The translations under genes were made by a program, and so were the position numbers. The notes below the pieces were generated by a model. It was not told the origin of the DNA and ran no database searches. It saw nothing but the letters and a program-made list of their open reading frames with translations. Source: Rhizodiscina lignyota (Eukaryota > Ascomycota > Dothideomycetes > Aulographales > Rhizodiscinaceae). From it: a stretch of DNA of 64,000 bases. Shown here piece after piece: positions 1 to 64,000 of this stretch. Numbering within the stretch: position 1 is the first letter of the stretch; each line of letters begins with the position of its first letter. The stretch is from the NCBI GenBank assembly GCA_010015805.1, contig ML978127.1:558001-622000 (forward strand), written 5' to 3'.

Positions 1-1034
1 GGCTAGAGAAGCTCATCTTTACCCGTCTACTTACGTGGTTCAGTCCTTGCATATTTGCGAATAGTTATGTGCGGCGATTCCTGCACGGCACGTTTGTGGG
101 CAGATTCTTCGTGGACACGTTCTGGAAAATACTTGAAAGCGATCTGGTGCAGCTCAATGGCTATGACGAGCACCCGGAGACGAAAAAGCTCAAGCCTTGG
201 AACGCTGCTTTTTGGATCGGCAATGGTCTCTCCATTCTCAACTTCCCGACCAGCATATTTGACATGGTGAAGAAAGGGCAAATACATGTACACGTCAGAG
301 ATATCGTCCGATTATCGGAGAAACATGTGCACCTATCCAACGGAGAGATACTTCCCAGTGATGCCATAATCTGTGCATCTGGGTGGAAACCGCAGCCTTC
401 AATCGAATTTCTACCGACGACTCTGAATGCCCGGTTAGGCCTACCTCATACATCCGACCAGAAGAACGATCTCGCAGTGGCGGCAGACCGCGATATACTT
501 GGGCGATATCCCCGTCTTCGAAACCAGCCCGTTCTTAATCCAAAATACAAACCTCTCACGGGTGATGCCGAGGCACAAGCGAGCATCAATGAACCATTTC
601 GCCTCTACCGCTTCATGGTGTCTCCAGATCCGGACTTCTTGAAGCTTCACAACATCGGCTTTGCTGGTATGATATGGACGCTCAGCCAGACTGTCTGTGC
701 ACAAATGCAAAGCCTTTGGCTAACAGCGTACCTTGATGGCAAACTGAAAATCGATCAGGCACCAGATCAGGTCCTTTGGGAGGCTACTCTCTTCAGCCAA
801 TTCCAGAAATGGAGACATCCAACTGGATACGGCAACATGGTCCCTGACCTAGTTTTCGAGACGCTGCCGTATTTCGACTTCATAATGGATGACCTCGGCC
901 TCCAAGTTCACAGGAAGAAAACCACATTTGCGGAATTGTTCGAAGGGTACGGCCCCGAAGATTATAGAGAGATTGTCAAGGAATGGAAGGAGAAGAATGT
1001 ATACTCCTCTATTAATATAGATTATACACACTAA
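1..1034 (+). CDS. Flavin-dependent monooxygenase, C-terminal part (5' end outside window)
   Basis: The frame is open from base 3 to the TAA at 1032-1034, so the N-terminal FAD-binding part lies left of the window. What remains resembles the C-terminal half of FMO/Baeyer-Villiger-like flavoproteins. It has a strand with WIGNGLSILNFPTS, then a second-dinucleotide-fold ending in DAIICASGWKPQPSIEFLP, where ATGW-type motifs normally sit, followed by a helical segment with many aromatic residues. Such enzymes use NADPH and O2 to oxygenate soft nucleophiles or ketones; the substrate cannot be told. The last codons (about VYSSINIDYTH) and the stop match the inside of the repeat copy at 48 kb, so this C-terminus was acquired from a MITE insertion. 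Whether the gene is still functional is unknown. Confidence 0.75.
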   Translation, partial: LEKLIFTRLLTWFSPCIFANSYVRRFLHGTFVGRFFVDTFWKILESDLVQLNGYDEHPETKKLKPWNAAFWIGNGLSILNFPTSIFDMVKKGQIHVHVRDIVRLSEKHVHLSNGEILPSDAIICASGWKPQPSIEFLPTTLNARLGLPHTSDQKNDLAVAADRDILGRYPRLRNQPVLNPKYKPLTGDAEAQASINEPFRLYRFMVSPDPDFLKLHNIGFAGMIWTLSQTVCAQMQSLWLTAYLDGKLKIDQAPDQVLWEATLFSQFQKWRHPTGYGNMVPDLVFETLPYFDFIMDDLGLQVHRKKTTFAELFEGYGPEDYREIVKEWKEKNVYSSINIDYTH

Positions 1035-1174
1035 AGCTGTGTACTTTGGATTAATACTATCCAATATATATTAAATCGAGCTTTCAGAGATGCTCTCCCA
1101 TGTGCTGAAGAATAAAACTTGCCTTTACTGTGAGTGTTCAATTAATCGAGCTCAGCTATTTTGTCACCCGCGTG
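994..1174 (+). mobile_element. MITE copy 1 (5'-truncated), overlapping the monooxygenase 3' end
   Basis: From about 994 (AATGTATACTCCTC) to the terminal TTGTCACCCGCGTG at 1161-1174 the sequence aligns with the copies at 10880 and 48006. It shares the block ATTAAATCGAGCTTTCAGAG and the right terminal inverted repeat. The left inverted repeat is absent, replaced by coding sequence of the upstream gene. It has no coding capacity. Confidence 0.8.
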
Positions 1175-2198
1175 TCTGCTCAGCACACAGTACTAGACCC
1201 ATATTACTGATACATAATCAGATGAACGAGCAAGATGTTGTTTCTACTCCAAGACATGACGACTATCCTGGAGGTAACAGACGACTACCAGAAACGTTGG
1301 CTCGGCTCTGGAAGCTTTGGCGCACTGGCTGATCGTCGAAGCGGTACCTGTCGCAAGTGGGTGTATCCTAGCAGTTCTTTAAATACAAACATACGATAAG
1401 CACTTACGCATGGATAATCCTTTGGGTGAATCTCACTGGGACGAGGGAGTGCGCATCTTCTATGTACAGTATCTCATTCTCAACAGATGTACTGGAGACG
1501 AAGACGTCATGCAGATCAAACGGTCTTCCGAGTCCGACGACCTGAGATTGTGGCCTGGACAGATTGTGCAAGCGCTGAGATTGCGGAGGCCCATGCCATC
1601 CGGCGCGTTTAGCATCACGTGGTCGAAGTGGAGCATGCGCGAGCAAATCTCGAACGAACACGACCTCACGGATGGGCCCGTCCACTCCGACCCACAGCTG
1701 TTCGTATGCCACCGAGCAATTTGCAACGGGGATAGGCCTGGCAGGCGTGAATGCGAGATTGTCTCTCTGCGACCTGGTCAGTTTCAGCAGGTCAAATACT
1801 GCAGCTCGCTGCCGGGCCCTGCCTGCGCAGATTTGATAATCTGTGCGGGCCAATGAGACGCCTGCGGCAGGAGATCAATCATCGACCTTCATTTCGTGCT
1901 TCATTTCTGCTGCAAGCTCTGCAGGTACCTTGGTCATGACGCGGTGCCTTTCCGTTTGTTATTCTTCTCCACGTTGCAGCTCCGCTTCCTTTTCTAATCC
2001 TCAGCGCTCCGGGTATCGCTGTCTTCTTCATCAAACTTCTTCGTTTCTGAGAGTATATTCTTTTTGACGAAAGTCGTCCACTCCTTTGAAAATCTACGTT
2101 CTTTCTTCCCATATTTTCTTGCCTTATTCTTCTTCTTGAACGTATATAACTTTGAAGATCACCCCAACCGAGCGACGATCACCGCACAATCCACGACC
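1175..2198. other. Intergenic stretch with mirrored open frames, no gene assigned
   Basis: Frames of 148-149 codons face each other on both strands at about 1404-1856. Neither translation resembles a family I know. The minus-strand frame ends directly at a consensus donor (GTAAGTG at about 1407), so a minus-strand multi-exon gene is possible but not supported further. A pyrimidine-rich leader from about 1960 to 2198 belongs to the next gene. Confidence 0.35.
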
Positions 2199-3973
2199 AT
2201 GGCGAAGACGCTCACGCGATCGAAATCCATGAAACTCAGATCTCCACGCCAGCAAAATGCACAAAGCCCGGAAACTCCTAAACCTTTTATGAGCGGAGAG
2301 CCGCTTTCACGTTCCATTAGCGGACATGCAAAGTCGACGAATGGTCCAACCAGGCCCAGCACAGCCGGGGCGGTGCATCGTAACCGCGCAGCTCTCGCAT
2401 CTCAAAATTCGGGCCCCGCCAACCGTGATGACGCCAAATTGCAGGCACCTGCTTCCCCCGCTGTCTTTTGGGCGGCTGAAGTGCACTCTAAAAATGGCAC
2501 ACATTCTGCGACTACAGAAATAGGCGCATCCCAAGTTTCTTCGCCGCCGAGTCGGCCACCACCAAAAGCCCCGGGAGAAGCAACGGCTTCAGAGCGCGCC
2601 GAAAATCCACGTGGCCAAAGGAGCGAAGGAATGGAAGACCCATCGAAGGCCAAGGTGAAAAGGTGGAAGTCGTTGCGGGGCCTCTTTGGTGGAAAGAAAA
2701 CAACAAATTATGAGTCAGCCCGCCTCACACCTCCATTCGGGGACTATAGCGGCTTGCAAAGTCCAGACGTGGCTCCAACGCGGCTGGAAGGAACATCAGC
2801 AGTGACGAGGAGGGCATGGTCAGAGCAGAATCGGAGTACAACAAAACTGAACAAGCCACTCCCGACAGTTGCTCCATCTCAACGGACCGCGCCACCACTA
2901 CCAACGAATCATGCAAGAGATGGAGGATTCCAGGGTGGCCACAAATACCGTGGTGGTGCCGCAACAAGCCCATCGATTGACGTTGAGATACCTACGACGG
3001 AGATGGAAAGGTACAGCGTCATGTTTGGCGGTCTGCTCCGATCAAATACTCAACCGTCGTTGTTGTCACGGCGCCAAGGAAAGACCAGCAAAGTAAATGC
3101 TTTGCAAGTGGATGCCCCAAAGGTGAGCCCGAATTTTCCATGATATGGAACCACCGCATAAACTTACGTGAGTTTCAGCAAAACGAGGCTACCAATGCGG
3201 CCTTGAGGCCTGAGGTAGCGACGCCACAGACTCAAGCACGCTACCAGCTTTCGCTCTTCCCCCCTCCCAGCCCTCGGTCTGCGCAATTGAATCCTCTTGG
3301 CATGCACAAGCCACGAGCTTTGCAGCGGTCTCAAACAAGTCCGGCGCCTCGCTCTCCCACTACTGTGCGAGCCAACTACCAGCTCTCCATCTCATCCCAC
3401 ACTCTCTCCGAGGAAGTGCCAGTGCGCCTCGAGGTCACGACTGAAAGTGCATATCTTGCACCGCCGCCGTCTAAGTCGCTGACAATTAATACGCCTAATT
3501 CGAACATTCTGAATACTGAAGTAATGCTTCTTACCCCAACTCCTTCAACCGCCGCCAGCAGCCGCTTCAGCTTCATGTCAGATGAGGCTGATGTTGAAGC
3601 GCATGTCGCGGGACCACTAAGACCGGAATCAAACGAGCCGGCTTGGGAAATGGTTACGACATCGCCCGCCACGACATCTATTTCTACCCGCGAGACTCTC
3701 AACAGGAGTGTCAGTCAGACTACTGCTGCGACATCAGTGACGAGCTACAGTGATGATGCGGTGATTGAGCAGCCCACCCAGGTTCAAGTGTCAGTGGCGC
3801 GGCAAATGAGTGTTACGAGAGCCAGGTCGACGAAGAAGTATCTCGAGCCAAAAGCTGCATTGGGTGGAAGGGGTCCGAGCAGTGAGAGACTGGTGGAGAG
3901 GAAGCCGCTGACACCCACGCTTGTGGAGTTGAAAAGCCGAAGGAGTCAGGCTGTTCAGATTGAAGGTTACTGA
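2199..3973 (+). CDS. Disordered Ser/Thr/Pro-rich protein, function unknown
   Basis: Two exons, 2199-3122 and 3179-3973, with a 56-nt intron (GTGAGC...TTTCAG) join in phase 0 to give 572 residues. The start ATG sits in ACCATGG context. Most of the protein is low-complexity and rich in S, T, P, R and K. Two short conserved-looking islands stand out: a basic patch KVKRWKSLRGLFGGKK at about 190-205, and ERYSVMFGGLL at about 270-280. The second motif is familiar to me from uncharacterised fungal proteins. No enzyme domain, signal peptide or membrane segment is visible. A scaffold or regulatory role is possible, but nothing shows it. Confidence 0.75.
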
Positions 3974-4332
3974 TTACTAGAGCATGGGCATGCATCCGGA
4001 CTGCATTAGAGGCGAAAGATGCCGTGCAAGACTGTTTTTATTATAACCCATATGTATAACTTACGCGATTACGACGGAGATCGACGGACATCATTTCGGC
4101 GTTTGGAGGCTACGGGGCATTTCCAATACGACTGGTTTGCGCGCAGCGCGCTTAGCATTATTTTCTAGTGTAGCGAGATTGTATCTTGATATGTAGGGTT
4201 TTGTTCTCTGGAGCATTTTAGCAAGTTACTTCAATGTCAATGGCCTGGCTCTATTGCTAACAAATCAATCATTGTTACCACTCCATTGCCGTAGAAAACC
4301 CAGTATAGAGTATTGATTCCTTACACTGGTAA
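3974..4332. other. Convergent intergenic region
   Basis: Holds the 3' ends of two converging genes. It is AT-rich toward the right and I see no further element. Confidence 0.5.
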
Positions 4333-5309
4333 TCACAGCTTTGACTCGCCCCATCCGTTCTGACCAAGGAGTTCATAGACCTCTTGCACTACTACATCAG
4401 CATTTGATACAGTATGTCCCATTCCTTGAGGCCCCGGGTCATTGAATGCCTCGACTTTCCTTGTTCTTCCTCTCGCCGCAACTTCAAGCATAGTTCCGCC
4501 TTTCAAATCGTCTTCAATGCAAAGTCTCAATAGCGCTTGCGCAACTTCTTCTGGTGTGATGTATTCATCTTTGTTGAAATCAACCATACGATTCTTCTCC
4601 GGGTGCTCAGTGATAAGAGGTGTCCGGACCAGCCCTGGTGCGACAGCCGCGACTCGGATCCCCAGCTTGTCGTCCAATTCTCCTAGAGATCTCACAAACC
4701 CGGTGATGGCGTGCTTCGAGGCGAAGTATAGCGGTGTACCGATGCCGTAAACTTGTCCAGCAACAGAGCCGCATATGACGACCCTCTTTGGGTTGCTGCG
4801 GCTTACTTTCTCTTGGCCCCTTGGGGGGTTCAGGAAGTGTGAGATGGCCAGCTGTGTTGCCCTAATAGGATGGGTTGTATTAATATCCATCGTCAGATAT
4901 CGATCTCCTCTAGGGTCGTCTCTGCTCTGTCTACCTCCTGGCGGAAACCAGAAGTTGCTCATTGGGGGCTCGAAAATGCCGGCTCCAGCGCAGAGGATGT
5001 CGATTTGGCCAAATTCTTTGAGTGCAACGTCGAACATAGCTTCCAGAGCAGCCCATGAGGTCACATCGGTCTTCTGGAACACGGCCCGGGGGCTCTTCGT
5101 AAACTTTTTGAAATGCTCTTCCGCTTCCGGGCGTAGGGCGAGATCAGCAACGACTACGTTGCAGTTTTTCTCGAGTAGAAGTTTTGCGAACGCAAAATTG
5201 ATGCCTATAGATATTACCTGAGATACTGGTCTTCAATGAAAGTGTAAAGTGCCATACCAGATCCAGCTCCTGTGACTATTGCGGTTTTGCCCTCGACTTG
5301 GAATGGCAT
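4333..5309 (-). CDS. Short-chain dehydrogenase/reductase (15-PGDH-like)
   Basis: Exons 5309-5258 and 5204-4333 (minus strand; 53-nt intron GTATGG...CTATAG) encode 307 residues. The N-terminus shows the Rossmann glycine motif as TGAGSGIN at 13-20; the third canonical Gly is Asn. NVVVADLALRP, which follows the first helix, is typical of NAD-preferring members. NAG is present as CAGAG. The catalytic set is S164 with Y177-F-A-S-K181 (YxxxK). The C-terminal PGLVRTPL is the usual SDR signature. The substrate is unknown; hydroxy-fatty acids or polyols are typical for relatives. The gene is isolated between AT-rich spacers, so context gives no pathway. Confidence 0.88.
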
Positions 5310-6246
5310 GGTTACGATGGCTTACGAGACACGATAAAACTAGTCCAGCATAGAAAAACAAAAATAATTCAATATTGGAACGCAAAAATAGAGAGCTGAA
5401 TGGAAGCTGCTTTAATACTACTGGGAAATTCAGGTTCATACAAACTGACGACGCCGTTGCGGGCCTGGAGATAGTTATCCGGCTTGGGGAGGAGAGAATA
5501 AATTGGACTAAAAGCATAGTCCGCATTCCCCTCAACACGCACAACCAACTGTACCGAAGAAATATCCATATATATCATTAGTGACTCTTTTTGAGAGTGC
5601 TCAGGCTTAAGAACGGAGTAGGAGTAGTTAAGGTATAGAGGCACAGCAACGAAATTCTACTGTAGGTGGACCATACTCTACTGTACCTGAGCGTGGGTGG
5701 ACTAGACCTCCTAACTCTACCGATCTTCGGAATCTCTACTCTGTTGTAAGATGCTAAATAGCTCCTCAACCAGCTGTATAGCCTTCCGTACGGAGTAGAA
5801 GTTCTTATTAGACGTGTTACATTTTACTCTTAGTGCCCGACCGCCTTCTCGAATACTCCGCACGTGCTCAGTCTCTTATAAGTCACCAACGGTCAGTGTT
5901 CACATCTTATCTAGGTGCCTGTACTGGAAGCAGATTGCTCATTTTATCTTATCCTGGTGTATTATTATAGCCTTTTTCAATTATCTTTCCTGCTAGTAGC
6001 CTTTTAACATCCCCTCTAATTGGTCTACATCTAGCTCTAAGAGCCATCTAAAGTCGACATACTATATTTCGTCAACCCAAATAATTTAGTGTAAATCCTT
6101 TTAGGTGGATTTACATATAATATAGGCCCTTTGCTTCTATCTGTATCACCACAAATTGTGAAATAGAGCGCCAGATGGATATCCTTCGATGCTTAGTATT
6201 ACGTAATATAGATTTATGCATAATGGCTCAACATACTGTATGCGTT
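5310..6246. other. AT-rich gene-free spacer
   Basis: Frames here are short and stop-rich, with no recognisable protein. The base composition is clearly more AT-rich than the flanking genes. It may be decayed mobile DNA, since a MITE follows at once, but no specific element could be identified. Confidence 0.45.
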
Positions 6247-6248
6247 CA
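6239..6248. repeat. Direct repeat TATGCGTTCA flanking MITE copy 2 (partner at 6497-6506)
   Basis: TATGCGTTCA occurs at 6239-6248 and again at 6497-6506, on either side of the element. The right copy lies inside the last codons of the neighbouring gene. It looks like a target-site duplication of 8-10 bp, although 16 bases separate the right copy from the recognised inverted-repeat end. Confidence 0.6.
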
Positions 6249-6480
6249 CGAGGGTAACAAAATAGTTGAGTCCTGTGGAGTTTGAACGTGTTTAGCAGAA
6301 GCGAGGTATCCTCTTTAACGCTGGCGAGAGTATCTCTGAAAGATCGATAAATTATATACCAGAGGTCGTTTATCTAAAACGCATAGGTTCAGGGTGTATA
6401 ACTTATATTAACTATCGAGGATATACATCTCCGTAGTTCTACAGATTGAACCACGACTCAACTATTTTATCACCAACTTG
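6247..6480 (-). mobile_element. MITE copy 2, full length, reverse orientation
   Basis: The reverse complement starts CAAGTTGGTGATAAAATAG and ends CTATTTTGTTACCCTCGTG, matching the terminal inverted repeats of the copies at 10880 and 15894. The interior shares GGAGATGTATATCCTCG, GTTAATATA and ATCGATCTTTCAGAGATACT with them. Length is about 234 bp and there is no coding capacity. Confidence 0.85.
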
Positions 6481-6495
6481 CCATTCAAAGCTAAG

Positions 6496-8062
6496 CTATG
6501 CGTTCATCGCAGTATAACTCAGTTTCATCCTGATCCTAAACTTTGACCGTTCATCAAAGTCAATCCTCTCCTCCAAACCTCGCCGAATCGTATTAAGAAA
6601 TCTGTCAAAGCTTTCCGCATTCTTCCAGCACATATGCAAAGATGGTTCAGGTGCTAAGTCAAACGGCAACGCTACTGTCAAAAAATCAAACGTTTCCACT
6701 TTGCGCAGGAATGCGGAAGGCAATCTCTTGAGAATCCCATCGAAAACGCTTATTTTGGGCTCGTAATCTTTAAGCACCATCTCCAGACATATAAGCCTCC
6801 CAGGAATATCTATTTCGAGTATTGTCTCGTCAAGCTGTCGATCCACGATGCATTGATCTTCGTCACCGTCTTCCAAATTGTGTCTCGCGGCTTCGGCGTC
6901 TTTGCTGGTCTCCGAGCCAGACACCTCTGCACCGCTCGTTGCATGCACTGTTGAATGCGTGGAACTGAGTATCGAGTTGGAGGGCTCTGTTGTCGTCTCA
7001 GTACCAATGAGGTCTGACGGATTGATGGTGGTGGCATCATCAGTCATGCTGAAGTCCCCGGATGTGGCTACGAGGATGTAAGACGTCGTGGGCTCGAATG
7101 GTAAATCAAGAGACAATAGATAAAGGACTTATCTACCTTTCTGGGTGTAGTTTGACCTGTCGTTTCCATCGCTTTCACTGCCTTGAGATATTTCGTTGTC
7201 AGGATCGGCAACGTCATCGTGCTCTTTAGAGGATGAGACAGAGAGCCTGAGCCTTTGAGCTTCAAAGAACTCTGTATCCGACCAATTCGACACGTCTGAT
7301 GAGTTCGGCGACGGACCACTCGATGGTGATAAATGAGAAGAGGATTCGGTTTCTGGGGAGGTACGTGATTTCTTAGAAGATTCGCCCGATGGCTCTCCGA
7401 TACTAACATCTAACAGTCCTCGTCAGTGATTCAGCAATACCATTGGGCGCAATTTATATTGGAAACTTGCCTTTCCTCTTCCGTTCAGAGCTGACCAGTT
7501 TTCGCAATGGCCTGCGGATTTGTATTCTTCGGTCTCTGCCATCATGCATATGCGTACCGGTCAGAACTAACCAATTCAGCACATTCTTTTCAAGACCAGA
7601 ATTCGTATCATTCCGCCGTCTTTGGGAATAGCTATTTCTTTTCTTGTCCAACATTTTCCGCTGGAGGCAAGCATGATGTAGTAGAAGCAGCCTTGCAGAA
7701 GTTAGCATAATTTAAGAAGTCACGGCGAGAGCTTTGCAATAGGCGTACCGGTCTCTATCCCGCGGGTAGATTAGCTTCCCTGAAGTGCTATTGTTCCAAA
7801 GCTGAGGGCCAAAATGGTCTAAGGTGTCGTTGAGCTGCTTCTCAATATAGTCGGACCGCGAGTCTGCTTCATTCCACACTTCTTTTGAGAGCTCTGATAT
7901 TTGTGCCTCCCATTCAACTGCGTTTGTATCACAAATCGTTGGTCGGCCCATACCAGATTCGTTGTCTTTAAATGCGAGATCCAGATCTCTTAGGGTATCT
8001 CGTATATGCCTGGGTTCCTTGGACCCGCGAGTTCGCGTCGTTGACGATTTCTTCGGTGTCAT
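6496..8062 (-). CDS. Conserved-unknown protein, acidic Ser-rich centre
   Basis: Four exons on the minus strand, 8062-7749, 7691-7471, 7409-7137 and 7067-6496, join in frame to 459 residues. Introns are 57, 61 and 69 nt. The first has a clean branch/acceptor (TGCTAACTTCTGCAAG). The second uses a GC donor (AAAG|GCAAGT), so it is less certain. The N-terminus is basic (TPKKSSTTRTRGSK). The centre is serine/acid-rich (GESSKKSRTSPETESSSH). The C-terminal 150 residues look folded, with FLRKVETFDFLTVALPFD and SFDRFLNTIRRGLEER. I do not recognise a family. The stop codon lies 16 bases from a MITE and inside its putative target duplication. Confidence 0.6.
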
Positions 8063-8799
8063 TGTAACGATATCAGGACTCGCTGTTCGTCCAATTGCTG
8101 GATTTATTCAGATATTCAACTATCTCTCAAATAACTCCTAAGGTACCAGAGAGCGAATACTACAATTCGCGTTAACTGGGCCCTAGTAAGGAGGGTATGC
8201 AACTCACTAGAATAAGGCTGGGGCAAATTTGTCTCAAGCCAGAATTCCGTTTCCATCGCTCGGTGAGTTTGTTGCTCGGTGAGTTTGTGACTCAGTTGCA
8301 TTATGTGCCACTAGAAGCTCCTGCAGGTCGATTTATTGGACAGAGGTGCCGGAAGTCGGTGGCTTTACGACTGTGCCGCACGCCTCGCAGGGAAACGCCC
8401 TTGTCTCCTAAGCGAGTATCGAATGTCTTAACACCATTCCTTGCGACAGAGAGTAGGCTTGCAGCTGTGCTAGTCTTAGGAGTATCATAGTCCACATCGT
8501 TGAGCAATAGGATCTCATGGCGCAATGAATCCCTGTTTGTCGTGTATGCCCCCTCCCGCCATCAAATTTATGAGTGGTGTTAGCTTGCTTAACCGCTACG
8601 CTGCAAGGTCACTGTGAAAAGCACAGAGCCAGTCAAAGGGCCTCTGGAAAGTGTCTTCCGACCTCGATGCATCCATCAGGCGCTATTCATCCTTATATGG
8701 ATATTCTCTGCTATCGCTTGCTGTGTACTCTGAGCTTTGTTCCTTACCTGAATAAAGTCCAGGCACTCATCATAATATAATAAAATATCCCCCTCGCCT
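8063..8799. other. Intergenic region between divergent genes
   Basis: This is the shared upstream region of the 459-aa gene (minus) and the 167-aa gene (plus). A minus-strand frame at 8301-8525 (74 codons) is unrecognised and probably not a gene. Apart from the 15-mer duplication nothing stands out. Confidence 0.45.
8258..8288 (+). repeat. Short tandem duplication (15-mer twice)
   Basis: GCTCGGTGAGTTTGT occurs at 8258-8272 and again at 8274-8288, separated by one base. Confidence 0.8.
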
Positions 8800-9359
8800 A
8801 TGAATACTCCTCAGGAAACCGCAACCTCCACTGATAAGAGTTGTCCTTGTTCCGGAGGAAATAAATTCTTGGAGTCTGTGCGCCACTTAGTATCTCAGGA
8901 CGTCTACGTTGGCGATTTGGCCAAACCCGCAGATCGCGCATTTCAGACTTTCCGCTCTTTCACAGAACTCGTCTCAGAAGCAGAGTGCAATACTGAGTTG
9001 CGTTCGTCTCTTTATACCGTCCAGAACCCTGCTATAGACGGTACGTTCTCAATCTGGACTGCCGAATGCTTCAGCGGCTCTACCGATTGTTCGCGGAGAG
9101 GTTTCCTTGCTAGATACTACCCTTTTGGGGTGTCAAAGGTGAGAAGCAATCATTCAACAATAACCGGGCTTCAAACAGAAACTGAAATACTTAGTTCGTC
9201 CTTATTCTTGAAGTTCCATTCGAAGGCCGCCGTCTCTTTGCTCTACTGAGCCGACCTATCACGAAGAGACGCGCCACAGAATTCTCTTTGTGGAAAGATT
9301 CGGAATCGGATCACCACTATACTTCTGTTCCATTCGTACTTCCTAAGCGACTCAGTTAG
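8800..9359 (+). CDS. Small unknown protein (167 aa)
   Basis: Exons 8800-9138 and 9195-9359, with a 56-nt intron (GTGAGA...ACTTAG), join in phase 0. The first exon reads like a compact domain with paired cysteines (CPCSGG near 16-21, and ECFSGSTDC). The second continues FVLILEVPFEGRRLFALLSR, a hydrophobic strand pattern that would be odd for chance coding. I know no family. The next gene begins within 160 bases on the same strand, and both lie between MITE-bearing spacers, so this is accessory-type territory. Confidence 0.5.
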
Positions 9360-9517
9360 TGAATTGCCCTCGTATGGATACCATATGGTTAACGCTCCTC
9401 TTAGTTCCTACTGGTCTTCCTGTTCCACCAACTTCCTCCCTTCTTGAAGAACAACACAATAATACTCCGCTAAGTTGGCATCATTCCACCCTGGTGTCTA
9501 GAGGATCTCGTATAGGA

Positions 9518-10405
9518 ATGAGCGATAGCATTACTGTCAATACTGGAACGAACGGATCGTATGAGCGACGGTCAACAGACAGTTCAGAGACCAACGGCAT
9601 TGATTCGATCCCTACATCGTCCACAGCACCCGAGAATCTTCAGCAGAACCGTCCAGACACGACAAAAAAACGGAAAGGTTCCTCGCACTCGGAAGTACGA
9701 CAACAGCAGAAGCGCACGCGTCCTGACGCAACCTTTAACGCTGCAGCACACAGGCAAGAGGTGTCCAATTTTCCCCTTGGAATTTCTGGTCCTTCGTATA
9801 CGCCGCCCATGTCACCCATGATGCAGAATAACTCCTCATCACAACCCAACGGCGGAACATGGAGCGCAGCCAATGGCAGAGGGTGTGGTCGCCGAGTACA
9901 GCAAATACCAGACCCGGAGCCAACATCTAGGTCTGCACTAGACGCTGCTGCACGGCTGCACAATGCCCAAAATACATCGTCTCAGGCACCACAAAACATG
10001 GGAACAGCCGATCGTACCTCAGCAGGAGGTGAAGACAGCCAGCGCCGGTCTCTCACGATTAGAATTTGTGTCGCTTACAAAGCCATGGCAGGTCCAATCT
10101 TTGATATCGCCATCATGAAGGAAATGCTTGGGGAGATTTCAAAAATTGAAGAGGACATTACAGTCGATCTTAAGGAACTCCACACACCTGGAGAATTTAT
10201 CACGGCTGTCATGTATGCCTTGGGTTGCGCCAAGGGCAAGAAAATTGACCTTTTGTACTTGACGCACGAAAATCACGGTTCCTGCTATTGTTTGAATAAA
10301 GACAGCGCTGGAACGTATCGCAAGTTTGTCAATCTCGCATACAAATTGGCAGCGACTGAAGCCCAGCTGGAGTTCAATGGAGTTGTGGATCATGCAAGTT
10401 CCTAA
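9518..10405 (+). CDS. Unknown protein with disordered nuclear-type N-terminus and folded C-terminus
   Basis: The single open frame gives 295 residues from the ATG at 9518; an in-frame ATG at 9374 would add 48. The first 180 residues are Gln/Asn/Ser-rich with a lysine/arginine cluster (KKRKGSSHSEVRQQQKRTRP) that could act as a nuclear signal. The last 115 residues look globular: TIRICVAYKAMAGPIFDIA, then helices, then KKIDLLYLTHENHGSCYCL. No family is recognised. The stop of the upstream gene is only 14 bases before the alternative start, so the two may share a transcript or once have been one gene. Confidence 0.5.
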   Translation: MSDSITVNTGTNGSYERRSTDSSETNGIDSIPTSSTAPENLQQNRPDTTKKRKGSSHSEVRQQQKRTRPDATFNAAAHRQEVSNFPLGISGPSYTPPMSPMMQNNSSSQPNGGTWSAANGRGCGRRVQQIPDPEPTSRSALDAAARLHNAQNTSSQAPQNMGTADRTSAGGEDSQRRSLTIRICVAYKAMAGPIFDIAIMKEMLGEISKIEEDITVDLKELHTPGEFITAVMYALGCAKGKKIDLLYLTHENHGSCYCLNKDSAGTYRKFVNLAYKLAATEAQLEFNGVVDHASS

Positions 10406-12682
10406 CAGTAATCAGTCTTCTTAACTATCTTGTTTTGAAAGGGTCATATGGTTATATTTTTTTTTTGGGACTGTTTTGTGCGGCAATGAATAAGATGTTT
10501 GCTCGGCTCTCGGATCTTTATTTAAGCAAATATTTCTGAAACCCCCCAAAAAATTGTATTCATAAAGATTGCAGTATAGTTTTAGGGAAACGATGGCTGA
10601 CTACTCTTTTGTTAGCAAGTTGCAATTCAGGCGTGAAGACACCGAAGACTCTGGATCTTGGATAAGATGGCATTCACTCTGACCCCATTGAATCTTTATA
10701 TCTCATTGGAGTTCCTGAAACAGTCGTTCACGGCGCGAAGTCGATCAATGCTTTCGCTGAAACGCGGTATGCGGTGTGAAGAAGATTTAAAGTGGTGTTT
10801 AGCTAGAGTAAACTCGGCTAGACGTAAAAGAACCTCGCCCTTCGGTCCCGGTCTCAAAAATAGCTCGCTTACCACGAAGAAAGTGGGTGACAAAATAGTC
10901 GAGTCGAGGCTGTAATATATCGAACTGCGAGGATGTATATCCTCGTTAGTTAATATAGGTTATATATACTAAAGCTGTACGATTTTTATAAATATACTCC
11001 AGAATTTATATAATCGATGTTTTAGAGATGTTCTCGCATATGCTGAAGAACAATACTTATTATTACTACAGCCGTTTTACGTTAGTCGGGCTCAACTATT
11101 TTGTCACCCGCGTGCATTAGGATAAGATCTATTCGCTCAAGAGCATGATGACCGTTCTTGTTGCAGACAAACTCTTCATTAATGTAATTATGTCAAGATT
11201 CGTGAAGTACAATGCAAAGTCTCGAGTATTACTTGAAGAAACTTGGGGCATTGCCGAATTCCGAAGCTGGATACCATTCGGCTGACTGACATCATGTCAG
11301 GAGTAACTTGGGAATAAAGATGAAGCCTTTGCATGGCCGTAATTCCGGCCTCATGCTCATGGAAGAATTGCCGTATAGTTTTAGTCAGCTTATGTTACTA
11401 TCGGGCATGTTTACCTCTACTTTCCAACAATTTCCAGAGAGGGACAGAGTTGTACTGGAACACAACAGGATCGTGTGAGAAACCTGCGAAATCAATACAC
11501 CTGCGTCGACTCAATCTTAGAATCCCAGTAGATGCAGAGTACTCGTCATCTTCACCGACGATATTTGAGCCCTGACAGTTTTCTGGATCCCCGCGTACCG
11601 TTCGAAAAGTCCGGGGACGTCCACATCCATGTCTGGGGACAGTTGCATAGAATTCTCCGGCCACGTTCTAAGGCGCTTCTAGATCCGTCTCGCTCCATGT
11701 CTCTTCTCGAACTTCTCTCGAACTTCTCTCCGCGTACAGTTTGCAACTACTCGGGAGTGACCGGTGACGTCGAAGACATCGAGGGCTTGTGTGACTGGAT
11801 CGGAGCCATATCTGGCTTTAGAGCCGACCTTATACCTCAATATGATCCGGCATAAGAGACCCGGGCTCGAATACAGAGTAATTGGACCTAACAAGTGACC
11901 GGGGGAGTTCCCGTCGGACCCAAGCAGAGTCTTTCGGACGCTGCGCTGTTCTCGAGATCTCCCCGACACCTTCCTTGTCTTTGTGGACTCATGTGGAGAG
12001 CCTTAGGAGGATTCGTTCAGCTCCGATGCGCCTAAGGCTGACAAGAGCAGAAGCCAAGCTGATTCGAAGAGGTTGCCTTTGCACTACGTGCAACGACAGC
12101 TTGGCTGACGCCTGGACAGCCCGTGGCCTCAGAAGGGCGCTTCATAGTCACGTGCGGTGCATCCTCGCTTAGGAAGGTCGCAACATTCGACTTGCTCTTT
12201 TCCGTTGGCGGCGTGGGAGCACAGTGGGAGCACAGTGGGAGTGGGCAGCACCACGCATTTTCGCAGAGTCGAGGCACATGGGGGCAGCGAGAGTCAGCGA
12301 GCCTGCAGCTGCATGGAAGCTGCAGGCCGCGCAGCCTCGCCTTCTGTGCTTGCCGCGATTTGGAAGGCAGGCCTGGAGCTGTGCGCCCCACGGAAGGTGC
12401 TCAGCTCCCGAACCTTGCAAATCAGCCCGTACGCTCGGCCGGCAGCGTCATCCTGGTTGTGCAACCTCGAGATTACAACTTATTTTATTATGAAGGCCCG
12501 TGTCTCTGTTTTTCGGCCTTGCTGTCCTCTTCGCCTTGTCAGACCGATGGACATTGCTACCTGTTCTTGGGCGTCAATGTCTTGACATCGTTCTGCATTG
12601 CGCTGGCGCAGGCAATTGATCTCGTAGGCTTCATTACTTTTCTTCTGCCTTGCAGTTGGCCCAAGGCTTCGCTCTGGCAGCC
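10406..12682. other. Long intergenic region containing MITE copy 3
   Basis: No supported gene. The MITE lies at 10880-11114. Small direct repeats occur: an 11-mer doublet CTCGAACTTCT at about 11705-11728, and GGGAGCACAGT repeated at about 12210-12236. Overlapping open frames in all phases at 12120-12590 reflect local high GC, not one coding frame. Confidence 0.5.
10880..11114 (+). mobile_element. MITE copy 3, full length
   Basis: Begins AAAGTGGGTGACAAAATAG and ends CTATTTTGTCACCCGCGTG, so the terminal inverted repeat is about 19-20 bp. Length is 235 bp. The interior, GGATGTATATCCTCG...GTTAATATAGG..., is shared with copies 2 and 5. No coding capacity and no clear target duplication. Confidence 0.88.
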
Positions 12683-14605
12683 ATGGAAGGGCCGAACATT
12701 GCAGCGGCAGTGTCCGCCATTATCATTGCCTACCAAACCTCGAGGGATTTGATGCAGTCGATCCGATTGCTGGAGAACTACTGGAGAAAACACACGGATA
12801 TCTCAATCAAAGAGAAGTTGCTTTCAGACGCTTTGGAAGCTGGAGAGAATCAAGTTGCGAATAGCTATGCGACCATATACGGCGAGCTGGGAGAGCAGTA
12901 CCGAACTGCCGATCGAGAGTCCCAGAGCAAGCTCTTCCGCATTGCGCAGCTGATCAAGATAAAGATCACCAACAACCTGCAGAACGCAATCAAGTACGAC
13001 AATGCACAGCTGAACTATGAGAAGGTCACACAGGACGCTATACTCTTCCGACGCGCGGCTCTTGGTGTATTGAAAGAGTTACGCTCTCTTTTCATACCTG
13101 AGCAGCTGGTCTATGAGCCGACGGTGCCTCCAATGGTCGAGAAAGCTCAAGAGCTCCCAGTCAATGTGCGGACCATCGCCGAATATGAACAATTCGCGGA
13201 CGTAGAATATGCTAAGAACTCTGTATGCTCCATGGACACCCCGGAGCCAATCGGAGCAATATCTATCGAACCGGACCCGGCGCCCAGTCTCCAATTCTCA
13301 AACCCTGTGGACTTCAGCGAGCGTTCCCATCCGGGGAGAGCACGATTATCCAGACTCTTTTCGAAGAAGAGGTCTTCAGTGCAGGTGTCTTTCCCAACAG
13401 CTCCGGCGAGCCTGACGCTATTGAAGCATTTCGACGAGCACGAATCTGAATTGCACGCCGACCCACAAGCTAAGCGGAAGAGCAAGTCACCAGACAAAGC
13501 CTGGTACAGCTCTGATGAGGTTCCTGTCATGCTGGGCCTACACGGAGCACGTGAATATCGTGAGAGCACTACGCTCGGAGCGTGGGACAAGTGGAGAACA
13601 CAACGGCCTGCAACGAGTCAAGATCACAGGCCGGAAGGCACGCCTGTGGACGAGCCGGTTAGATTGGATCAGCCAACTCCTCTAAGACGACAGCCTTCTG
13701 GATCCATTTCAGACAGCTCCAGTAGCGCCGCGAGAAGCGACAGTAATGGTGCCTCTACTCCTCTGACGTCGCCGAGCTCCGAGTCCGGTAGTACGAATTG
13801 GAACTATTCGCCAAAATCTCCTTTGGGTGATGAAAGCCCAATATCTGACGAAGCGCCAGCAATACCAATGAAGTCGCCACTGCGTTCAATGACATATCAT
13901 CAGCGTAATCTCACCATAAGCACTCTGGACTCGTCGTTTCTGACACAACCAACCTCAACACCTCCGACCTCCGCTCCATCAGTTACTTCGGCGCCTTCGA
14001 TCGCAACAGTCTCTTCTAACTCTACTTCTCTCTCCCCATCTCTTCTCGGGCGTCCCACGAAGAAGAAAAATTACTGGGGCTTCTGTAAAGGCGCCTGGGC
14101 GGCACGTGAAGCCGTCGCATCGGGTTTTAAGATCCAAACCAGGGCTAATGGCGTCTATAACACCGTCTCCGCTTGGCATTGCAGGCAATGTTCTTTCCAG
14201 TCAGACCAATTGACGAAAGACACACTCAAAAAGTCCACAAAGGACAAAGAAACCATGCTTGACGGCAAGGTTTACTGTGCCGCAGGTGTCTTGTACCGGT
14301 GGGCCTTCCTCGCAAAGAGCCACGTGAAGTGCAAGAGCGCGCTGGCGAATGGGGAGTATAGCTACGGATGCCTGTTTTGCTGTGTAGCGGGAAGAGACAC
14401 GAGTGTCTACGGCGGTGTGGACACGCTTATGGGCCACATTGTCAGTGAGCATGCGGAGGACATGGCTCGCCCTGATGTGCTGCAACGAACAAATTGTGTG
14501 TTTGGGAGGGTGGCGCACACTCACGAGGACTTTGATATCTGTGTGCCTGCGGGACCTCCGGGAAGCAGCGGACGGCAGTTTTTGCCTTTCAAAGACCAGT
14601 CGTAA
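12683..14605 (+). CDS. Conserved fungal protein with Cys/His-rich C-terminal domain
   Basis: Single exon, 640 residues from the ATG at 12683. Three parts are visible. Residues 1-150 form an alpha-helical domain (NIAAAVSAIIIAYQTSRDLM...) like the N-terminal helical bundles of many uncharacterised fungal proteins. Residues 150-470 are Ser/Pro-rich and disordered. Residues 470-640 form a Cys/His-rich module starting KKKNYWGFCKGAW, then WHCRQCSF, FLAKSHVKC and YGCLFCC. The cysteine and histidine spacing suggests zinc binding. I recall this C-terminal module from many Pezizomycotina hypothetical proteins, but it has no assigned function. An acceptor-like TTGCAG just upstream suggests a 5' UTR intron. 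Confidence 0.8.
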   Translation: MEGPNIAAAVSAIIIAYQTSRDLMQSIRLLENYWRKHTDISIKEKLLSDALEAGENQVANSYATIYGELGEQYRTADRESQSKLFRIAQLIKIKITNNLQNAIKYDNAQLNYEKVTQDAILFRRAALGVLKELRSLFIPEQLVYEPTVPPMVEKAQELPVNVRTIAEYEQFADVEYAKNSVCSMDTPEPIGAISIEPDPAPSLQFSNPVDFSERSHPGRARLSRLFSKKRSSVQVSFPTAPASLTLLKHFDEHESELHADPQAKRKSKSPDKAWYSSDEVPVMLGLHGAREYRESTTLGAWDKWRTQRPATSQDHRPEGTPVDEPVRLDQPTPLRRQPSGSISDSSSSAARSDSNGASTPLTSPSSESGSTNWNYSPKSPLGDESPISDEAPAIPMKSPLRSMTYHQRNLTISTLDSSFLTQPTSTPPTSAPSVTSAPSIATVSSNSTSLSPSLLGRPTKKKNYWGFCKGAWAAREAVASGFKIQTRANGVYNTVSAWHCRQCSFQSDQLTKDTLKKSTKDKETMLDGKVYCAAGVLYRWAFLAKSHVKCKSALANGEYSYGCLFCCVAGRDTSVYGGVDTLMGHIVSEHAEDMARPDVLQRTNCVFGRVAHTHEDFDICVPAGPPGSSGRQFLPFKDQS

Positions 14606-14847
14606 GATTGATGCATCGTTTATTTCTGCTATGGCGTTCGACTGCTATCTGCTATGCACCTTAGCTATATACCCTTCGTTACATCCGCTCTTGAAGCGTG
14701 AGATGATTCTATCCCTTATGTATTATTTACCAATGTCAGGAACAGAATGACATGTCGAATTATCGATATACTACAAACTCCATACAGAACCATTGAAGCA
14801 GTTTTGGTATCCATCTCTCACCCAGTCTCCTCGCAACACCTTCCCTT

Positions 14848-15663
14848 CTACAGAGCCGCCATTTCCGGTGGGACCCGCACATCCATGTTCAAAAACTTAT
14901 TTGATTCGTTCGTCCAGCTATCCTCCGCTGCACCAATGCCCACCAACTTCGCCGCGCCCGCTTGCGGAGCGCCTGTGACACTGCAGCTCAATTCGTGCAC
15001 ATTATCGCCACGAATCACATGCTGTCCGCCTCTAACCTCCGCCATTTTCGTCCCATCCGGTGCCTGGATCTCATAAATCGCAGTGCCGAGGTCGATCTCA
15101 AGCGGAGACGGGTTGAACACTTGCAGCAGGATCTTGCACTCGTCTTTGCTTCCCTCAACTTTCACGATGCGAGCCTTGGGGCCATTCATACCGGGCAGCA
15201 GGATGGACTTTCTGTACGTGATGTTTGCATTCATCCCGAGCGCTTTGATTTTGCCTTTCCCGTTGTCAAGCATAAGCGTGAGCTGCTCGTCTTGCGTGAT
15301 GCTCCTGACGAAGGCAAGAAAGGCGTCGAAATCGGTGATGGCGATTTTCTGCGGGACGACGTGCACGTCGGCGCGTTTGGTGGATGTCTTAACTTCCGGG
15401 AGATCGAGCTTGCCGAAGGAGCCGCCGGGCCCGACGAGATCAACGGTCATGGGTGTCATTGTCGCCCCGACGGGCCCCGTCCCGATGACACGAGATTGAA
15501 TTTCCATGACGAAGTTTCTGGAAGGGCAGAAAGGGTCAGTGGCCGCATTGCACTTTGCAGGTCCGGCAGGTTGTGTAACTAACTTCTGTGAAGGTTCGGT
15601 AATCTTGATGTGTGGAACCTCCAGTTTGGATTTGTTCAGTATTGCTTGCACTATAGCCTCCAT
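14848..15663 (-). CDS. LEA-2/DUF3712-like protein
   Basis: Exons 15663-15584 and 15517-14848 (minus strand; 66-nt intron GTTAGT...TTCCAG with CTGAC branch) give 249 residues. The intron is a multiple of three without a stop, so unspliced reading is also open. The beta-rich sequence follows the pattern of fungal DUF3712 proteins: AIVQAILNKSKLEVPHIKI, then GPVGATMTPMTVDLVGP, then a repeat-like half with GMNGPKARIVKVEGS. Related proteins often carry an N-terminal membrane anchor on an upstream exon. None was found here, so the start at 15663 may be internal. Confidence 0.7.
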   Translation of the reverse strand: MEAIVQAILNKSKLEVPHIKITEPSQKLVTQPAGPAKCNAATDPFCPSRNFVMEIQSRVIGTGPVGATMTPMTVDLVGPGGSFGKLDLPEVKTSTKRADVHVVPQKIAITDFDAFLAFVRSITQDEQLTLMLDNGKGKIKALGMNANITYRKSILLPGMNGPKARIVKVEGSKDECKILLQVFNPSPLEIDLGTAIYEIQAPDGTKMAEVRGGQHVIRGDNVHELSCSVTGAPQAGAAKLVGIGAAEDSWTNESNKFLNMDVRVPPEMAAL

Positions 15664-16489
15664 CGCTGTTGCTGTGGCCACGCAGTTGAGATTGTGGTTG
15701 AGGTCGTCTAATAATAAAACGTAACTATCACGTAGGAAAATAGGAGTAGACAAACGGTAGGAAGGGAGAGATAGATCATAAAGGGAATCCGAGGCATATT
15801 GTAGGAGAGTATATATCCTGATTTCACATGAACCGCACTTGCCTTGGTCATTATTTGGGTCTCGGTTGTTTCATACGTATGCTCTTACCCCAGCAAGTGG
15901 GTGACAGAAAGTTGAGTCGTAGCTGCAATATATTGAATCGCGAGAATACATATCCTGATAAGTCAATACAGATTATTCCCACTGAAGCTGCGTGTTTGGG
16001 GCAAATGCTGTCCGGTGTATATTTAACTTAGCTTGCAGAGGTGCTTTCGTTCGTGCTGAGGAACAAAACTCGTTATTACGACAGCGGTTCGGTCAATCGG
16101 GCTCAACTATTCTGTCACCACCGTGCCCAGCAACTTCAGTCGCTCTTTCATATGACATGTCAGGGTGGACTCTTTACTATCCAAATTCGGCGAAACGCAC
16201 GTGTCTGGTGCTCTGAAACTTCCTCGGTAGGCTCAACATCCTTGACAGGGGGCCTGGATCGATCGTTCTGAAGGATCTTATCCAGGATCACATCGAAACT
16301 ATTGCCGAGCTAAGCGTAGGAGTGGCACACTTAGCGAGGTGTCAACTTTGAATCACACGCTCCTTTGCGCGGGACCGACCGAGAGACAAGACTCGATGCC
16401 TCATGATCTCAGGAGATATGCTAAGAACTCTTGTGCGAATATTGCTATTTCTCGTAACCTTTCATTATCGGGGGAGCTGTGCCCATTCA
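15664..16489. other. Intergenic region containing MITE copy 4
   Basis: Apart from the MITE at 15894-16125 nothing coding is seen. Confidence 0.5.
15894..16125 (+). mobile_element. MITE copy 4, full length
   Basis: Starts CAAGTGGGTGACAGAAAG and ends CTATTCTGTCACCACCGTG, about 232 bp. The 8-mer CCCAGCAA occurs at 15889-15896 and immediately after the element at 16126-16133. This would fit an 8-bp target duplication of hAT type, though it overlaps the first bases of the left repeat. Confidence 0.85.
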
Positions 16490-18213
16490 TTAAGAGAAAA
16501 GCACACCAACCATAGCTTCTACGGCACCAAAGACTCCTTTGGACTGTATAAGTCGGGCAAACGTCGTCGGCACCTTGTTTAACGAGGCCCGACCATCGAC
16601 GTTATGATCTGCTAAATGTTAGCCAAACGCCTTACTCCGAGCGGAGGACGCTACTCACAAAGTGGTGCAAAAGCCGCAGAAGCAGAAACTTCAGACTCAG
16701 CCTCCCCTGTCCAATCAAATTTTATATTCCAACTAATTCGCAGAGCAATCTCATCGTGGCGAATTAAGATACTGTTCCGTCCTAGTTGAGGAAGGATCTC
16801 ACTTCTCAAATGTTTGCTTTGGTTTGGACCGCTGCTGTCGTTCTCTTTGTCCAAATCCTCTGGGGGTTTCATCAGCTGCGTAAACGTATTTTCACATCGT
16901 GCCCAACATTGCGCGCGACGCATTGCAATGTCCCAATAGCTTCCGAGGCTGTAGAACAAAGCTCCAACATCAAGAGCCTGGCTACAGTCGTCTGCCCATT
17001 TCTGTAGCTCCGGCCGCGCCCATTGAGATATACGTCGAACATTGAGGTGTCTAACTTCGGGTCTCTTCGAGTCTGAGACAGCTGTAGTTATTTCCATATC
17101 GATGTCCGCGCTGAACAAAGCTCCTGGTCCCTGGACGTGCCAATGATGTATTTGGCTCTCTGCTCTATTCTGATTATCGCCAGGCAGTGGTCTTGGGATA
17201 TTCATTGTCGCCGAAAACGTAAGAGGCGTAAACAACTGCAAGCATGGAAGCGGATCCTTCAATTCCAAAGGCTTGTGGGATGCAACCGGCGAATCGTCAT
17301 CCTCATTGACTGTCTGATACGTCGGAGTCGGTATCGCGAAGGGAAGAAACGAGTTCAGGAGATCTGAAACCGCGGGTTTGGATACGTTTCTGCCCTTTTC
17401 CGAATTGGGCTGTTCATCGTTCAGGAGTTGGCTGAAACTCGTTAGTATGATAAAGCACCAAGATTCTCCAAAGTCTTACATTAGCTCAAGAGTAGTGGGA
17501 TCATCTGGTTCTGACTGTGACTTTTTCCGAATACGTTCTTGGATGCGTTCATACTGGTTGCATTGTTCGCGGAGGAGCTTCAACTCCTGCTGCAGCTTTC
17601 GTTTCTCCTCAATTTTCGTTGGGTCAAGTTGCGCCTGTGAGGCAAGTGGTGTTGGTTCCATGTAAGCAGCCGAAAGCTCGGGCTGCTCAACATGATTTCC
17701 ATGGTCCGGAAGCACGGGCTGCTGAAATTCTGTACTATCCAGATTGAGGTCATCGAAGAGCGAGTTTCGACTTTGCGGACGTGCTATCGGAGATGATTCT
17801 CGTCGCGCTTGTTCGGGCTCAGCTGTATCACTGACCGCGCTTTCTCTTCCACGCTCTGCTAATGGTTGACAACTTTGCAATTGAGACTTTCGGCGTGATG
17901 GAGGTCTCCGAGGTGACTGTGAGAGGTTCGGACTCTTCAAAAGGTTCGGGTTGAATCTTGCTAGACTAGCTTTGGTGGGCGACAGGAACGAGGCGCGTCT
18001 TGGTGCCTTGCGTGGTTCGCTATTGTCTGGCTCAGGAGATAGTCTCCGTCTTTTGGGTGAGGGTTCGTCCATGCGATGTACAGACTTTATGTTCAACTGT
18101 TCTCTCGGTCGAGAAGTTTTGTTTGGAGGTGGAGGGAGGAAACAGACGCGTCTCGATGCACGCGACTTAGAAAGCGACAGGGGTTGCTCGGCGCACTCGG
18201 CAGTTGCCGCCAT
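16490..18213 (-). CDS. Nuclear coiled-coil protein, conserved but unnamed
   Basis: Three exons on the minus strand, 18213-17480, 17431-16659 and 16608-16490, join to 541 residues; introns are 48 and 50 nt with ACTAAC and GCTAAC branch sites. The N-terminal 190 residues are disordered and basic, with PSPKRRRLSP (51-60, nuclear signal-like) and RASFLSPTKASLARFNPNLL (about 73-92). A coiled coil follows at about 198-232 (KIEEKRKLQQELKLLREQ). The C-terminal domain includes LRISWNIKFDWTGEAESEVSA and ends in LIQSKGVFGAVEAMVGVLF. This architecture suggests a chromatin or kinetochore-associated protein, but I cannot name the family. Confidence 0.75.
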
Positions 18214-18284
18214 GACGTTGGTGAGACGACCAATTCTTATTTAAATACCCGAGAATCGTCATTTCACAGCGCCTCATAGAGGCA
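18214..18284. promoter_or_regulatory. 71-bp divergent start region
   Basis: The start codons of the coiled-coil gene (minus) and the OXLD1-like gene (plus) are only 71 bases apart. Both 5' UTRs and core promoters must overlap here or extend into each other's coding sequence. Confidence 0.6.
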
Positions 18285-19116
18285 ATGAGTGCAGTAATTT
18301 CACAGGTGCCCCGGCGCTCGGTACAATGTCTCAAGGCAGCTCGAATATCTCGGCAGCGGGTTGTGGTCCAATTGAATGGTGGCGCACGAGTGCACAAGCG
18401 GTTCCGCTCTCGCGATAGCATCACTAATTCGGACGATCAAGCCATGCCACTTTCTGGATATTATGCTGGTTAGTATATAGCAGTTAATCGTACGATCCTC
18501 CTAGGTCCTGCAGAAGCTAATGCGGTGCTTAGAACTCCTATCACAGCCCCTAAGGAAGACGACACAAGCAACCCGCACGCCACCGTCCCCTCCTCCTGCT
18601 GAATCCCTGCCTAAAACGGATAGAGAAGAAGTCCTCTCAAAGGCTCGTGTAATATTTGGTTCACGTCTCGCCGGGCCTGCTGAACGCGCGGAAGAACTTC
18701 ACAAAGCTTCCGTCGAAATCGCGGGCGTCCTCGTCCCACCGAAACCTTCAGAGCCGGACAACTGTTGCATGTCCGGCTGCGTGAACTGCGTGTGGGATCG
18801 ATTTAGAGACGAACTGGAAGAATGGGCGAGTAAGAGCGCAGAGGCGAGGTCGCGGTTACAGGCACAGAGACAGTCTGGACAAGCAACGGGCATGATGTCT
18901 AACGAGCCAGGGATGCCGACACACGTAGCAACAAGTATGGACGATGACGGCGGAGGCAGCGAGACGAACTGGGATAGTGGGCTAGAGCTAAGCGGAAAGC
19001 CCGGCGATATCTTCGAAGGGATACCGGTAGGAATAAGAGAATTTATGAGGACGGAGAAGATGCTCAAGCAGAAACACATACAAGAACGAGAAACGGCGAC
19101 GGCTGCTGCGTCATGA
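18285..19116 (+). CDS. Oxidoreductase-like domain protein (OXLD1 type), mitochondrial
   Basis: Exons 18285-18468 and 18533-19116 (64-nt intron GTTAGT...GCTAATG...CTTAG) join as GYYA|ELLSQPL, giving 255 residues. An earlier acceptor at 18504 leads to a stop after 30 codons. The N-terminus is arginine-rich without acids, as in mitochondrial presequences. The diagnostic motif is PDNCCMSGCVNCVWD at about 136-150, the cysteine-rich core of the oxidoreductase-like domain. The domain is found in small mitochondrial proteins whose activity is undefined. PKTDREEVLSKARVIFGSRL just before it is also family-like. Confidence 0.88.
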
Positions 19117-19337
19117 ATGATGACACATTTAAGATATCCAGATGCTTGCGCATCATGTACTGAACCCTGGACATAGTTGTACATAGCTTAGGTCAATTTC
19201 GAGACCATCAGTATTCGCAGCATACGCCTCAGATGCAGATGAGCCTCGATTTCCTGCTTTGCCATATGGACGCTATATCCTACATTCCCTTGCTATGCTC
19301 CCCCTTATTCCGTCCATAACGCCATAATGATTTGCGC

Positions 19338-19746
19338 TTAATCCACGTCGACCCCCTTCTTCCTCAGATCTGCCTTAGCTTCCTGAATCTCCCCCATTAA
19401 TTCCTTATACGCTTCTGGGACGTCATTGAACGTGAAGACACCAAATCCGAGCTTAAACAGGAGATAAGCGCCGAAGGAGACAAGTGCCCAGAAAGGTAAC
19501 TGCAAGAGGCGGAAGCCATTAGCTGTGAACTGGGAGGTGTGGCAAGTCCATGAGAGTACATACAACGGGTATAATCTCATCTTGGACCTTCGGAGGCAGT
19601 GGTGCGAGGCCGAGAAAGCAGACAAGGTAGAGCTGTGAAAAGTATTAGATCGCTAGCCAGAGCAGTACTTGATAGGTGTCACCCAGCAGAGCCCTTACAG
19701 AGGAGACGAGGAGGAAGAGAGAGACTGTTTGCTGCGCACGCGTCAT
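19338..19746 (-). CDS. DPM3: Dolichol-phosphate mannosyltransferase subunit 3
   Basis: Three small exons on the minus strand, 19746-19699, 19632-19564 and 19499-19338 (introns 66 and 64 nt), encode 92 residues. The protein has two membrane helices, about 8-27 and 39-61, and a cytosolic tail FNDVPEAYKELMGEI...KADLRKKGV, which is characteristic of DPM3. DPM3 tethers the catalytic DPM1 subunit to the ER membrane for synthesis of dolichol-phosphate-mannose, the donor for N-glycans, O-mannosylation and GPI anchors. Length matches the family. The gene converges with the OXLD1-like gene. Confidence 0.92.
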
Positions 19747-20588
19747 CTTGAAGGGTGCTCAAGTGACGTCCAAACTGAAGACTTGAAAGACGAGGTACGC
19801 AGTGCAGCACTCGAACTGAGACGTGGTCGGCTCTCAACTTGTCCTGCTTTCAGCGCGTCTCCCAAAAACTCCATCTTGCCAGACTGCACGGGCCAACAAG
19901 GGGCTAACGCTCTCAGCTTTCGGTGATTCGGCTAAGACCCGGATTATCTGCGGCAGCATAGGAGATGGGATAAGGACTTCCACTGTAAACTGTTTGCTCT
20001 GATCATCACGGCCCTTTTCCTATCAGTCGAGAGGCAGTCGAGTATGCTTCCCTTCGCGACCAACTACAACTCGACTCACCTTGCCTGGAAAGCGTGTCAG
20101 AACAAAACAGCGTGTCGAACTTCATCAACTGGCCACCATGTAGGAGAAGAGGCTTCCATCGACATTGAACGACAACTGCAGCATCACGCCAGAGAGCCAG
20201 TCTTAACTGTCCAGATCTTAAGTGTTGGACTTTATCAATCAGTCGCAGAACTCTCGGAGACTCATCTCGAGACAGTGAACGAGCACTCCACAACGATCCC
20301 AAAACCCCCGGGGATGAAAACACTGAAATTAAATTACATATACGTGTACACATAATATACATCTATGAACACTTATTCCGCCGCAGTTTTCTTCACAGCT
20401 TCAATGGTATCTTACACTACATGTTTCCCAAGAGCCATCATTTGATCTGTCTGGAGGTCTAGCTGATTCCATAAGGGTTTCTCATCAATATTTAGTATCA
20501 TGATTATCCACCAACGCCCTTCATTAAACTTCATTCACATTTTGAACGCCCAATGAATCAATTCATCCCGGTGCTTGTCTTCTCCGAC
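19747..20588. other. Intergenic region
   Basis: No supported gene. It separates DPM3 from the 3' end of the GlcNAc cluster. Confidence 0.5.
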
Positions 20589-22074
20589 TTAACCGCTCAG
20601 TGGTGCAACACGCGCACTCATTGATTGGATGGGGAGGTCTCCATCAATGGCCCTCGCTGATTGCATCGGAATCCTGGAAGACATGTTATCGAGTGCGGGA
20701 GACGTGGATCGATCCGCACGAGGCTTCGGAGCCTGCAAGAACGTGCGGTCAGGGGACCTCGGGCTCCGTGGCGAGTTGGCCAGTACTTCAATAACGGAAT
20801 CCCTCTTCGAGTTAACCTTCTCTTGCGATGGGAGGTTTTGGTTGAAGCCACAGTCCGCCGCAACACGCTCGATGGACTTGAAATATTTGACCGTCTTGAC
20901 CTATCGACGCATAAGTGAGCGATTGCTCATGTAATGAGAGCATTCATTGTCATAACGGCTTCGTCTTACCTGGAGCTCCATGGTTGCATCTTCGTCGACT
21001 ACTATCAGTGCATGTTGGTGCATCTGAAGGCTCGATAGTGTCCACATGTGATTAACACCTGCGCAAGATGAGCATGTTAGTATGGAGACTGAGGCTTTAC
21101 AATGTGCATTGCAGGACTGCTTACCGCATTCGATTGTCTTCTGCAGAGCAAGGGCCTTGTGGGTGCCCGTGATTATTATCACAACTTCGCGAGCCTGAGA
21201 TATTTCGTCAGTGTGGCTTGCTCGTGGATTCATTCCGAATCGGGTAAGTGTAAGCGCAGTAAGATCCAGATTTGGGTGAATAATATTCACAGATCAAACT
21301 TTAAAGGCGCGCTACTTGGAGAAATTGCAGCTCGAGAATCCTTGATGTAAGACGAGACAATACTTACATCAAGCACCGTTTGGACGCCGACTGTCAGAGC
21401 CATTCTTGGAACCTGGGCCAGGTCGTTATTGAAGAATCTGGAGTTGGCAACGATAGTATCGTATGCCAGCGTCTTCACTCTCGTACGCGACTTCAAGCTG
21501 GATCCGGGCTCATTGAAAGCGATGTGGCCATCAGGTCCGATGCCACCAAGGAACAGCTCAATTCCGCCGGCCTGCTTAATCTTCTCCTCATACGCGATGC
21601 ACTCGGACTCAAGATCGGGAGCGTTGCCGTTCAAGATGTTTACGTTCTCAGGGTCGATGTCGATGTGTGAGAAGAAGTTCTTGTACATGAAGCTGTGGTA
21701 CGATTCGGGATGCTCTTCAGGCAGGCCGACATATTCGTCCATGTTGAAGGTAATGACATCCTTGAAGCTAATATCTCCCTTCTTGTGTCGCTCTACGAGG
21801 TGCTTGTAGATCAACATCGGGCTGCTGCCCGTTGGCAGGCCCAGCACGAAGGGCTTTTGCGGTGTCGGCGCAAATGCATGGATTCTGTCTACGAGGTGTG
21901 AGTTACAGAATCTGATGGACTGCAATCGATTCAAGATTGATTGGAGTGCCGACCTATGATATAGTCTGCAACATAGTTGGAGGCGATTTGAGGCTCGTCA
22001 CGAATGATCAAGCGCCTGTTTCAATAATTAGAGTGAGCTTGGGCAACTGTGAGTTTGCATGTGAATGCGTACAT
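20589..22074 (-). CDS. dam1: Glucosamine-6-phosphate deaminase (NagB family)
   Basis: Six exons on the minus strand: 22074-22073, 22015-21954, 21888-21368, 21194-21125, 21058-20970 and 20900-20589; 351 residues. The enzyme converts glucosamine-6-P to fructose-6-P and ammonia. GLPTGSSP binds the sugar phosphate. NMDEYVGL supplies D72, and [16 protein letters not shown] supplies D141, H143 and E148, exactly the positions of the E. coli NagB catalytic residues when translation starts as modelled. Exon 1 contributes only AT of the start codon: AT|GTACGC...GAAACAG|GCGCTTG gives ATG CGC TTG (MRLIIRDEP). The C-terminal ~70 residues beyond the core (KYFKS onward) are disordered. It is the leftmost gene of the GlcNAc cluster. 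Confidence 0.92.
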
Positions 22075-23391
22075 GGTGGAAGGCTCGAGGGCGGATATCT
22101 GGAGGGTGACTTGAGAGATTTCAGAGTTATCGGCTTAATTGAAAGTAACGAAGAGAGTAGGATTTGAGGTACTGAGGTATTTGGAAGCTAAAGAGGTTTG
22201 GAGATCACGAGAAATTATTTCGGAGGGTCGCTGGCAATAACGTCACACTGCCGCCAACCCAAGAGCTTCGTGAAGGGTCTCTCACGCTTCTGCCGGGTAC
22301 CAGCGGCTTCCAACGCAACGCTTACCACTGACCAATGATTCTTGACAGCGAGAGCATTCAGTGCTACCCCATCATTCTGGCACGATGGCACGACACAGCT
22401 ACCTTTCTTCGGAGGCTCGAAGCCGAGCAGCTGACACCTTAACGCGGGGACTCGAGCTTCCACAGCTCGGCGGCCAAGCTTCTAAGGGTCCCCGAAGCTC
22501 TCCACGGAATTGAGATCTGATTTGGTGGGTCAGACTAACCTCCCTCTGCGCCTCGCCGTACAAAGGCCATCCCTTCGAGGTGTCGTCGAGGGCATAAAAT
22601 TAACTCGGCGTTCATAGGGGCACTGCTTACCCTGGCAATTAACCCGGCGTGCAACGCCCGTATTCGGAGAGCGCTTGAGACGAGACGGTGCCATATCGAT
22701 GCTACTGTTTGAGCGGGGATGGTAAGTATCTGATAATCGATATCAAAGTCAAGAGGCAGAAGTACCACCGGGCAAATACATACATGATACATAGCTATCT
22801 TTACGAGGCGCCAGAAGGGGACGCTACTATCGGGAGCGGCAAGGTTTCCTAGGGTCGATTACCACGCGCCGCCCTGCTCGATGTAACGTTTCCAACGAAA
22901 CGTCCAATCAGCAGTCTGTTTGCTAACGGGGAAATCTGACCCTTGTACGCGAAGTGGCCTGTGGGTTGAAGACATTTTGCATGCGGTTCATCGATAAGCT
23001 CTATGATTTTGCTCCTTTACTGGATGTCTTGAACGTCGCACGCGGCGTAGCATTGTGCCATCTTCACTCACCCTACGTGTACGGTTATCAGGCCCCATCT
23101 TTTCTGCTCTTTGATTGCGACTCTTCTGCAGCTCGTCGGTAGCCTGCAGCACGCGACAGCCTCAAGAGCTGGTCCTTGCTTGTGCGGAGGTGTGGCTATC
23201 CAAACCTTCGGGATCCTCCAACGTTGAAATAGTTAAAGCTGCCCACTGCAACTCTACGACGTCCTCTGAAGACCTTCCACCCGTGCACGATCGGTTTGCA
23301 GTTTTGGATCTGCGATCTGCGTTGTCATTGAGTATTGTGCTGTTCGGTTAAACGTTTCACGACACAGCCAAACTTTTTCTTACTCGCCACC
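22075..23391. promoter_or_regulatory. Divergent upstream region of deaminase and transporter genes
   Basis: A 1.3-kb spacer between the head-to-head starts of the deaminase and the MFS transporter genes; a shared regulatory region for two cluster genes is likely. Short open frames inside it are not convincing. Confidence 0.5.
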
Positions 23392-25294
23392 ATGGCGGAG
23401 AAGTCTGGCCCTGCACCAGAGGTTGAGCCTCACTTGGACGAGTCTCAAACACTCGGACAGGAAGAATCTGGAGATGCTGTAAGACCGAGGAGATGGATAT
23501 ATCGGCCACTGAAGATTGGGCCTCTGAGGATACCCTACTATGCTAGCCCTCAGGTCCGCACCCTCCAAACTCCCATAACGCTCTGAACTGACAAGCCTTC
23601 AGGTGCAAATTGTGATCCTGGCCTTTATTGTATGTCTTTTCCACTTTTTTTCAGCCAAAGATGCGTTTTTGAGCTGTCCAGACATTGTCACTGGCATCGC
23701 CAGTCTCGATTCTATGAAGAGCTAGGAGGCTTACTCAAATGTAGTGCTTTATGTGCCCGGGCATGTTCAACGCCGTCAATGGCATGGGAGGTGGAGGTTT
23801 GCTAGGTAAAGACATCTGCGCCCCAAAAGTTCGCCAACCAGGACTAACATCCTTGCTTGAAGACCACAAAGTCTCCACAGACGCGAACGTCGGTGTTTAT
23901 TCAACATTTGCCGTGATCGGGTTCTTCGCAGGAACGTTCACGAACAGGCTCGGTATTAAGGTTTGTTCATGGCCATATATGGTGAATTGGGATTCTGGGT
24001 TAAAGTCCTAATGTTTCACAGACCGCACTTTGCTTTGGCGGTATCGGCTACAGCGTCTACATCTCCTCGTACCTCTGCTACAAGCACACCCAGAATTACG
24101 GCTACTCCGTCTTTTCTGGTGTCCTCCTGGGTGTCTGCGCGGGCCTGCTATGGTGCGGACAGGGAGCCATCATGATGTCGTACCCGAACGAGAGCTCGAA
24201 GGGCAAATACATTGCTTGGTTCTGGATGATCTTCAACCTGGGCGCCGTCGTCGGCGGCTTGATTGACCTTGGCCAGAACATTCATGTGACGACTAAGCAG
24301 ACTGTCAGCGACGGCACTTACATCGCATTTATGGTTTTGTCGGTCATTGGAGCTTTGCTCTCACTCACACTCGTTAATGCCAAGGACGTTATCCGCGAGG
24401 ATGGATCCAAGGTTATCCTGATGAAGAATCCGACGTGGCAGACCGAACTCTGGGGTCTCGTCGAGACCTTCAAGACCGATCCATACATCGTGTTCTTGTT
24501 CCCAATGTTCTTCGCTTCAAACTGGTTCTATACGTATCACTTCAACGACTACAACGGCGCCATCTTCAACACCCGCACTACGGCACTCAACAATGTGCTG
24601 TACTATCTCATGCAAATTGTCGCAGCCTTCATTTTCGGTTATATCCTCGATCTCGAGAACATCCGCCGAACCACTCGTGCGAGGGGTGTGTGGGTGGTGC
24701 TCTTCGTTCTGACTATGGCGATTTGGGGAGGTGGATATTCGTTCCAGAGAACCTACAACCGAAACCAAGTCAACCAGGTCGTCGCAAACCCGGATGATCC
24801 ACTGGCTAAAACACTGATTTACGATTGGAGTGAGAGCAGATACATTGGACCAATGTTCTTGTACATGTTCTATGGCTTCTATGACGCTGCGTGGCAGACC
24901 TCGGTCTACTGGTGAGTGTAATCTTCTTTGAGGTCAAGATGTACAATTACTCATAGAGTCTAGGTTGATGGGCGCTCTCACCAACAACGGCCGCAAACTC
25001 GCCAACTTTGCAGGTTTTTACAAGGGCATCCAATCTGCTGGCGCAGCTATCATCTGGCGTCTCGATGGCATCGGTATCCCGTACTGGAACGTCTTCGGCT
25101 CCACCTGGGGTCTGCTCGGCGGCTCACTGCTAATCGCGCTCCCTGTCATCCTTATGAAAGTCCGCGATCACGTGCCGCTTGAAGACGATCTCAAGTTCTC
25201 CGATGAGACCTTTGACGACGTCGCAGCGAAGCAAGATAGGAAGCTTGAGAACCCGAGTGTCGATTTGGGCAATCCCGAAGTGGAGAAGGAGTAA
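23392..25294 (+). CDS. ngt1: UNC93-type MFS transporter, probable GlcNAc permease
   Basis: Six exons, 23392-23553, 23603-23629, 23745-23805, 23863-23960, 24022-24911 and 24964-25294, give 522 residues; the start is in CACCATGG. About 11-12 hydrophobic segments are visible, for example VQIVILAFICFMCPGMFNA, VFSGVLLGVCAGLLWCGQGA and GLLGGSLLIALPVILM. The N- and C-termini are hydrophilic and acidic. MCPGMFNAVNGMGGGG and LLWCGQGAIMMSYPNE are typical of fungal UNC-93-like (DUF895) transporters. Assignment to GlcNAc uptake rests on position between deaminase, kinase and regulator genes, not on substrate residues. The 27-nt second exon is small but needed for the first membrane helix. Confidence 0.85.
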
Positions 25295-28228
25295 GAAGCT
25301 GATGGGGGATGTGTGAGCTTTTCTGGGATGATGATTTTCAATTGCAAAGTGCACTTGGGAATGGAATTTCTTTTTTTTTGGATACCGTCGTAACCGCAAT
25401 ACCAGATCGGCTTTGGCATTGTAAAGCGAGGATGGCGCCTTTACTTTTGCTCATACTCTGATAACACTTGCTCAAGAAGCTAATGAACACCCACCTTCCA
25501 AGAAAGACATGGCGCACCTCATGTTGCATATGTTCTATTTCTCAAAGGCTAACGTGAACAACAAGGATACAGTAAATGATAATCCAGCGTCAGAATTATC
25601 GCACGACAATTACGACACCCCTCAGAGCCCCATACACGCCATGCAAACAGCGACGAAGACGCAATGGTAGACACATCGGCGGCTGCGCTGGTGGTGATTG
25701 CGCTGAACAGCCTGGGCCGAACCAAATGCCGACCGCCCATTGATGGCACAGTAGCATTGCCCCGACCTAGGAGCCGCTTCAAGGATACAAGAATGTGTAT
25801 ATCACATGAAGGTTGGCTCCCAGGCAGGTTCGCGGGAATATGTGCAAGTTGACTAGAGTGTTGAGGGGCAACGATTGAGATCTCAAGGCATCTTGGGCAC
25901 AGACAGTGGGGAAAACGATCAACACAGTTTCATGAGAGACCTCATCCATGTTTGGAGCCGCAATGTCCTTACAGAATGGTACGGTCGTCACCGCTGGGTG
26001 AAACCCGGATACTATGGTACCGCCTCGGACTACAGGAAGATTGAATTTCTTCCTTCAAGCCGCGAATACAACGCTTAAAGGAGGCTAGGCCTTCGATAAC
26101 GACGCCGTAGTTAAAAGACCAATTCTAGACATACAGTAATCAGAACTACCAAACGCAATGCTTTGCTCTGCGTAGAGAATATGCGTTCCTCGGATGTAGA
26201 GGATGGTGCAGACGCCAAGAGTGGATCACTCTCTTCCTAGTGCCCGAGCAGGCCGACATGTAAACCGTTTAATAAACGTCTGGTGAGGTTGAGACAAGGT
26301 CCGATAGTGCGATGCACCGGCTGACTCGCCCGCTTACACGAATGCAATGATCGAGTCACCATGTACCGCCATCATAACTTAAGCTCGACCAGGCCGGAGC
26401 GTCGCGGGTCGCTCACAAGTGGTCATGAGGAAGTGGAAGGCACGAAGTGCATCAAATGCAGAAAACAGGTTTGGTAACGAGAATGGAAGCTGACATTGAC
26501 GACTTTTGGCGCAACCGCAGCGGTGTAACCACATCTAGACTGAAGTCTACCCCGCAAGCGACTCGAAGCGACTCAAAACATGATCGTGAGTGGGTGGCAG
26601 TCTATTTGTGGCTGCCTCGCGACTCAACTGGGAAATGCTACTGTGTCGTGAGAGCCGCCGCCAGCGGCACGCCGAGAAGCAAATACGGGACAGGAGTAAC
26701 CGTAGCACCATAGAAATGAACAATGTGGGACTGTGTGGATGAAGCAATAGTCCGAAGAATAATGATACCTCCTCGATTTGCACCGAGATGTGCAGGATTT
26801 CTGGATATACGTGAAGCTTCATGTAGAGTAAGCGCCGGATAATTGGAAAGTGCACTTGCAACTGAGGGCCGAACGGCGGATTCAGCCACAGATTGACGCT
26901 GCAAAACAAGCTGATATCGCGGCTCCGCACAGAGAGTCTCGGTCTCACCGCGAGGGATACAAAGCTACATGGCAGGTGACTTGCAGCGGCAAATTGGAAT
27001 TGGAAGCTCAACGTCGTCCGGTCTCAGGCATCGCAGTCAGACTGCAATGGAGCTGATCCTGCTTAGAAGAGTTGTCTTCACGTTACACTGGCGTCAAAGT
27101 GTGCGTGTCCTCATGCTGTGCAATCCACTCGAGGAACAGGTTGCGGATCGACGTGCCGCCTCCAACATTCGCGCTGTCTGGCGTCGAGCTCTCCACACCG
27201 TTGCATGTGGCTGTCCGGCGCCTTTACGAGGCGTGAACGCAGAGCGGGCAACGGGCCGCGGGCCACAGGCCACACGTGGGCTTCGAGAGAGCGGGCGGGC
27301 AGTAGTCCTACTTATGTGCCTAGCTGGGTCATGGCGAGACGCTCCGCATGCGGTGGAGCAGCGGTATGAAGCTGGCTGAAGACGCAGTCGAATGGAGCGT
27401 CGTGAATTTGAGGCAGCCGGCAGCCGCTTGGCCTGCTTCCAGTTAGAGCAGTTGATATGCAAAGGCAGAGGCAGGCGATCACCGGAATCATGCCAAATGG
27501 GCGAGTGGCCTAGCTGATCGAAAGGGAGCATAGCGTTGTAGCTTGGAGTTACATACGCACCCTCACGCAGCCCTGCGGCCCTGAGCCCAACAGGAGGGGT
27601 GTCGAGGGGTGGAAATAGCGCGGGCAACACGTTCGATCCTGCGAGCACGCGGCTTGCTCGTCCAGAGCGCCATCGGCCCCTGCGCGCTCGTTATATGGAG
27701 CCCAAATCTGCGTAAGATAATCCCGGTATTGTGCATCCAAACCTCACCACAACCACCACCACCGACCCACCAACATTACAGCCGCCTACCCCCGCTGCTG
27801 GATGCGGATGAAACGTTCCTTTCTCCAGCCTCCAGCTCGTCTGGCTTTGGGCTAGCATTTGATATTGCTCGCCCCCGTGTTGCAGCCATGCAGAATAGCG
27901 AAATCGGACGAATCCTTGGGCTATTGCTACCAGCTTCGCCGTATTCCGCCCTGACCTACCTTGCGGTGCACATTCGTTACAGGGCCATCCGCCTCCATTG
28001 CTAACGCCTGCCGCTGTACCTCGATCTGAGACCACGTTACACACCCTTGGGCCGACTCCTGAAACCCGTGGCCATATACATCGACACCCAGTTCGTCCAC
28101 GCGACCTCTTTCAGATCTTCGATATCCATATCAGCTTCAGATATACTTGGTTTCAACCTCTGCGACTTGAAACTTGAATCACGCCGGCCGCTCCACCAAA
28201 CCCCCGACCCCTCCCGCCGTCAGTCTAC
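25295..28228. other. 2.9-kb intergenic region within the cluster
   Basis: Frames up to 184 codons exist on both strands in the GC-rich part (27.0-28.0 kb), but they overlap each other and match nothing I know. The stretch just before 28229 is the pyrimidine-rich leader of the hexokinase gene, and a CAACCACCACCACC microsatellite lies near 27.75 kb. No gene is supported. Confidence 0.45.
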
Positions 28229-29967
28229 ATGTTGGACTTCTGGCAGGGCTTCCTCGCGGCATTGGGATCGCTCATCATGCTACCCTCTGTCGCGAAGACA
28301 ATTCTCCCTTCCATACCTTCCGCGAAGAAGCTCTACAATGTAGTCATCACAAGCGACCGGACGATGGACGAATTCCTGGCGGAGGTCAAACGGACGTTCG
28401 AAGCCCCGCTTCAACTTTCAGCGCTGCTCGACATCTCGGCGAAGCTAAAGGCGCAGTACAAACAGAGACTCTTGGAGAGCGATGCACCATGCATGCTACC
28501 TTCCTATAATCATACATTACCGACAGGTGAAGAGCGGGGAACATATTTGGCGCTGGACGTGGGTGGTTCAACATTTCGCGTTGCGCTGGTGGAGCTGAAA
28601 GGGAAGGATCTGGGCGAGAAGGGCATGGAGATTGTGAAGATGGTTTCATACAAGATAGACAACTCGATCACGGCGTTAAAAGGAAGACTATTCTTTGATT
28701 GGATGGCGGAGAAGATAGAGCAAACGTTGGCGGAGCCGGAAGTACAATCACATCGCGGTTCGAAGGTACTACCTATGGGATTAGCTTGGTCCTTTCCGGT
28801 TGAGTATGTATGCGCCAGAAGAGAGTTATGGCGGCCGCAATACTAACAAAAGCATAGGCAAACGTCCCCTCGAAGCGGCAAATTAAAGAGGATGGGAAAG
28901 GGTTTTGGAGCAGATCACGGGTGTGTGGACATCGACCTATGCGAGCTGATCATGGATTCATGTCGAAAGCGGGTTAGTATCCGCCTTTCAACTTATACGA
29001 ATGGCTTACTAACAAACGTAGAACTTGCAAGTGACTCTCGACGCAATCGTCAATGACGGTACTGCAACGTTACTCTCGCGAGCATATCGCGATCCAGCAA
29101 CCCGACTAGCGCTCATTCTGGGTACCGGAACTAACGCTGCGATACACCTGCCTGTGACTGCTTTGTCACAGGAGAAATTTGGACAACGACCCCAGAGCTG
29201 GCATGACGAAGCGACGCACGTACTTGTGAACACGGAAATGAGTATGTTTGGAAAGGGCATCCACAAGGTATCCAAATGGGACGATGACCTGAATGAGCAT
29301 CATCAAAAAAAGGATTACCAGCCGTTTGAACATCTTATTTCTGGCAGATACCTGGGTGAAATCGTACGCCTCATCGTTGTGGAAGCGGTCGCGGACGCTG
29401 GTCTCTTCGAAGGCAGGTTACCGGATGGCATGGACATTCCATACAACTTCTATACTGATCTGATGGCACAACTGGAAGCGTGAGTCACTCCACCTTTATG
29501 CGACATTTCATTCTGATACTAACTCTGAAACCGACAGTGATGAGACTCCAAGTCTTTCTAAATCAATGTATGCCCTTCAGAAAGCTCACCCCTTACCAGC
29601 TTCACATCCTTACACGAGAACGGATGTCGTCTATCTTCGGCAAATTTGCCAGCTGGTCTCTCAACGTGCTGCCGCCTACCTCGCCTCAGGAGTTCATGCG
29701 CTCTGGAGTTTACGACTGGACGAAGAAGGACTCTCGCCAGATGCAGAAGACCACGTGACGATTGGGTGCAATGGTTCTGTCATTGAAAAGTATCCAGGCT
29801 TCCGGGAACGAGCTCAAGCGTACCTGGACGAACTTTGCGTGAGAAGTGGGGGCAGGAGAGGCGGCATCGTACTCGAGATTGCGATCGAAAGCGCAATCTA
29901 CGGCGCTGCTGTTGCAGTATGTGCGCTAGAAGGGCAAGACGCGGGAGTTGATGGGAAGGTGGGTTGA
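28229..29967 (+). CDS. hxk3: Divergent hexokinase, probable GlcNAc kinase
   Basis: Four exons, 28229-28803, 28858-28972, 29022-29479 and 29538-29967 (introns 54, 49 and 58 nt), give 525 residues of the eukaryotic hexokinase fold. ATP phosphate-1 motif is LALDVGGSTFRVALVEL (108-124, canonical GGTNFRV). The sugar-binding loop reads LAWSFPVEQ (canonical FTFSFPVEQ). Phosphate-2 is LILGTGTNAAI (canonical GTGCNAAY). ISGRYLGEIVRL is the usual adenosine-side helix. VTIGCNGSVIEKYPGFRERAQ replaces the typical IGADGSVY. A hydrophobic N-terminal stretch (LDFWQGFLAALGSLIMLPSV) is unlike glucose hexokinases. The changes in sugar-contact motifs and the cluster position favour phosphorylation of GlcNAc at O6. 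Confidence 0.88.
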
Positions 29968-32152
29968 CGTGGGCATGGCGTGCGACGACTACGACATTAC
30001 ACCGCATTTTTGGGCGTTTGAGCTGGAGAACTAAAGCAGGCGGCATTTGTCCAGGCTTCTCCGATAGAAGTGATATGGGGATTTTGGGGCGTACAACATC
30101 CGCACTTGCATACTGTAGCACGGGTGGGTAATCTCATGACCATGTTGGATTGAAACGGAGCGGATTGGATTTGAGAGCATGTTGGCCTCTCGCAAGAGAG
30201 AGCGACTGGAAGTACCTGTACAGCTACGTGGAAGACAAAAATCTGACCTGCCGATGGGGTGGGCATAATGACTGGCATATAGCGCTCGCGGGACATGGGA
30301 TGATCGACGACGTTACATCGCAGGCTTCAAGAAAAAGTCACCGAGTACTTTTCTCGATTTAGATGTGGCACTGCCGGGCGTTTCCAAGCATCTGCAAAAC
30401 GATTAGCAAAAGCATTTCGATTGCACCTGTAATGATCGACAGGTCGTAATCGCAAGAGATGCTGTGGGCAGACTAGTGCTAGTATTAAAACCTCTGCCAA
30501 TATTGAGTGTTAGACCGCCTCACCGGTGACATCCATCCACGTCAATGTAGGAATCTGCCGGAACAGCGTCTTTTAAGTAAAGGATGAGGCCATCGTTTGT
30601 GAATGCAGCGTCTCCACGAATCGGAAGCTGCGTGGGCAACGTTTGCCCTTTGAGTCTTTGACGACCTTCCTAGACCGAGAACGGAAGCAAGGGGGAGTTG
30701 AAACGCCAGAAGGATAGCAATGGAACAGGACAAGCATATATGCATTAGCCTGATTTTTACACGCATTATACCCGGCGGTGAAATGTAAAGAGACTTTGAA
30801 GGAAATGCCAGCCCTAGCAAGGCTAACACACTAGCTGGATTCAAACACGTAGGAGACGCCGTATACAGATTCTTGAACCATATTCTCAACGTCCTAACAC
30901 GTCCTGAATCTATTTGGAAGTCATTATATAGAGATATTTCAGACAAACGCTTTCAGCAGGCGGTGGCCATTTGTGCTTCCAAATTGTATATTGTGGCTGA
31001 GGCATTCAGGGGCCAACAGCCACACGGCTACGGACAGTCCACCTGCAGTTTCAGAGGACTCATTCACCACTCTTTTTCTTCTGAGCCTACTCCAGATCAC
31101 ATTAAACTTACTAGTACTAACGTTCGATTTCCAAGTCTCTTGACCATAGCAAAATAAAGTCCGGTACGTTACGAAACTTGCTGGCCCAAGAGCTTCTTCC
31201 GCTAACGCAATGCAGTTCAAGAATGAGATCATACCAACATTTGGCGAAACATCAGCGTCCATCACGGAAAGCGGCGCATCGAAGTGGCTAGTATATCTTG
31301 ACTATCTCAAAGAGCTATCTGGAAGGACTGAAGATTCGGAATGGCGATAGAGGAGACTGAGAGTATAATGGATTTGCCTACCACTCAATGGACGACTCCT
31401 GCCTCTTCGTCCTCTGTCTCACAGAGATAACACCGGGATTCACGGAATTGACCAACTCAACACCGAGGCTTCAGGATTTTAAAGCCATAACCGAGTCACT
31501 CGATGCACAAAATCTCGGGAATGGCGAGCAAGAGTAATGGCAGTCAGTTCATCGAAGGGATGGGTTGCGATGGAGGAACCGGAGTCTCACCAAACAGCCC
31601 ACACAAACTGGGAAGCCGCAAGTGGCGATGCTCACGGTCACGGGATTCGCAGGATCCTCAGTTCGGCCCCCAACAAATGAGAGAGTCATTGACTGTGCAT
31701 CGCATTCAATTTTCAAAATCAGGCCTGTCCTCAAGAAACATTTGATCGCTACGGAGATATGTACAGCGGTAAGCGGAGGCAGCTTTGCAAACACCATACA
31801 CCAAACTTGGCAGCTCAAGGGCATTTGCGAGCGCCAGAGGTATCATAGGCCAACCACCGAATCCCAGAAGAACGATCAAGCCAACAAGATCGTTCGCGGA
31901 ATAGCCAAGGAGACCAACCTGCCCAGAGAACTGACAGGAGATTCGTCGCTTCATACCCAGGAAAACGTAAAAGATCAGAGCCAGCTGGCAGATATGCCGG
32001 CCTATACGTATGTTCGTCGCCTGCACCCAGAGGCGCCTCATTTCCAGTCAAATCGTATCTCATCTCCGCTTCCAAGTCATAGACGAGATGCGCCCTGACT
32101 ACTTACATATCCACCCCGTACACCTCTCCTCCCCTTCTCCATTCAATAGTTG
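29968..32152. other. 2.2-kb intergenic region within the cluster
   Basis: No supported gene. A minus-strand frame at 31706-32041 contains a hydrophobic run (VGLIVLLGFGGWPMIPLALA), and another frame overlaps it on the plus strand (31565-32098). Neither has splice partners or family similarity that I can recognise. Confidence 0.4.
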
Positions 32153-33943
32153 TCACGCAGGCTGATCCTCGCTAAAATACCTCTTACTCCGGCCCTTGAC
32201 TCTGTCGCTTTTAATGTCTCCTGGTACATTCATGTGATGTACCACATGCGGTCTGTAGACAGCGTCGACCGGGGGCATCCAGTCGTTCAGACTCAGCGGG
32301 AAGTACTCGTACAGCAGCTCCGCGCTCTCATCCGGGCTCGACATCAACCCTATAGAAAAGCTTGGTGGTCTCGGCATGGGCTGTACAGTCTTCTTGCCCT
32401 TGTGCGAGTCGGATGGAGACGCTGATGCCTTCTTTGCGGGCTCATCATCCGTCAGTGACAGGTTAATTGGGGCAGCAGGTGTGGAGCGAGGCGGCGGAAC
32501 ACGCGTGAGGTCGGGGCTGGATTGTGCATAACCCCCTCCTGGGCCAGCTCCTTGAGGCGAGATGACGGCATAGTCGTTCGGCAAGGCAGTCAGAGCACCA
32601 GTGTGATTGGCGCCACCAGGAATTTTCCATTCAAAAAAGTCGGGCGAAACCTGAATGTCTGAGGCATCGTATGGAAAAGCATGAGGCGGCATTTCCAGTG
32701 GGGCTGAATTTGGCTCCTGCTTCGGCATGCTGCCTACTGCGGAGCCCGCATTGGAGTTGCGTGATGGTTGGGCGGCCTGGTGGTTGTTGTTGGCATGATT
32801 GTTATTGCGATTGCGTACGCTGCCACCGGATTGCGAGATTGCAATGTCCTTGCGCGACTGGAAGTTGCGAGGAGACCGCCCGCGCACGATGATGGCGCCA
32901 GAGGTCACCTCGCAGACTGACACTTTTGCGCCGTTGGCGAGCGTGGCCATGAGTTTGAGATGAATGATGAAGTGCTGCTGCAATTCTTTTCGCCGGCCGT
33001 TGTTAGCCGTTGCGATACGGAATTGCAGACGCTTCCATGAAATGGGAAATGTAACAAAGGCCTCATCTACTTCCTGTCCATTCATGAGATCCAATGGGAT
33101 GGACGGAGGCTCCTTCTCCGTCTTGTCTTCCACTGCTGGCGCACCTGCAGCAGGAGTCTTCCAGGGAACAGAGATGATCTTAACCGAGTTTCCTTCCACC
33201 GACTCAGTGGCAGATATAGTAAGTTCTTGACTTAAGATTGGGATCTGTTCGTTCTGTTCCGTCACTATATAACGAAGACCACGAGGGAGCATTAGGGTTC
33301 CTGAGATTTGGAAGAGGTTGCGGCGGTAGCACGTCAACTCTGTCGGCTGATTCGCCGCATCTGATCCCGCCCAGGGGGACTCGGCCAGGAAGAACATGCC
33401 ATGAAGCTGCGCGGTTAGGGACAACGTTGTTCTCCGATAAGCATCTGTATCACATGCAACGATCAGCAGAGTTCGCCATAGCAGTTCTCTTGGTCTTTAT
33501 CTCAGAAATTCCATAGTTATCGCTGGTCACATCGAGTGATTTGCCCCACAATTTTCCGATAAGGGTAGAGAGTGTCACTTACAGTCCAGTATGTGGAAAG
33601 AGTAATTAGGCATGCTGAAGCTCAGAAGCTTGTGTCCGCGCTCTACGGATGGGCCCTCCATACCATTCTGATCGGGAGGCATGTGCTGATCATACTGGCT
33701 AAGGACATCGGAGAAAGGATCATCGTAGGTAGAGGGGAAACGGCGCAGTTGTGGAGGCATCTGACCGCCCATGCCATGCTGAGAGAACATGTCCTCACTG
33801 CCAGCAAACGTCTCTTGGTCAAAGTTCGAGGTGTGGTCTAGAGGTTCGAGGGGAAGCAGCCCGGTGTCCAGCGGAGCAACATTCGGCTGCTGGAGCGGGG
33901 GAGCTTGATAGCTCATGGTCAGGATATCGAAATTTCCATCCAT
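32153..33943 (-). CDS. ron1: Ndt80-like transcription factor RON1
   Basis: Exons 33943-33583 and 33444-32153 (minus strand, 138-nt intron) give 550 residues. The first exon is a Pro/Gln-rich arm. The NDT80/PhoG DNA-binding domain spans about 105-325: YAYRRTTLSLTAQLHGMFFL begins it, TCYRRNLFQISGTLMLPRG and QHFIIHLKLMATL follow, and it ends with the conserved basic RGRSPRNFQSRKD. The rest is Asn/Pro/Ser-rich, with NNNHANNNHQ. Ndt80-family proteins bind CACAAA-like elements. In Trichoderma reesei the homologue RON1 sits in and controls the GlcNAc gene cluster; the same role is inferred here from identical neighbours. The start is the ATG at 33943; an in-frame TTG upstream was ignored. Confidence 0.92.
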
Positions 33944-34954
33944 GGTGGGCAGAGGTGTCAACGCGCCGCTTGAGAAGGCAATCCGTTCGGTTGCGACGTC
34001 AAGGGCGCCTCGTATTAGCGACGACTACTTCGCCGTGTATATGCGACGGCCGTGCCGTGATGGTGATGGTGGTGAATAGCGGATGTGCGCCTCGGACTGG
34101 TGTGGTCGGAGGAGGAGGGAGGACATGAGAAGCGCACGAGGGATAGGCGCGGCGCTCGTGGCGAGAGTTCAGCGGCGGCGCTGGGTCTGGAGAGGTGCTC
34201 GATTGCTTCGTGTGGTCGCGCTGTGCAACCTGTTTCTGCAGGTGGCCCGGAGAGGTAGGGTGATCGAGGTCAGCGTCTCGTGCGCCTTTTCGGAGATGAG
34301 GCAGTGTTGGAGCGGACGAGCGGTCTGCGCAACGAGCGGCCCACAGTCGGGCAGAGGCATTAAATAGGACAACAGAGGCAGCGCACTGAGCAGAGCGGAA
34401 GGAACGAGGTTGGAGGGAGTGGGCGTCCGTGGCGTCTCAAAGCAGTAGGCTTCTGGAAGAAAGGAAGACTTGGCGGCTCTCTGCCACTAGGCGCTGCTAG
34501 ACGCTTTCGACCTCGTGTGCCGCGCACGGGCCTTTGGGAGGACTTTGATCATGTACACCCCACCACCGCATTTGCTCCGTCGGAAGAGCGTCGCTCCATC
34601 TGCGCGCTCCTGTCGCCGCTGATGTCGCATTCAGGGCGGTCCTCTGTGCGGAAAAAAATGTTGCGATCATGCTTAACACATCCAATTCATCGTACATAGT
34701 CAATCTACACTGTCCGACAAGAATGGCGGCGCGCTCGCCCGCCCGCGACGAACAGGCAGTACCCAGATAAGTCTGACAGCGCCGTCCATGGACCCCGGAC
34801 ACCGCTATGGAGAAAGGCCCGGGATAACGTGCAAACAAGCAAATGAGAAGAGACGAAGCGCCGCAAGCCTGCCAAGAACGCCGGCCAATGACGCAGTTTG
34901 ACCGCCGTAACTCCATTATGTGGTGTGTCCGCCGCGGCCCCCAAAACAGACGAC
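33944..34954. promoter_or_regulatory. Upstream region of ron1 / downstream of the GH3 gene
   Basis: One kilobase of GC-rich leader with no coding frame that I trust. It must hold the ron1 promoter. Confidence 0.45.
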
Positions 34955-37900
34955 TCACGAAACATGATAAGATCTCCCAGCCGTGAACTTCTTCTCGACT
35001 GCAGCGCCCTTACCCAGCAGGCTGGTACCTTCACCGTACACCGACGGCTGCAGCATGGTAAACGTGCTCGCGTCGCATGACACCTCTTCAAAATCGCTCA
35101 CCACATCGAAGCCGATCGACTTCAGAACATCGACGTTGCCGTCACCGTCCATCTGCCGAAGCATAAGTCAGCAAGATCTGAAACTCTGATTCGGGAAGGA
35201 CTGCCTACGTAGTCCAAGTACACCGCGTTAGCGCCCTGCTTCTTGATCTGCTTCATTCCAAGCAGTATCAAACCCTGTAGTAGCGTAGAGTAGTCTGCAA
35301 CACTAGGAGAAATAACTGGCGAGGATATCCCGCCCGTCATTTCGTCCAAGTCTCTCATTGCAGGCACAAACTCGGCAAGCCGACTCTGCTGGTTGTACAA
35401 TACCACCGTCCCGACAATTGCTTTGTCGTCCGGTCTCTTGGCTCGTATTATTCCACATGCGGACGGATCGGAAAGTGCGAGTTTGTAAACTTCAAGGAGA
35501 CCCTGGCGATTGCTCGTCTTGACGTGGTCCAAAATCGGCCCAGCATAATCCCAGCCGTACACGAGATCAAACTCTGCAGCACCGCCCGCGCTTTGAAGCG
35601 ACTTTGCCATGCCTTCAGGAGTCGACCAGGAAGACAAGTTGCGGGCAACCATGCTATAGATAGTCCGGGATAGGGCGGTGTTCCAACCCAAATTAGCGAA
35701 CCATGCACGGAGCCGCCGTTTTTCGACCGTATGGGGCATCGGGATGCCGAGATAAATGTTCGGAAGACGGGTTCCAAGCGAGAATCGCTTTGCTTCTTCT
35801 CTCTGCAGCAGCGTTCGGATTGCGCGGTTGTGCAGCGAGTGTCCTATGGACAGTTTCCTCCTCGACGGGTCCACGAACAATGCACCAATTGTGCCGGTAC
35901 CAGTGGTCTTGAAGAAGTAGGTCGAACAGAAGCCATACAAGGCGTGCGTACTGCTGTTCCTCACGACAAAATGCGCCTCGATGACTTCCTGATTGTGCAG
36001 CAGGAATGTGTTAGAAGAAGCGCCTGACAATTCCGATCTCTGCGAAGGAGGCATGTCGTCAACAATCAATTTGATCAGGTTGTCCAGGGCATTTGCGTCT
36101 CGCTCCTCGTTGAAGGCTTCGACAAGCCAGTGCTGCCGTGTCTGATGCAACTTCTGGCTTTCGCTTATGGTACCCGGTAGAACACCAGTCGGTGTCAATT
36201 CTCCGTAGAGAACCTTGACCAGCGAGTACAGTGCCGTTTCCGTAAAGTCGTACGTGCAGATGTAAGTCCCTATCGAGGAGTCGAAAGCAAAGTCGTAAGG
36301 TGAACTAACAGACACGACAATGAGTGGTTTCTCCTTCTTCTCACCACCAGCAGTAAACTGCATGTTGCAGATCATGGCCACGTGCTTGGTGAAACCTTGT
36401 TGATAGATGTTGCGATTCGCATCCGCGGTGACGATAATCACTGCACTTGCTCTGTTGATGAGGGTCTCGTGCATTGGCCGCACGCCATTCGCCGTGTAGG
36501 AAGTGTGAAGGACACGTCCATTCCGCTGCCTTGCTAACGAGCGACCAAGTTCCCTGAATACGCGTTCCCCACTCATAACAGAAGAGGTCCGCTCCCAGGC
36601 CGGCTCGGGCGAGTGAGCGTTGGCAGATTCCGATATAGCTCGTGATGCAGCTGAGGCAGCGAGAGGCTTGACTAGAGGTGTTAAAAGGCAGATCTCTTCC
36701 TCCGGCTCCACTAAATTAGAGAGTGGAATTAAATGAGTCTTATCGCGAACTAAGGTGATTGAGCTGTTGTAGGCCTTCGTGGATAGAGCTGTGTGAGACG
36801 GCTGTAGTTGAGATAAGAGGCTAATTCCAGGAGGATTGAGCGCTTGCTCCCAGGACGTGTATCCGGCTTTCATTTTAAGTACTCTTCGGAGGGAGTTGCG
36901 TACTCTGGCCATCGATATCGTGCCGTTTTCCAAGCCAACTTTAAGTCCTTTGATGGCTTCCTGCTGCGCGGAGAAGGCGCGACAGAGCAAGACAATATCA
37001 CAACCCGCGTTAACGGCCATGACTGTACCACCTCCGACGCCGATATTGTGGCTCAGTGCCTCCATTTCCAGACATTCAGAAACAACGACACCATCAAAGT
37101 TGAGATCATGGCGTAAAAGGCCATCAACCACTTGCTCCGAGAGGCAGGCGTGCATTACGTTGAGTCCAACTGAAGACATCGCGACACCGCCGACCATAAT
37201 GGAGTCCAGTCCTTGGTTAATGGCATTGCGGAAGGGCACTAAAGCTGAGAGGCTGAGCTGTTCTAATGATTCTGTAATAATTGGAACGTCGAGTGCGGAG
37301 CCGAGGAACTCTAGATTGCCATATGATGGGAAATGCTTTCCAAGTGTGGCAACACCAGCTTCCTTATAACCTTTCATAAATGCAATTCCGTATGCAGAGA
37401 CCTGGTGCGGATCGTCGCCGGCCGTCCGGACACCCATTTGCTGATTCCTGGCATTGGCAAGGACGTCGAGACAAGGTCCCATGATGAGATTTAGACCACA
37501 TGCTGCAATTTCTTGCGCCGTAGCCTTTGCTACCTCAAACGCCAGGTCGGTAGAGCCAGTGGCAGCGATACCCATGGCGCTTGGGTATTGCCGTATGTAA
37601 ATTTCGTCGAACAGGCTGTTGACGCCGCCATTTTCTTGATCTGTCCCAATAAGCAAAGGAACTGGATGTCCGGCATCATAAGCGATCTTCTGAAGCTCAT
37701 AGCAAAGCTTTGTAGTTTCTTCAGCAGCTGTTACAAGTTAATATCAGCATCACATTCAGGTCAGCACGTGGACGGCTCTACATTTGAGGTTCTTGGCGAC
37801 GAGAAGTATCGAGCCGATGTGATGGTTCTCGATCAAGGTTTTAATCTGCGGCGTGACAGTTGGGCCATCGAAGCCCATCATAAATAGCTGGCCCTGAGGT

Positions 37901-38107
37901 AGTATTTCGCGTTAGTCTCGTAGCAAATATCGCTTGGATCCACAGCAAGAGACCACTCGGAGTGCATACCAACGTCCTGCAGCATTACCCACAACAGTCA
38001 GCTTAGCGTCGCAAAAGCAAGGACGCGAGAATCAGGAAAACGCCAGCTTCGACTTGCCTATCCAGATCCTTCCACACGGGGTCCTGCGGATCAGTTTTTT
38101 CCTCCAT
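34955..38107 (-). CDS. nag3: GH3 beta-N-acetylglucosaminidase fused to GNAT acetyltransferase
   Basis: Five exons on the minus strand, 38107-38058, 37976-37970, 37893-37782, 37727-35209 and 35152-34955, give 961 residues. The first intron has a GC donor (ATAG|GCAAGT) and the second exon is 7 nt, producing WKDLDRTLGQLFMMGFDG. Residues 15-590 are a GH3 domain: TDQENGG (85-91), MGPCLDVLANARNQQMG, KHFPSYG (187-193) and VVVSECLEMEAL (271-282). Bacterial NagZ enzymes have KHFPGHG (general acid-base His) and SDD (nucleophile) at the last two sites. Residues 590-961 are a GNAT module with GALFVDPSRRKLSIGHSL (671-688), the acetyl-CoA loop. No signal peptide: likely intracellular, acting on imported chitobiose or similar. 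The GH3-GNAT fusion is known in fungi. Confidence 0.9.
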
Positions 38108-38653
38108 GTCGGCGAGTGGCCAGCAGGCCGAGCGCGGCGCCTGCGGACGTTCGTCTAAAGCGTGCAGCTGGCGAGGATCGGGAAATGGGTCGACGGAAAG
38201 AGAAGTCAGGACGGGCCAAGCATGCGACGTCAAAAGCGAGAGGTTACATACTCCAGCTCCTCCATGTGGAGCACTGAAGTAGTATCTCGGCAGCAGCCGA
38301 GAGATACGAGGTACTTCGGTACATCGCTCCTCACTTATGTCAGCGTTGGCGTTGCTTTTGGGATAGGGTTGCAGCGTCGAGCATAGCGTGCGCTTCCCGC
38401 CGCTCATTCCCGACCTACGTATCACTGGCGGCCATGTGCCGGAGCGAGTGGCAGGAAAAAGCTTCCTGCTGCTTTGCAGCTCTGATGTAATGCCAAATAA
38501 GCTCTCTGCATACGCCTCTCGCCTAGATATAGGGAAGCATGCCCCAAGGTAAGGCAGAAGATATGGGTGCAGGCGCTCATCGACCTTTCGTCGACCTTTC
38601 ATCATCTTGCATTCCCTAACTTTCCTTCAACATCACCCTCCTTCTCTAGCACA
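38108..38653. promoter_or_regulatory. Divergent nag3/dac1 promoter with paired hairpins
   Basis: The start codons of nag3 and dac1 are 546 bases apart, head to head. Midway are two adjacent inverted repeats: CTCGGC/GCCGAG (38286-38291 and 38296-38301, nested in TATCTC/GAGATA) and GTAC-TTCG-GTAC (38311-38322). A TATA-like TAGATATAGG lies at about 38523, and a pyrimidine-rich stretch precedes the dac1 ATG. Co-regulation of the two genes is likely. Confidence 0.6.
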
Positions 38654-40030
38654 ATGCCTTCTGCAATTAGAGATCTCTACTCTACTCCAAATCATAGCCC
38701 TCCGAGAAGCGGCATCACCAAATTTACCAACTGCCGAGTGCTCCGAGGAAATGAACTCGTGCAAGACGATCTTTGGATAAGCTCGCGGACGGGGAAAGTT
38801 CTAGATGGCCAGAAGATCTTTTTCGAGTACGGAACGAGTGCAGACAGAGTAATCGATCTCGGTGGCCGAATCATCTCTCCTGGTCTCATCGATGTCCAAC
38901 TCAATGGCGGCTTCGGCTTCGACTTCTCGGTCGTACCTGACGACATCTCCGCATACGCAAAAGGCCTTCAGCGGCTGAACAAGAGTCTTATCGAAACAGG
39001 CGTGACTTCGTACCTTCCGACGCTTACGAGTCAACGAAGCGAGGTCTATCACAAGGTCCTTCCTTTCCTTCGACCATCCTCTCACGACAGAGACGCGCTG
39101 TCTGGCGCAGAGTCTCTCGGGGCACACTGCGAAGGTCCTTTCCTCAGCCCAACGAAGAATGGCATTCACAAGGAGTCCGTCCTTCGCGTCCCTTCAAATG
39201 GATTCCTGGACCTCGAGGATTGCTACGGCGCTGACAACCTTAAATCATCCTCTACTCCCATCAAACTCGTCACTCTCGCCCCGGAACAAGCTGGTGCCCT
39301 CGATGCGATCAAGGAACTCAGACGACGTGGGATAATCGTCTCAATTGGACACTCAGAAGCTACTTTTGAGGAAGCAACCAAAGCGATCGATGCCGGAGCT
39401 GACATGATTACGCACCTCTTCAACGCCATGAGGCCTCTGCATCACCGCAACCCAGGCATCTTCGGTGTGCTTGGGACTAGTTCACCTAGTGCTTCTCCAA
39501 CCATTGGCGCGAGAGACTCTGCTCGTAGCCGAAGCAAGAAACCGTTCTTTGGTATTATCGCCGACGGCATCCACCTTCATACTACCGCCGTAACGATTGC
39601 CTGGGCCGCTCATCCATCCGGCTGCATCCTCGTCACAGATGCAACGAGCCCCGCCGGCTTGCCTGATGGTGTTTACGACTGGACGAACGGCGAGCGTATC
39701 CGTAAGACGGGACCTCTGCTTACGCTGGAGGGCACTGATGGCAAGATCGCGGGTAGCAGCATCACTTTGATCGGATGCGTAAACAATTTCCTCAACTGGA
39801 CTGGTACCAGTGTGCCTCACGCACTGGGAACGGTGACGAGCACGCCGGCGAAGATGCTGGGCTTAGAACAGGCCAAAGGCAATCTGATACCTGGGGCTGA
39901 TGCGGACTTGGTCGTGCTGGATGAGGTGGTGGACGAGGAGGGGAAGAAGACTCTGAAGGTGGAGCAGGTTTGGAAATTCGGGATGTTGGTCCACGATACC
40001 AATGTTGATGGAGGTGCCGAGGAGGAATGA
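38654..40030 (+). CDS. dac1: N-acetylglucosamine-6-phosphate deacetylase
   Basis: Intronless, 458 residues from the ATG at 38654. The enzyme hydrolyses GlcNAc-6-P to glucosamine-6-P and acetate. Amidohydrolase-fold landmarks are all present: ISPGLIDVQLNGGFGFDF, the metal-binding GAHCEGPF (H158, E160), SIGHSEATFEEA (H233), ITHLFNAMRPLHHR (H254), IIADGIHLH (H307) and the catalytic Asp in LVTDATSPAG (D329). The C-terminal strand ADLVVLDE belongs to the small beta-sandwich. Length is slightly above that of bacterial NagA because of a Ser-rich insert at about 275-295. Its product feeds the deaminase 16 kb away. Confidence 0.95.
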   Translation: MPSAIRDLYSTPNHSPPRSGITKFTNCRVLRGNELVQDDLWISSRTGKVLDGQKIFFEYGTSADRVIDLGGRIISPGLIDVQLNGGFGFDFSVVPDDISAYAKGLQRLNKSLIETGVTSYLPTLTSQRSEVYHKVLPFLRPSSHDRDALSGAESLGAHCEGPFLSPTKNGIHKESVLRVPSNGFLDLEDCYGADNLKSSSTPIKLVTLAPEQAGALDAIKELRRRGIIVSIGHSEATFEEATKAIDAGADMITHLFNAMRPLHHRNPGIFGVLGTSSPSASPTIGARDSARSRSKKPFFGIIADGIHLHTTAVTIAWAAHPSGCILVTDATSPAGLPDGVYDWTNGERIRKTGPLLTLEGTDGKIAGSSITLIGCVNNFLNWTGTSVPHALGTVTSTPAKMLGLEQAKGNLIPGADADLVVLDEVVDEEGKKTLKVEQVWKFGMLVHDTNVDGGAEEE

Positions 40031-40729
40031 GCTTGCTTCGGAATGCAATAACGACATTCATGACGGTTTAGAAAGGAGTGCTATGGCGTTTGGCAGACAT
40101 AAATTGCCACAGCAATGGAAGTTGGTTAGAAGGAATGGTGCATTTTAACATGAAGCATGACGATTACTCTAAAAGATGATTTACTTCTAATATTGTACTT
40201 TATTAAACGGCCTTGCACGTTTAGAGTGCGCCCTGTACATTAAGGATTGCCATAGAATTTAGATGTCGTGCAATATTGCTAGTTTCACAAGTGTTGATTA
40301 CTATACGCGTCAACTCCATCGGCAAGAGAAAAGTGATATCGGATTAAAAGATTTCCGGTCAATACATCAAGTATGAAATGGTGAGATGTTAAAATATTCC
40401 AGAATAGCATAACACAAATACGATAAGATGCGTTTAGGAGTGAAACATGAGCTACTGCTTGGATCAGTACCTGTACTTGATTCCTAGATTAGAGAGAACA
40501 TAGATAGAGCTAACGGAGTTGATATTCTACTTTACGCAGACTTATAGGATAGCGGAAGAAAGGGATTGGTGATAAAACTGTAGTCTAAGTTTGTCGTATG
40601 AGCACGATCCTTCCTAAGTTGAATCGGTCCATACTTCCGAAGTTTATCCGGGCAAGACCTCGCATCTCGTTCCGCGTTACATTCGACGTGCCGGACTGCA
40701 ATTGGCACCAATTAAGCCCCTCCTTCAAC
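40031..40729. other. AT-rich intergenic region
   Basis: AT-rich (about 40090-40580) with no coding frame. GGTGATAAAACTG at about 40568 faintly resembles the MITE terminus, but no second end was found. Confidence 0.45.
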
Positions 40730-41580
40730 ATGTCAGACGAAGCAGTATCATCGAGGGGCGTTGGTGTACCTGAGAGCCGACGGCCTTATGTCCCAGGCCA
40801 GAAGCTCACCACCGAATATCCAGTACGGCCCATCATTCCCCTCAAGCGATCATTCAAGCTAACAAGCGCCCACAGCTCATCGACAGTGACCCGTAAAACC
40901 CTCTTCTCCGCTCCTTTGGCCTATACTCATACAATTCCAGGCACATCAAGCGAGTGATCCGATATGCTCGCCCGGTGGACTACGCGGAGTGGGGAGCGAT
41001 CACAGCAGCGGTCCCGGCCGGGTTCTACCTGCTGGAGAAGTTCTCTCCCTCGTTCGTTGGCCGGGGAGCATACCCACCGATGTTCAGATTAGCGACCATG
41101 CTAGGCTTCACTGGTGGATTCCTCGCTCTGACTACAAACTCTACGTGTATGCCCCTCAGTCTCATCTTTGCCAACCGGCAGACTCCTTTCTCGTATCAAC
41201 CAGCGCAGTAAGATGCTAATGGACGACTAAATCGTAGTGCGCTTCCTCGGCGTTAGGGAAAACCAGCGAGAGAGAGATATGGATATGCGCGAGATGGTCG
41301 ACAAGGTGAAGAAAGGGGAGCCACTGTACGGCGTATCGAGGCTGTCGGACCACCACCAGGGAGTAGCGATGCGGAACTCAAGATACTCAACCTTCTTCAT
41401 CCACGTTATGCCCATGTTCAATTTTGTCAACCACAACCAGGTGAGCTTTATACAGAGGGTGAACATCGAATTAGGACTGACATCGGATAGCACGGTGTTG
41501 ACACGGCAAAATATTACCAACAGGCCGAGCGGGAGTTAGAGGCTGAGAAAACGACGACAGATGGGTTTCTAAAAGCATAG
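40730..41580 (+). CDS. NADH:ubiquinone oxidoreductase (complex I) 21 kDa subunit
   Basis: Five exons, 40730-40822, 40876-40892 (17 nt), 40941-41146, 41238-41440 and 41491-41580, give 202 residues. The join YP|LIDSDP|HIKRVIRYARPVDYAEWGA is typical of the fungal 21 kDa accessory subunit. A membrane segment (about 70-95) is followed by LGFTGGFLALTTNSTLRFLG. The tail FNFVNHNQHGVDTAKYYQQAERE matches the conserved C-terminal region. It acts in the inner mitochondrial membrane as an accessory subunit. The donor TCTACGT|GTATGC was chosen because only it restores TLRFLGV. Confidence 0.9.
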
Positions 41581-41889
41581 GAACTTGACCAAAGCCATAA
41601 GAGCATTGGATCGTTCGCCCGCATCACCCAGCGCTTCGTGGCAACATCGGCGTTCATGGGATTCGAGAGTTCTTTGGCAAACAATTAGAACTTTTCGTTT
41701 TGACTATCTGTAAATACGAAAATGGAAGCATTAAAGTCAAGCGATTTTCGAGAATATCTATCGTCAACAGTGGAGCTCAGCTCCACAAATGTCGGGTATA
41801 TCCATTATCAAAGCCGAGAAGTCATGATAGCGGCCAGTATCTCCAGATCGTCATCTGCATAATCTCTCATCCACTTTGTGAGTTGTTCT
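41581..41889. other. Convergent intergenic region
   Basis: Contains the 3' ends of the complex I gene and BTA1; nothing else is seen. Confidence 0.5.
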
Positions 41890-44872
41890 TTATATCTCCA
41901 ATGGCGTCATTGGCTTGCCCATGCCGTCTTTCTGCATGGCTTTCTTGTCCGTCCATTCGCTGACCTTAGTACATATCCATGTTGACGCATACATATTAAC
42001 CCTAAATCCCGTCAGTATATAGCGCCATATTTCGAAGTCGGGAGGAGACACACCGATCAATGCAAGTGCCAGGCAACCTTGCAGCGACTCTCTTAGCTTG
42101 GAAGCCGTGCTCTTCAAAGACCCTAATGTACCACGGGGCCAGGCCCGCGCTTCGAAGCAGCACTCTGCCCTTCATCTTTAGCGAATGATTGAGCGCTGCG
42201 ACCTGCTCTGCTGCAGCTGTGCCCGCCGGGTCGAACCAGTCCATCGAGTCCATGACGACCGCAATGGTGAGCGTCCCCGGTGACATCCTTGTGATGACTT
42301 CATGCAATTCGTCCGTGTGGATGCGCAAGCCATCGAACGCGTTCGGATGAGAGAGCTTGATGTGCGCCTTAGGAGTGAGATATTCTGGATGGCATTTCCG
42401 TGAGTAGTGGCCCTGCAAGCAGAGCAAGTAGTAGGAATTGTCCTCGCTCAGCAGACTCGTGTTGATCACCGGATCGAGGGTATTGACCGCATACTCCCAG
42501 ATTGCGTGGCCAGATTCTGAGGCCTTGGTACTGCTGCCGTTGTCATCAACTGCGTCATCTTGGTTCGCAAAGTCCTGCACAATGAGGGCACGCTGGTTCG
42601 TTGGCACGCCCAACGCTTTCCATAGCCACTTCTCCTTACCGACAATCAAACGGCTGAGTGTACGGTTCAGCAGCACCTTCCTGAGTGAACGATTCCAAAT
42701 CTCGCGCTGCTCGTTGAGAGTCTGAGCTTCGCACAGAGCCTTGACCTCATTACGCATACCAAAGGCTCGGAAGAGCCATTTAGCCAGCTGGAGAGCGTGA
42801 CGACTCCCGCCAGTATAGTAGAGGCCACGCTTGAACGCCTTGGGGCCTTCGTGTAGCCAGTATTGGAAAGCAAGACTGGACATGTGTGGTGAAAGCTTGT
42901 GAACAAGCAGTTCGCGAAAGTCTTCGTGCTTGCCCTCGCCAAAGAGCTTCCATACATCAGAGTAACTGAGAGTTGAGAAGGCCGCAATCTTGAGTTCGAG
43001 GAGATGATTCTGAGCGGGGCTGTTCACATGTTAGCTAGGAATTTGATGGTTAAAGAGAATTCGCCGTACTTGAGATCGACTGCATGGATGCGTCGTGGTT
43101 TTGCCGCCGCGAATGAGAGGATATTGTCTCCAGCCGAGGTGATTGCCAAAACTACATCGTCGGCTTGCACATTAAGGAGTCTCGCATCGACACGGCTGTC
43201 TTCCCATGTAAATGCGTAGATATACTCGTCTTTGAATTGCTTATGTTTCTCGAGGCTGTCGTCGTAGTAGATTCTCCAGTGGTGGTTTTGGTACCAGCTT
43301 GCCGGCAGTGGCAACTGATGGGTGAGGTTTACAATGGCCGATTCGTATGCTTTCGACCGACATTCGTGGTGGTGTACCGCGGCTGATATAGGCGATCCTG
43401 GAAATTCGGAGTAAGTGTTAGCAGGACTTGGACGATGGAATTGATGTGGCTCCCGCTCTTCTGAACCCCATATCCAACACTTTGAAGTTGCACTTCCAAA
43501 TGATAATGTGCGTCACGAGACAACTTACCACTTCCAGTCTGAAGATCGAGCGCGGACAAGAACGGCGATTCTGTTGCTGCTGCGTCAATCTCTGCCAGGC
43601 GCTTTTCTGTCGAGCCTCTCTCTTTCGAGCATCCCACCCAGATATAATACGGGATCCGAACGCCGAACGAATGGTTTCGCTCATTCACGGTCAAAATCGT
43701 GCCGAAACGATATTCGAGATAGTCCTGAAACTGTTAGTCTAATGCAAAAGGGAGAGAGAATTAGTATATTGCCGTACCCTTCTCGCTGCTTCGAGGTTGA
43801 CACGATCAATCTCGAACCATCTGGAATGCAAAAAGCAGGTTAGCGCAGGTCCACGCAAAATATTGGCGTTCGGATCTCCTGTAAAACCGAAGATAATTCG
43901 ACACAGCTCCGAAGCAATTGAAGAAACTCGCGAATCATCGGGTTAGACGAAATAGGCAGATAGAGGTGACTTACGTCCTCCAGAACGTCCGGCTCAGCCA
44001 CGTGCAATGACGATCAAGAACGCCACCCGTGTAGTTACGGCTTTGAAAGTCGACCTCGCTCTGGACATAGAAGTCCACCACACCGATAATGCCATTGATG
44101 GATAGAAGGCTCGTCAAGGAATCGATGACCGGGTAAAACTCCGGGATCATAGAGAGGGCGTAGCTCATCGTTATCAAATCCGCTCCTTCGTGCTCTCCAG
44201 TGGAAGAGCCATCGCCGTACATTCGCTTTTCGGCCGCCTTTGGAGTTTCGGCCTCCTCGTAGTTGCTGAGGTTGAAGGCACGTGCGTCCTGGCAGATGAC
44301 TTTGACGTTGCTCCAACCGAGAGCCTCGAACCGCTTTTCTGCGACCTCGCACAATGATGTCGACAGGTCCACCAGGTAGACTGTCTTGAAGAAGTTTGGC
44401 ACCTCAACGTATTCGCCCATCTTCTCGATGTTGTAGCCAGTGCCACCGCCGATCTGTCTGGAATTAGCTTGCGGTGCCTAAAAGCATCTTAGAGGTCTAT
44501 TCTCACATCTACCCAGATCGGCTTTCGCCCATTCAGCGCCTTGTTCTTCAATTGAGATGCCACCAAGCCTAGCAAGTCCTCTCTGCCATGCAAGAGCATC
44601 CCACGTGTCTTGTCATAAACGCTCGCCTGCGCTTTGTAGAAGTTCTCTAAGGCATCCTGCTGATTTTTCGAACCCTTCGCATGCGGTTTCATGAAGCATG
44701 CCCAGCAGAAGCGGGCATATGCGTCTACGGTATCATACAATTTCGTGAAGGGCGGAAAGTCAAGGAACGCAAGGCCAAAGACTGTGAGTACGAAGAGACT
44801 GAGGCCCGCAACGGCGACACCAACGTGGAACGAAGGGTTCTCAGCAACTCTGAGGAGCAGGAAGTCGGCCAT
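41890..44872 (-). CDS. BTA1: Betaine-lipid (DGTS) synthase
   Basis: Seven exons on the minus strand, 44872-44507, 44453-43975, 43820-43778, 43724-43529, 43397-43070, 43019-42054 and 42001-41890, give 829 residues. An N-terminal membrane helix (about 18-38) precedes a class I methyltransferase domain with VDIGGGTGYNI (121-131) and VYLVDLSTSLCEVA. The C-terminal half is the BtaA-like DUF3419 domain: WEDSRVDARLLNVQADDVVL, ITSAGDNILSF, then IHAVDLNPAQNHLLELKIA. BTA1 transfers the aminocarboxypropyl group of SAM to diacylglycerol and N-methylates it, making DGTS, a phosphorus-free membrane lipid. Fusing both activities in one chain is normal in fungi. The last exon restores RVNMYASTWICTKV. Confidence 0.93.
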
Positions 44873-46076
44873 CCTCGCTGCAATCGAGACTATTCACGGC
44901 CAAGGCAAGTGTGAGTCGTTTTCGTGCCCACTGCAGACGCAATTGCGTCTACTGCGGGATGTAAAAAGAGAGAGATGCCCCAACAAAGCCAATGGAGGGG
45001 AATGGCTAATATCTTATAGACGCGTGCCACGGACGTACAGCACGCACGTTCCGATGCAGGGCCGAGATTAGCTCCTAGGCACGATCTATATATGCGAAAT
45101 CCTAGCTGCAGTGACGGGATACTTCTGGGGTTTTTAGAAAGGATTACATTGAGCTGCGGGTCCCGCAATTGCCCGAGTAACTTGCTTTCATTCTTGAGTA
45201 TCGCAGCGACGCAAATGGCGGAAGAATGGAGAGGGAGGGCACAAATGTCTGATATTCAACGATCATCGGCCTATCAATCGGGACACATGTGCGCTGTTCC
45301 GTTGGATGTGAGCATCGTGATTTTCTGCCGTACTAAGCGCTCCCGCACTTTGCATGTTCGCCATCCAAAATTGGTGGAGCAGGGTCCGAGAGTGCAGCAT
45401 GCTAATGGGCCAGGCGACCTCTCTCCATTGCTCCAACGACGATGGACCGGCTAAACGAGGAACTGGAGGCTCGATGAGGAACCTGTCAAAGCTCCAAGAG
45501 GCGGCATGTGGTGTCAGCATCCTGGCCCGATTGTTGAGCTGTTGTTGTCGACAAAACGACAAAAGTGCGATGCACTCGACCAATCATCGCACGCTAATGG
45601 CCGGCGTGGCATAGCGCCGACTGTTCTACGCATGTTGCCGGTGTGTGAATGGCGAAGGAGTTGATACAGTAAAATCAATTGCAAATCGGTTGTTCATTGA
45701 AATGAGTTATCATTATTTCCCCGGAGCGGTAGCCGGCAAAGTCATCTGACTTCCATGTTGGCCGGATCAAGTCTCCCTGGAGAGCTGCTCCACTGTCAAG
45801 GTCCAAAATTCATGCAAAAATTGAAGGGACTTTTGACGGTCCCTGCATCTGCTGCCGATCCTGAGAGCCAAACCACACGATTGTACACGCTACAACGCTT
45901 GCTCCAGAACCCTCCGAGACTTCATGTAATGACCCCCGAGTCGACGAAAAGCGCAATATAATACAGGCGAACGTGGCCGCAAAGTCTACGTTAGAATTGA
46001 AATGTGCCAATGAAGATCGAATCGTGGAGAACCCCTGAACAAGGAAATATGGCATGCGCCCAAGGCTGCAGCACAG
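44873..46076. other. Intergenic region
   Basis: 1.2 kb between BTA1 and RER1. Short overlapping frames only; nothing recognised. Confidence 0.5.
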
Positions 46077-46824
46077 CTATTTCCCGCTGCTCCCCGGGTA
46101 TCGCATCTTGCCAACTGTGAACGGTACGTAGCGATATTTTATCATGTGTTGGATCTGTCGGCGCACTGCAGAAGATTACAGTTAGGTAGCTCGTCCTTCA
46201 AGGTAGACTTAGTTACTGCTGGCCACTTACTCGTCAAGACGAAGAGGATCAACCAGTATACGACAAGAACTGGCCAGAAGACTGGCAAGTCGAACATCTG
46301 AAACCAACTGCACACGAATGCAATGGTGATGGCCTTGGTGGTCGAATACCAGAACTTGAATTCCGGCAGCCTCCTCACGAAAGGCTTGAACTCTTGATCT
46401 TCCTTGGTAGGCAGTCCACCAGCTGTCCCGTCTTCCATGCCCTCATCTTGCTCCAACGAAGGATCGAATTTCGGCGATATGAAGGCGAGGAAGAGATTGA
46501 GGAGGTAGATGCCGAGAGAGTACGCGACTGTTCAAACCCTCGTTAGCCTCGAGAAAGTGGTGTCGCGTTAGCCTCCGGACTCACCAATGTACCATCCTTG
46601 CGCATAAATGATCCTGATGATAAACAGGAAGAAGACCACGCCCGTGCTAATCCAGCGATATGTCACGAAAGGGGTGCTTCTGTCGAGTTGGCTTTGGAAC
46701 ATCTAGCGAGCCCGATCAGTGACCAGTTCGATAGCGAAGTATGGCGAAAGAAGCTCACTCTTCCATATTTTGTCGTCTGCGCGCTCACGGCAGCGAAAGG
46801 CGTGTCTGGTTCTGGCGCGTCCAT
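46077..46824 (-). CDS. RER1: ER-retention receptor Rer1
   Basis: Four exons on the minus strand, 46824-46759, 46702-46585, 46527-46231 and 46165-46077 (introns 56, 57 and 65 nt), give 189 residues. Rer1 cycles between Golgi and ER and returns membrane proteins by recognising their transmembrane segments. Four membrane helices occur in two hairpins. The core [20 protein letters not shown] is essentially invariant in the family. [14 protein letters not shown] and the C-terminal [16 protein letters not shown], followed by a basic tail, also match. Family length is about 190. Confidence 0.95.
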
Positions 46825-48774
46825 GTTTATAAGTCGGCGAAATCTTTTAACAGGACGAAGAGTTCCGTTCGAAATTTGTTGAGAGCAAAGCTGGCGAAAT
46901 CGAAAAGGGACAGACAGCTAAGCCTCTTCCGACCTCCGCTCTTGGCAGTCCGGATTTGTGGCAGGTGTGGCGGCACTTCCCTAGGGTACCAGTATCATTA
47001 TTCTCCCTTTGAAGATTGACGGACGACCAATTGGCTCAGCGCCTTGCAAGTCTCAGTGAGGATAAATCGTGTTTCTTCCAGACGTCGTTGCACAATACAT
47101 CCACAGTCCTCAGTCATTGACGGCATACGAGTATGCGACATGTCGCCGTATTAGCCGTGGGAGTGGGAGAGTCTACTCCGTATCCCACAGGCAAATGCGA
47201 CAGTTGCGCAAGTAGTATGGAAAAAAAGCAAGTGTTTCACTGCCTTGGGCCCTGAGCTTACATGTGCGATTGCCTAACGAGCAGTGTGAAACAAGCGTAT
47301 ATCGATCCAGGCGATGATGGAAAGTGAGGCAAACCGCACGACACTTGGAAGTGTATAGTTTGCGCGTGTGAAGATGCAAGTTTAGGCACATGTATCGTTA
47401 CGCGACGCCTGTCGATGGGCGGCAATCCACAGATATGTCTCAAGAGCGATATGACTCACTGTGCGCGTAGGCTTGGAGGCTCAGAGGCTCTGCACAGGAC
47501 CACTGGATGCGCGTCAAGCTGACTGAGAGATATTCTAGGGTCCGAGAGGTTCGTTCGCACTCCCTCTGACCGGAGTCTTTGCCCATCTTGCCAGGCAACG
47601 GCTGGAGACGCAGTGAGCGATGGAAGGCCACAGCCTCGTCGAATCGCACCGAAGGCAAAGTCGGCAGTTTTCTGGATGCGCAATGGAAGCGCGGGAGACC
47701 AGGCTTCGTTGCTCATTGGGCGCATCATCCTGCATAGGGTTGAGCTGGGGGTTCCTACCTACCAGAGGCTGCCAGTGTTTCGCCTCAACGTCGACGTCGG
47801 CGTCGACCCCTATCGATAGGGAATCTCCAGTGGCCGTTATTTATGGCTTTGGACACAGCTGAGAAGAAGGGAAGCTCTGGGAGTCTCTCTCCTCGTCTGG
47901 GGGTCGACGAGTAGAGCGACGAATGTTACGTGGGATATCGGCTTATATCCTCGCACGAGGGGATACCAAATACGGCCAGAACTCGCCCAGTGGAAGCTCG
48001 CCCGGCAAGTGGGTGACAAAAAAGTTGAGTCGTGGCCGTAATACATCCAGCGTGAAGATGTATATACTCCTCCGTTAATATAGATTATACACACTAAAGC
48101 TGTGTACTTTAGATAAATACTATCTGATATATATTAAATCGAGCTTTCAGAGATGCTCTCGCCTGTGCTGAAGAACAAAGTGACAATATTAGCGCACGCA
48201 AAGAAACACGGAGTGTGAATGGGGAGCAGAAAAGCAACGAGTGAGCGACATATGCGCGCTCGTATGTGTGTGCTTTGCCTGGGCGCCGGAAGGAGCGCGG
48301 CGCAATTCCCTGGGGCGTGAGCGTGCCTTCCACTCTAAAAATTTTGCCTTTCACCCTTCAACCTCCCGTCACTTTCCATCAACACACCGGAAGGAATCAT
48401 CACGAGCGACTTCTTCCTCGATCGATCTTTCAGTAGATCGTTTTCCTGACTGCTGCTCGCACGCCTACAGCTGGCAGCGCGCGTTGTCGTTTGTGAGAGC
48501 GAGAGGCGCTCACACGGATTAATCGCAGCCCTTGCGATCGCTTTTTGCAAACACTCGCCAGCACACTTTTTTCTTCCCTCCTGGAGCTGCCACTCACTCT
48601 TTTGTCCATCGACAACTCTCCACTTTTCACGCGACACCACCCTCCGCATCGCATCCGCCTGAGTTTGACACTCCAGAGCCACGCGACTCCCCTAATATCA
48701 CTCCTGCGAGCGCCCTGACTTCACACGTCAATCGACATCACTCCTCCCATAAAGACTCATCCACACGAGCTCTA
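46825..48774. other. Intergenic region with MITE copy 5 and a palindrome
   Basis: Divergent spacer between RER1 and eIF4G. A perfect 14-bp palindrome CCCTATCGATAGGG lies at 47808-47821 after a GTCGAC-rich patch. The MITE lies at 48006-48180. From about 48330 the sequence is a long pyrimidine-rich 5' leader of the eIF4G gene. No gene is supported. Confidence 0.5.
48006..48180 (+). mobile_element. MITE copy 5 (3'-truncated)
   Basis: Starts CAAGTGGGTGACAAAAAAG and runs through the conserved interior (GTTAATATAGATTATACAC, ATTAAATCGAGCTTTCAGAG) to GCTGAAGAACAAAG. The right inverted repeat is missing. It is the closest relative of copy 1 at the monooxygenase. It lies about 600 bp upstream of the eIF4G start codon. 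Confidence 0.85.
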
Positions 48775-51700
48775 ATGACCAGCACCGTTTCCTCCGCGCC
48801 AACCCCCATCAGCAACGCCGCGCAGAATTCAAACAACGCCGCTTCCACCTCCGCATCGGGAACGACGTCGCCTTTGAGTGCTGTGCCGGCACAGCCCACT
48901 GCCCGTTCGTACGCCAGCGCGACAAAGAAGCAGCTTACTCCGCCAGCCATTGCTTCGAGTTCGCCGCCAGTGGCAGTGGGAGGTTCTCAGCCCGTTCAAC
49001 AACATGGCAAGTCGAACTCCATCTCGCCGGTGAACGGCAAGAACCCTATTCCGCCTGCGGTACCTTCTGTGGCGCCCGCCATCGTCAACAGCAGCAGTAT
49101 CGCAAACGGTTCTCCCGTGCACGCCGATCACAGCCGAAAGTCCTCTGTCACCATTTCCTCGTCACAAGGCTACATGCCGAACGGAGGCTCGGCCGGCTCA
49201 ACCAACCGCGCCAGCATCACTTTCGGTTCGATGAACGCGGGAGGCTCACCTGCCATTGCGAACAGTGTCCCACACAACCCGCAAAACACGCTCTCAACAC
49301 CTCCGGTCAGTAATCCTCGCATCACCTCACCTGCACATTCGCCTTCTCCCATTCCTACTCCTGCTGCAAGCGGTGGTCGACCTCCATCAAGTTTGCAAGG
49401 ACAGGGAATGGCGTTGAACTTTGGAAGCACCGGTGGAGATAACGAACAAGGCGTAAGTCTTCAAGCATGAGATTCAGGAATTTTATTCTAATACCCTCCA
49501 GATGCGCGCGGTATCTATGCCTCAAGGCCCTGCAGCATCCCTCGGCCCGCAATCGCAACATCTTCGCCGGGAATCATCGCAGTCCTCCCACAGTGACATG
49601 GGTGCGGGTAGCATGAACAACATGAACCGAGGTTTCAATCCTGGTGCAGGACGCGGGCGTGGTTATCAGCAGAATTTCCCTCAGATGATGCCATCGCCAG
49701 CTCCGCAGTATCGGCAACTCCATCCCGGACAGCAGCGCGGCGGCCCGCAGCCAATGCAGCCATATCCACAACCAGGAGCGCCGATTCGACACCCCAACTC
49801 GCCGTACCAGGCTAACCGAAGTCCCGCAATGGGCCATGCACAGCTGCAGCCACAGCCACATATGCCGAATGGTGCTCCCATGGTATACGGTTATCATCCG
49901 CAGCACCTTCAACCACAAGTAATTCAACCAATTTCATCACGCAGTAAATCAAGTTCGGCAGATTCTGCCAATTCTCGTTCAGAGAAGCAGGCGAGATATT
50001 CGACTGCGACTCACCAGCAGCTTGCAACTTTCCCAGCCTCTGCGACGCAGCATGAGCAACCGCAGGCGGCTTTTTTGCTTTCCTATCATGATGCATCCTT
50101 TGCTAATATTTTACCTCTCGTTAATGTCTCGCCTAAGCTAGGCGGTTATGAACACTATCTAACTTACATAAAGCCTCAGGTTGGCTATGGCATGCCACAA
50201 TTTGATCCTGCATATGCATATCAATATTCTGCTGCACCTTACATGCATCCGGGTATGCAGTATCATCCAGGTGCCCCACCGAGTCCTCGCCCACAGTTCA
50301 CTCCCGTTGCACACGGCCCACAACAGCCATACATGCAAGGCCAGTACGGCCCTCCCGCTCAGGCTATGGCACGCACGCCGTCTCAAGGACCCGAACGACC
50401 ACCCTCGACGCTCAACCAGCCATCGACGCCGTCGATGCAGCCGACAACGAGTCACACCCCGAGTCAGAATTCTGCTAGCCCTGCCCCTGCAGCCAACTCG
50501 AATTTCACAATTCCTGTCAAGGCGAAGAAGGGTATTATCATCAAGAACGCTCAGGGTGTGGTTGTTACCTTCGACAAGCAGACTGCTTCAGCAACCACCC
50601 CCTCCTCAGCGACTCTACCTCAACCACCTGCCGTCGTGTCCTCGACTCCAACACCACCTCCAAAGAGTGCAACACCTCAACAGGTCCAAACGGAGAAAGA
50701 GAGCCATCCTACGAAGACGAAAGAAGAGATTCAAGCAGAATTTAGGGAGAAGGCTTTGAGAGCTCAGAAAAGTGAGGAGCCTGAGGTTAAAGACGAGACA
50801 GCGAAACCGAAGGAAGAGACTCCTGCAGAGGCTCCTGCAGAAACCGCTGCAGAGACCCCTGCAGAGACTAAGGAAGAAGCTATCCCAGAGCCTGCCAAGG
50901 ATGAGCCTAAGCCCGAACCCGAGACTGCTGTTGAGGAGAAGGTGGAGGAGACACCCAAGCCTGAGATAACTACCGCAGAAGAGACTGAGGAAGAGAAGAA
51001 GAAGCGCGAGGACGAAGAGATGGAAAGGATCATTGCGGAAATGGAGGCAGCTGAAGCAGAAGAGGCAGAGCGGGAGAAACAGTTTGCGGAGAAGAGGAAG
51101 CGCGAGGCTGAAGAGAAGGCGAAGAAGGAGGCTGAGGCCAAGGCCAATGAGGATGAAGAATTGAAGCGACAAGAGGCGGAAGCTGAGGCTCTAGAGGAAG
51201 CCCGTGCGAAGGCTAGGAAGGAAGGCCCAGGTGCGGAAGAGGACTCTGAAGAGGCAAAGGCTGAACGACAGAAGCTTTTCGCGTCTCTGAAGCGACCAAC
51301 TCTCGGTCCTGGTGCCCTGGGTGCTTCTGCAGAGGATAGTGGTGCATCTACTCCAGCTTCAGAGGCGGCACCGACTCCACCACCGACGCAGCCACAGGTG
51401 CAGACCCCTACAATCAAGACTCCAGCTTCTGCTGCCAAGCCCAAACCTGCCGCTCTTAAGTTGGAAACCTCGAAGCCCATCGAACCAGCACAGCCTACTG
51501 CTGGCATGCAGTCCTTGAAGTCAGCTCGATTTCTCGAGGTGATGAAGGAGATAGCCTATCCTGAAGGAATTAAATCACCAAATCCGTCGCTCAATGTGGG
51601 CGGCCGCGGCAAGGGCCGTCAGTACGACAAGGACTTCTTGCTGCAATTCCAAGAAGTCTTCAAGGAGAAGCCTTCGGTCGATTGGGATAGTAAGGTGAAG

Positions 51701-53677
51701 GAGACAGTTGGAGATGGCTCAACGGATTCAGCACGCCCACAATCTGCGCGAACTCCTGCTGGCATGAGTCGCCAAGCTTCTCGAGGTGGTCTTTCAGGTA
51801 TGGGCGGCCCTGCCCAAATGGGCAGCTTTGGCGCTGGCCCACAAGGGCGCACACTTCCTCCAGGCACCACTTCTTCAGATCGCTTCAGGATGTCCATGCA
51901 GGGCCCACCACAGGGTATGCCACAAGGACTCGGCTCTTTTGGTCGTCCAGGCGCGGGCTTTCCTCAGCCTCCTATGATGGCTCGAAACCCATCGGCTTCG
52001 GGCTTCCAGCCTGCGCGCGGTCTTGATTCCCCGCGTACGGGTAGTTCTCGCGGTGGAAGGGGCAGTAAGAAGGCGAATCCACGCGAGGAACACGAGAGAC
52101 AAGCGAAGATGCCGCTCACTGCAGGCCAAGATCTCAAACCTCTCGAACAGTCCCACTCTGGATGGAAGGCATCCAGCCTCGGTGCTGTCAGTGGCCCAGC
52201 GCCACTTCCTGGGGGCCGTATGCCACCAGACATGGTACAGCGTAAGGTCAAATCCGCTCTCAACAAGATGACTCCGGAGAAGTTCGACAAGATTGCCGAC
52301 GACATTCTTGCAATCGCTGGTCAGTCGAGAGAGGAGACAGATGGAAGGACTCTTCGACAAGTCATTCAGTTGACGTTTGAGAAAGCCTGCGACGAAGCCC
52401 ATTGGGCGTCGATGTATGCCAAGTTCTGCAAGCGCATGCTTGAGACTATGAGCACGGAGATCAAGGACGAGAACGTCAAAGACAAGCACGGCAACCCAGT
52501 CGTTGGTGGAGCCTTGTTTAGGAAGTATCTTCTGAACCGCTGCCAAGAAGAATTCGAACGCGGCTGGGAAGTCGATCTGCCCGACAAGCCGGAAGGACAG
52601 TCCGAGGGGGCTGTCATGTTGTCCGACGAATACTACATCGCTGCTGCTGCTAAACGTCGTGGTCTTGGCCTCATCCAGTTCATCGGTGAATTGTTCAAGC
52701 TTCAAATGCTTACTGCTCGTATCATGCACGAGTGTGTGCTGAAGCTTCTCAATTTCGAAGGTCTGCCGGATGAGTCGGCCATTGAGAGTCTGGTGAAACT
52801 GCTAAGAACGATTGGGGCCACAATGGAGGCAACCGACAATGGTAAAGGCAAGAGCATGATGGATATGTACTTTGATCGCATTTCCAAGACCATGGCCATG
52901 CAAGGTTTGCCAAGCAGACTGACTTTCATGCTTATGGTAAGTTCTGAAAGCCACAACATCATGACAAGGTTACTGACCCTGAGCAGGACATTAGCGATCT
53001 AAGGGCTCATCATTGGAGATCCAAGGATGATGCCAAGGGTCCCAAGACCATCCAAGAGATTCACCAAGAAGCCGCGGCTGCGCAGCAGGCCCAGGAAATG
53101 GAGCGAGCGCGAAATGCTCAACGCCCCCGCCAACCGACTGGTCGTGGCGATGCTAGGTCGTTCTCTGGTGGCGGACACATGCCTCCACCGGATTATCCCC
53201 GCAACCAAGTCAATATGGCCGACCTGAAGAATCTGACCAGAGGCTCGAGCCGCAACGTTAGTTCTGGTCCGAGCAACTTTGGCCCATCGTCCTTGTTGTC
53301 AGGCTCGAGGAGCAACAGTGGTCGTAAAGGCTTAGGTCCGGGCTCTGCCCGAGCCGGTGAAGATTCGGGCATGTCCTCGAGGACTGGTACGCCGCCAGCG
53401 AAGGAGAAGGAATCAAGCACCTCCATGAATACATTCAGGTGAGTGCTGTTGCACACTGGACCCAATATAGAGACCTTGCTAATTTGAGTTCAGTGCACTT
53501 GCAGGTCTAGACGCTTCAGGCGAAGGAGCCGACGACGTGGCCTCTCCACCCTCTAATGCCTCCTCCCCTCCAGCCGTCAAGTCGACTCCAGCTGGCGCAG
53601 ACGCTCGCGCTCGCTCAAAGTCTCCAGCAGTTGGCGACGGCAAGAAGGATGGTACTGACGGAGCCGGAGAGCCTTGA
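48775..53677 (+). CDS. Translation initiation factor eIF4G
   Basis: Exons 48775-49452, 49502-49918, 50180-52936, 52987-53438 and 53494-53677 give 1495 residues; retention of the 261-nt second intron would give 1582 without frameshift. The N-terminal 700 residues are disordered and rich in S, P, Q and G. Then comes an acidic/basic charged repeat region (PAE-type repeats, followed by KKREDEEMERIIAEMEAAEA). The eIF4E-binding motif YxxxxL-phi is YDKDFLL at about 845-851. The MIF4G HEAT domain runs from RKVKSALNKMTPEKFDKI (about 1050) to about 1300 and binds eIF4A. The basic tail is RG/S-rich, as in yeast eIF4G RNA-binding segments. The start ATG is the first after a pyrimidine-rich leader. Confidence 0.92.
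49919..50179 (+). other. Stop-free 3n intron inside eIF4G (possible retained intron)
   Basis: GTAATT at 49919, branch CTAAC 18-20 bases before the CAG at 50177-50179, length 261 (87 codons) and no in-frame stop. Its translation (for example YHDASFANILPLVNVSPKLG) is unlike the surrounding Gln/Pro/Gly-rich sequence. Removal joins YHPQHLQPQ to VGYGMPQFDPAY, which reads naturally. Confidence 0.65.
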
Positions 53678-54764
53678 GAGATACCCCTTTTCGATTCCTC
53701 GACGTCGACATTCACGAATTTCGGCTCACCCTTCGATTCGACCTGTGCCATAGCTTATAGACCTGTGTTTAGCATTTTGCATCGTCTGCGACCATATCGG
53801 GACCTGACCGATTCAACTTTCTGTGTACTGAATTGCATTTTACGGAGGGGCCGCTTTTTCATCGTGTGTATTAAGAGTGGTCCATAAAAGTTCCTTTGCC
53901 GGGGTTTAGCGGAGCGGGTTTTCTCTAATTTGTTTCTTTCCTTCTGCAGCAAGATCCGGGGCTCGCGAGTTTGGGCATTTTCGGAGATCGGGCTTGGGTC
54001 GGCTGACTTTCCTCCTTTCTTCTCTTCAGGCGGAATGAGGAGGTTGCCTGTGTCCCTTCTAGCATCATCACGGTTGCGGAGCCATGGTGAACGTGCGAAC
54101 AGGGTGCGGGAAGGTCTGTCTGGCGGGATAGACGCGTCGTTGCACTGGCAGCGCGACGGAGCAGCCTTCTGAATCCTCGAATCCGTCCTTTTACACCTTA
54201 CGACGACTTTGCAATTCGACTCTGTGCTATAGTTTCACTCCATCATCGGCATTTTCATTCCTCTCTTTCGGCGGCAAGCAGGTGGCGAGGGGAGAACGCG
54301 CGAGTGGCACAGCGGAAACTGTCTGGCGACCGCTGCCACCGATGCTTTTTTTCTGGTGGGACGACTGGGAGAGCGAGGGTTCTATCTTGGGACCTAGCGA
54401 AGGGGCTTTACCTGCTTGCCGATTTGCTTTCTTCTTCTCAATGGGATGGATGGGAGGCTTTTGGACTGCGAGGGTATAGATTGTGCATAGTGCTCTTTTA
54501 ATGCCAACCATAAGTTTGCCAAATTTCATGTGCACGATGTGGTCTTTTTCAAGCATATAGTTCCCCATTTCATGGTATCTGTCTACAAAAGGCTTGATGA
54601 ATCTCGTGACGTGAAACACGCAATGTCGCCTGCACGCTGTAACCATGGCCTCAAAGTTATTACGAACACAAAGTGGAAGATTGAGTAATCACACGACCGG
54701 TCCCGTCCGTTAAACCATCCCGTGCTTTTCCCTGGAAGGCGCCTGTGCCATTAACGAAAGCCCT
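53678..54764. other. Convergent intergenic region
   Basis: 1.1 kb between the 3' ends of eIF4G and the exomer gene. A minus-strand frame of 139 codons at 54227-54646 is not recognised and is probably non-coding. Confidence 0.45.
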
Positions 54765-57160
54765 TCAGACGTCTGTCCCGCTGCTATGGAATGCGGCGCA
54801 GACCTGTGCGTACTGATGGGTGAGCTCCAGGACGTGCTGAGGAAGGCTTGTTGCTTGAACGATGCTCCGCACTTTGACGGCGCCTTCTTCTTCGATCAGC
54901 CGCCGTATTGTGTAGAGCATGTCCGGAGAAAACTGCAAGATTGTGTTAGGACAATTCTGTTCCAGGATATAGGAGTGGACTGGGAGGCTTACCTCAGAAT
55001 ACCACCGATATTGCCAGGTAACCAGCCGGATGAGAGCACCAAGGATCATCCTCACTTCACCATGCTTTTCGTACATCTTGAGTACACCTCTCATGGCCTT
55101 GGGACTGAATCGGATGCCTAAGCAGGCTTGATACGCCTCCACAGCCTCTTCCACATGGTGCAATCGGTCAGCCAACTCGCCCAGTATCTCCCACTCTTCA
55201 GCACTCTTCTTATAGACGAGCTGCTGTTGGCGATACTGCGCCATTTCCGTTCTCCAGATAGTATACACGCGCAAGTCTTCGTAGAGCACCATGAATAAGT
55301 TGTCCAGCCAGCGCTCACAGAGGCGCTTGTTGCGGAAAGGTGTAAAGTTGGAACTGTGCTCCTCGTTTGGCTCGTCGCTCCCGGCATGTACCACTTCTGA
55401 CGCTATGGTGTGCGCGGGCTTCTCAAGGTTTGGGGTTTTCGGTCTTGTTGACAAATTTTGTTCTGATGGTCCCCCGTTGAGGGCAGCTTCTCCTTGCGCT
55501 TTCTCCTTCGGCTCATCGGCAGAGTCTTCGTGGCCATTCGGTTGCGGGCCAGGACTCGGTGGTAAAGCCGTGGTGCTGACATTTCTACTATGCGTGGCTG
55601 AGTGTGTGAGCGTCTGCTTCTCGTGGCGATACTCCTCCTCCATAACGAAGACTTGACTTCTTATCTTGAGAAGCTGGTCCCAACCTATCTTCTTGGTAAT
55701 GTCGGTCAGTATGGTGTATGCTTTCAAGAAGGTTCCTTTGAAGTTCGCGGCGTGTAGCTTGCGCAATTGCGCATGCACCATGTCCATATCTCCTATTTGA
55801 GCATCGTCGATTTCGTCGCATATTGTTTCGGGCAGTATCGGCAAAGACACACGAGCGGGCTCTGGCATGCGCGGCGCATCCTTGTCTTGGTACGTGAACA
55901 TCGGACATGAGTTCAGTGTCAGAAGCGCAAGATCCCATTGCTCCAAGCTGACGTAGATTTCAGCCAGCCTCGCCCATGTCCCAAACTCGCTTGGAGCCGA
56001 AACTACGCTGCGCTTGGCGATCTCCAAGGCCAAGTCGCCACGACCTTTGCTGTCGCAGAACTCTGCCTGGCAATCCAATAACGAGTAGTCCATAGGGAGT
56101 TCTTGTATTGCCTCGTGGAGAAGTTGGACAGCCTTGACTTCTTCATCCGCAGCAATGTACACTCTTGCGAGTAGCGACGATATTTCGGGGTCCCTTGTGC
56201 GCAACTTTTCGAACAAGTTTATCCCTGAAGCGTAGCGCCCTGTTGTTCGGATATATTCGAGGAGGCCGGTGGTGAGATGGTTGGATACGAGGTTTGGTAC
56301 TTGGATTTCAGGATCTGAGCCGAGTTGCCAACCTACGTAGAGCTTAGTGTCTTGCCAGGATCCAACTTAGACGGACAGGAATATACCATTGAAGAAAAGA
56401 CGCTCCGCAGCCTCGAGGAACTTGTGCTCCGCCTCTGTCGTGGTTATTGGGTTGAACCTCCGCACGCCAACTATTTTCTTGATCGTGTCGCCTGATCCGT
56501 TGTCTGCGTAGGAGTATGCGCGCAAGACGCTGCATAGGTAAGTTTCGAGCCATAGGTCGTCGGATGCCACGAGCTTTTCGCCTCGTTCGTTGATGCAGTA
56601 CGCTTCGACGCCGCCAGGTATTGCTACCTGGACTCTCATGTCCAGTCGAGAGAAAGCATTATAGCAACTTGGGTGGTCAGCTTCCTCGCTCATATTCTAA
56701 GAGCTGTTCGCATACCAGAACAGACCAGAGACCACCTTGTGTGTCTTGTCATTGGGGCCAAAGGTGAGAGTATTGATGTAGGCTGCTAAGCTGGCCGAGG
56801 AGGACGCGTCGATGCCGGTGACATGGTGATATACACCAATCTGGGTCTATAAGCAATTGTTCCAATACGCGCCTGCTCTTGGCTCGGGGCTGCTCCATAC
56901 CTGCTTGTTCTGCGACTTGATGGGGGACTTAATAAGGTGCACGAGGTCTGGCGGCCCCAATTCCCGGAGCCCTTGGAGAGTATCCGTCCGGGCATCTACG
57001 ACCGTCTGGATTTCATCCTCGAAAATCCTGCGGACTATACATTAGTCGCGAGTCTACAAGCTTCAAAAAGTGGCTGTTCGAGGGCGAGACTCGAGGCGCA
57101 CAGGGCAGGCCTGATGCAAGTAGGAAGGACTTACTCCGGCACGGCCGGGGAGATGACCAT
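54765..57160 (-). CDS. Exomer cargo adaptor (ChAPs: Bch1/Bud7/Chs6 family)
   Basis: Six exons on the minus strand, 57160-57135, 57027-56901, 56846-56716, 56667-56387, 56332-54993 and 54932-54765, give 690 residues. With Chs5 and Arf1, ChAPs build the exomer coat that carries chitin synthase Chs3-type cargo from the trans-Golgi to the plasma membrane. The ChAPs signature is clear: LRELGPPDLVHLIKSP near the N-terminus, YHHVTGIDASSSASLAAYIN, GLFCCYNAFSRLDMRVQVAI, then TPR-like helices (YIAADEEVKAVQLLHEAIQ, FGTWARLAEIYVSLEQWDLA). A Ser/Pro/Glu-rich loop lies at about 385-455. The last intron (60 nt) is 3n and stop-free. The tiny first exon (26 nt) was chosen because it joins in frame at a consensus donor. 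Confidence 0.9.
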
Positions 57161-57635
57161 TGCTCAAGGTTATAATGAGAGCATTGATCTTCGGAAGGAG
57201 TCGAGGGGAGCGTGATCTGGGTTGTGCAGCTGTGTCGCGGTTTGCAGAATAAGTGAAAGTTGGCCGCCAAAACTGGCACACGCCTTGCCAAGGCCTAGGT
57301 ACGGAGGACGCTAGAGTAAGTGGAAGCTCGCTAGGCGCAACACCGCAGCTCCATGTCGCGCTTTCGTCACAGAGTTCATCCTTCATCTCTCGACAGCGCA
57401 CCGTATCGTCAACATTGCCCACCAATAGCCGATGCTCCAGGCTCACGCGACCACTGTGTTTGCGGTTTCTGGGGTGGACAGCCGTGGACGAGGCCGGTGT
57501 TAGCCGTCTCGACAAAGCGCCGCTGCGCTCTTGACACGAGCTTCAACTTGTAAAATGGTATTTCAACCCTCATCCCTCCCAAAACATGCCCTGTTTTTCA
57601 AGCACATTGGTCGCCTAGTGTTCCATATATACAAA
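57161..57635. promoter_or_regulatory. Divergent region between exomer gene and HIR3
   Basis: 475 bases between start codons. It ends in a pyrimidine-rich stretch before the HIR3 start. Confidence 0.5.
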
Positions 57636-60600
57636 ATGAGTCTCGTTAACCATGGCTATCAACAGTCGACGTTCACGGCCCTCAATATCGAGTACGACAA
57701 TGTGTCTGACGAGGAAATCGACGACACGAAGGAAATCCAAATCGAAGACGCGTTGAAGCTCTACCAAATAGCCCTGCGCTACCACTCCGAAGGCCCAAAG
57801 TCATTTGACAAGGCAGCTGACGCGTATCGTGCCCTCTTCGAATCTGAAATCTTCAAGTACCCCGAGTCGCAGTCGGAGCTTCGTCGCCTGGAACTATACG
57901 GCCCTGGGCCAGAGTATGAGGATTTATGGCCAGACGAGTTTGAGGCTGGGCCGGTACAGCTGGTAGCCACTGGAGAGACTGCGCCGAACACATTGCCACA
58001 GATACTGCACCTCTCATACAAGAACCATGGCCAGTTTCTGCTGGACACACTTCAATACAAGATTCAACAGGAGTTACAGAACACGAGTTCCGAAGCTCTG
58101 CGCGAGCAGGCTCGACCTATTGCGAAAGGCGCACTGGATTGGTTCGCTGAAGCACTGGACAAAGATGATGCAGACCTGGACCTGTGGGGCCGCTCGTCGG
58201 GCGTAGCTTCGTTTCTTGGAAGCGAGAGAATAGCGCGATATTGCCTGGAGGCTGTTCTTGATGACGAAGAGGAAGGCGTCAACGGTGTTCTTGCTCTTCC
58301 CGGCATAGAAGAGGGCTTTGCAGTCCACAAGCTGAAGCGAGCAGTCAAACAGTTGCAAGACGACTTGGCCCTTAGACTATCGCCGCTCTCAAGATTACAG
58401 AAAAAGCAGCTCTCCGACGCAATCCTTCGACGTCTCGATCCTCACAAGTCTATGCGCCTTACCTTGCCCGGAGGCGGAGCTGTCTTAACCATTGCACGTC
58501 AAAATGAGCAGGGTGAACGCATTATCCTACGATCAGCGGATAGAAGCTGGCTAGCTGTGGGCGACACAATTCTGCGTCAGTTCCAACAAGAGCAAAATGG
58601 ATATGCTTTTATGCCTGGTGCTGCCATATCGATCGAAGTCCCACCGGGAGACCCGAGTGTCGAAAGCGAGAGCGTAACTATTGAGCCAGAACCAATGGCT
58701 ATAGAATATACGACAGCGGAGACAAAGGGTGTACCTGAAGAAATAGATTCCAAGACTGAGGCGGATGGATCCTCGAAGACCGCGTCAATGACCAAGGACG
58801 CTGGCGCTGTTGCGGATGTGGAGATGACCGAGTCACCAATCCAAACCGACCATACGGAAACAATAAAGGAAGATGCCGCTGCGGCTGCGACGGAAGAACC
58901 GAGCCGAAAGAGGTCATCCGACTCAGCAGGTCTTCCCGAGACGGGCGAAGGTAGACCAGTGCGGAGTAAGAGAATTAGAGCAAGAGAGTCGATTACCGAG
59001 AGTTCGAATGCTCAAGATGTGGCGGGCCAGAATGCTCAACAATACGCGGAAGATAGACTACAGCCATTCACTTATGCCGACCAGATTTTGTTCGAAACGG
59101 TTGATAGTCTGTTCAGCAAGCTCGGCGTGGATGGTCTGGACACTGCAGAGAGTCTCAGAGCAATTGTCAAAGACAACACGCCCCAGTCACCATCTGCAGA
59201 AGCATACGATATGGCTACTGCTATTAAAGATCTTCACGCAATATCGGAATCCTCTGCACCGGAAGTCGTGAATGTACTCATGACCAATGATGTTGTAGAG
59301 CAATTGGGTGGTACTTCCCGCGAAGCCGGTCTGAATGCTTTCTTGGGATATGCAAAATCTGGCAACTCGAAATCTCCAGGAAAACAGCGCTTTCCTATGG
59401 ATGCAGGTCTTGATCAGTGGCTCAAGGGAGTGAACAGTCACTGGACGTCGACTCCAGAAATTGCTCTGCTCTGGATCCAGAGGCTACTTAAACAGCACAC
59501 GAAGGACAATGGATCTCTCACCCCTTCAAGCTATACGGCGCACCAATGGTCAGATGACCTCAAGCGGGTTGTAGTTCAGATGATTGTACATTTAGACGAA
59601 TTTGTCTATGGACAGTGTCTAGATGAGATGCAAGCACTAGACTCTACTGTATTGGACACCAGTGTCGGCGGCGAGAGCTTGTCCCTTTCCAATGAGCAAA
59701 TTGCATTGATCGAGATGGTGCAGAGTCTCTTTGAGCTACACTTGGACATTTACTCCCTCATCAAGCAGCCTGGTAGTGGGGTCGATCTGATTACCCAGAC
59801 TGGTCAAAAAGATAGGCTGGAAAGGTGGTCCTCACTGGCCCATCAAGGCCTGCAGACCCGAGCCACTGTACGCGGAGACGACCCTCTCGACGAGCTCACA
59901 GTGCGACATTTATGGGCTACAGCATACCACCTCGGCGTATGTGATGATGTGGCGCAGGATCATGTCATTCTATGTATGAAGCAACTGAGGCTTTTGCTGC
60001 AATCTGTTGATGGGATAGTTATTGAGCTTCAAAACAACGCCGTCATGCCTGAGTTATCTGTCGCAGCGATTGATCGAGAACTCAGCAGAATCCATATGAA
60101 GGACTTCTTCCTGAGGGTGTTCGACAATGATGATAAAGATCCGGTGAGGACAATCGAGGGCCTCGAGCCGATTCTGGAAGCGCCATTCGATTCCACCGCC
60201 CGAAAGTCACGCCAGCCTTCAATCACAAACGGTGTGAAGTCGCTTGACGCAGAAGGACTCAGTGGACAGTCTCCATCGTCAGAAGCAGCTACTACCTTGC
60301 TTAATTCGGCGCCGTTAATGGAGATGAGCGGGTTTCTCGAAAGCGCAAATGTCTCGCTACGCCTGTCACTTTGGCAACGCTTGCGCGAAGCGTATGAAGC
60401 CATCGACTATCCGCCTAAAGTTGTCTCTTGTTACCTTCGATGTATTGAGCTTCTTACGAATGAGATCAAAAGCGCATCTTATCACAGCGGCTCCAAAGAG
60501 CAGCGATACTTCATGTTACTTAGCTGGCTGAGGCTCATCGATGAGTTCCTTATCAAGATCCTCGCTCGCACACAAGCCGTCCTCGGATACAACGTCAATC

Positions 60601-63535
60601 TGGACTGCATAGACGAGCATCACCTGCAATCGTCTTTGGCTGCTCTGGTAGATTTGTCAAGGCTTCTTCATGCCTTTAACCTGTTCGAAGATACTGTAAG
60701 AGTAGGGTTAGTCACCGGACCCATACTCGAGGCACGACAAAAGTCGTCGTTCCAAGCATTAGCAAGCAGGATCCATGACATGGAGTTGCGACTCTGGATG
60801 CTGCAGTACCAGCTCTTGAAGGAGGGCATGAGCCAAAAGTCGGAAGCGTTCCCAAAAGCGGAAGAAGATCGATTCGAATACCTCCGAGCGGTGCACTACG
60901 CCACTGGAGTCCGGGGTTTCTGCAAGTCGTCAAACAAAGCTTTCCTCCGGCTGCTAAAGGAGGAGTTTCTTCGAATGACTGATGTTGAGGGCCACGAGCT
61001 GGAACTGTCTCAGATTCTGTATGACTTGTATGGTCTGAAGTGTTGTCCTAATGTTGCAGACCTTACCGACCATGGCTCAACTGCGGATGTAGAAGCGCTG
61101 ACCAGAAAGACGGCGATGAAGTTGTTGGATTTCCTCATGACTCAGGCAGCCATGACACCGGCCAAGGATCTACCGAAACTGGAACTGAAGGCTACCATTG
61201 ACAAGGTGCACGGCGCAATTGGACGGGTAAAGCCGGGCGAAGACCTTGCTGCGAATAAGCGCATGTTGAACAGTTACATCAAATCTCCAATTAATCCGTT
61301 GGAGCTTTTCCGATGCTTGGAAGGGGTTGGCTCTCTCACTCCCAAATCGGTCTCTACCGATGACGCTCCGGCGGCGGCGAAGGGCTGGTATTTCTTGATG
61401 GGTGAAATTGCATTCAATAAGTATCTGGCTCAAAAGCAGAAAAACGTGCAAGCGGTGCCGACAGAAGACCTAAACATTGCCATGGCCTTTTACACGCAAG
61501 ACCTGGAGTTCGCAATGGATCGTTGGGAGACTTGGTACCGCCTTGCCCAGGCATACGACCTGCAGCTTGAGGAAGCCGTCTCTTGGAGTGCAGAAAAAAT
61601 TAACAGCAATGCACATGAGATCTCATTCCAGCAGCGGTGCGCCATACATTGCTATACAATGGCCGTTGCATGCTCAATGGACGATGCGGATCCCAGCGAC
61701 GAGACGATGAAGAAGATAGCGAAGGTTTACATTGACTTTGGCACGCGGATCTACTCTTCGTCGAGACAACCATTTTCGATGGCTGCATTTTCGCTCCGCG
61801 AAACTGAAACACGGTTTCTGAGTAAACCGGAACTTGCACAGGAGCCTGTGAGGGGCTATTTGTTCAATCCACTCGACGAGTATACGGCATGGAAGTTTGC
61901 GGCAACGCTATTTAAGCGTGCCATCGCGCGCTGTCCGGACAACTGGTGGTCTTACTATATGCTCGGCAAGTGTCTCTGGAAGATGTACAATGCCGGCGAC
62001 GATGTTCGCAACATGTACCGGTCGGAGAACAAGCCGAATGCTCGTCCTGCGCTTAAAGAGGTCCTTGATGCCTTCACGTCTGCAATTGAAACTTTGCCTC
62101 AGAAGCGAGATTCCCGAAAGGAGCCCATTCTGGAGCCGCATTACAAGCTTGTCTCGATTACCCACAAGCTTGTCAATAAGCGGGTCATCGAGGCTTCCGC
62201 CGGCGCTGACGTTCTTCAAGCGTCGGAATTCCTACGAAAGGTTGACAAGCCGACGGAGTTTGCGGCTTGGGAAGGATACATGTTGCAGGTGCTGAAGGTG
62301 CTCCGCAACACAGACAAATCTGGCTGGCACCACCGTATGACTGCACGAGCTGCGCATGTCATCTATGATGATGCGCCGCAGGACAGACTGGCCGCGATGG
62401 GCGCAAAGCACGAACTCACTCAGCAGATGTTCACCAAGACTATGGCAGTGCAGGTCTGGAAGCCCGAGAACGAGCGACCTGGACGGCATTTCGTGTACAC
62501 GACCCGTTACACGAGGTTTTTCATTAAGCTGCTCCTCGAACTTGATGACAGAGCGAGTATGGAGCTGCTTGCGAAGCGCGTGCGAAGGAAACCTCATGAC
62601 TTTTTCGACCACTTGAAGCTTTGGAACGAACTTTGTGTGTCGTATCTCAAGGTAAGTGTCGCTGCTCTTTGTTACTTCCTAAGGTGGCATCAATTACTAA
62701 TCGTTAAAATTTGTAGCTCTTGCGCCGTTGGGGCTCGATCCCTGAAGGACACGAGGACGCTGTCTTCAAGTCTCTTAATCATGAGGATTTCGTTCAGCGC
62801 TCCATCCGCATCGAGGCTTGGTGCCAGAATCCAGACACCAACTCTAGAGTTCTAGATGTCCTGAGAGACGTCATTGAGCTGAAGCGCGTAAACAACGGGC
62901 TCATGAAAGCAACGCTCATCGATGATCTTGTGGGCGATACGTATGCTGTCATCTACCAGACGATTGGGCCAGAGTTGGACGACATGCCGCTTCCGGCGCA
63001 CCTTCAGCAACAGATGCAGCAGTTGCAACAGCCACAGCAGCGACCAGTGATGAGCGTAGGTGGAGTGATGAACGTTGATGGCGCAGCAGATGCTCAGCAG
63101 CAGTTTCCTCCCTACGTTGCGCAGGACGGGCCGGGCAGGCCACGCACCAAAGGTGTTGGCAGGAGGGAGTTGCAGCGCAGAGCAGAAGCTGCGGTCTCGC
63201 TGCCGATCCGTGTGCCGAGCAATATGGCGCCAGCGAAGCCTACCGGGGCCCAGACGGTTCAAGTTGTCGGGCCTCCACACGCGGCAGCGTCAAGTGCAGC
63301 AGGCCAGGGTGCCATGGGTACGGTTGCGAGCAGCGCTGCAGCGAGTGTGCATGATAGTGCAGACAACGAGAGTGGCAGTGAGCTGAGCGAGTTGCAGGAC
63401 GACGACGAAGTGGGAGACGAGGTGGTGGTTAAGCCGATGTTTCCGAACCTGGGCAGGAGGGAGTCGGTGGCTGATACGGCTAGCGGACGAGCGACGCCAG
63501 TGGAGGAGAAGAAGGATGACGATAAGGAGGAGTGA
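57636..63535 (+). CDS. HIR3: Histone transcription regulator 3 / HIR complex subunit
   Basis: Exons 57636-62651 and 62717-63535 (65-nt intron GTAAGT...TTGTAG) give 1944 residues. Hir3 (Cabin1/Hip3 orthologue) is the large TPR-like scaffold of the HIR histone H3-H4 chaperone, which acts in replication-independent nucleosome assembly and histone gene repression. The N-terminus has TFTALNIEYDNVSDEEIDD and KEIQIEDALKLYQIALRYHS, typical of the family. About 400-500 is an acidic low-complexity insert ending RSKRIRARES (nuclear-signal-like). The C-terminal half includes PDNWWSYYMLGKCLWKM. The tail is Gln-rich then acidic (SGSELSELQDDDEVGDE). An upstream in-frame ATG at 57555 would add 27 residues; 57636 was preferred because homologues begin close to TFTALN. 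Confidence 0.9.
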
Positions 63536-63707
63536 TGATCGGCTTTAGCCGGTTACTGTTCCGGTTTGTTTCATGGCATTGCGAAGTGTTCTGGGTCCAG
63601 TGCGGAGTGACGATGGCACGAGATTCATGACGACTTGTACTTTGTAAGATACGATAAGGCGTGGACTGTGCAAGGCAAAATGGCGAGCTTCAGTGTGGTG
63701 TGGAGCA

Positions 63708-64000
63708 TTAATGATGTATCGTACTAGCACAGCCAAGCGAATGGATGATAATGAGCATCGCCGGTACGCTTTGCATCATGCCGCCTCCTTGCGCGGCAGG
63801 GCCCCCTAGCGTGACCCGCACCTGCCCGTTTACGTTTAGACCACCCGGCGCGGCAGCGATGATTGGCTGCGTACCTGACGATCCGTTCCATATGATAAGC
63901 GCGGAGAGTGTTTCATGCTGGCCACCATGGATTAGGGGATTCCAGTGGCGCTCGTCCACCACCTCTGCTCTGCCGAACCGCTGTCTTTCCTTACCGCCTA
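63708..64000 (-). CDS. Unassigned open frame running off the right edge (partial)
   Basis: On the minus strand a frame is open from the window edge to a stop at 63708-63710. It contains HWNPLIHGGQHETLSALIIW, which reads like protein, and a possible donor (TCAG|GTACGC) about 110 bases from the edge, after which coding quality falls. I do not recognise the family. It could be the 3' exon of a gene lying to the right. Confidence 0.3.
   Translation of the reverse strand, partial: GGKERQRFGRAEVVDERHWNPLIHGGQHETLSALIIWNGSSGTQPIIAAAPGGLNVNGQVRVTLGGPAAQGGGMMQSVPAMLIIIHSLGCASTIHH

Follow-up and report, generated by a model that had tools for sequence, protein, structure and literature searches.

The GlcNAc catabolic cluster of ascomycetes was described by Kappel et al. 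(PMC4950302), in whose account every single-gene knockout in Trichoderma reesei grows worse on GlcNAc, and RON1 is the key activator of the cluster. Proteins that join a GH3 domain to a GNAT domain have been interpreted as GlcNAc sensors (PMC5063960; PMC12176254), and ngt1 is reported close to catabolic genes in Histoplasma, Blastomyces and Aspergillus fumigatus (PMC3778022).

A compact GlcNAc gene block in Rhizodiscina lignyota

We analyzed a window of 64,000 nucleotides, meaning the whole stretch of DNA under study, from R. lignyota. Six genes of GlcNAc catabolism lie in one 19.5-kb block of this window (20,589-40,030), and every gene model is intact. Together, their roles would cover the import, sensing and breakdown of GlcNAc, the sugar unit of chitin. 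We read the block, with a probability of about 0.9, as the GlcNAc utilisation cluster that is conserved in filamentous ascomycetes, with RON1 and NGS1 as local regulators. This reading draws on intact genes, domains, residues and linkage, all of which were observed directly: hxk3, dac1 and dam1 are intact and linked, and both an Ndt80-domain regulator gene (PF05224) and the nag3/ngs1 gene are located within the cluster. The first-pass annotation had reported six consecutive genes with no recognisable gene of another pathway between them, and both points hold, as all six are present at those positions and, among the open reading frames within and next to the gaps, 30 had no match in Pfam above the curated cut-off (best sub-cut-off E values, 0.0077 and 0.009). 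An Rfam scan of 20,000-41,000 and a tRNA scan of the whole window were both empty. On its two sides the block adjoins DPM3 and the gene of a complex I 21-kDa protein, and the flanking genes belong to other processes.

The first gene, dam1 (20589..22074, minus strand, 6 exons, 351 aa), encodes a glucosamine-6-phosphate deaminase whose best match among solved structures is the GlcN-6-P deaminase 1ne7 (E 1.1e-115). An intron interrupts the start codon, placing AT at 22073-22074 and the G at 22015, and the product is identical to the deposited R. lignyota protein P0121, a partial record, except for M instead of R at residue 1. Across a divergent intergenic region of 1,317 bp (22075..23391) lies ngt1 (23392..25294, plus strand, 6 exons, 522 aa), the main exon of which matches the Pfam families MFS_1 and UNC-93. 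Among the best 120 matches listed for NGT1, the closest homologue shows 69% identity, no R. lignyota protein occurs, and the named homologues are labelled UNC93-like, DUF895 or MFS proteins. Membership of this family does not by itself define the substrate, as five further UNC-93-type loci were found in the R. lignyota genome, and a literature search pairing NGT1 with UNC-93 found no paper. NGT1 is thus a protein of the MFS/UNC-93 type whose gene is linked to those of GlcNAc catabolism, and it is the probable GlcNAc importer. The GlcNAc-kinase-type hexokinase gene hxk3 (28229..29967, plus strand, 4 exons, 525 aa) encodes a protein which retains the VND aspartate, has hexokinases as its solved-structure matches and shares 26-30% identity with the remaining hexokinases of the same genome. 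At the other end of the block, dac1 (38654..40030, plus strand, single exon, 458 aa) encodes a GlcNAc-6-phosphate deacetylase, with a solved-structure match to the GlcNAc-6-P deacetylase 7nut (E 4.4e-87). It is separated by a second divergent intergenic region of 546 bp (38108..38653) from ngs1, also called nag3 (34955..38107, minus strand, 5 exons, 961 aa), so that the two head-to-head pairs noted earlier are real. The ngs1 model contains a 7-nt exon at 37970-37976, preceded by a GC-AG intron, and its product differs from the deposited R. lignyota protein P0001 only at this exon (TL for Q).

Based on the orthologues, from which the substrates, the induction and the RON1-NGS1 control step are taken, the pathway may work as follows. 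NGT1 would import GlcNAc, HXK3 would phosphorylate it, DAC1 would take the acetyl group off the phosphorylated sugar, and DAM1 would convert GlcN-6-P into fructose-6-P and ammonium. The GH3-like domain of NGS1, which has lost its hydrolase residues and is joined to an acetyltransferase domain, is predicted to bind GlcNAc, and NGS1 together with the DNA-binding RON1 would activate the genes upon entry of GlcNAc into the cell.

A probable GlcNAc sensor and a putative regulator

The GH3-GNAT gene had been labelled a hexosaminidase, and the locus was taken to encode every step from chitin oligomers to fructose-6-phosphate. Several observations could suggest this. The protein combines its C-terminal GNAT domain with an N-terminal GH3 domain (192 bits in Pfam), its solved-structure matches are GH3 NAGases with the N-acetylglucosaminidase 4zm6 as the closest, several relatives carry the name beta-N-acetylhexosaminidase in their source records, and hydrolase activity was left possible for Pezizomycotina orthologues (PMC5063960). 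However, in comparison with 4zm6 and 6k5j, the nucleophile position is occupied by Glu274 and the dyad positions by Gly199 and Ala201, leaving the protein with neither the Asp nucleophile nor the Asp-His dyad of an active GH3 N-acetylglucosaminidase. Among the best 120 of 1,409 homologues found, a set that includes R. lignyota itself, the dyad is absent in all 120: position 199 is G in 120/120, and position 201 is T, A, S or Q in 58, 57, 4 and 1, respectively. The nucleophile position varies between Asp and Glu in the same set, with Asp in 36 of the 120, a point in favour of hydrolysis. Against hydrolysis, the N-terminus is not signal-like as judged by eye, and GH20 candidates are present on other contigs of the genome. 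A GH75 search was empty but carries no weight, as its control also had no match anywhere. The GlcNAc-binding residues named in PMC5063960 and transferred to the R. lignyota protein by motif are conserved among the listed homologues, with D86 kept in 119/120 and R157, K187 and H188 each in 120/120. Since the protein lacks the dyad and the nucleophile but keeps the binding residues, it is best read from its residues as the GlcNAc sensor NGS1, in line with the published view of such proteins, and the hexosaminidase label is not credible. A cluster that encodes a working hexosaminidase and leads from chitin oligomers to fructose-6-phosphate is thus very unlikely; with a sensor in this place, the cluster would start from GlcNAc.

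The regulator gene ron1 (32153..33943, minus strand, 2 exons, 550 aa) encodes an Ndt80/PhoG-type transcription factor with a match to PF05224 (E 3e-40). It is one of two Ndt80-type loci found in the genome, and the product of the other is 24% identical to RON1 over 209 residues. From its position in the cluster, we infer that RON1 belongs to the RON1/XprG clade and, by analogy, that it may control the cluster. The six genes could also be neighbours rather than a co-regulated unit, with RON1 having its main role elsewhere, in the way that XprG controls proteases induced by starvation. The upstream regions are consistent with this: the yeast Ndt80 core CRCAAA is absent from four upstream regions (3,874 bp, including the dam1-ngt1 intergenic region and, for hxk3, only 1 kb of upstream sequence), where about 4.6 would be expected from a background of 1.19 per kb in the window and five other stretches of the genome, although the RON1 site may differ from that of yeast Ndt80. 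The four regions have 56 6-mers in common, compared with 48.3 in dinucleotide shuffles (reached in 28/200), two 7-mers compared with 2.3 (reached in 135/200), and no 8-mer. Some upstream 6-mers exceed the wider background, for example CCGCTC (10 against 2.2), but as shared words show no excess over the shuffles, there is no ground to single out this or any other 6-mer. The block also contains gaps of 2.9 and 2.2 kb. Against mere proximity stand the role of RON1 as key activator of the T. reesei cluster (PMC4950302) and the linkage of ngs1, dam1 and ngt1 in most of the Dothideomycetes compared, and we regard independent regulation of the six genes as most improbable.

Linkage in Dothideomycetes and paralogues in the genome

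Linkage was compared using the best 120 matches each for NGS1, DAM1 and NGT1, out of many more found, with species and contig sizes transcribed by hand from the match lists. Two genes were counted as lying on the same contig when the contigs carrying them had equal size, which does not imply tight linkage. Among the matches listed, NGS1 and DAM share a contig in 19/23 named species (18/22 without R. lignyota), NGS1 and NGT1 in 17 of 21, and DAM and NGT1 in 21 of 25. Each comparison thus has four species with different contig sizes, and such a difference may mean another strain in the sequence cluster; in Coniosporium, for example, the locus tags are 3 apart although the contig sizes differ. 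These counts exclude rows without a species name or with a clipped one (including P0124, P0132, P0140, P0177 and P0215), named species noted in just one of the lists, as well as two further strains of listed species, Meristemomyces frigidus LTR85 and Elasticomyces LTR56. The excluded P0177 has a contig size equal to that of the Friedmanniomyces NGT1 row, and Friedmanniomyces was counted as different. The gene order of R. lignyota predicts a tag difference of 3 between NGS1 and NGT1, and the seven comparable pairs are exactly 3 apart in three cases, 4 to 7 in three and 1,608 in one. DAM and NGT1 have consecutive tags in Neodothiora, and the NGS1 and DAM tags are distant in Pseudocercospora eumusae (AC578_7572 and AC578_10057). 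For the three genes compared, homologues are therefore not unlinked in all close relatives. The first-pass annotation had also suggested that the order and the head-to-head pairs may differ from known clusters. Because the linkage recurs in other Dothideomycetes, together with the spacing as far as locus tags show it, the arrangement is not peculiar to R. lignyota, and ngt1 linkage has been published (PMC3778022).

A PF01182 search of the genome found three loci. On contig C8, a divergent, intact-looking second deaminase gene, DAM2 (609,370-610,606), encodes a protein 64% identical to DAM1, on a long tree branch (0.94) of unsure placement. A hexokinase paralogue (~604.9-606.6 kb) lies 2.7 kb from it, and the pair is accompanied by an MFS gene and two candidate regulators of the zinc-cluster type. 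As no deacetylase was found near these genes, they could form a second, unlinked amino-sugar module, a putative free-glucosamine route separate from the RON1 cluster, which we consider a doubtful proposal; no description of a fungal glucosamine module was recognised among the papers listed in literature searches, as judged by titles and abstract starts. The PF01182 gene on contig C11 was rejected as a further deaminase, as its motif points to a 6-phosphogluconolactonase, leaving the C8 gene as the only one that looks like a second deaminase. Contig C5 carries a deacetylase relative (39-41% identity in its main piece, 29-33% in its first piece), and as its neighbours look unrelated by eye, no second GlcNAc cluster was seen there.

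Comparison with described clusters

This system is well known from other fungi, and R. lignyota adds another instance, a compact and complete GlcNAc cluster for a dothideomycete, with an ngt1 linkage shown to recur in the class. The analysis also corrects a misleading database name, as a GH3-GNAT gene called beta-N-acetylhexosaminidase lacks the hydrolase residues and fits a GlcNAc sensor, and the Asp/Glu variation at the former nucleophile offers a simple test of the role of that position in sensing. The earlier view that the locus represents the T. reesei system in a different fungal class is supported, as hxk3, dac1, dam1, ron1 and nag3 occur together in T. reesei and other Ascomycota as they do here (PMC4950302). 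In contrast, ngt1 is inside the R. lignyota cluster and far from that of T. reesei (PMC12176254). In Histoplasma capsulatum (NGT1, HXK1, DAC1, NAG1, GIT7), NGT1 likewise shows linkage to catabolic genes, and also to GIT7, the gene of the GH3-GNAT protein, but four of the genes spread over 75 kb compared with six in 19.5 kb in R. lignyota (PMC3778022). Candida albicans Ngs1 and T. reesei NGS1 share with R. lignyota NGS1 the GH3 and GNAT domains, the GlcNAc-binding residues and the lost dyad (PMC5063960; PMC12176254), whereas the C. albicans gene is located outside the cluster (PMC5063960). In Aspergillus nidulans, HxkC is given as the HXK3 orthologue and xprG adjoins the nag3 orthologue, similar to ron1 and nag3 in R. 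lignyota, but an inversion has broken that cluster in two, unlike the single block described here (PMC4950302).

Gene models and content of the cluster

The R. lignyota genome comprises 33.4 Mb in 29 contigs, and the window corresponds to C7:558001-622000. Five genes were spliced by hand with frames and splice sites checked, namely dam1 (deaminase; 20589-22074, minus strand), ngt1 (transporter; 23392-25294, plus), hxk3 (hexokinase; 28229-29967, plus), ron1 (Ndt80-type regulator; 32153-33943, minus) and ngs1 (GH3-GNAT gene; 34955-38107, minus), and dac1 (deacetylase; 38654-40030, plus) is one open frame. All six models are intact, and the six-gene block had been rightly recognized in the first-pass annotation. 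GT-AG borders were found in 17 of 18 introns, the exception being the first ngs1 intron (GC-AG). The identity of each gene is backed by Pfam, and solved-structure matches were obtained for DAM1 (GlcN-6-P deaminase 1ne7), DAC1 (GlcNAc-6-P deacetylase 7nut), NGS1 (GH3 NAGase 4zm6) and HXK3 (hexokinases), whose VND stretch aligns with theirs and contains the Asp that we take to be the catalytic residue. For RON1, comparison with solved structures gave no match at E 0.001; the best one, myelin regulatory factor, had E 0.27.

In our splice model, the dam1 start codon is interrupted by an intron (AT^G; 22015-22074), and the deposited R. lignyota model is partial and starts with RRLIIR. Among the 120 DAM1 homologues listed, 57 have no clean MRLIIR-type start, and in 42 of these 57 LIIR lies slightly inside, after an odd or cut N-terminus. 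Judging from these sequences, a split start codon may be common to relatives and a source of annotation errors. At 37970-38057, the first ngs1 intron is directly followed by a 7-nt exon that is omitted in the deposited NGS1 protein (P0001), which reads DRQGQL instead of DRTLGQL, the sole difference between the two proteins; T occurs at that position in 42 of the 52 homologues having a residue there, among the 120 listed. For NGT1 (23392-25294), no equal R. lignyota protein was present among the matches listed (best 69%), and therefore ngt1 may be absent from, or misbuilt in, the deposited gene set.

The block is flanked by DPM3 on the left and the complex I 21-kDa gene on the right. None of 30 ORFs within or beside the gaps exceeded the Pfam cut-off, no Rfam family was found in window 20,000-41,000, and a scan of the window found no tRNA; therefore, the earlier claim that no gene of another pathway lies among the six stands within the reach of Pfam. 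A ChAPs (Chs5p-Arf1p-binding) gene lies at 54768-56366, about 15 kb off the cluster. ChAPs are connected with chitin synthase export in yeast, and this proximity is probably due to chance.

Role of the GH3-GNAT protein

The GH3-GNAT protein is best read as a GlcNAc sensor of the NGS1 type, because the binding residues are kept, the hydrolase residues are lost, and there are precedents in C. albicans and T. reesei. When NGS1 was aligned to the GH3 enzymes 4zm6 and 6k5j, KHFPGHG...DSH of the enzymes corresponded to KHFPSYG...GSA, and TDCLEM to SECLEM. Among the best 120 of 1,409 relatives, R. lignyota itself being one of the 120, the GlcNAc contacts R157, K187 and H188 are kept in all 120 and D86 in 119 (one gap). 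The Asp-His dyad is absent from all 120 of these listed relatives, with G at the first position throughout and T, A, S or Q at the second (58, 57, 4 and 1). At the former nucleophile (residue 274), 84 of the same 120 carry E and the other 36 carry D, and this state is grouped on a FastTree tree with at least three changes. Most of the named D-type rows belong to Mycosphaerellales and Capnodiales; also among them are Bathelium and one row that bears the name of a plant, Quercus suber.

In PMC5063960, C. albicans Ngs1 is described as a GlcNAc-binding sensor with acetyltransferase, not hydrolase, activity, and comparable reasoning led to the renaming of T. reesei nag3 as ngs1 (PMC12176254). However, PMC5063960 leaves open hydrolysis by Pezizomycotina orthologues, which counts against the sensor reading. 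Still preferring a sensor, we consider that the earlier label of hexosaminidase needs changing, as the dyad is gone and the nucleophile position in SECLEM is not Asp. The route had also been proposed to start at chitin oligomers, but with a sensor that has no hydrolase residues, the cluster would contain no such step. Likely oligomer and chitin hydrolases sit elsewhere in the genome: GH20 has matches on contigs C3 and C12, and GH18 has matches over the cut-off on C5, C9, C14 and, barely, at 203 kb on C7, a position that the window does not include. A GH3 frame with KHFPGLG and SDAIEAGG stretches (C9:361,333-362,442; 369 codons), apparently secreted as judged by eye, is a candidate for a true GH3 hydrolase.

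Paralogues and regulation

A profile search with PF01182 found three loci in the genome. The deaminase on C8 (DAM2) looks intact, with 318 aa and 64% identity to DAM1, and a hexokinase paralogue, 46% identical to the hexokinase at C7:899 kb, lies 2.7 kb from it. A zinc-cluster-like gene (read by eye) stands between the two, and a second one (Pfam below cut-off) and an MFS gene follow beyond DAM2. This group (C8:604,900-616,100) could serve a glucosamine route, co-function being a guess. When the genome was searched with DAC1, relatives were found only in the window and at C5:2,091,474-2,092,827 (main piece 39-41% identical), the latter adjoined by unrelated-looking genes.

Control of the cluster by RON1 is what we would infer from orthologues. 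No Ndt80 core was found in the upstream regions of the cluster, and shared words there showed no excess over shuffles. These results make simple Ndt80 sites of the yeast type less likely, but do not count against control by RON1.

Linkage in other fungi

Linkage was assessed in named species by equal contig size between the match lists of NGS1, DAM and NGT1 (best 120 rows each). Among the matches listed, equal-sized contigs were obtained for NGS1-DAM in 19 of 23 species (18 of 22 when R. lignyota is excluded), for NGS1-NGT1 in 17 of 21 and for DAM-NGT1 in 21 of 25; sizes differed in four species per comparison, and all three comparisons agreed in 11 species. Some of the contigs are small, with dam1 and ngt1 together on 10,788 bases in Delitschia and ngs1 and dam1 on 29,413 bases in Cryomyces. 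The R. lignyota gene order predicts a distance of 3 between the locus tags of NGS1 and NGT1, which is the value for Coniosporium, Elasticomyces LTR50 and Vermiconidia; the distance is 4, 6 and 7 in NU459, Bathelium and Bogoriella, respectively, and 1,608 in Oleoguttula CCFEE 6159, the contigs of which are short. Counting against linkage are the four species per comparison with differing contig sizes and Pseudocercospora eumusae, in which the NGS1 and DAM tags are also far apart.

The system is already known. In the work of Kappel et al. (PMC4950302), this GlcNAc cluster is described in Ascomycota, with 18 species in a figure and RON1 named, and PMC3778022 reports linked ngt1 in Histoplasma, Blastomyces and A. 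fumigatus. In T. reesei, ngt1 lies apart from the cluster (PMC12176254), whereas in R. lignyota it lies inside.
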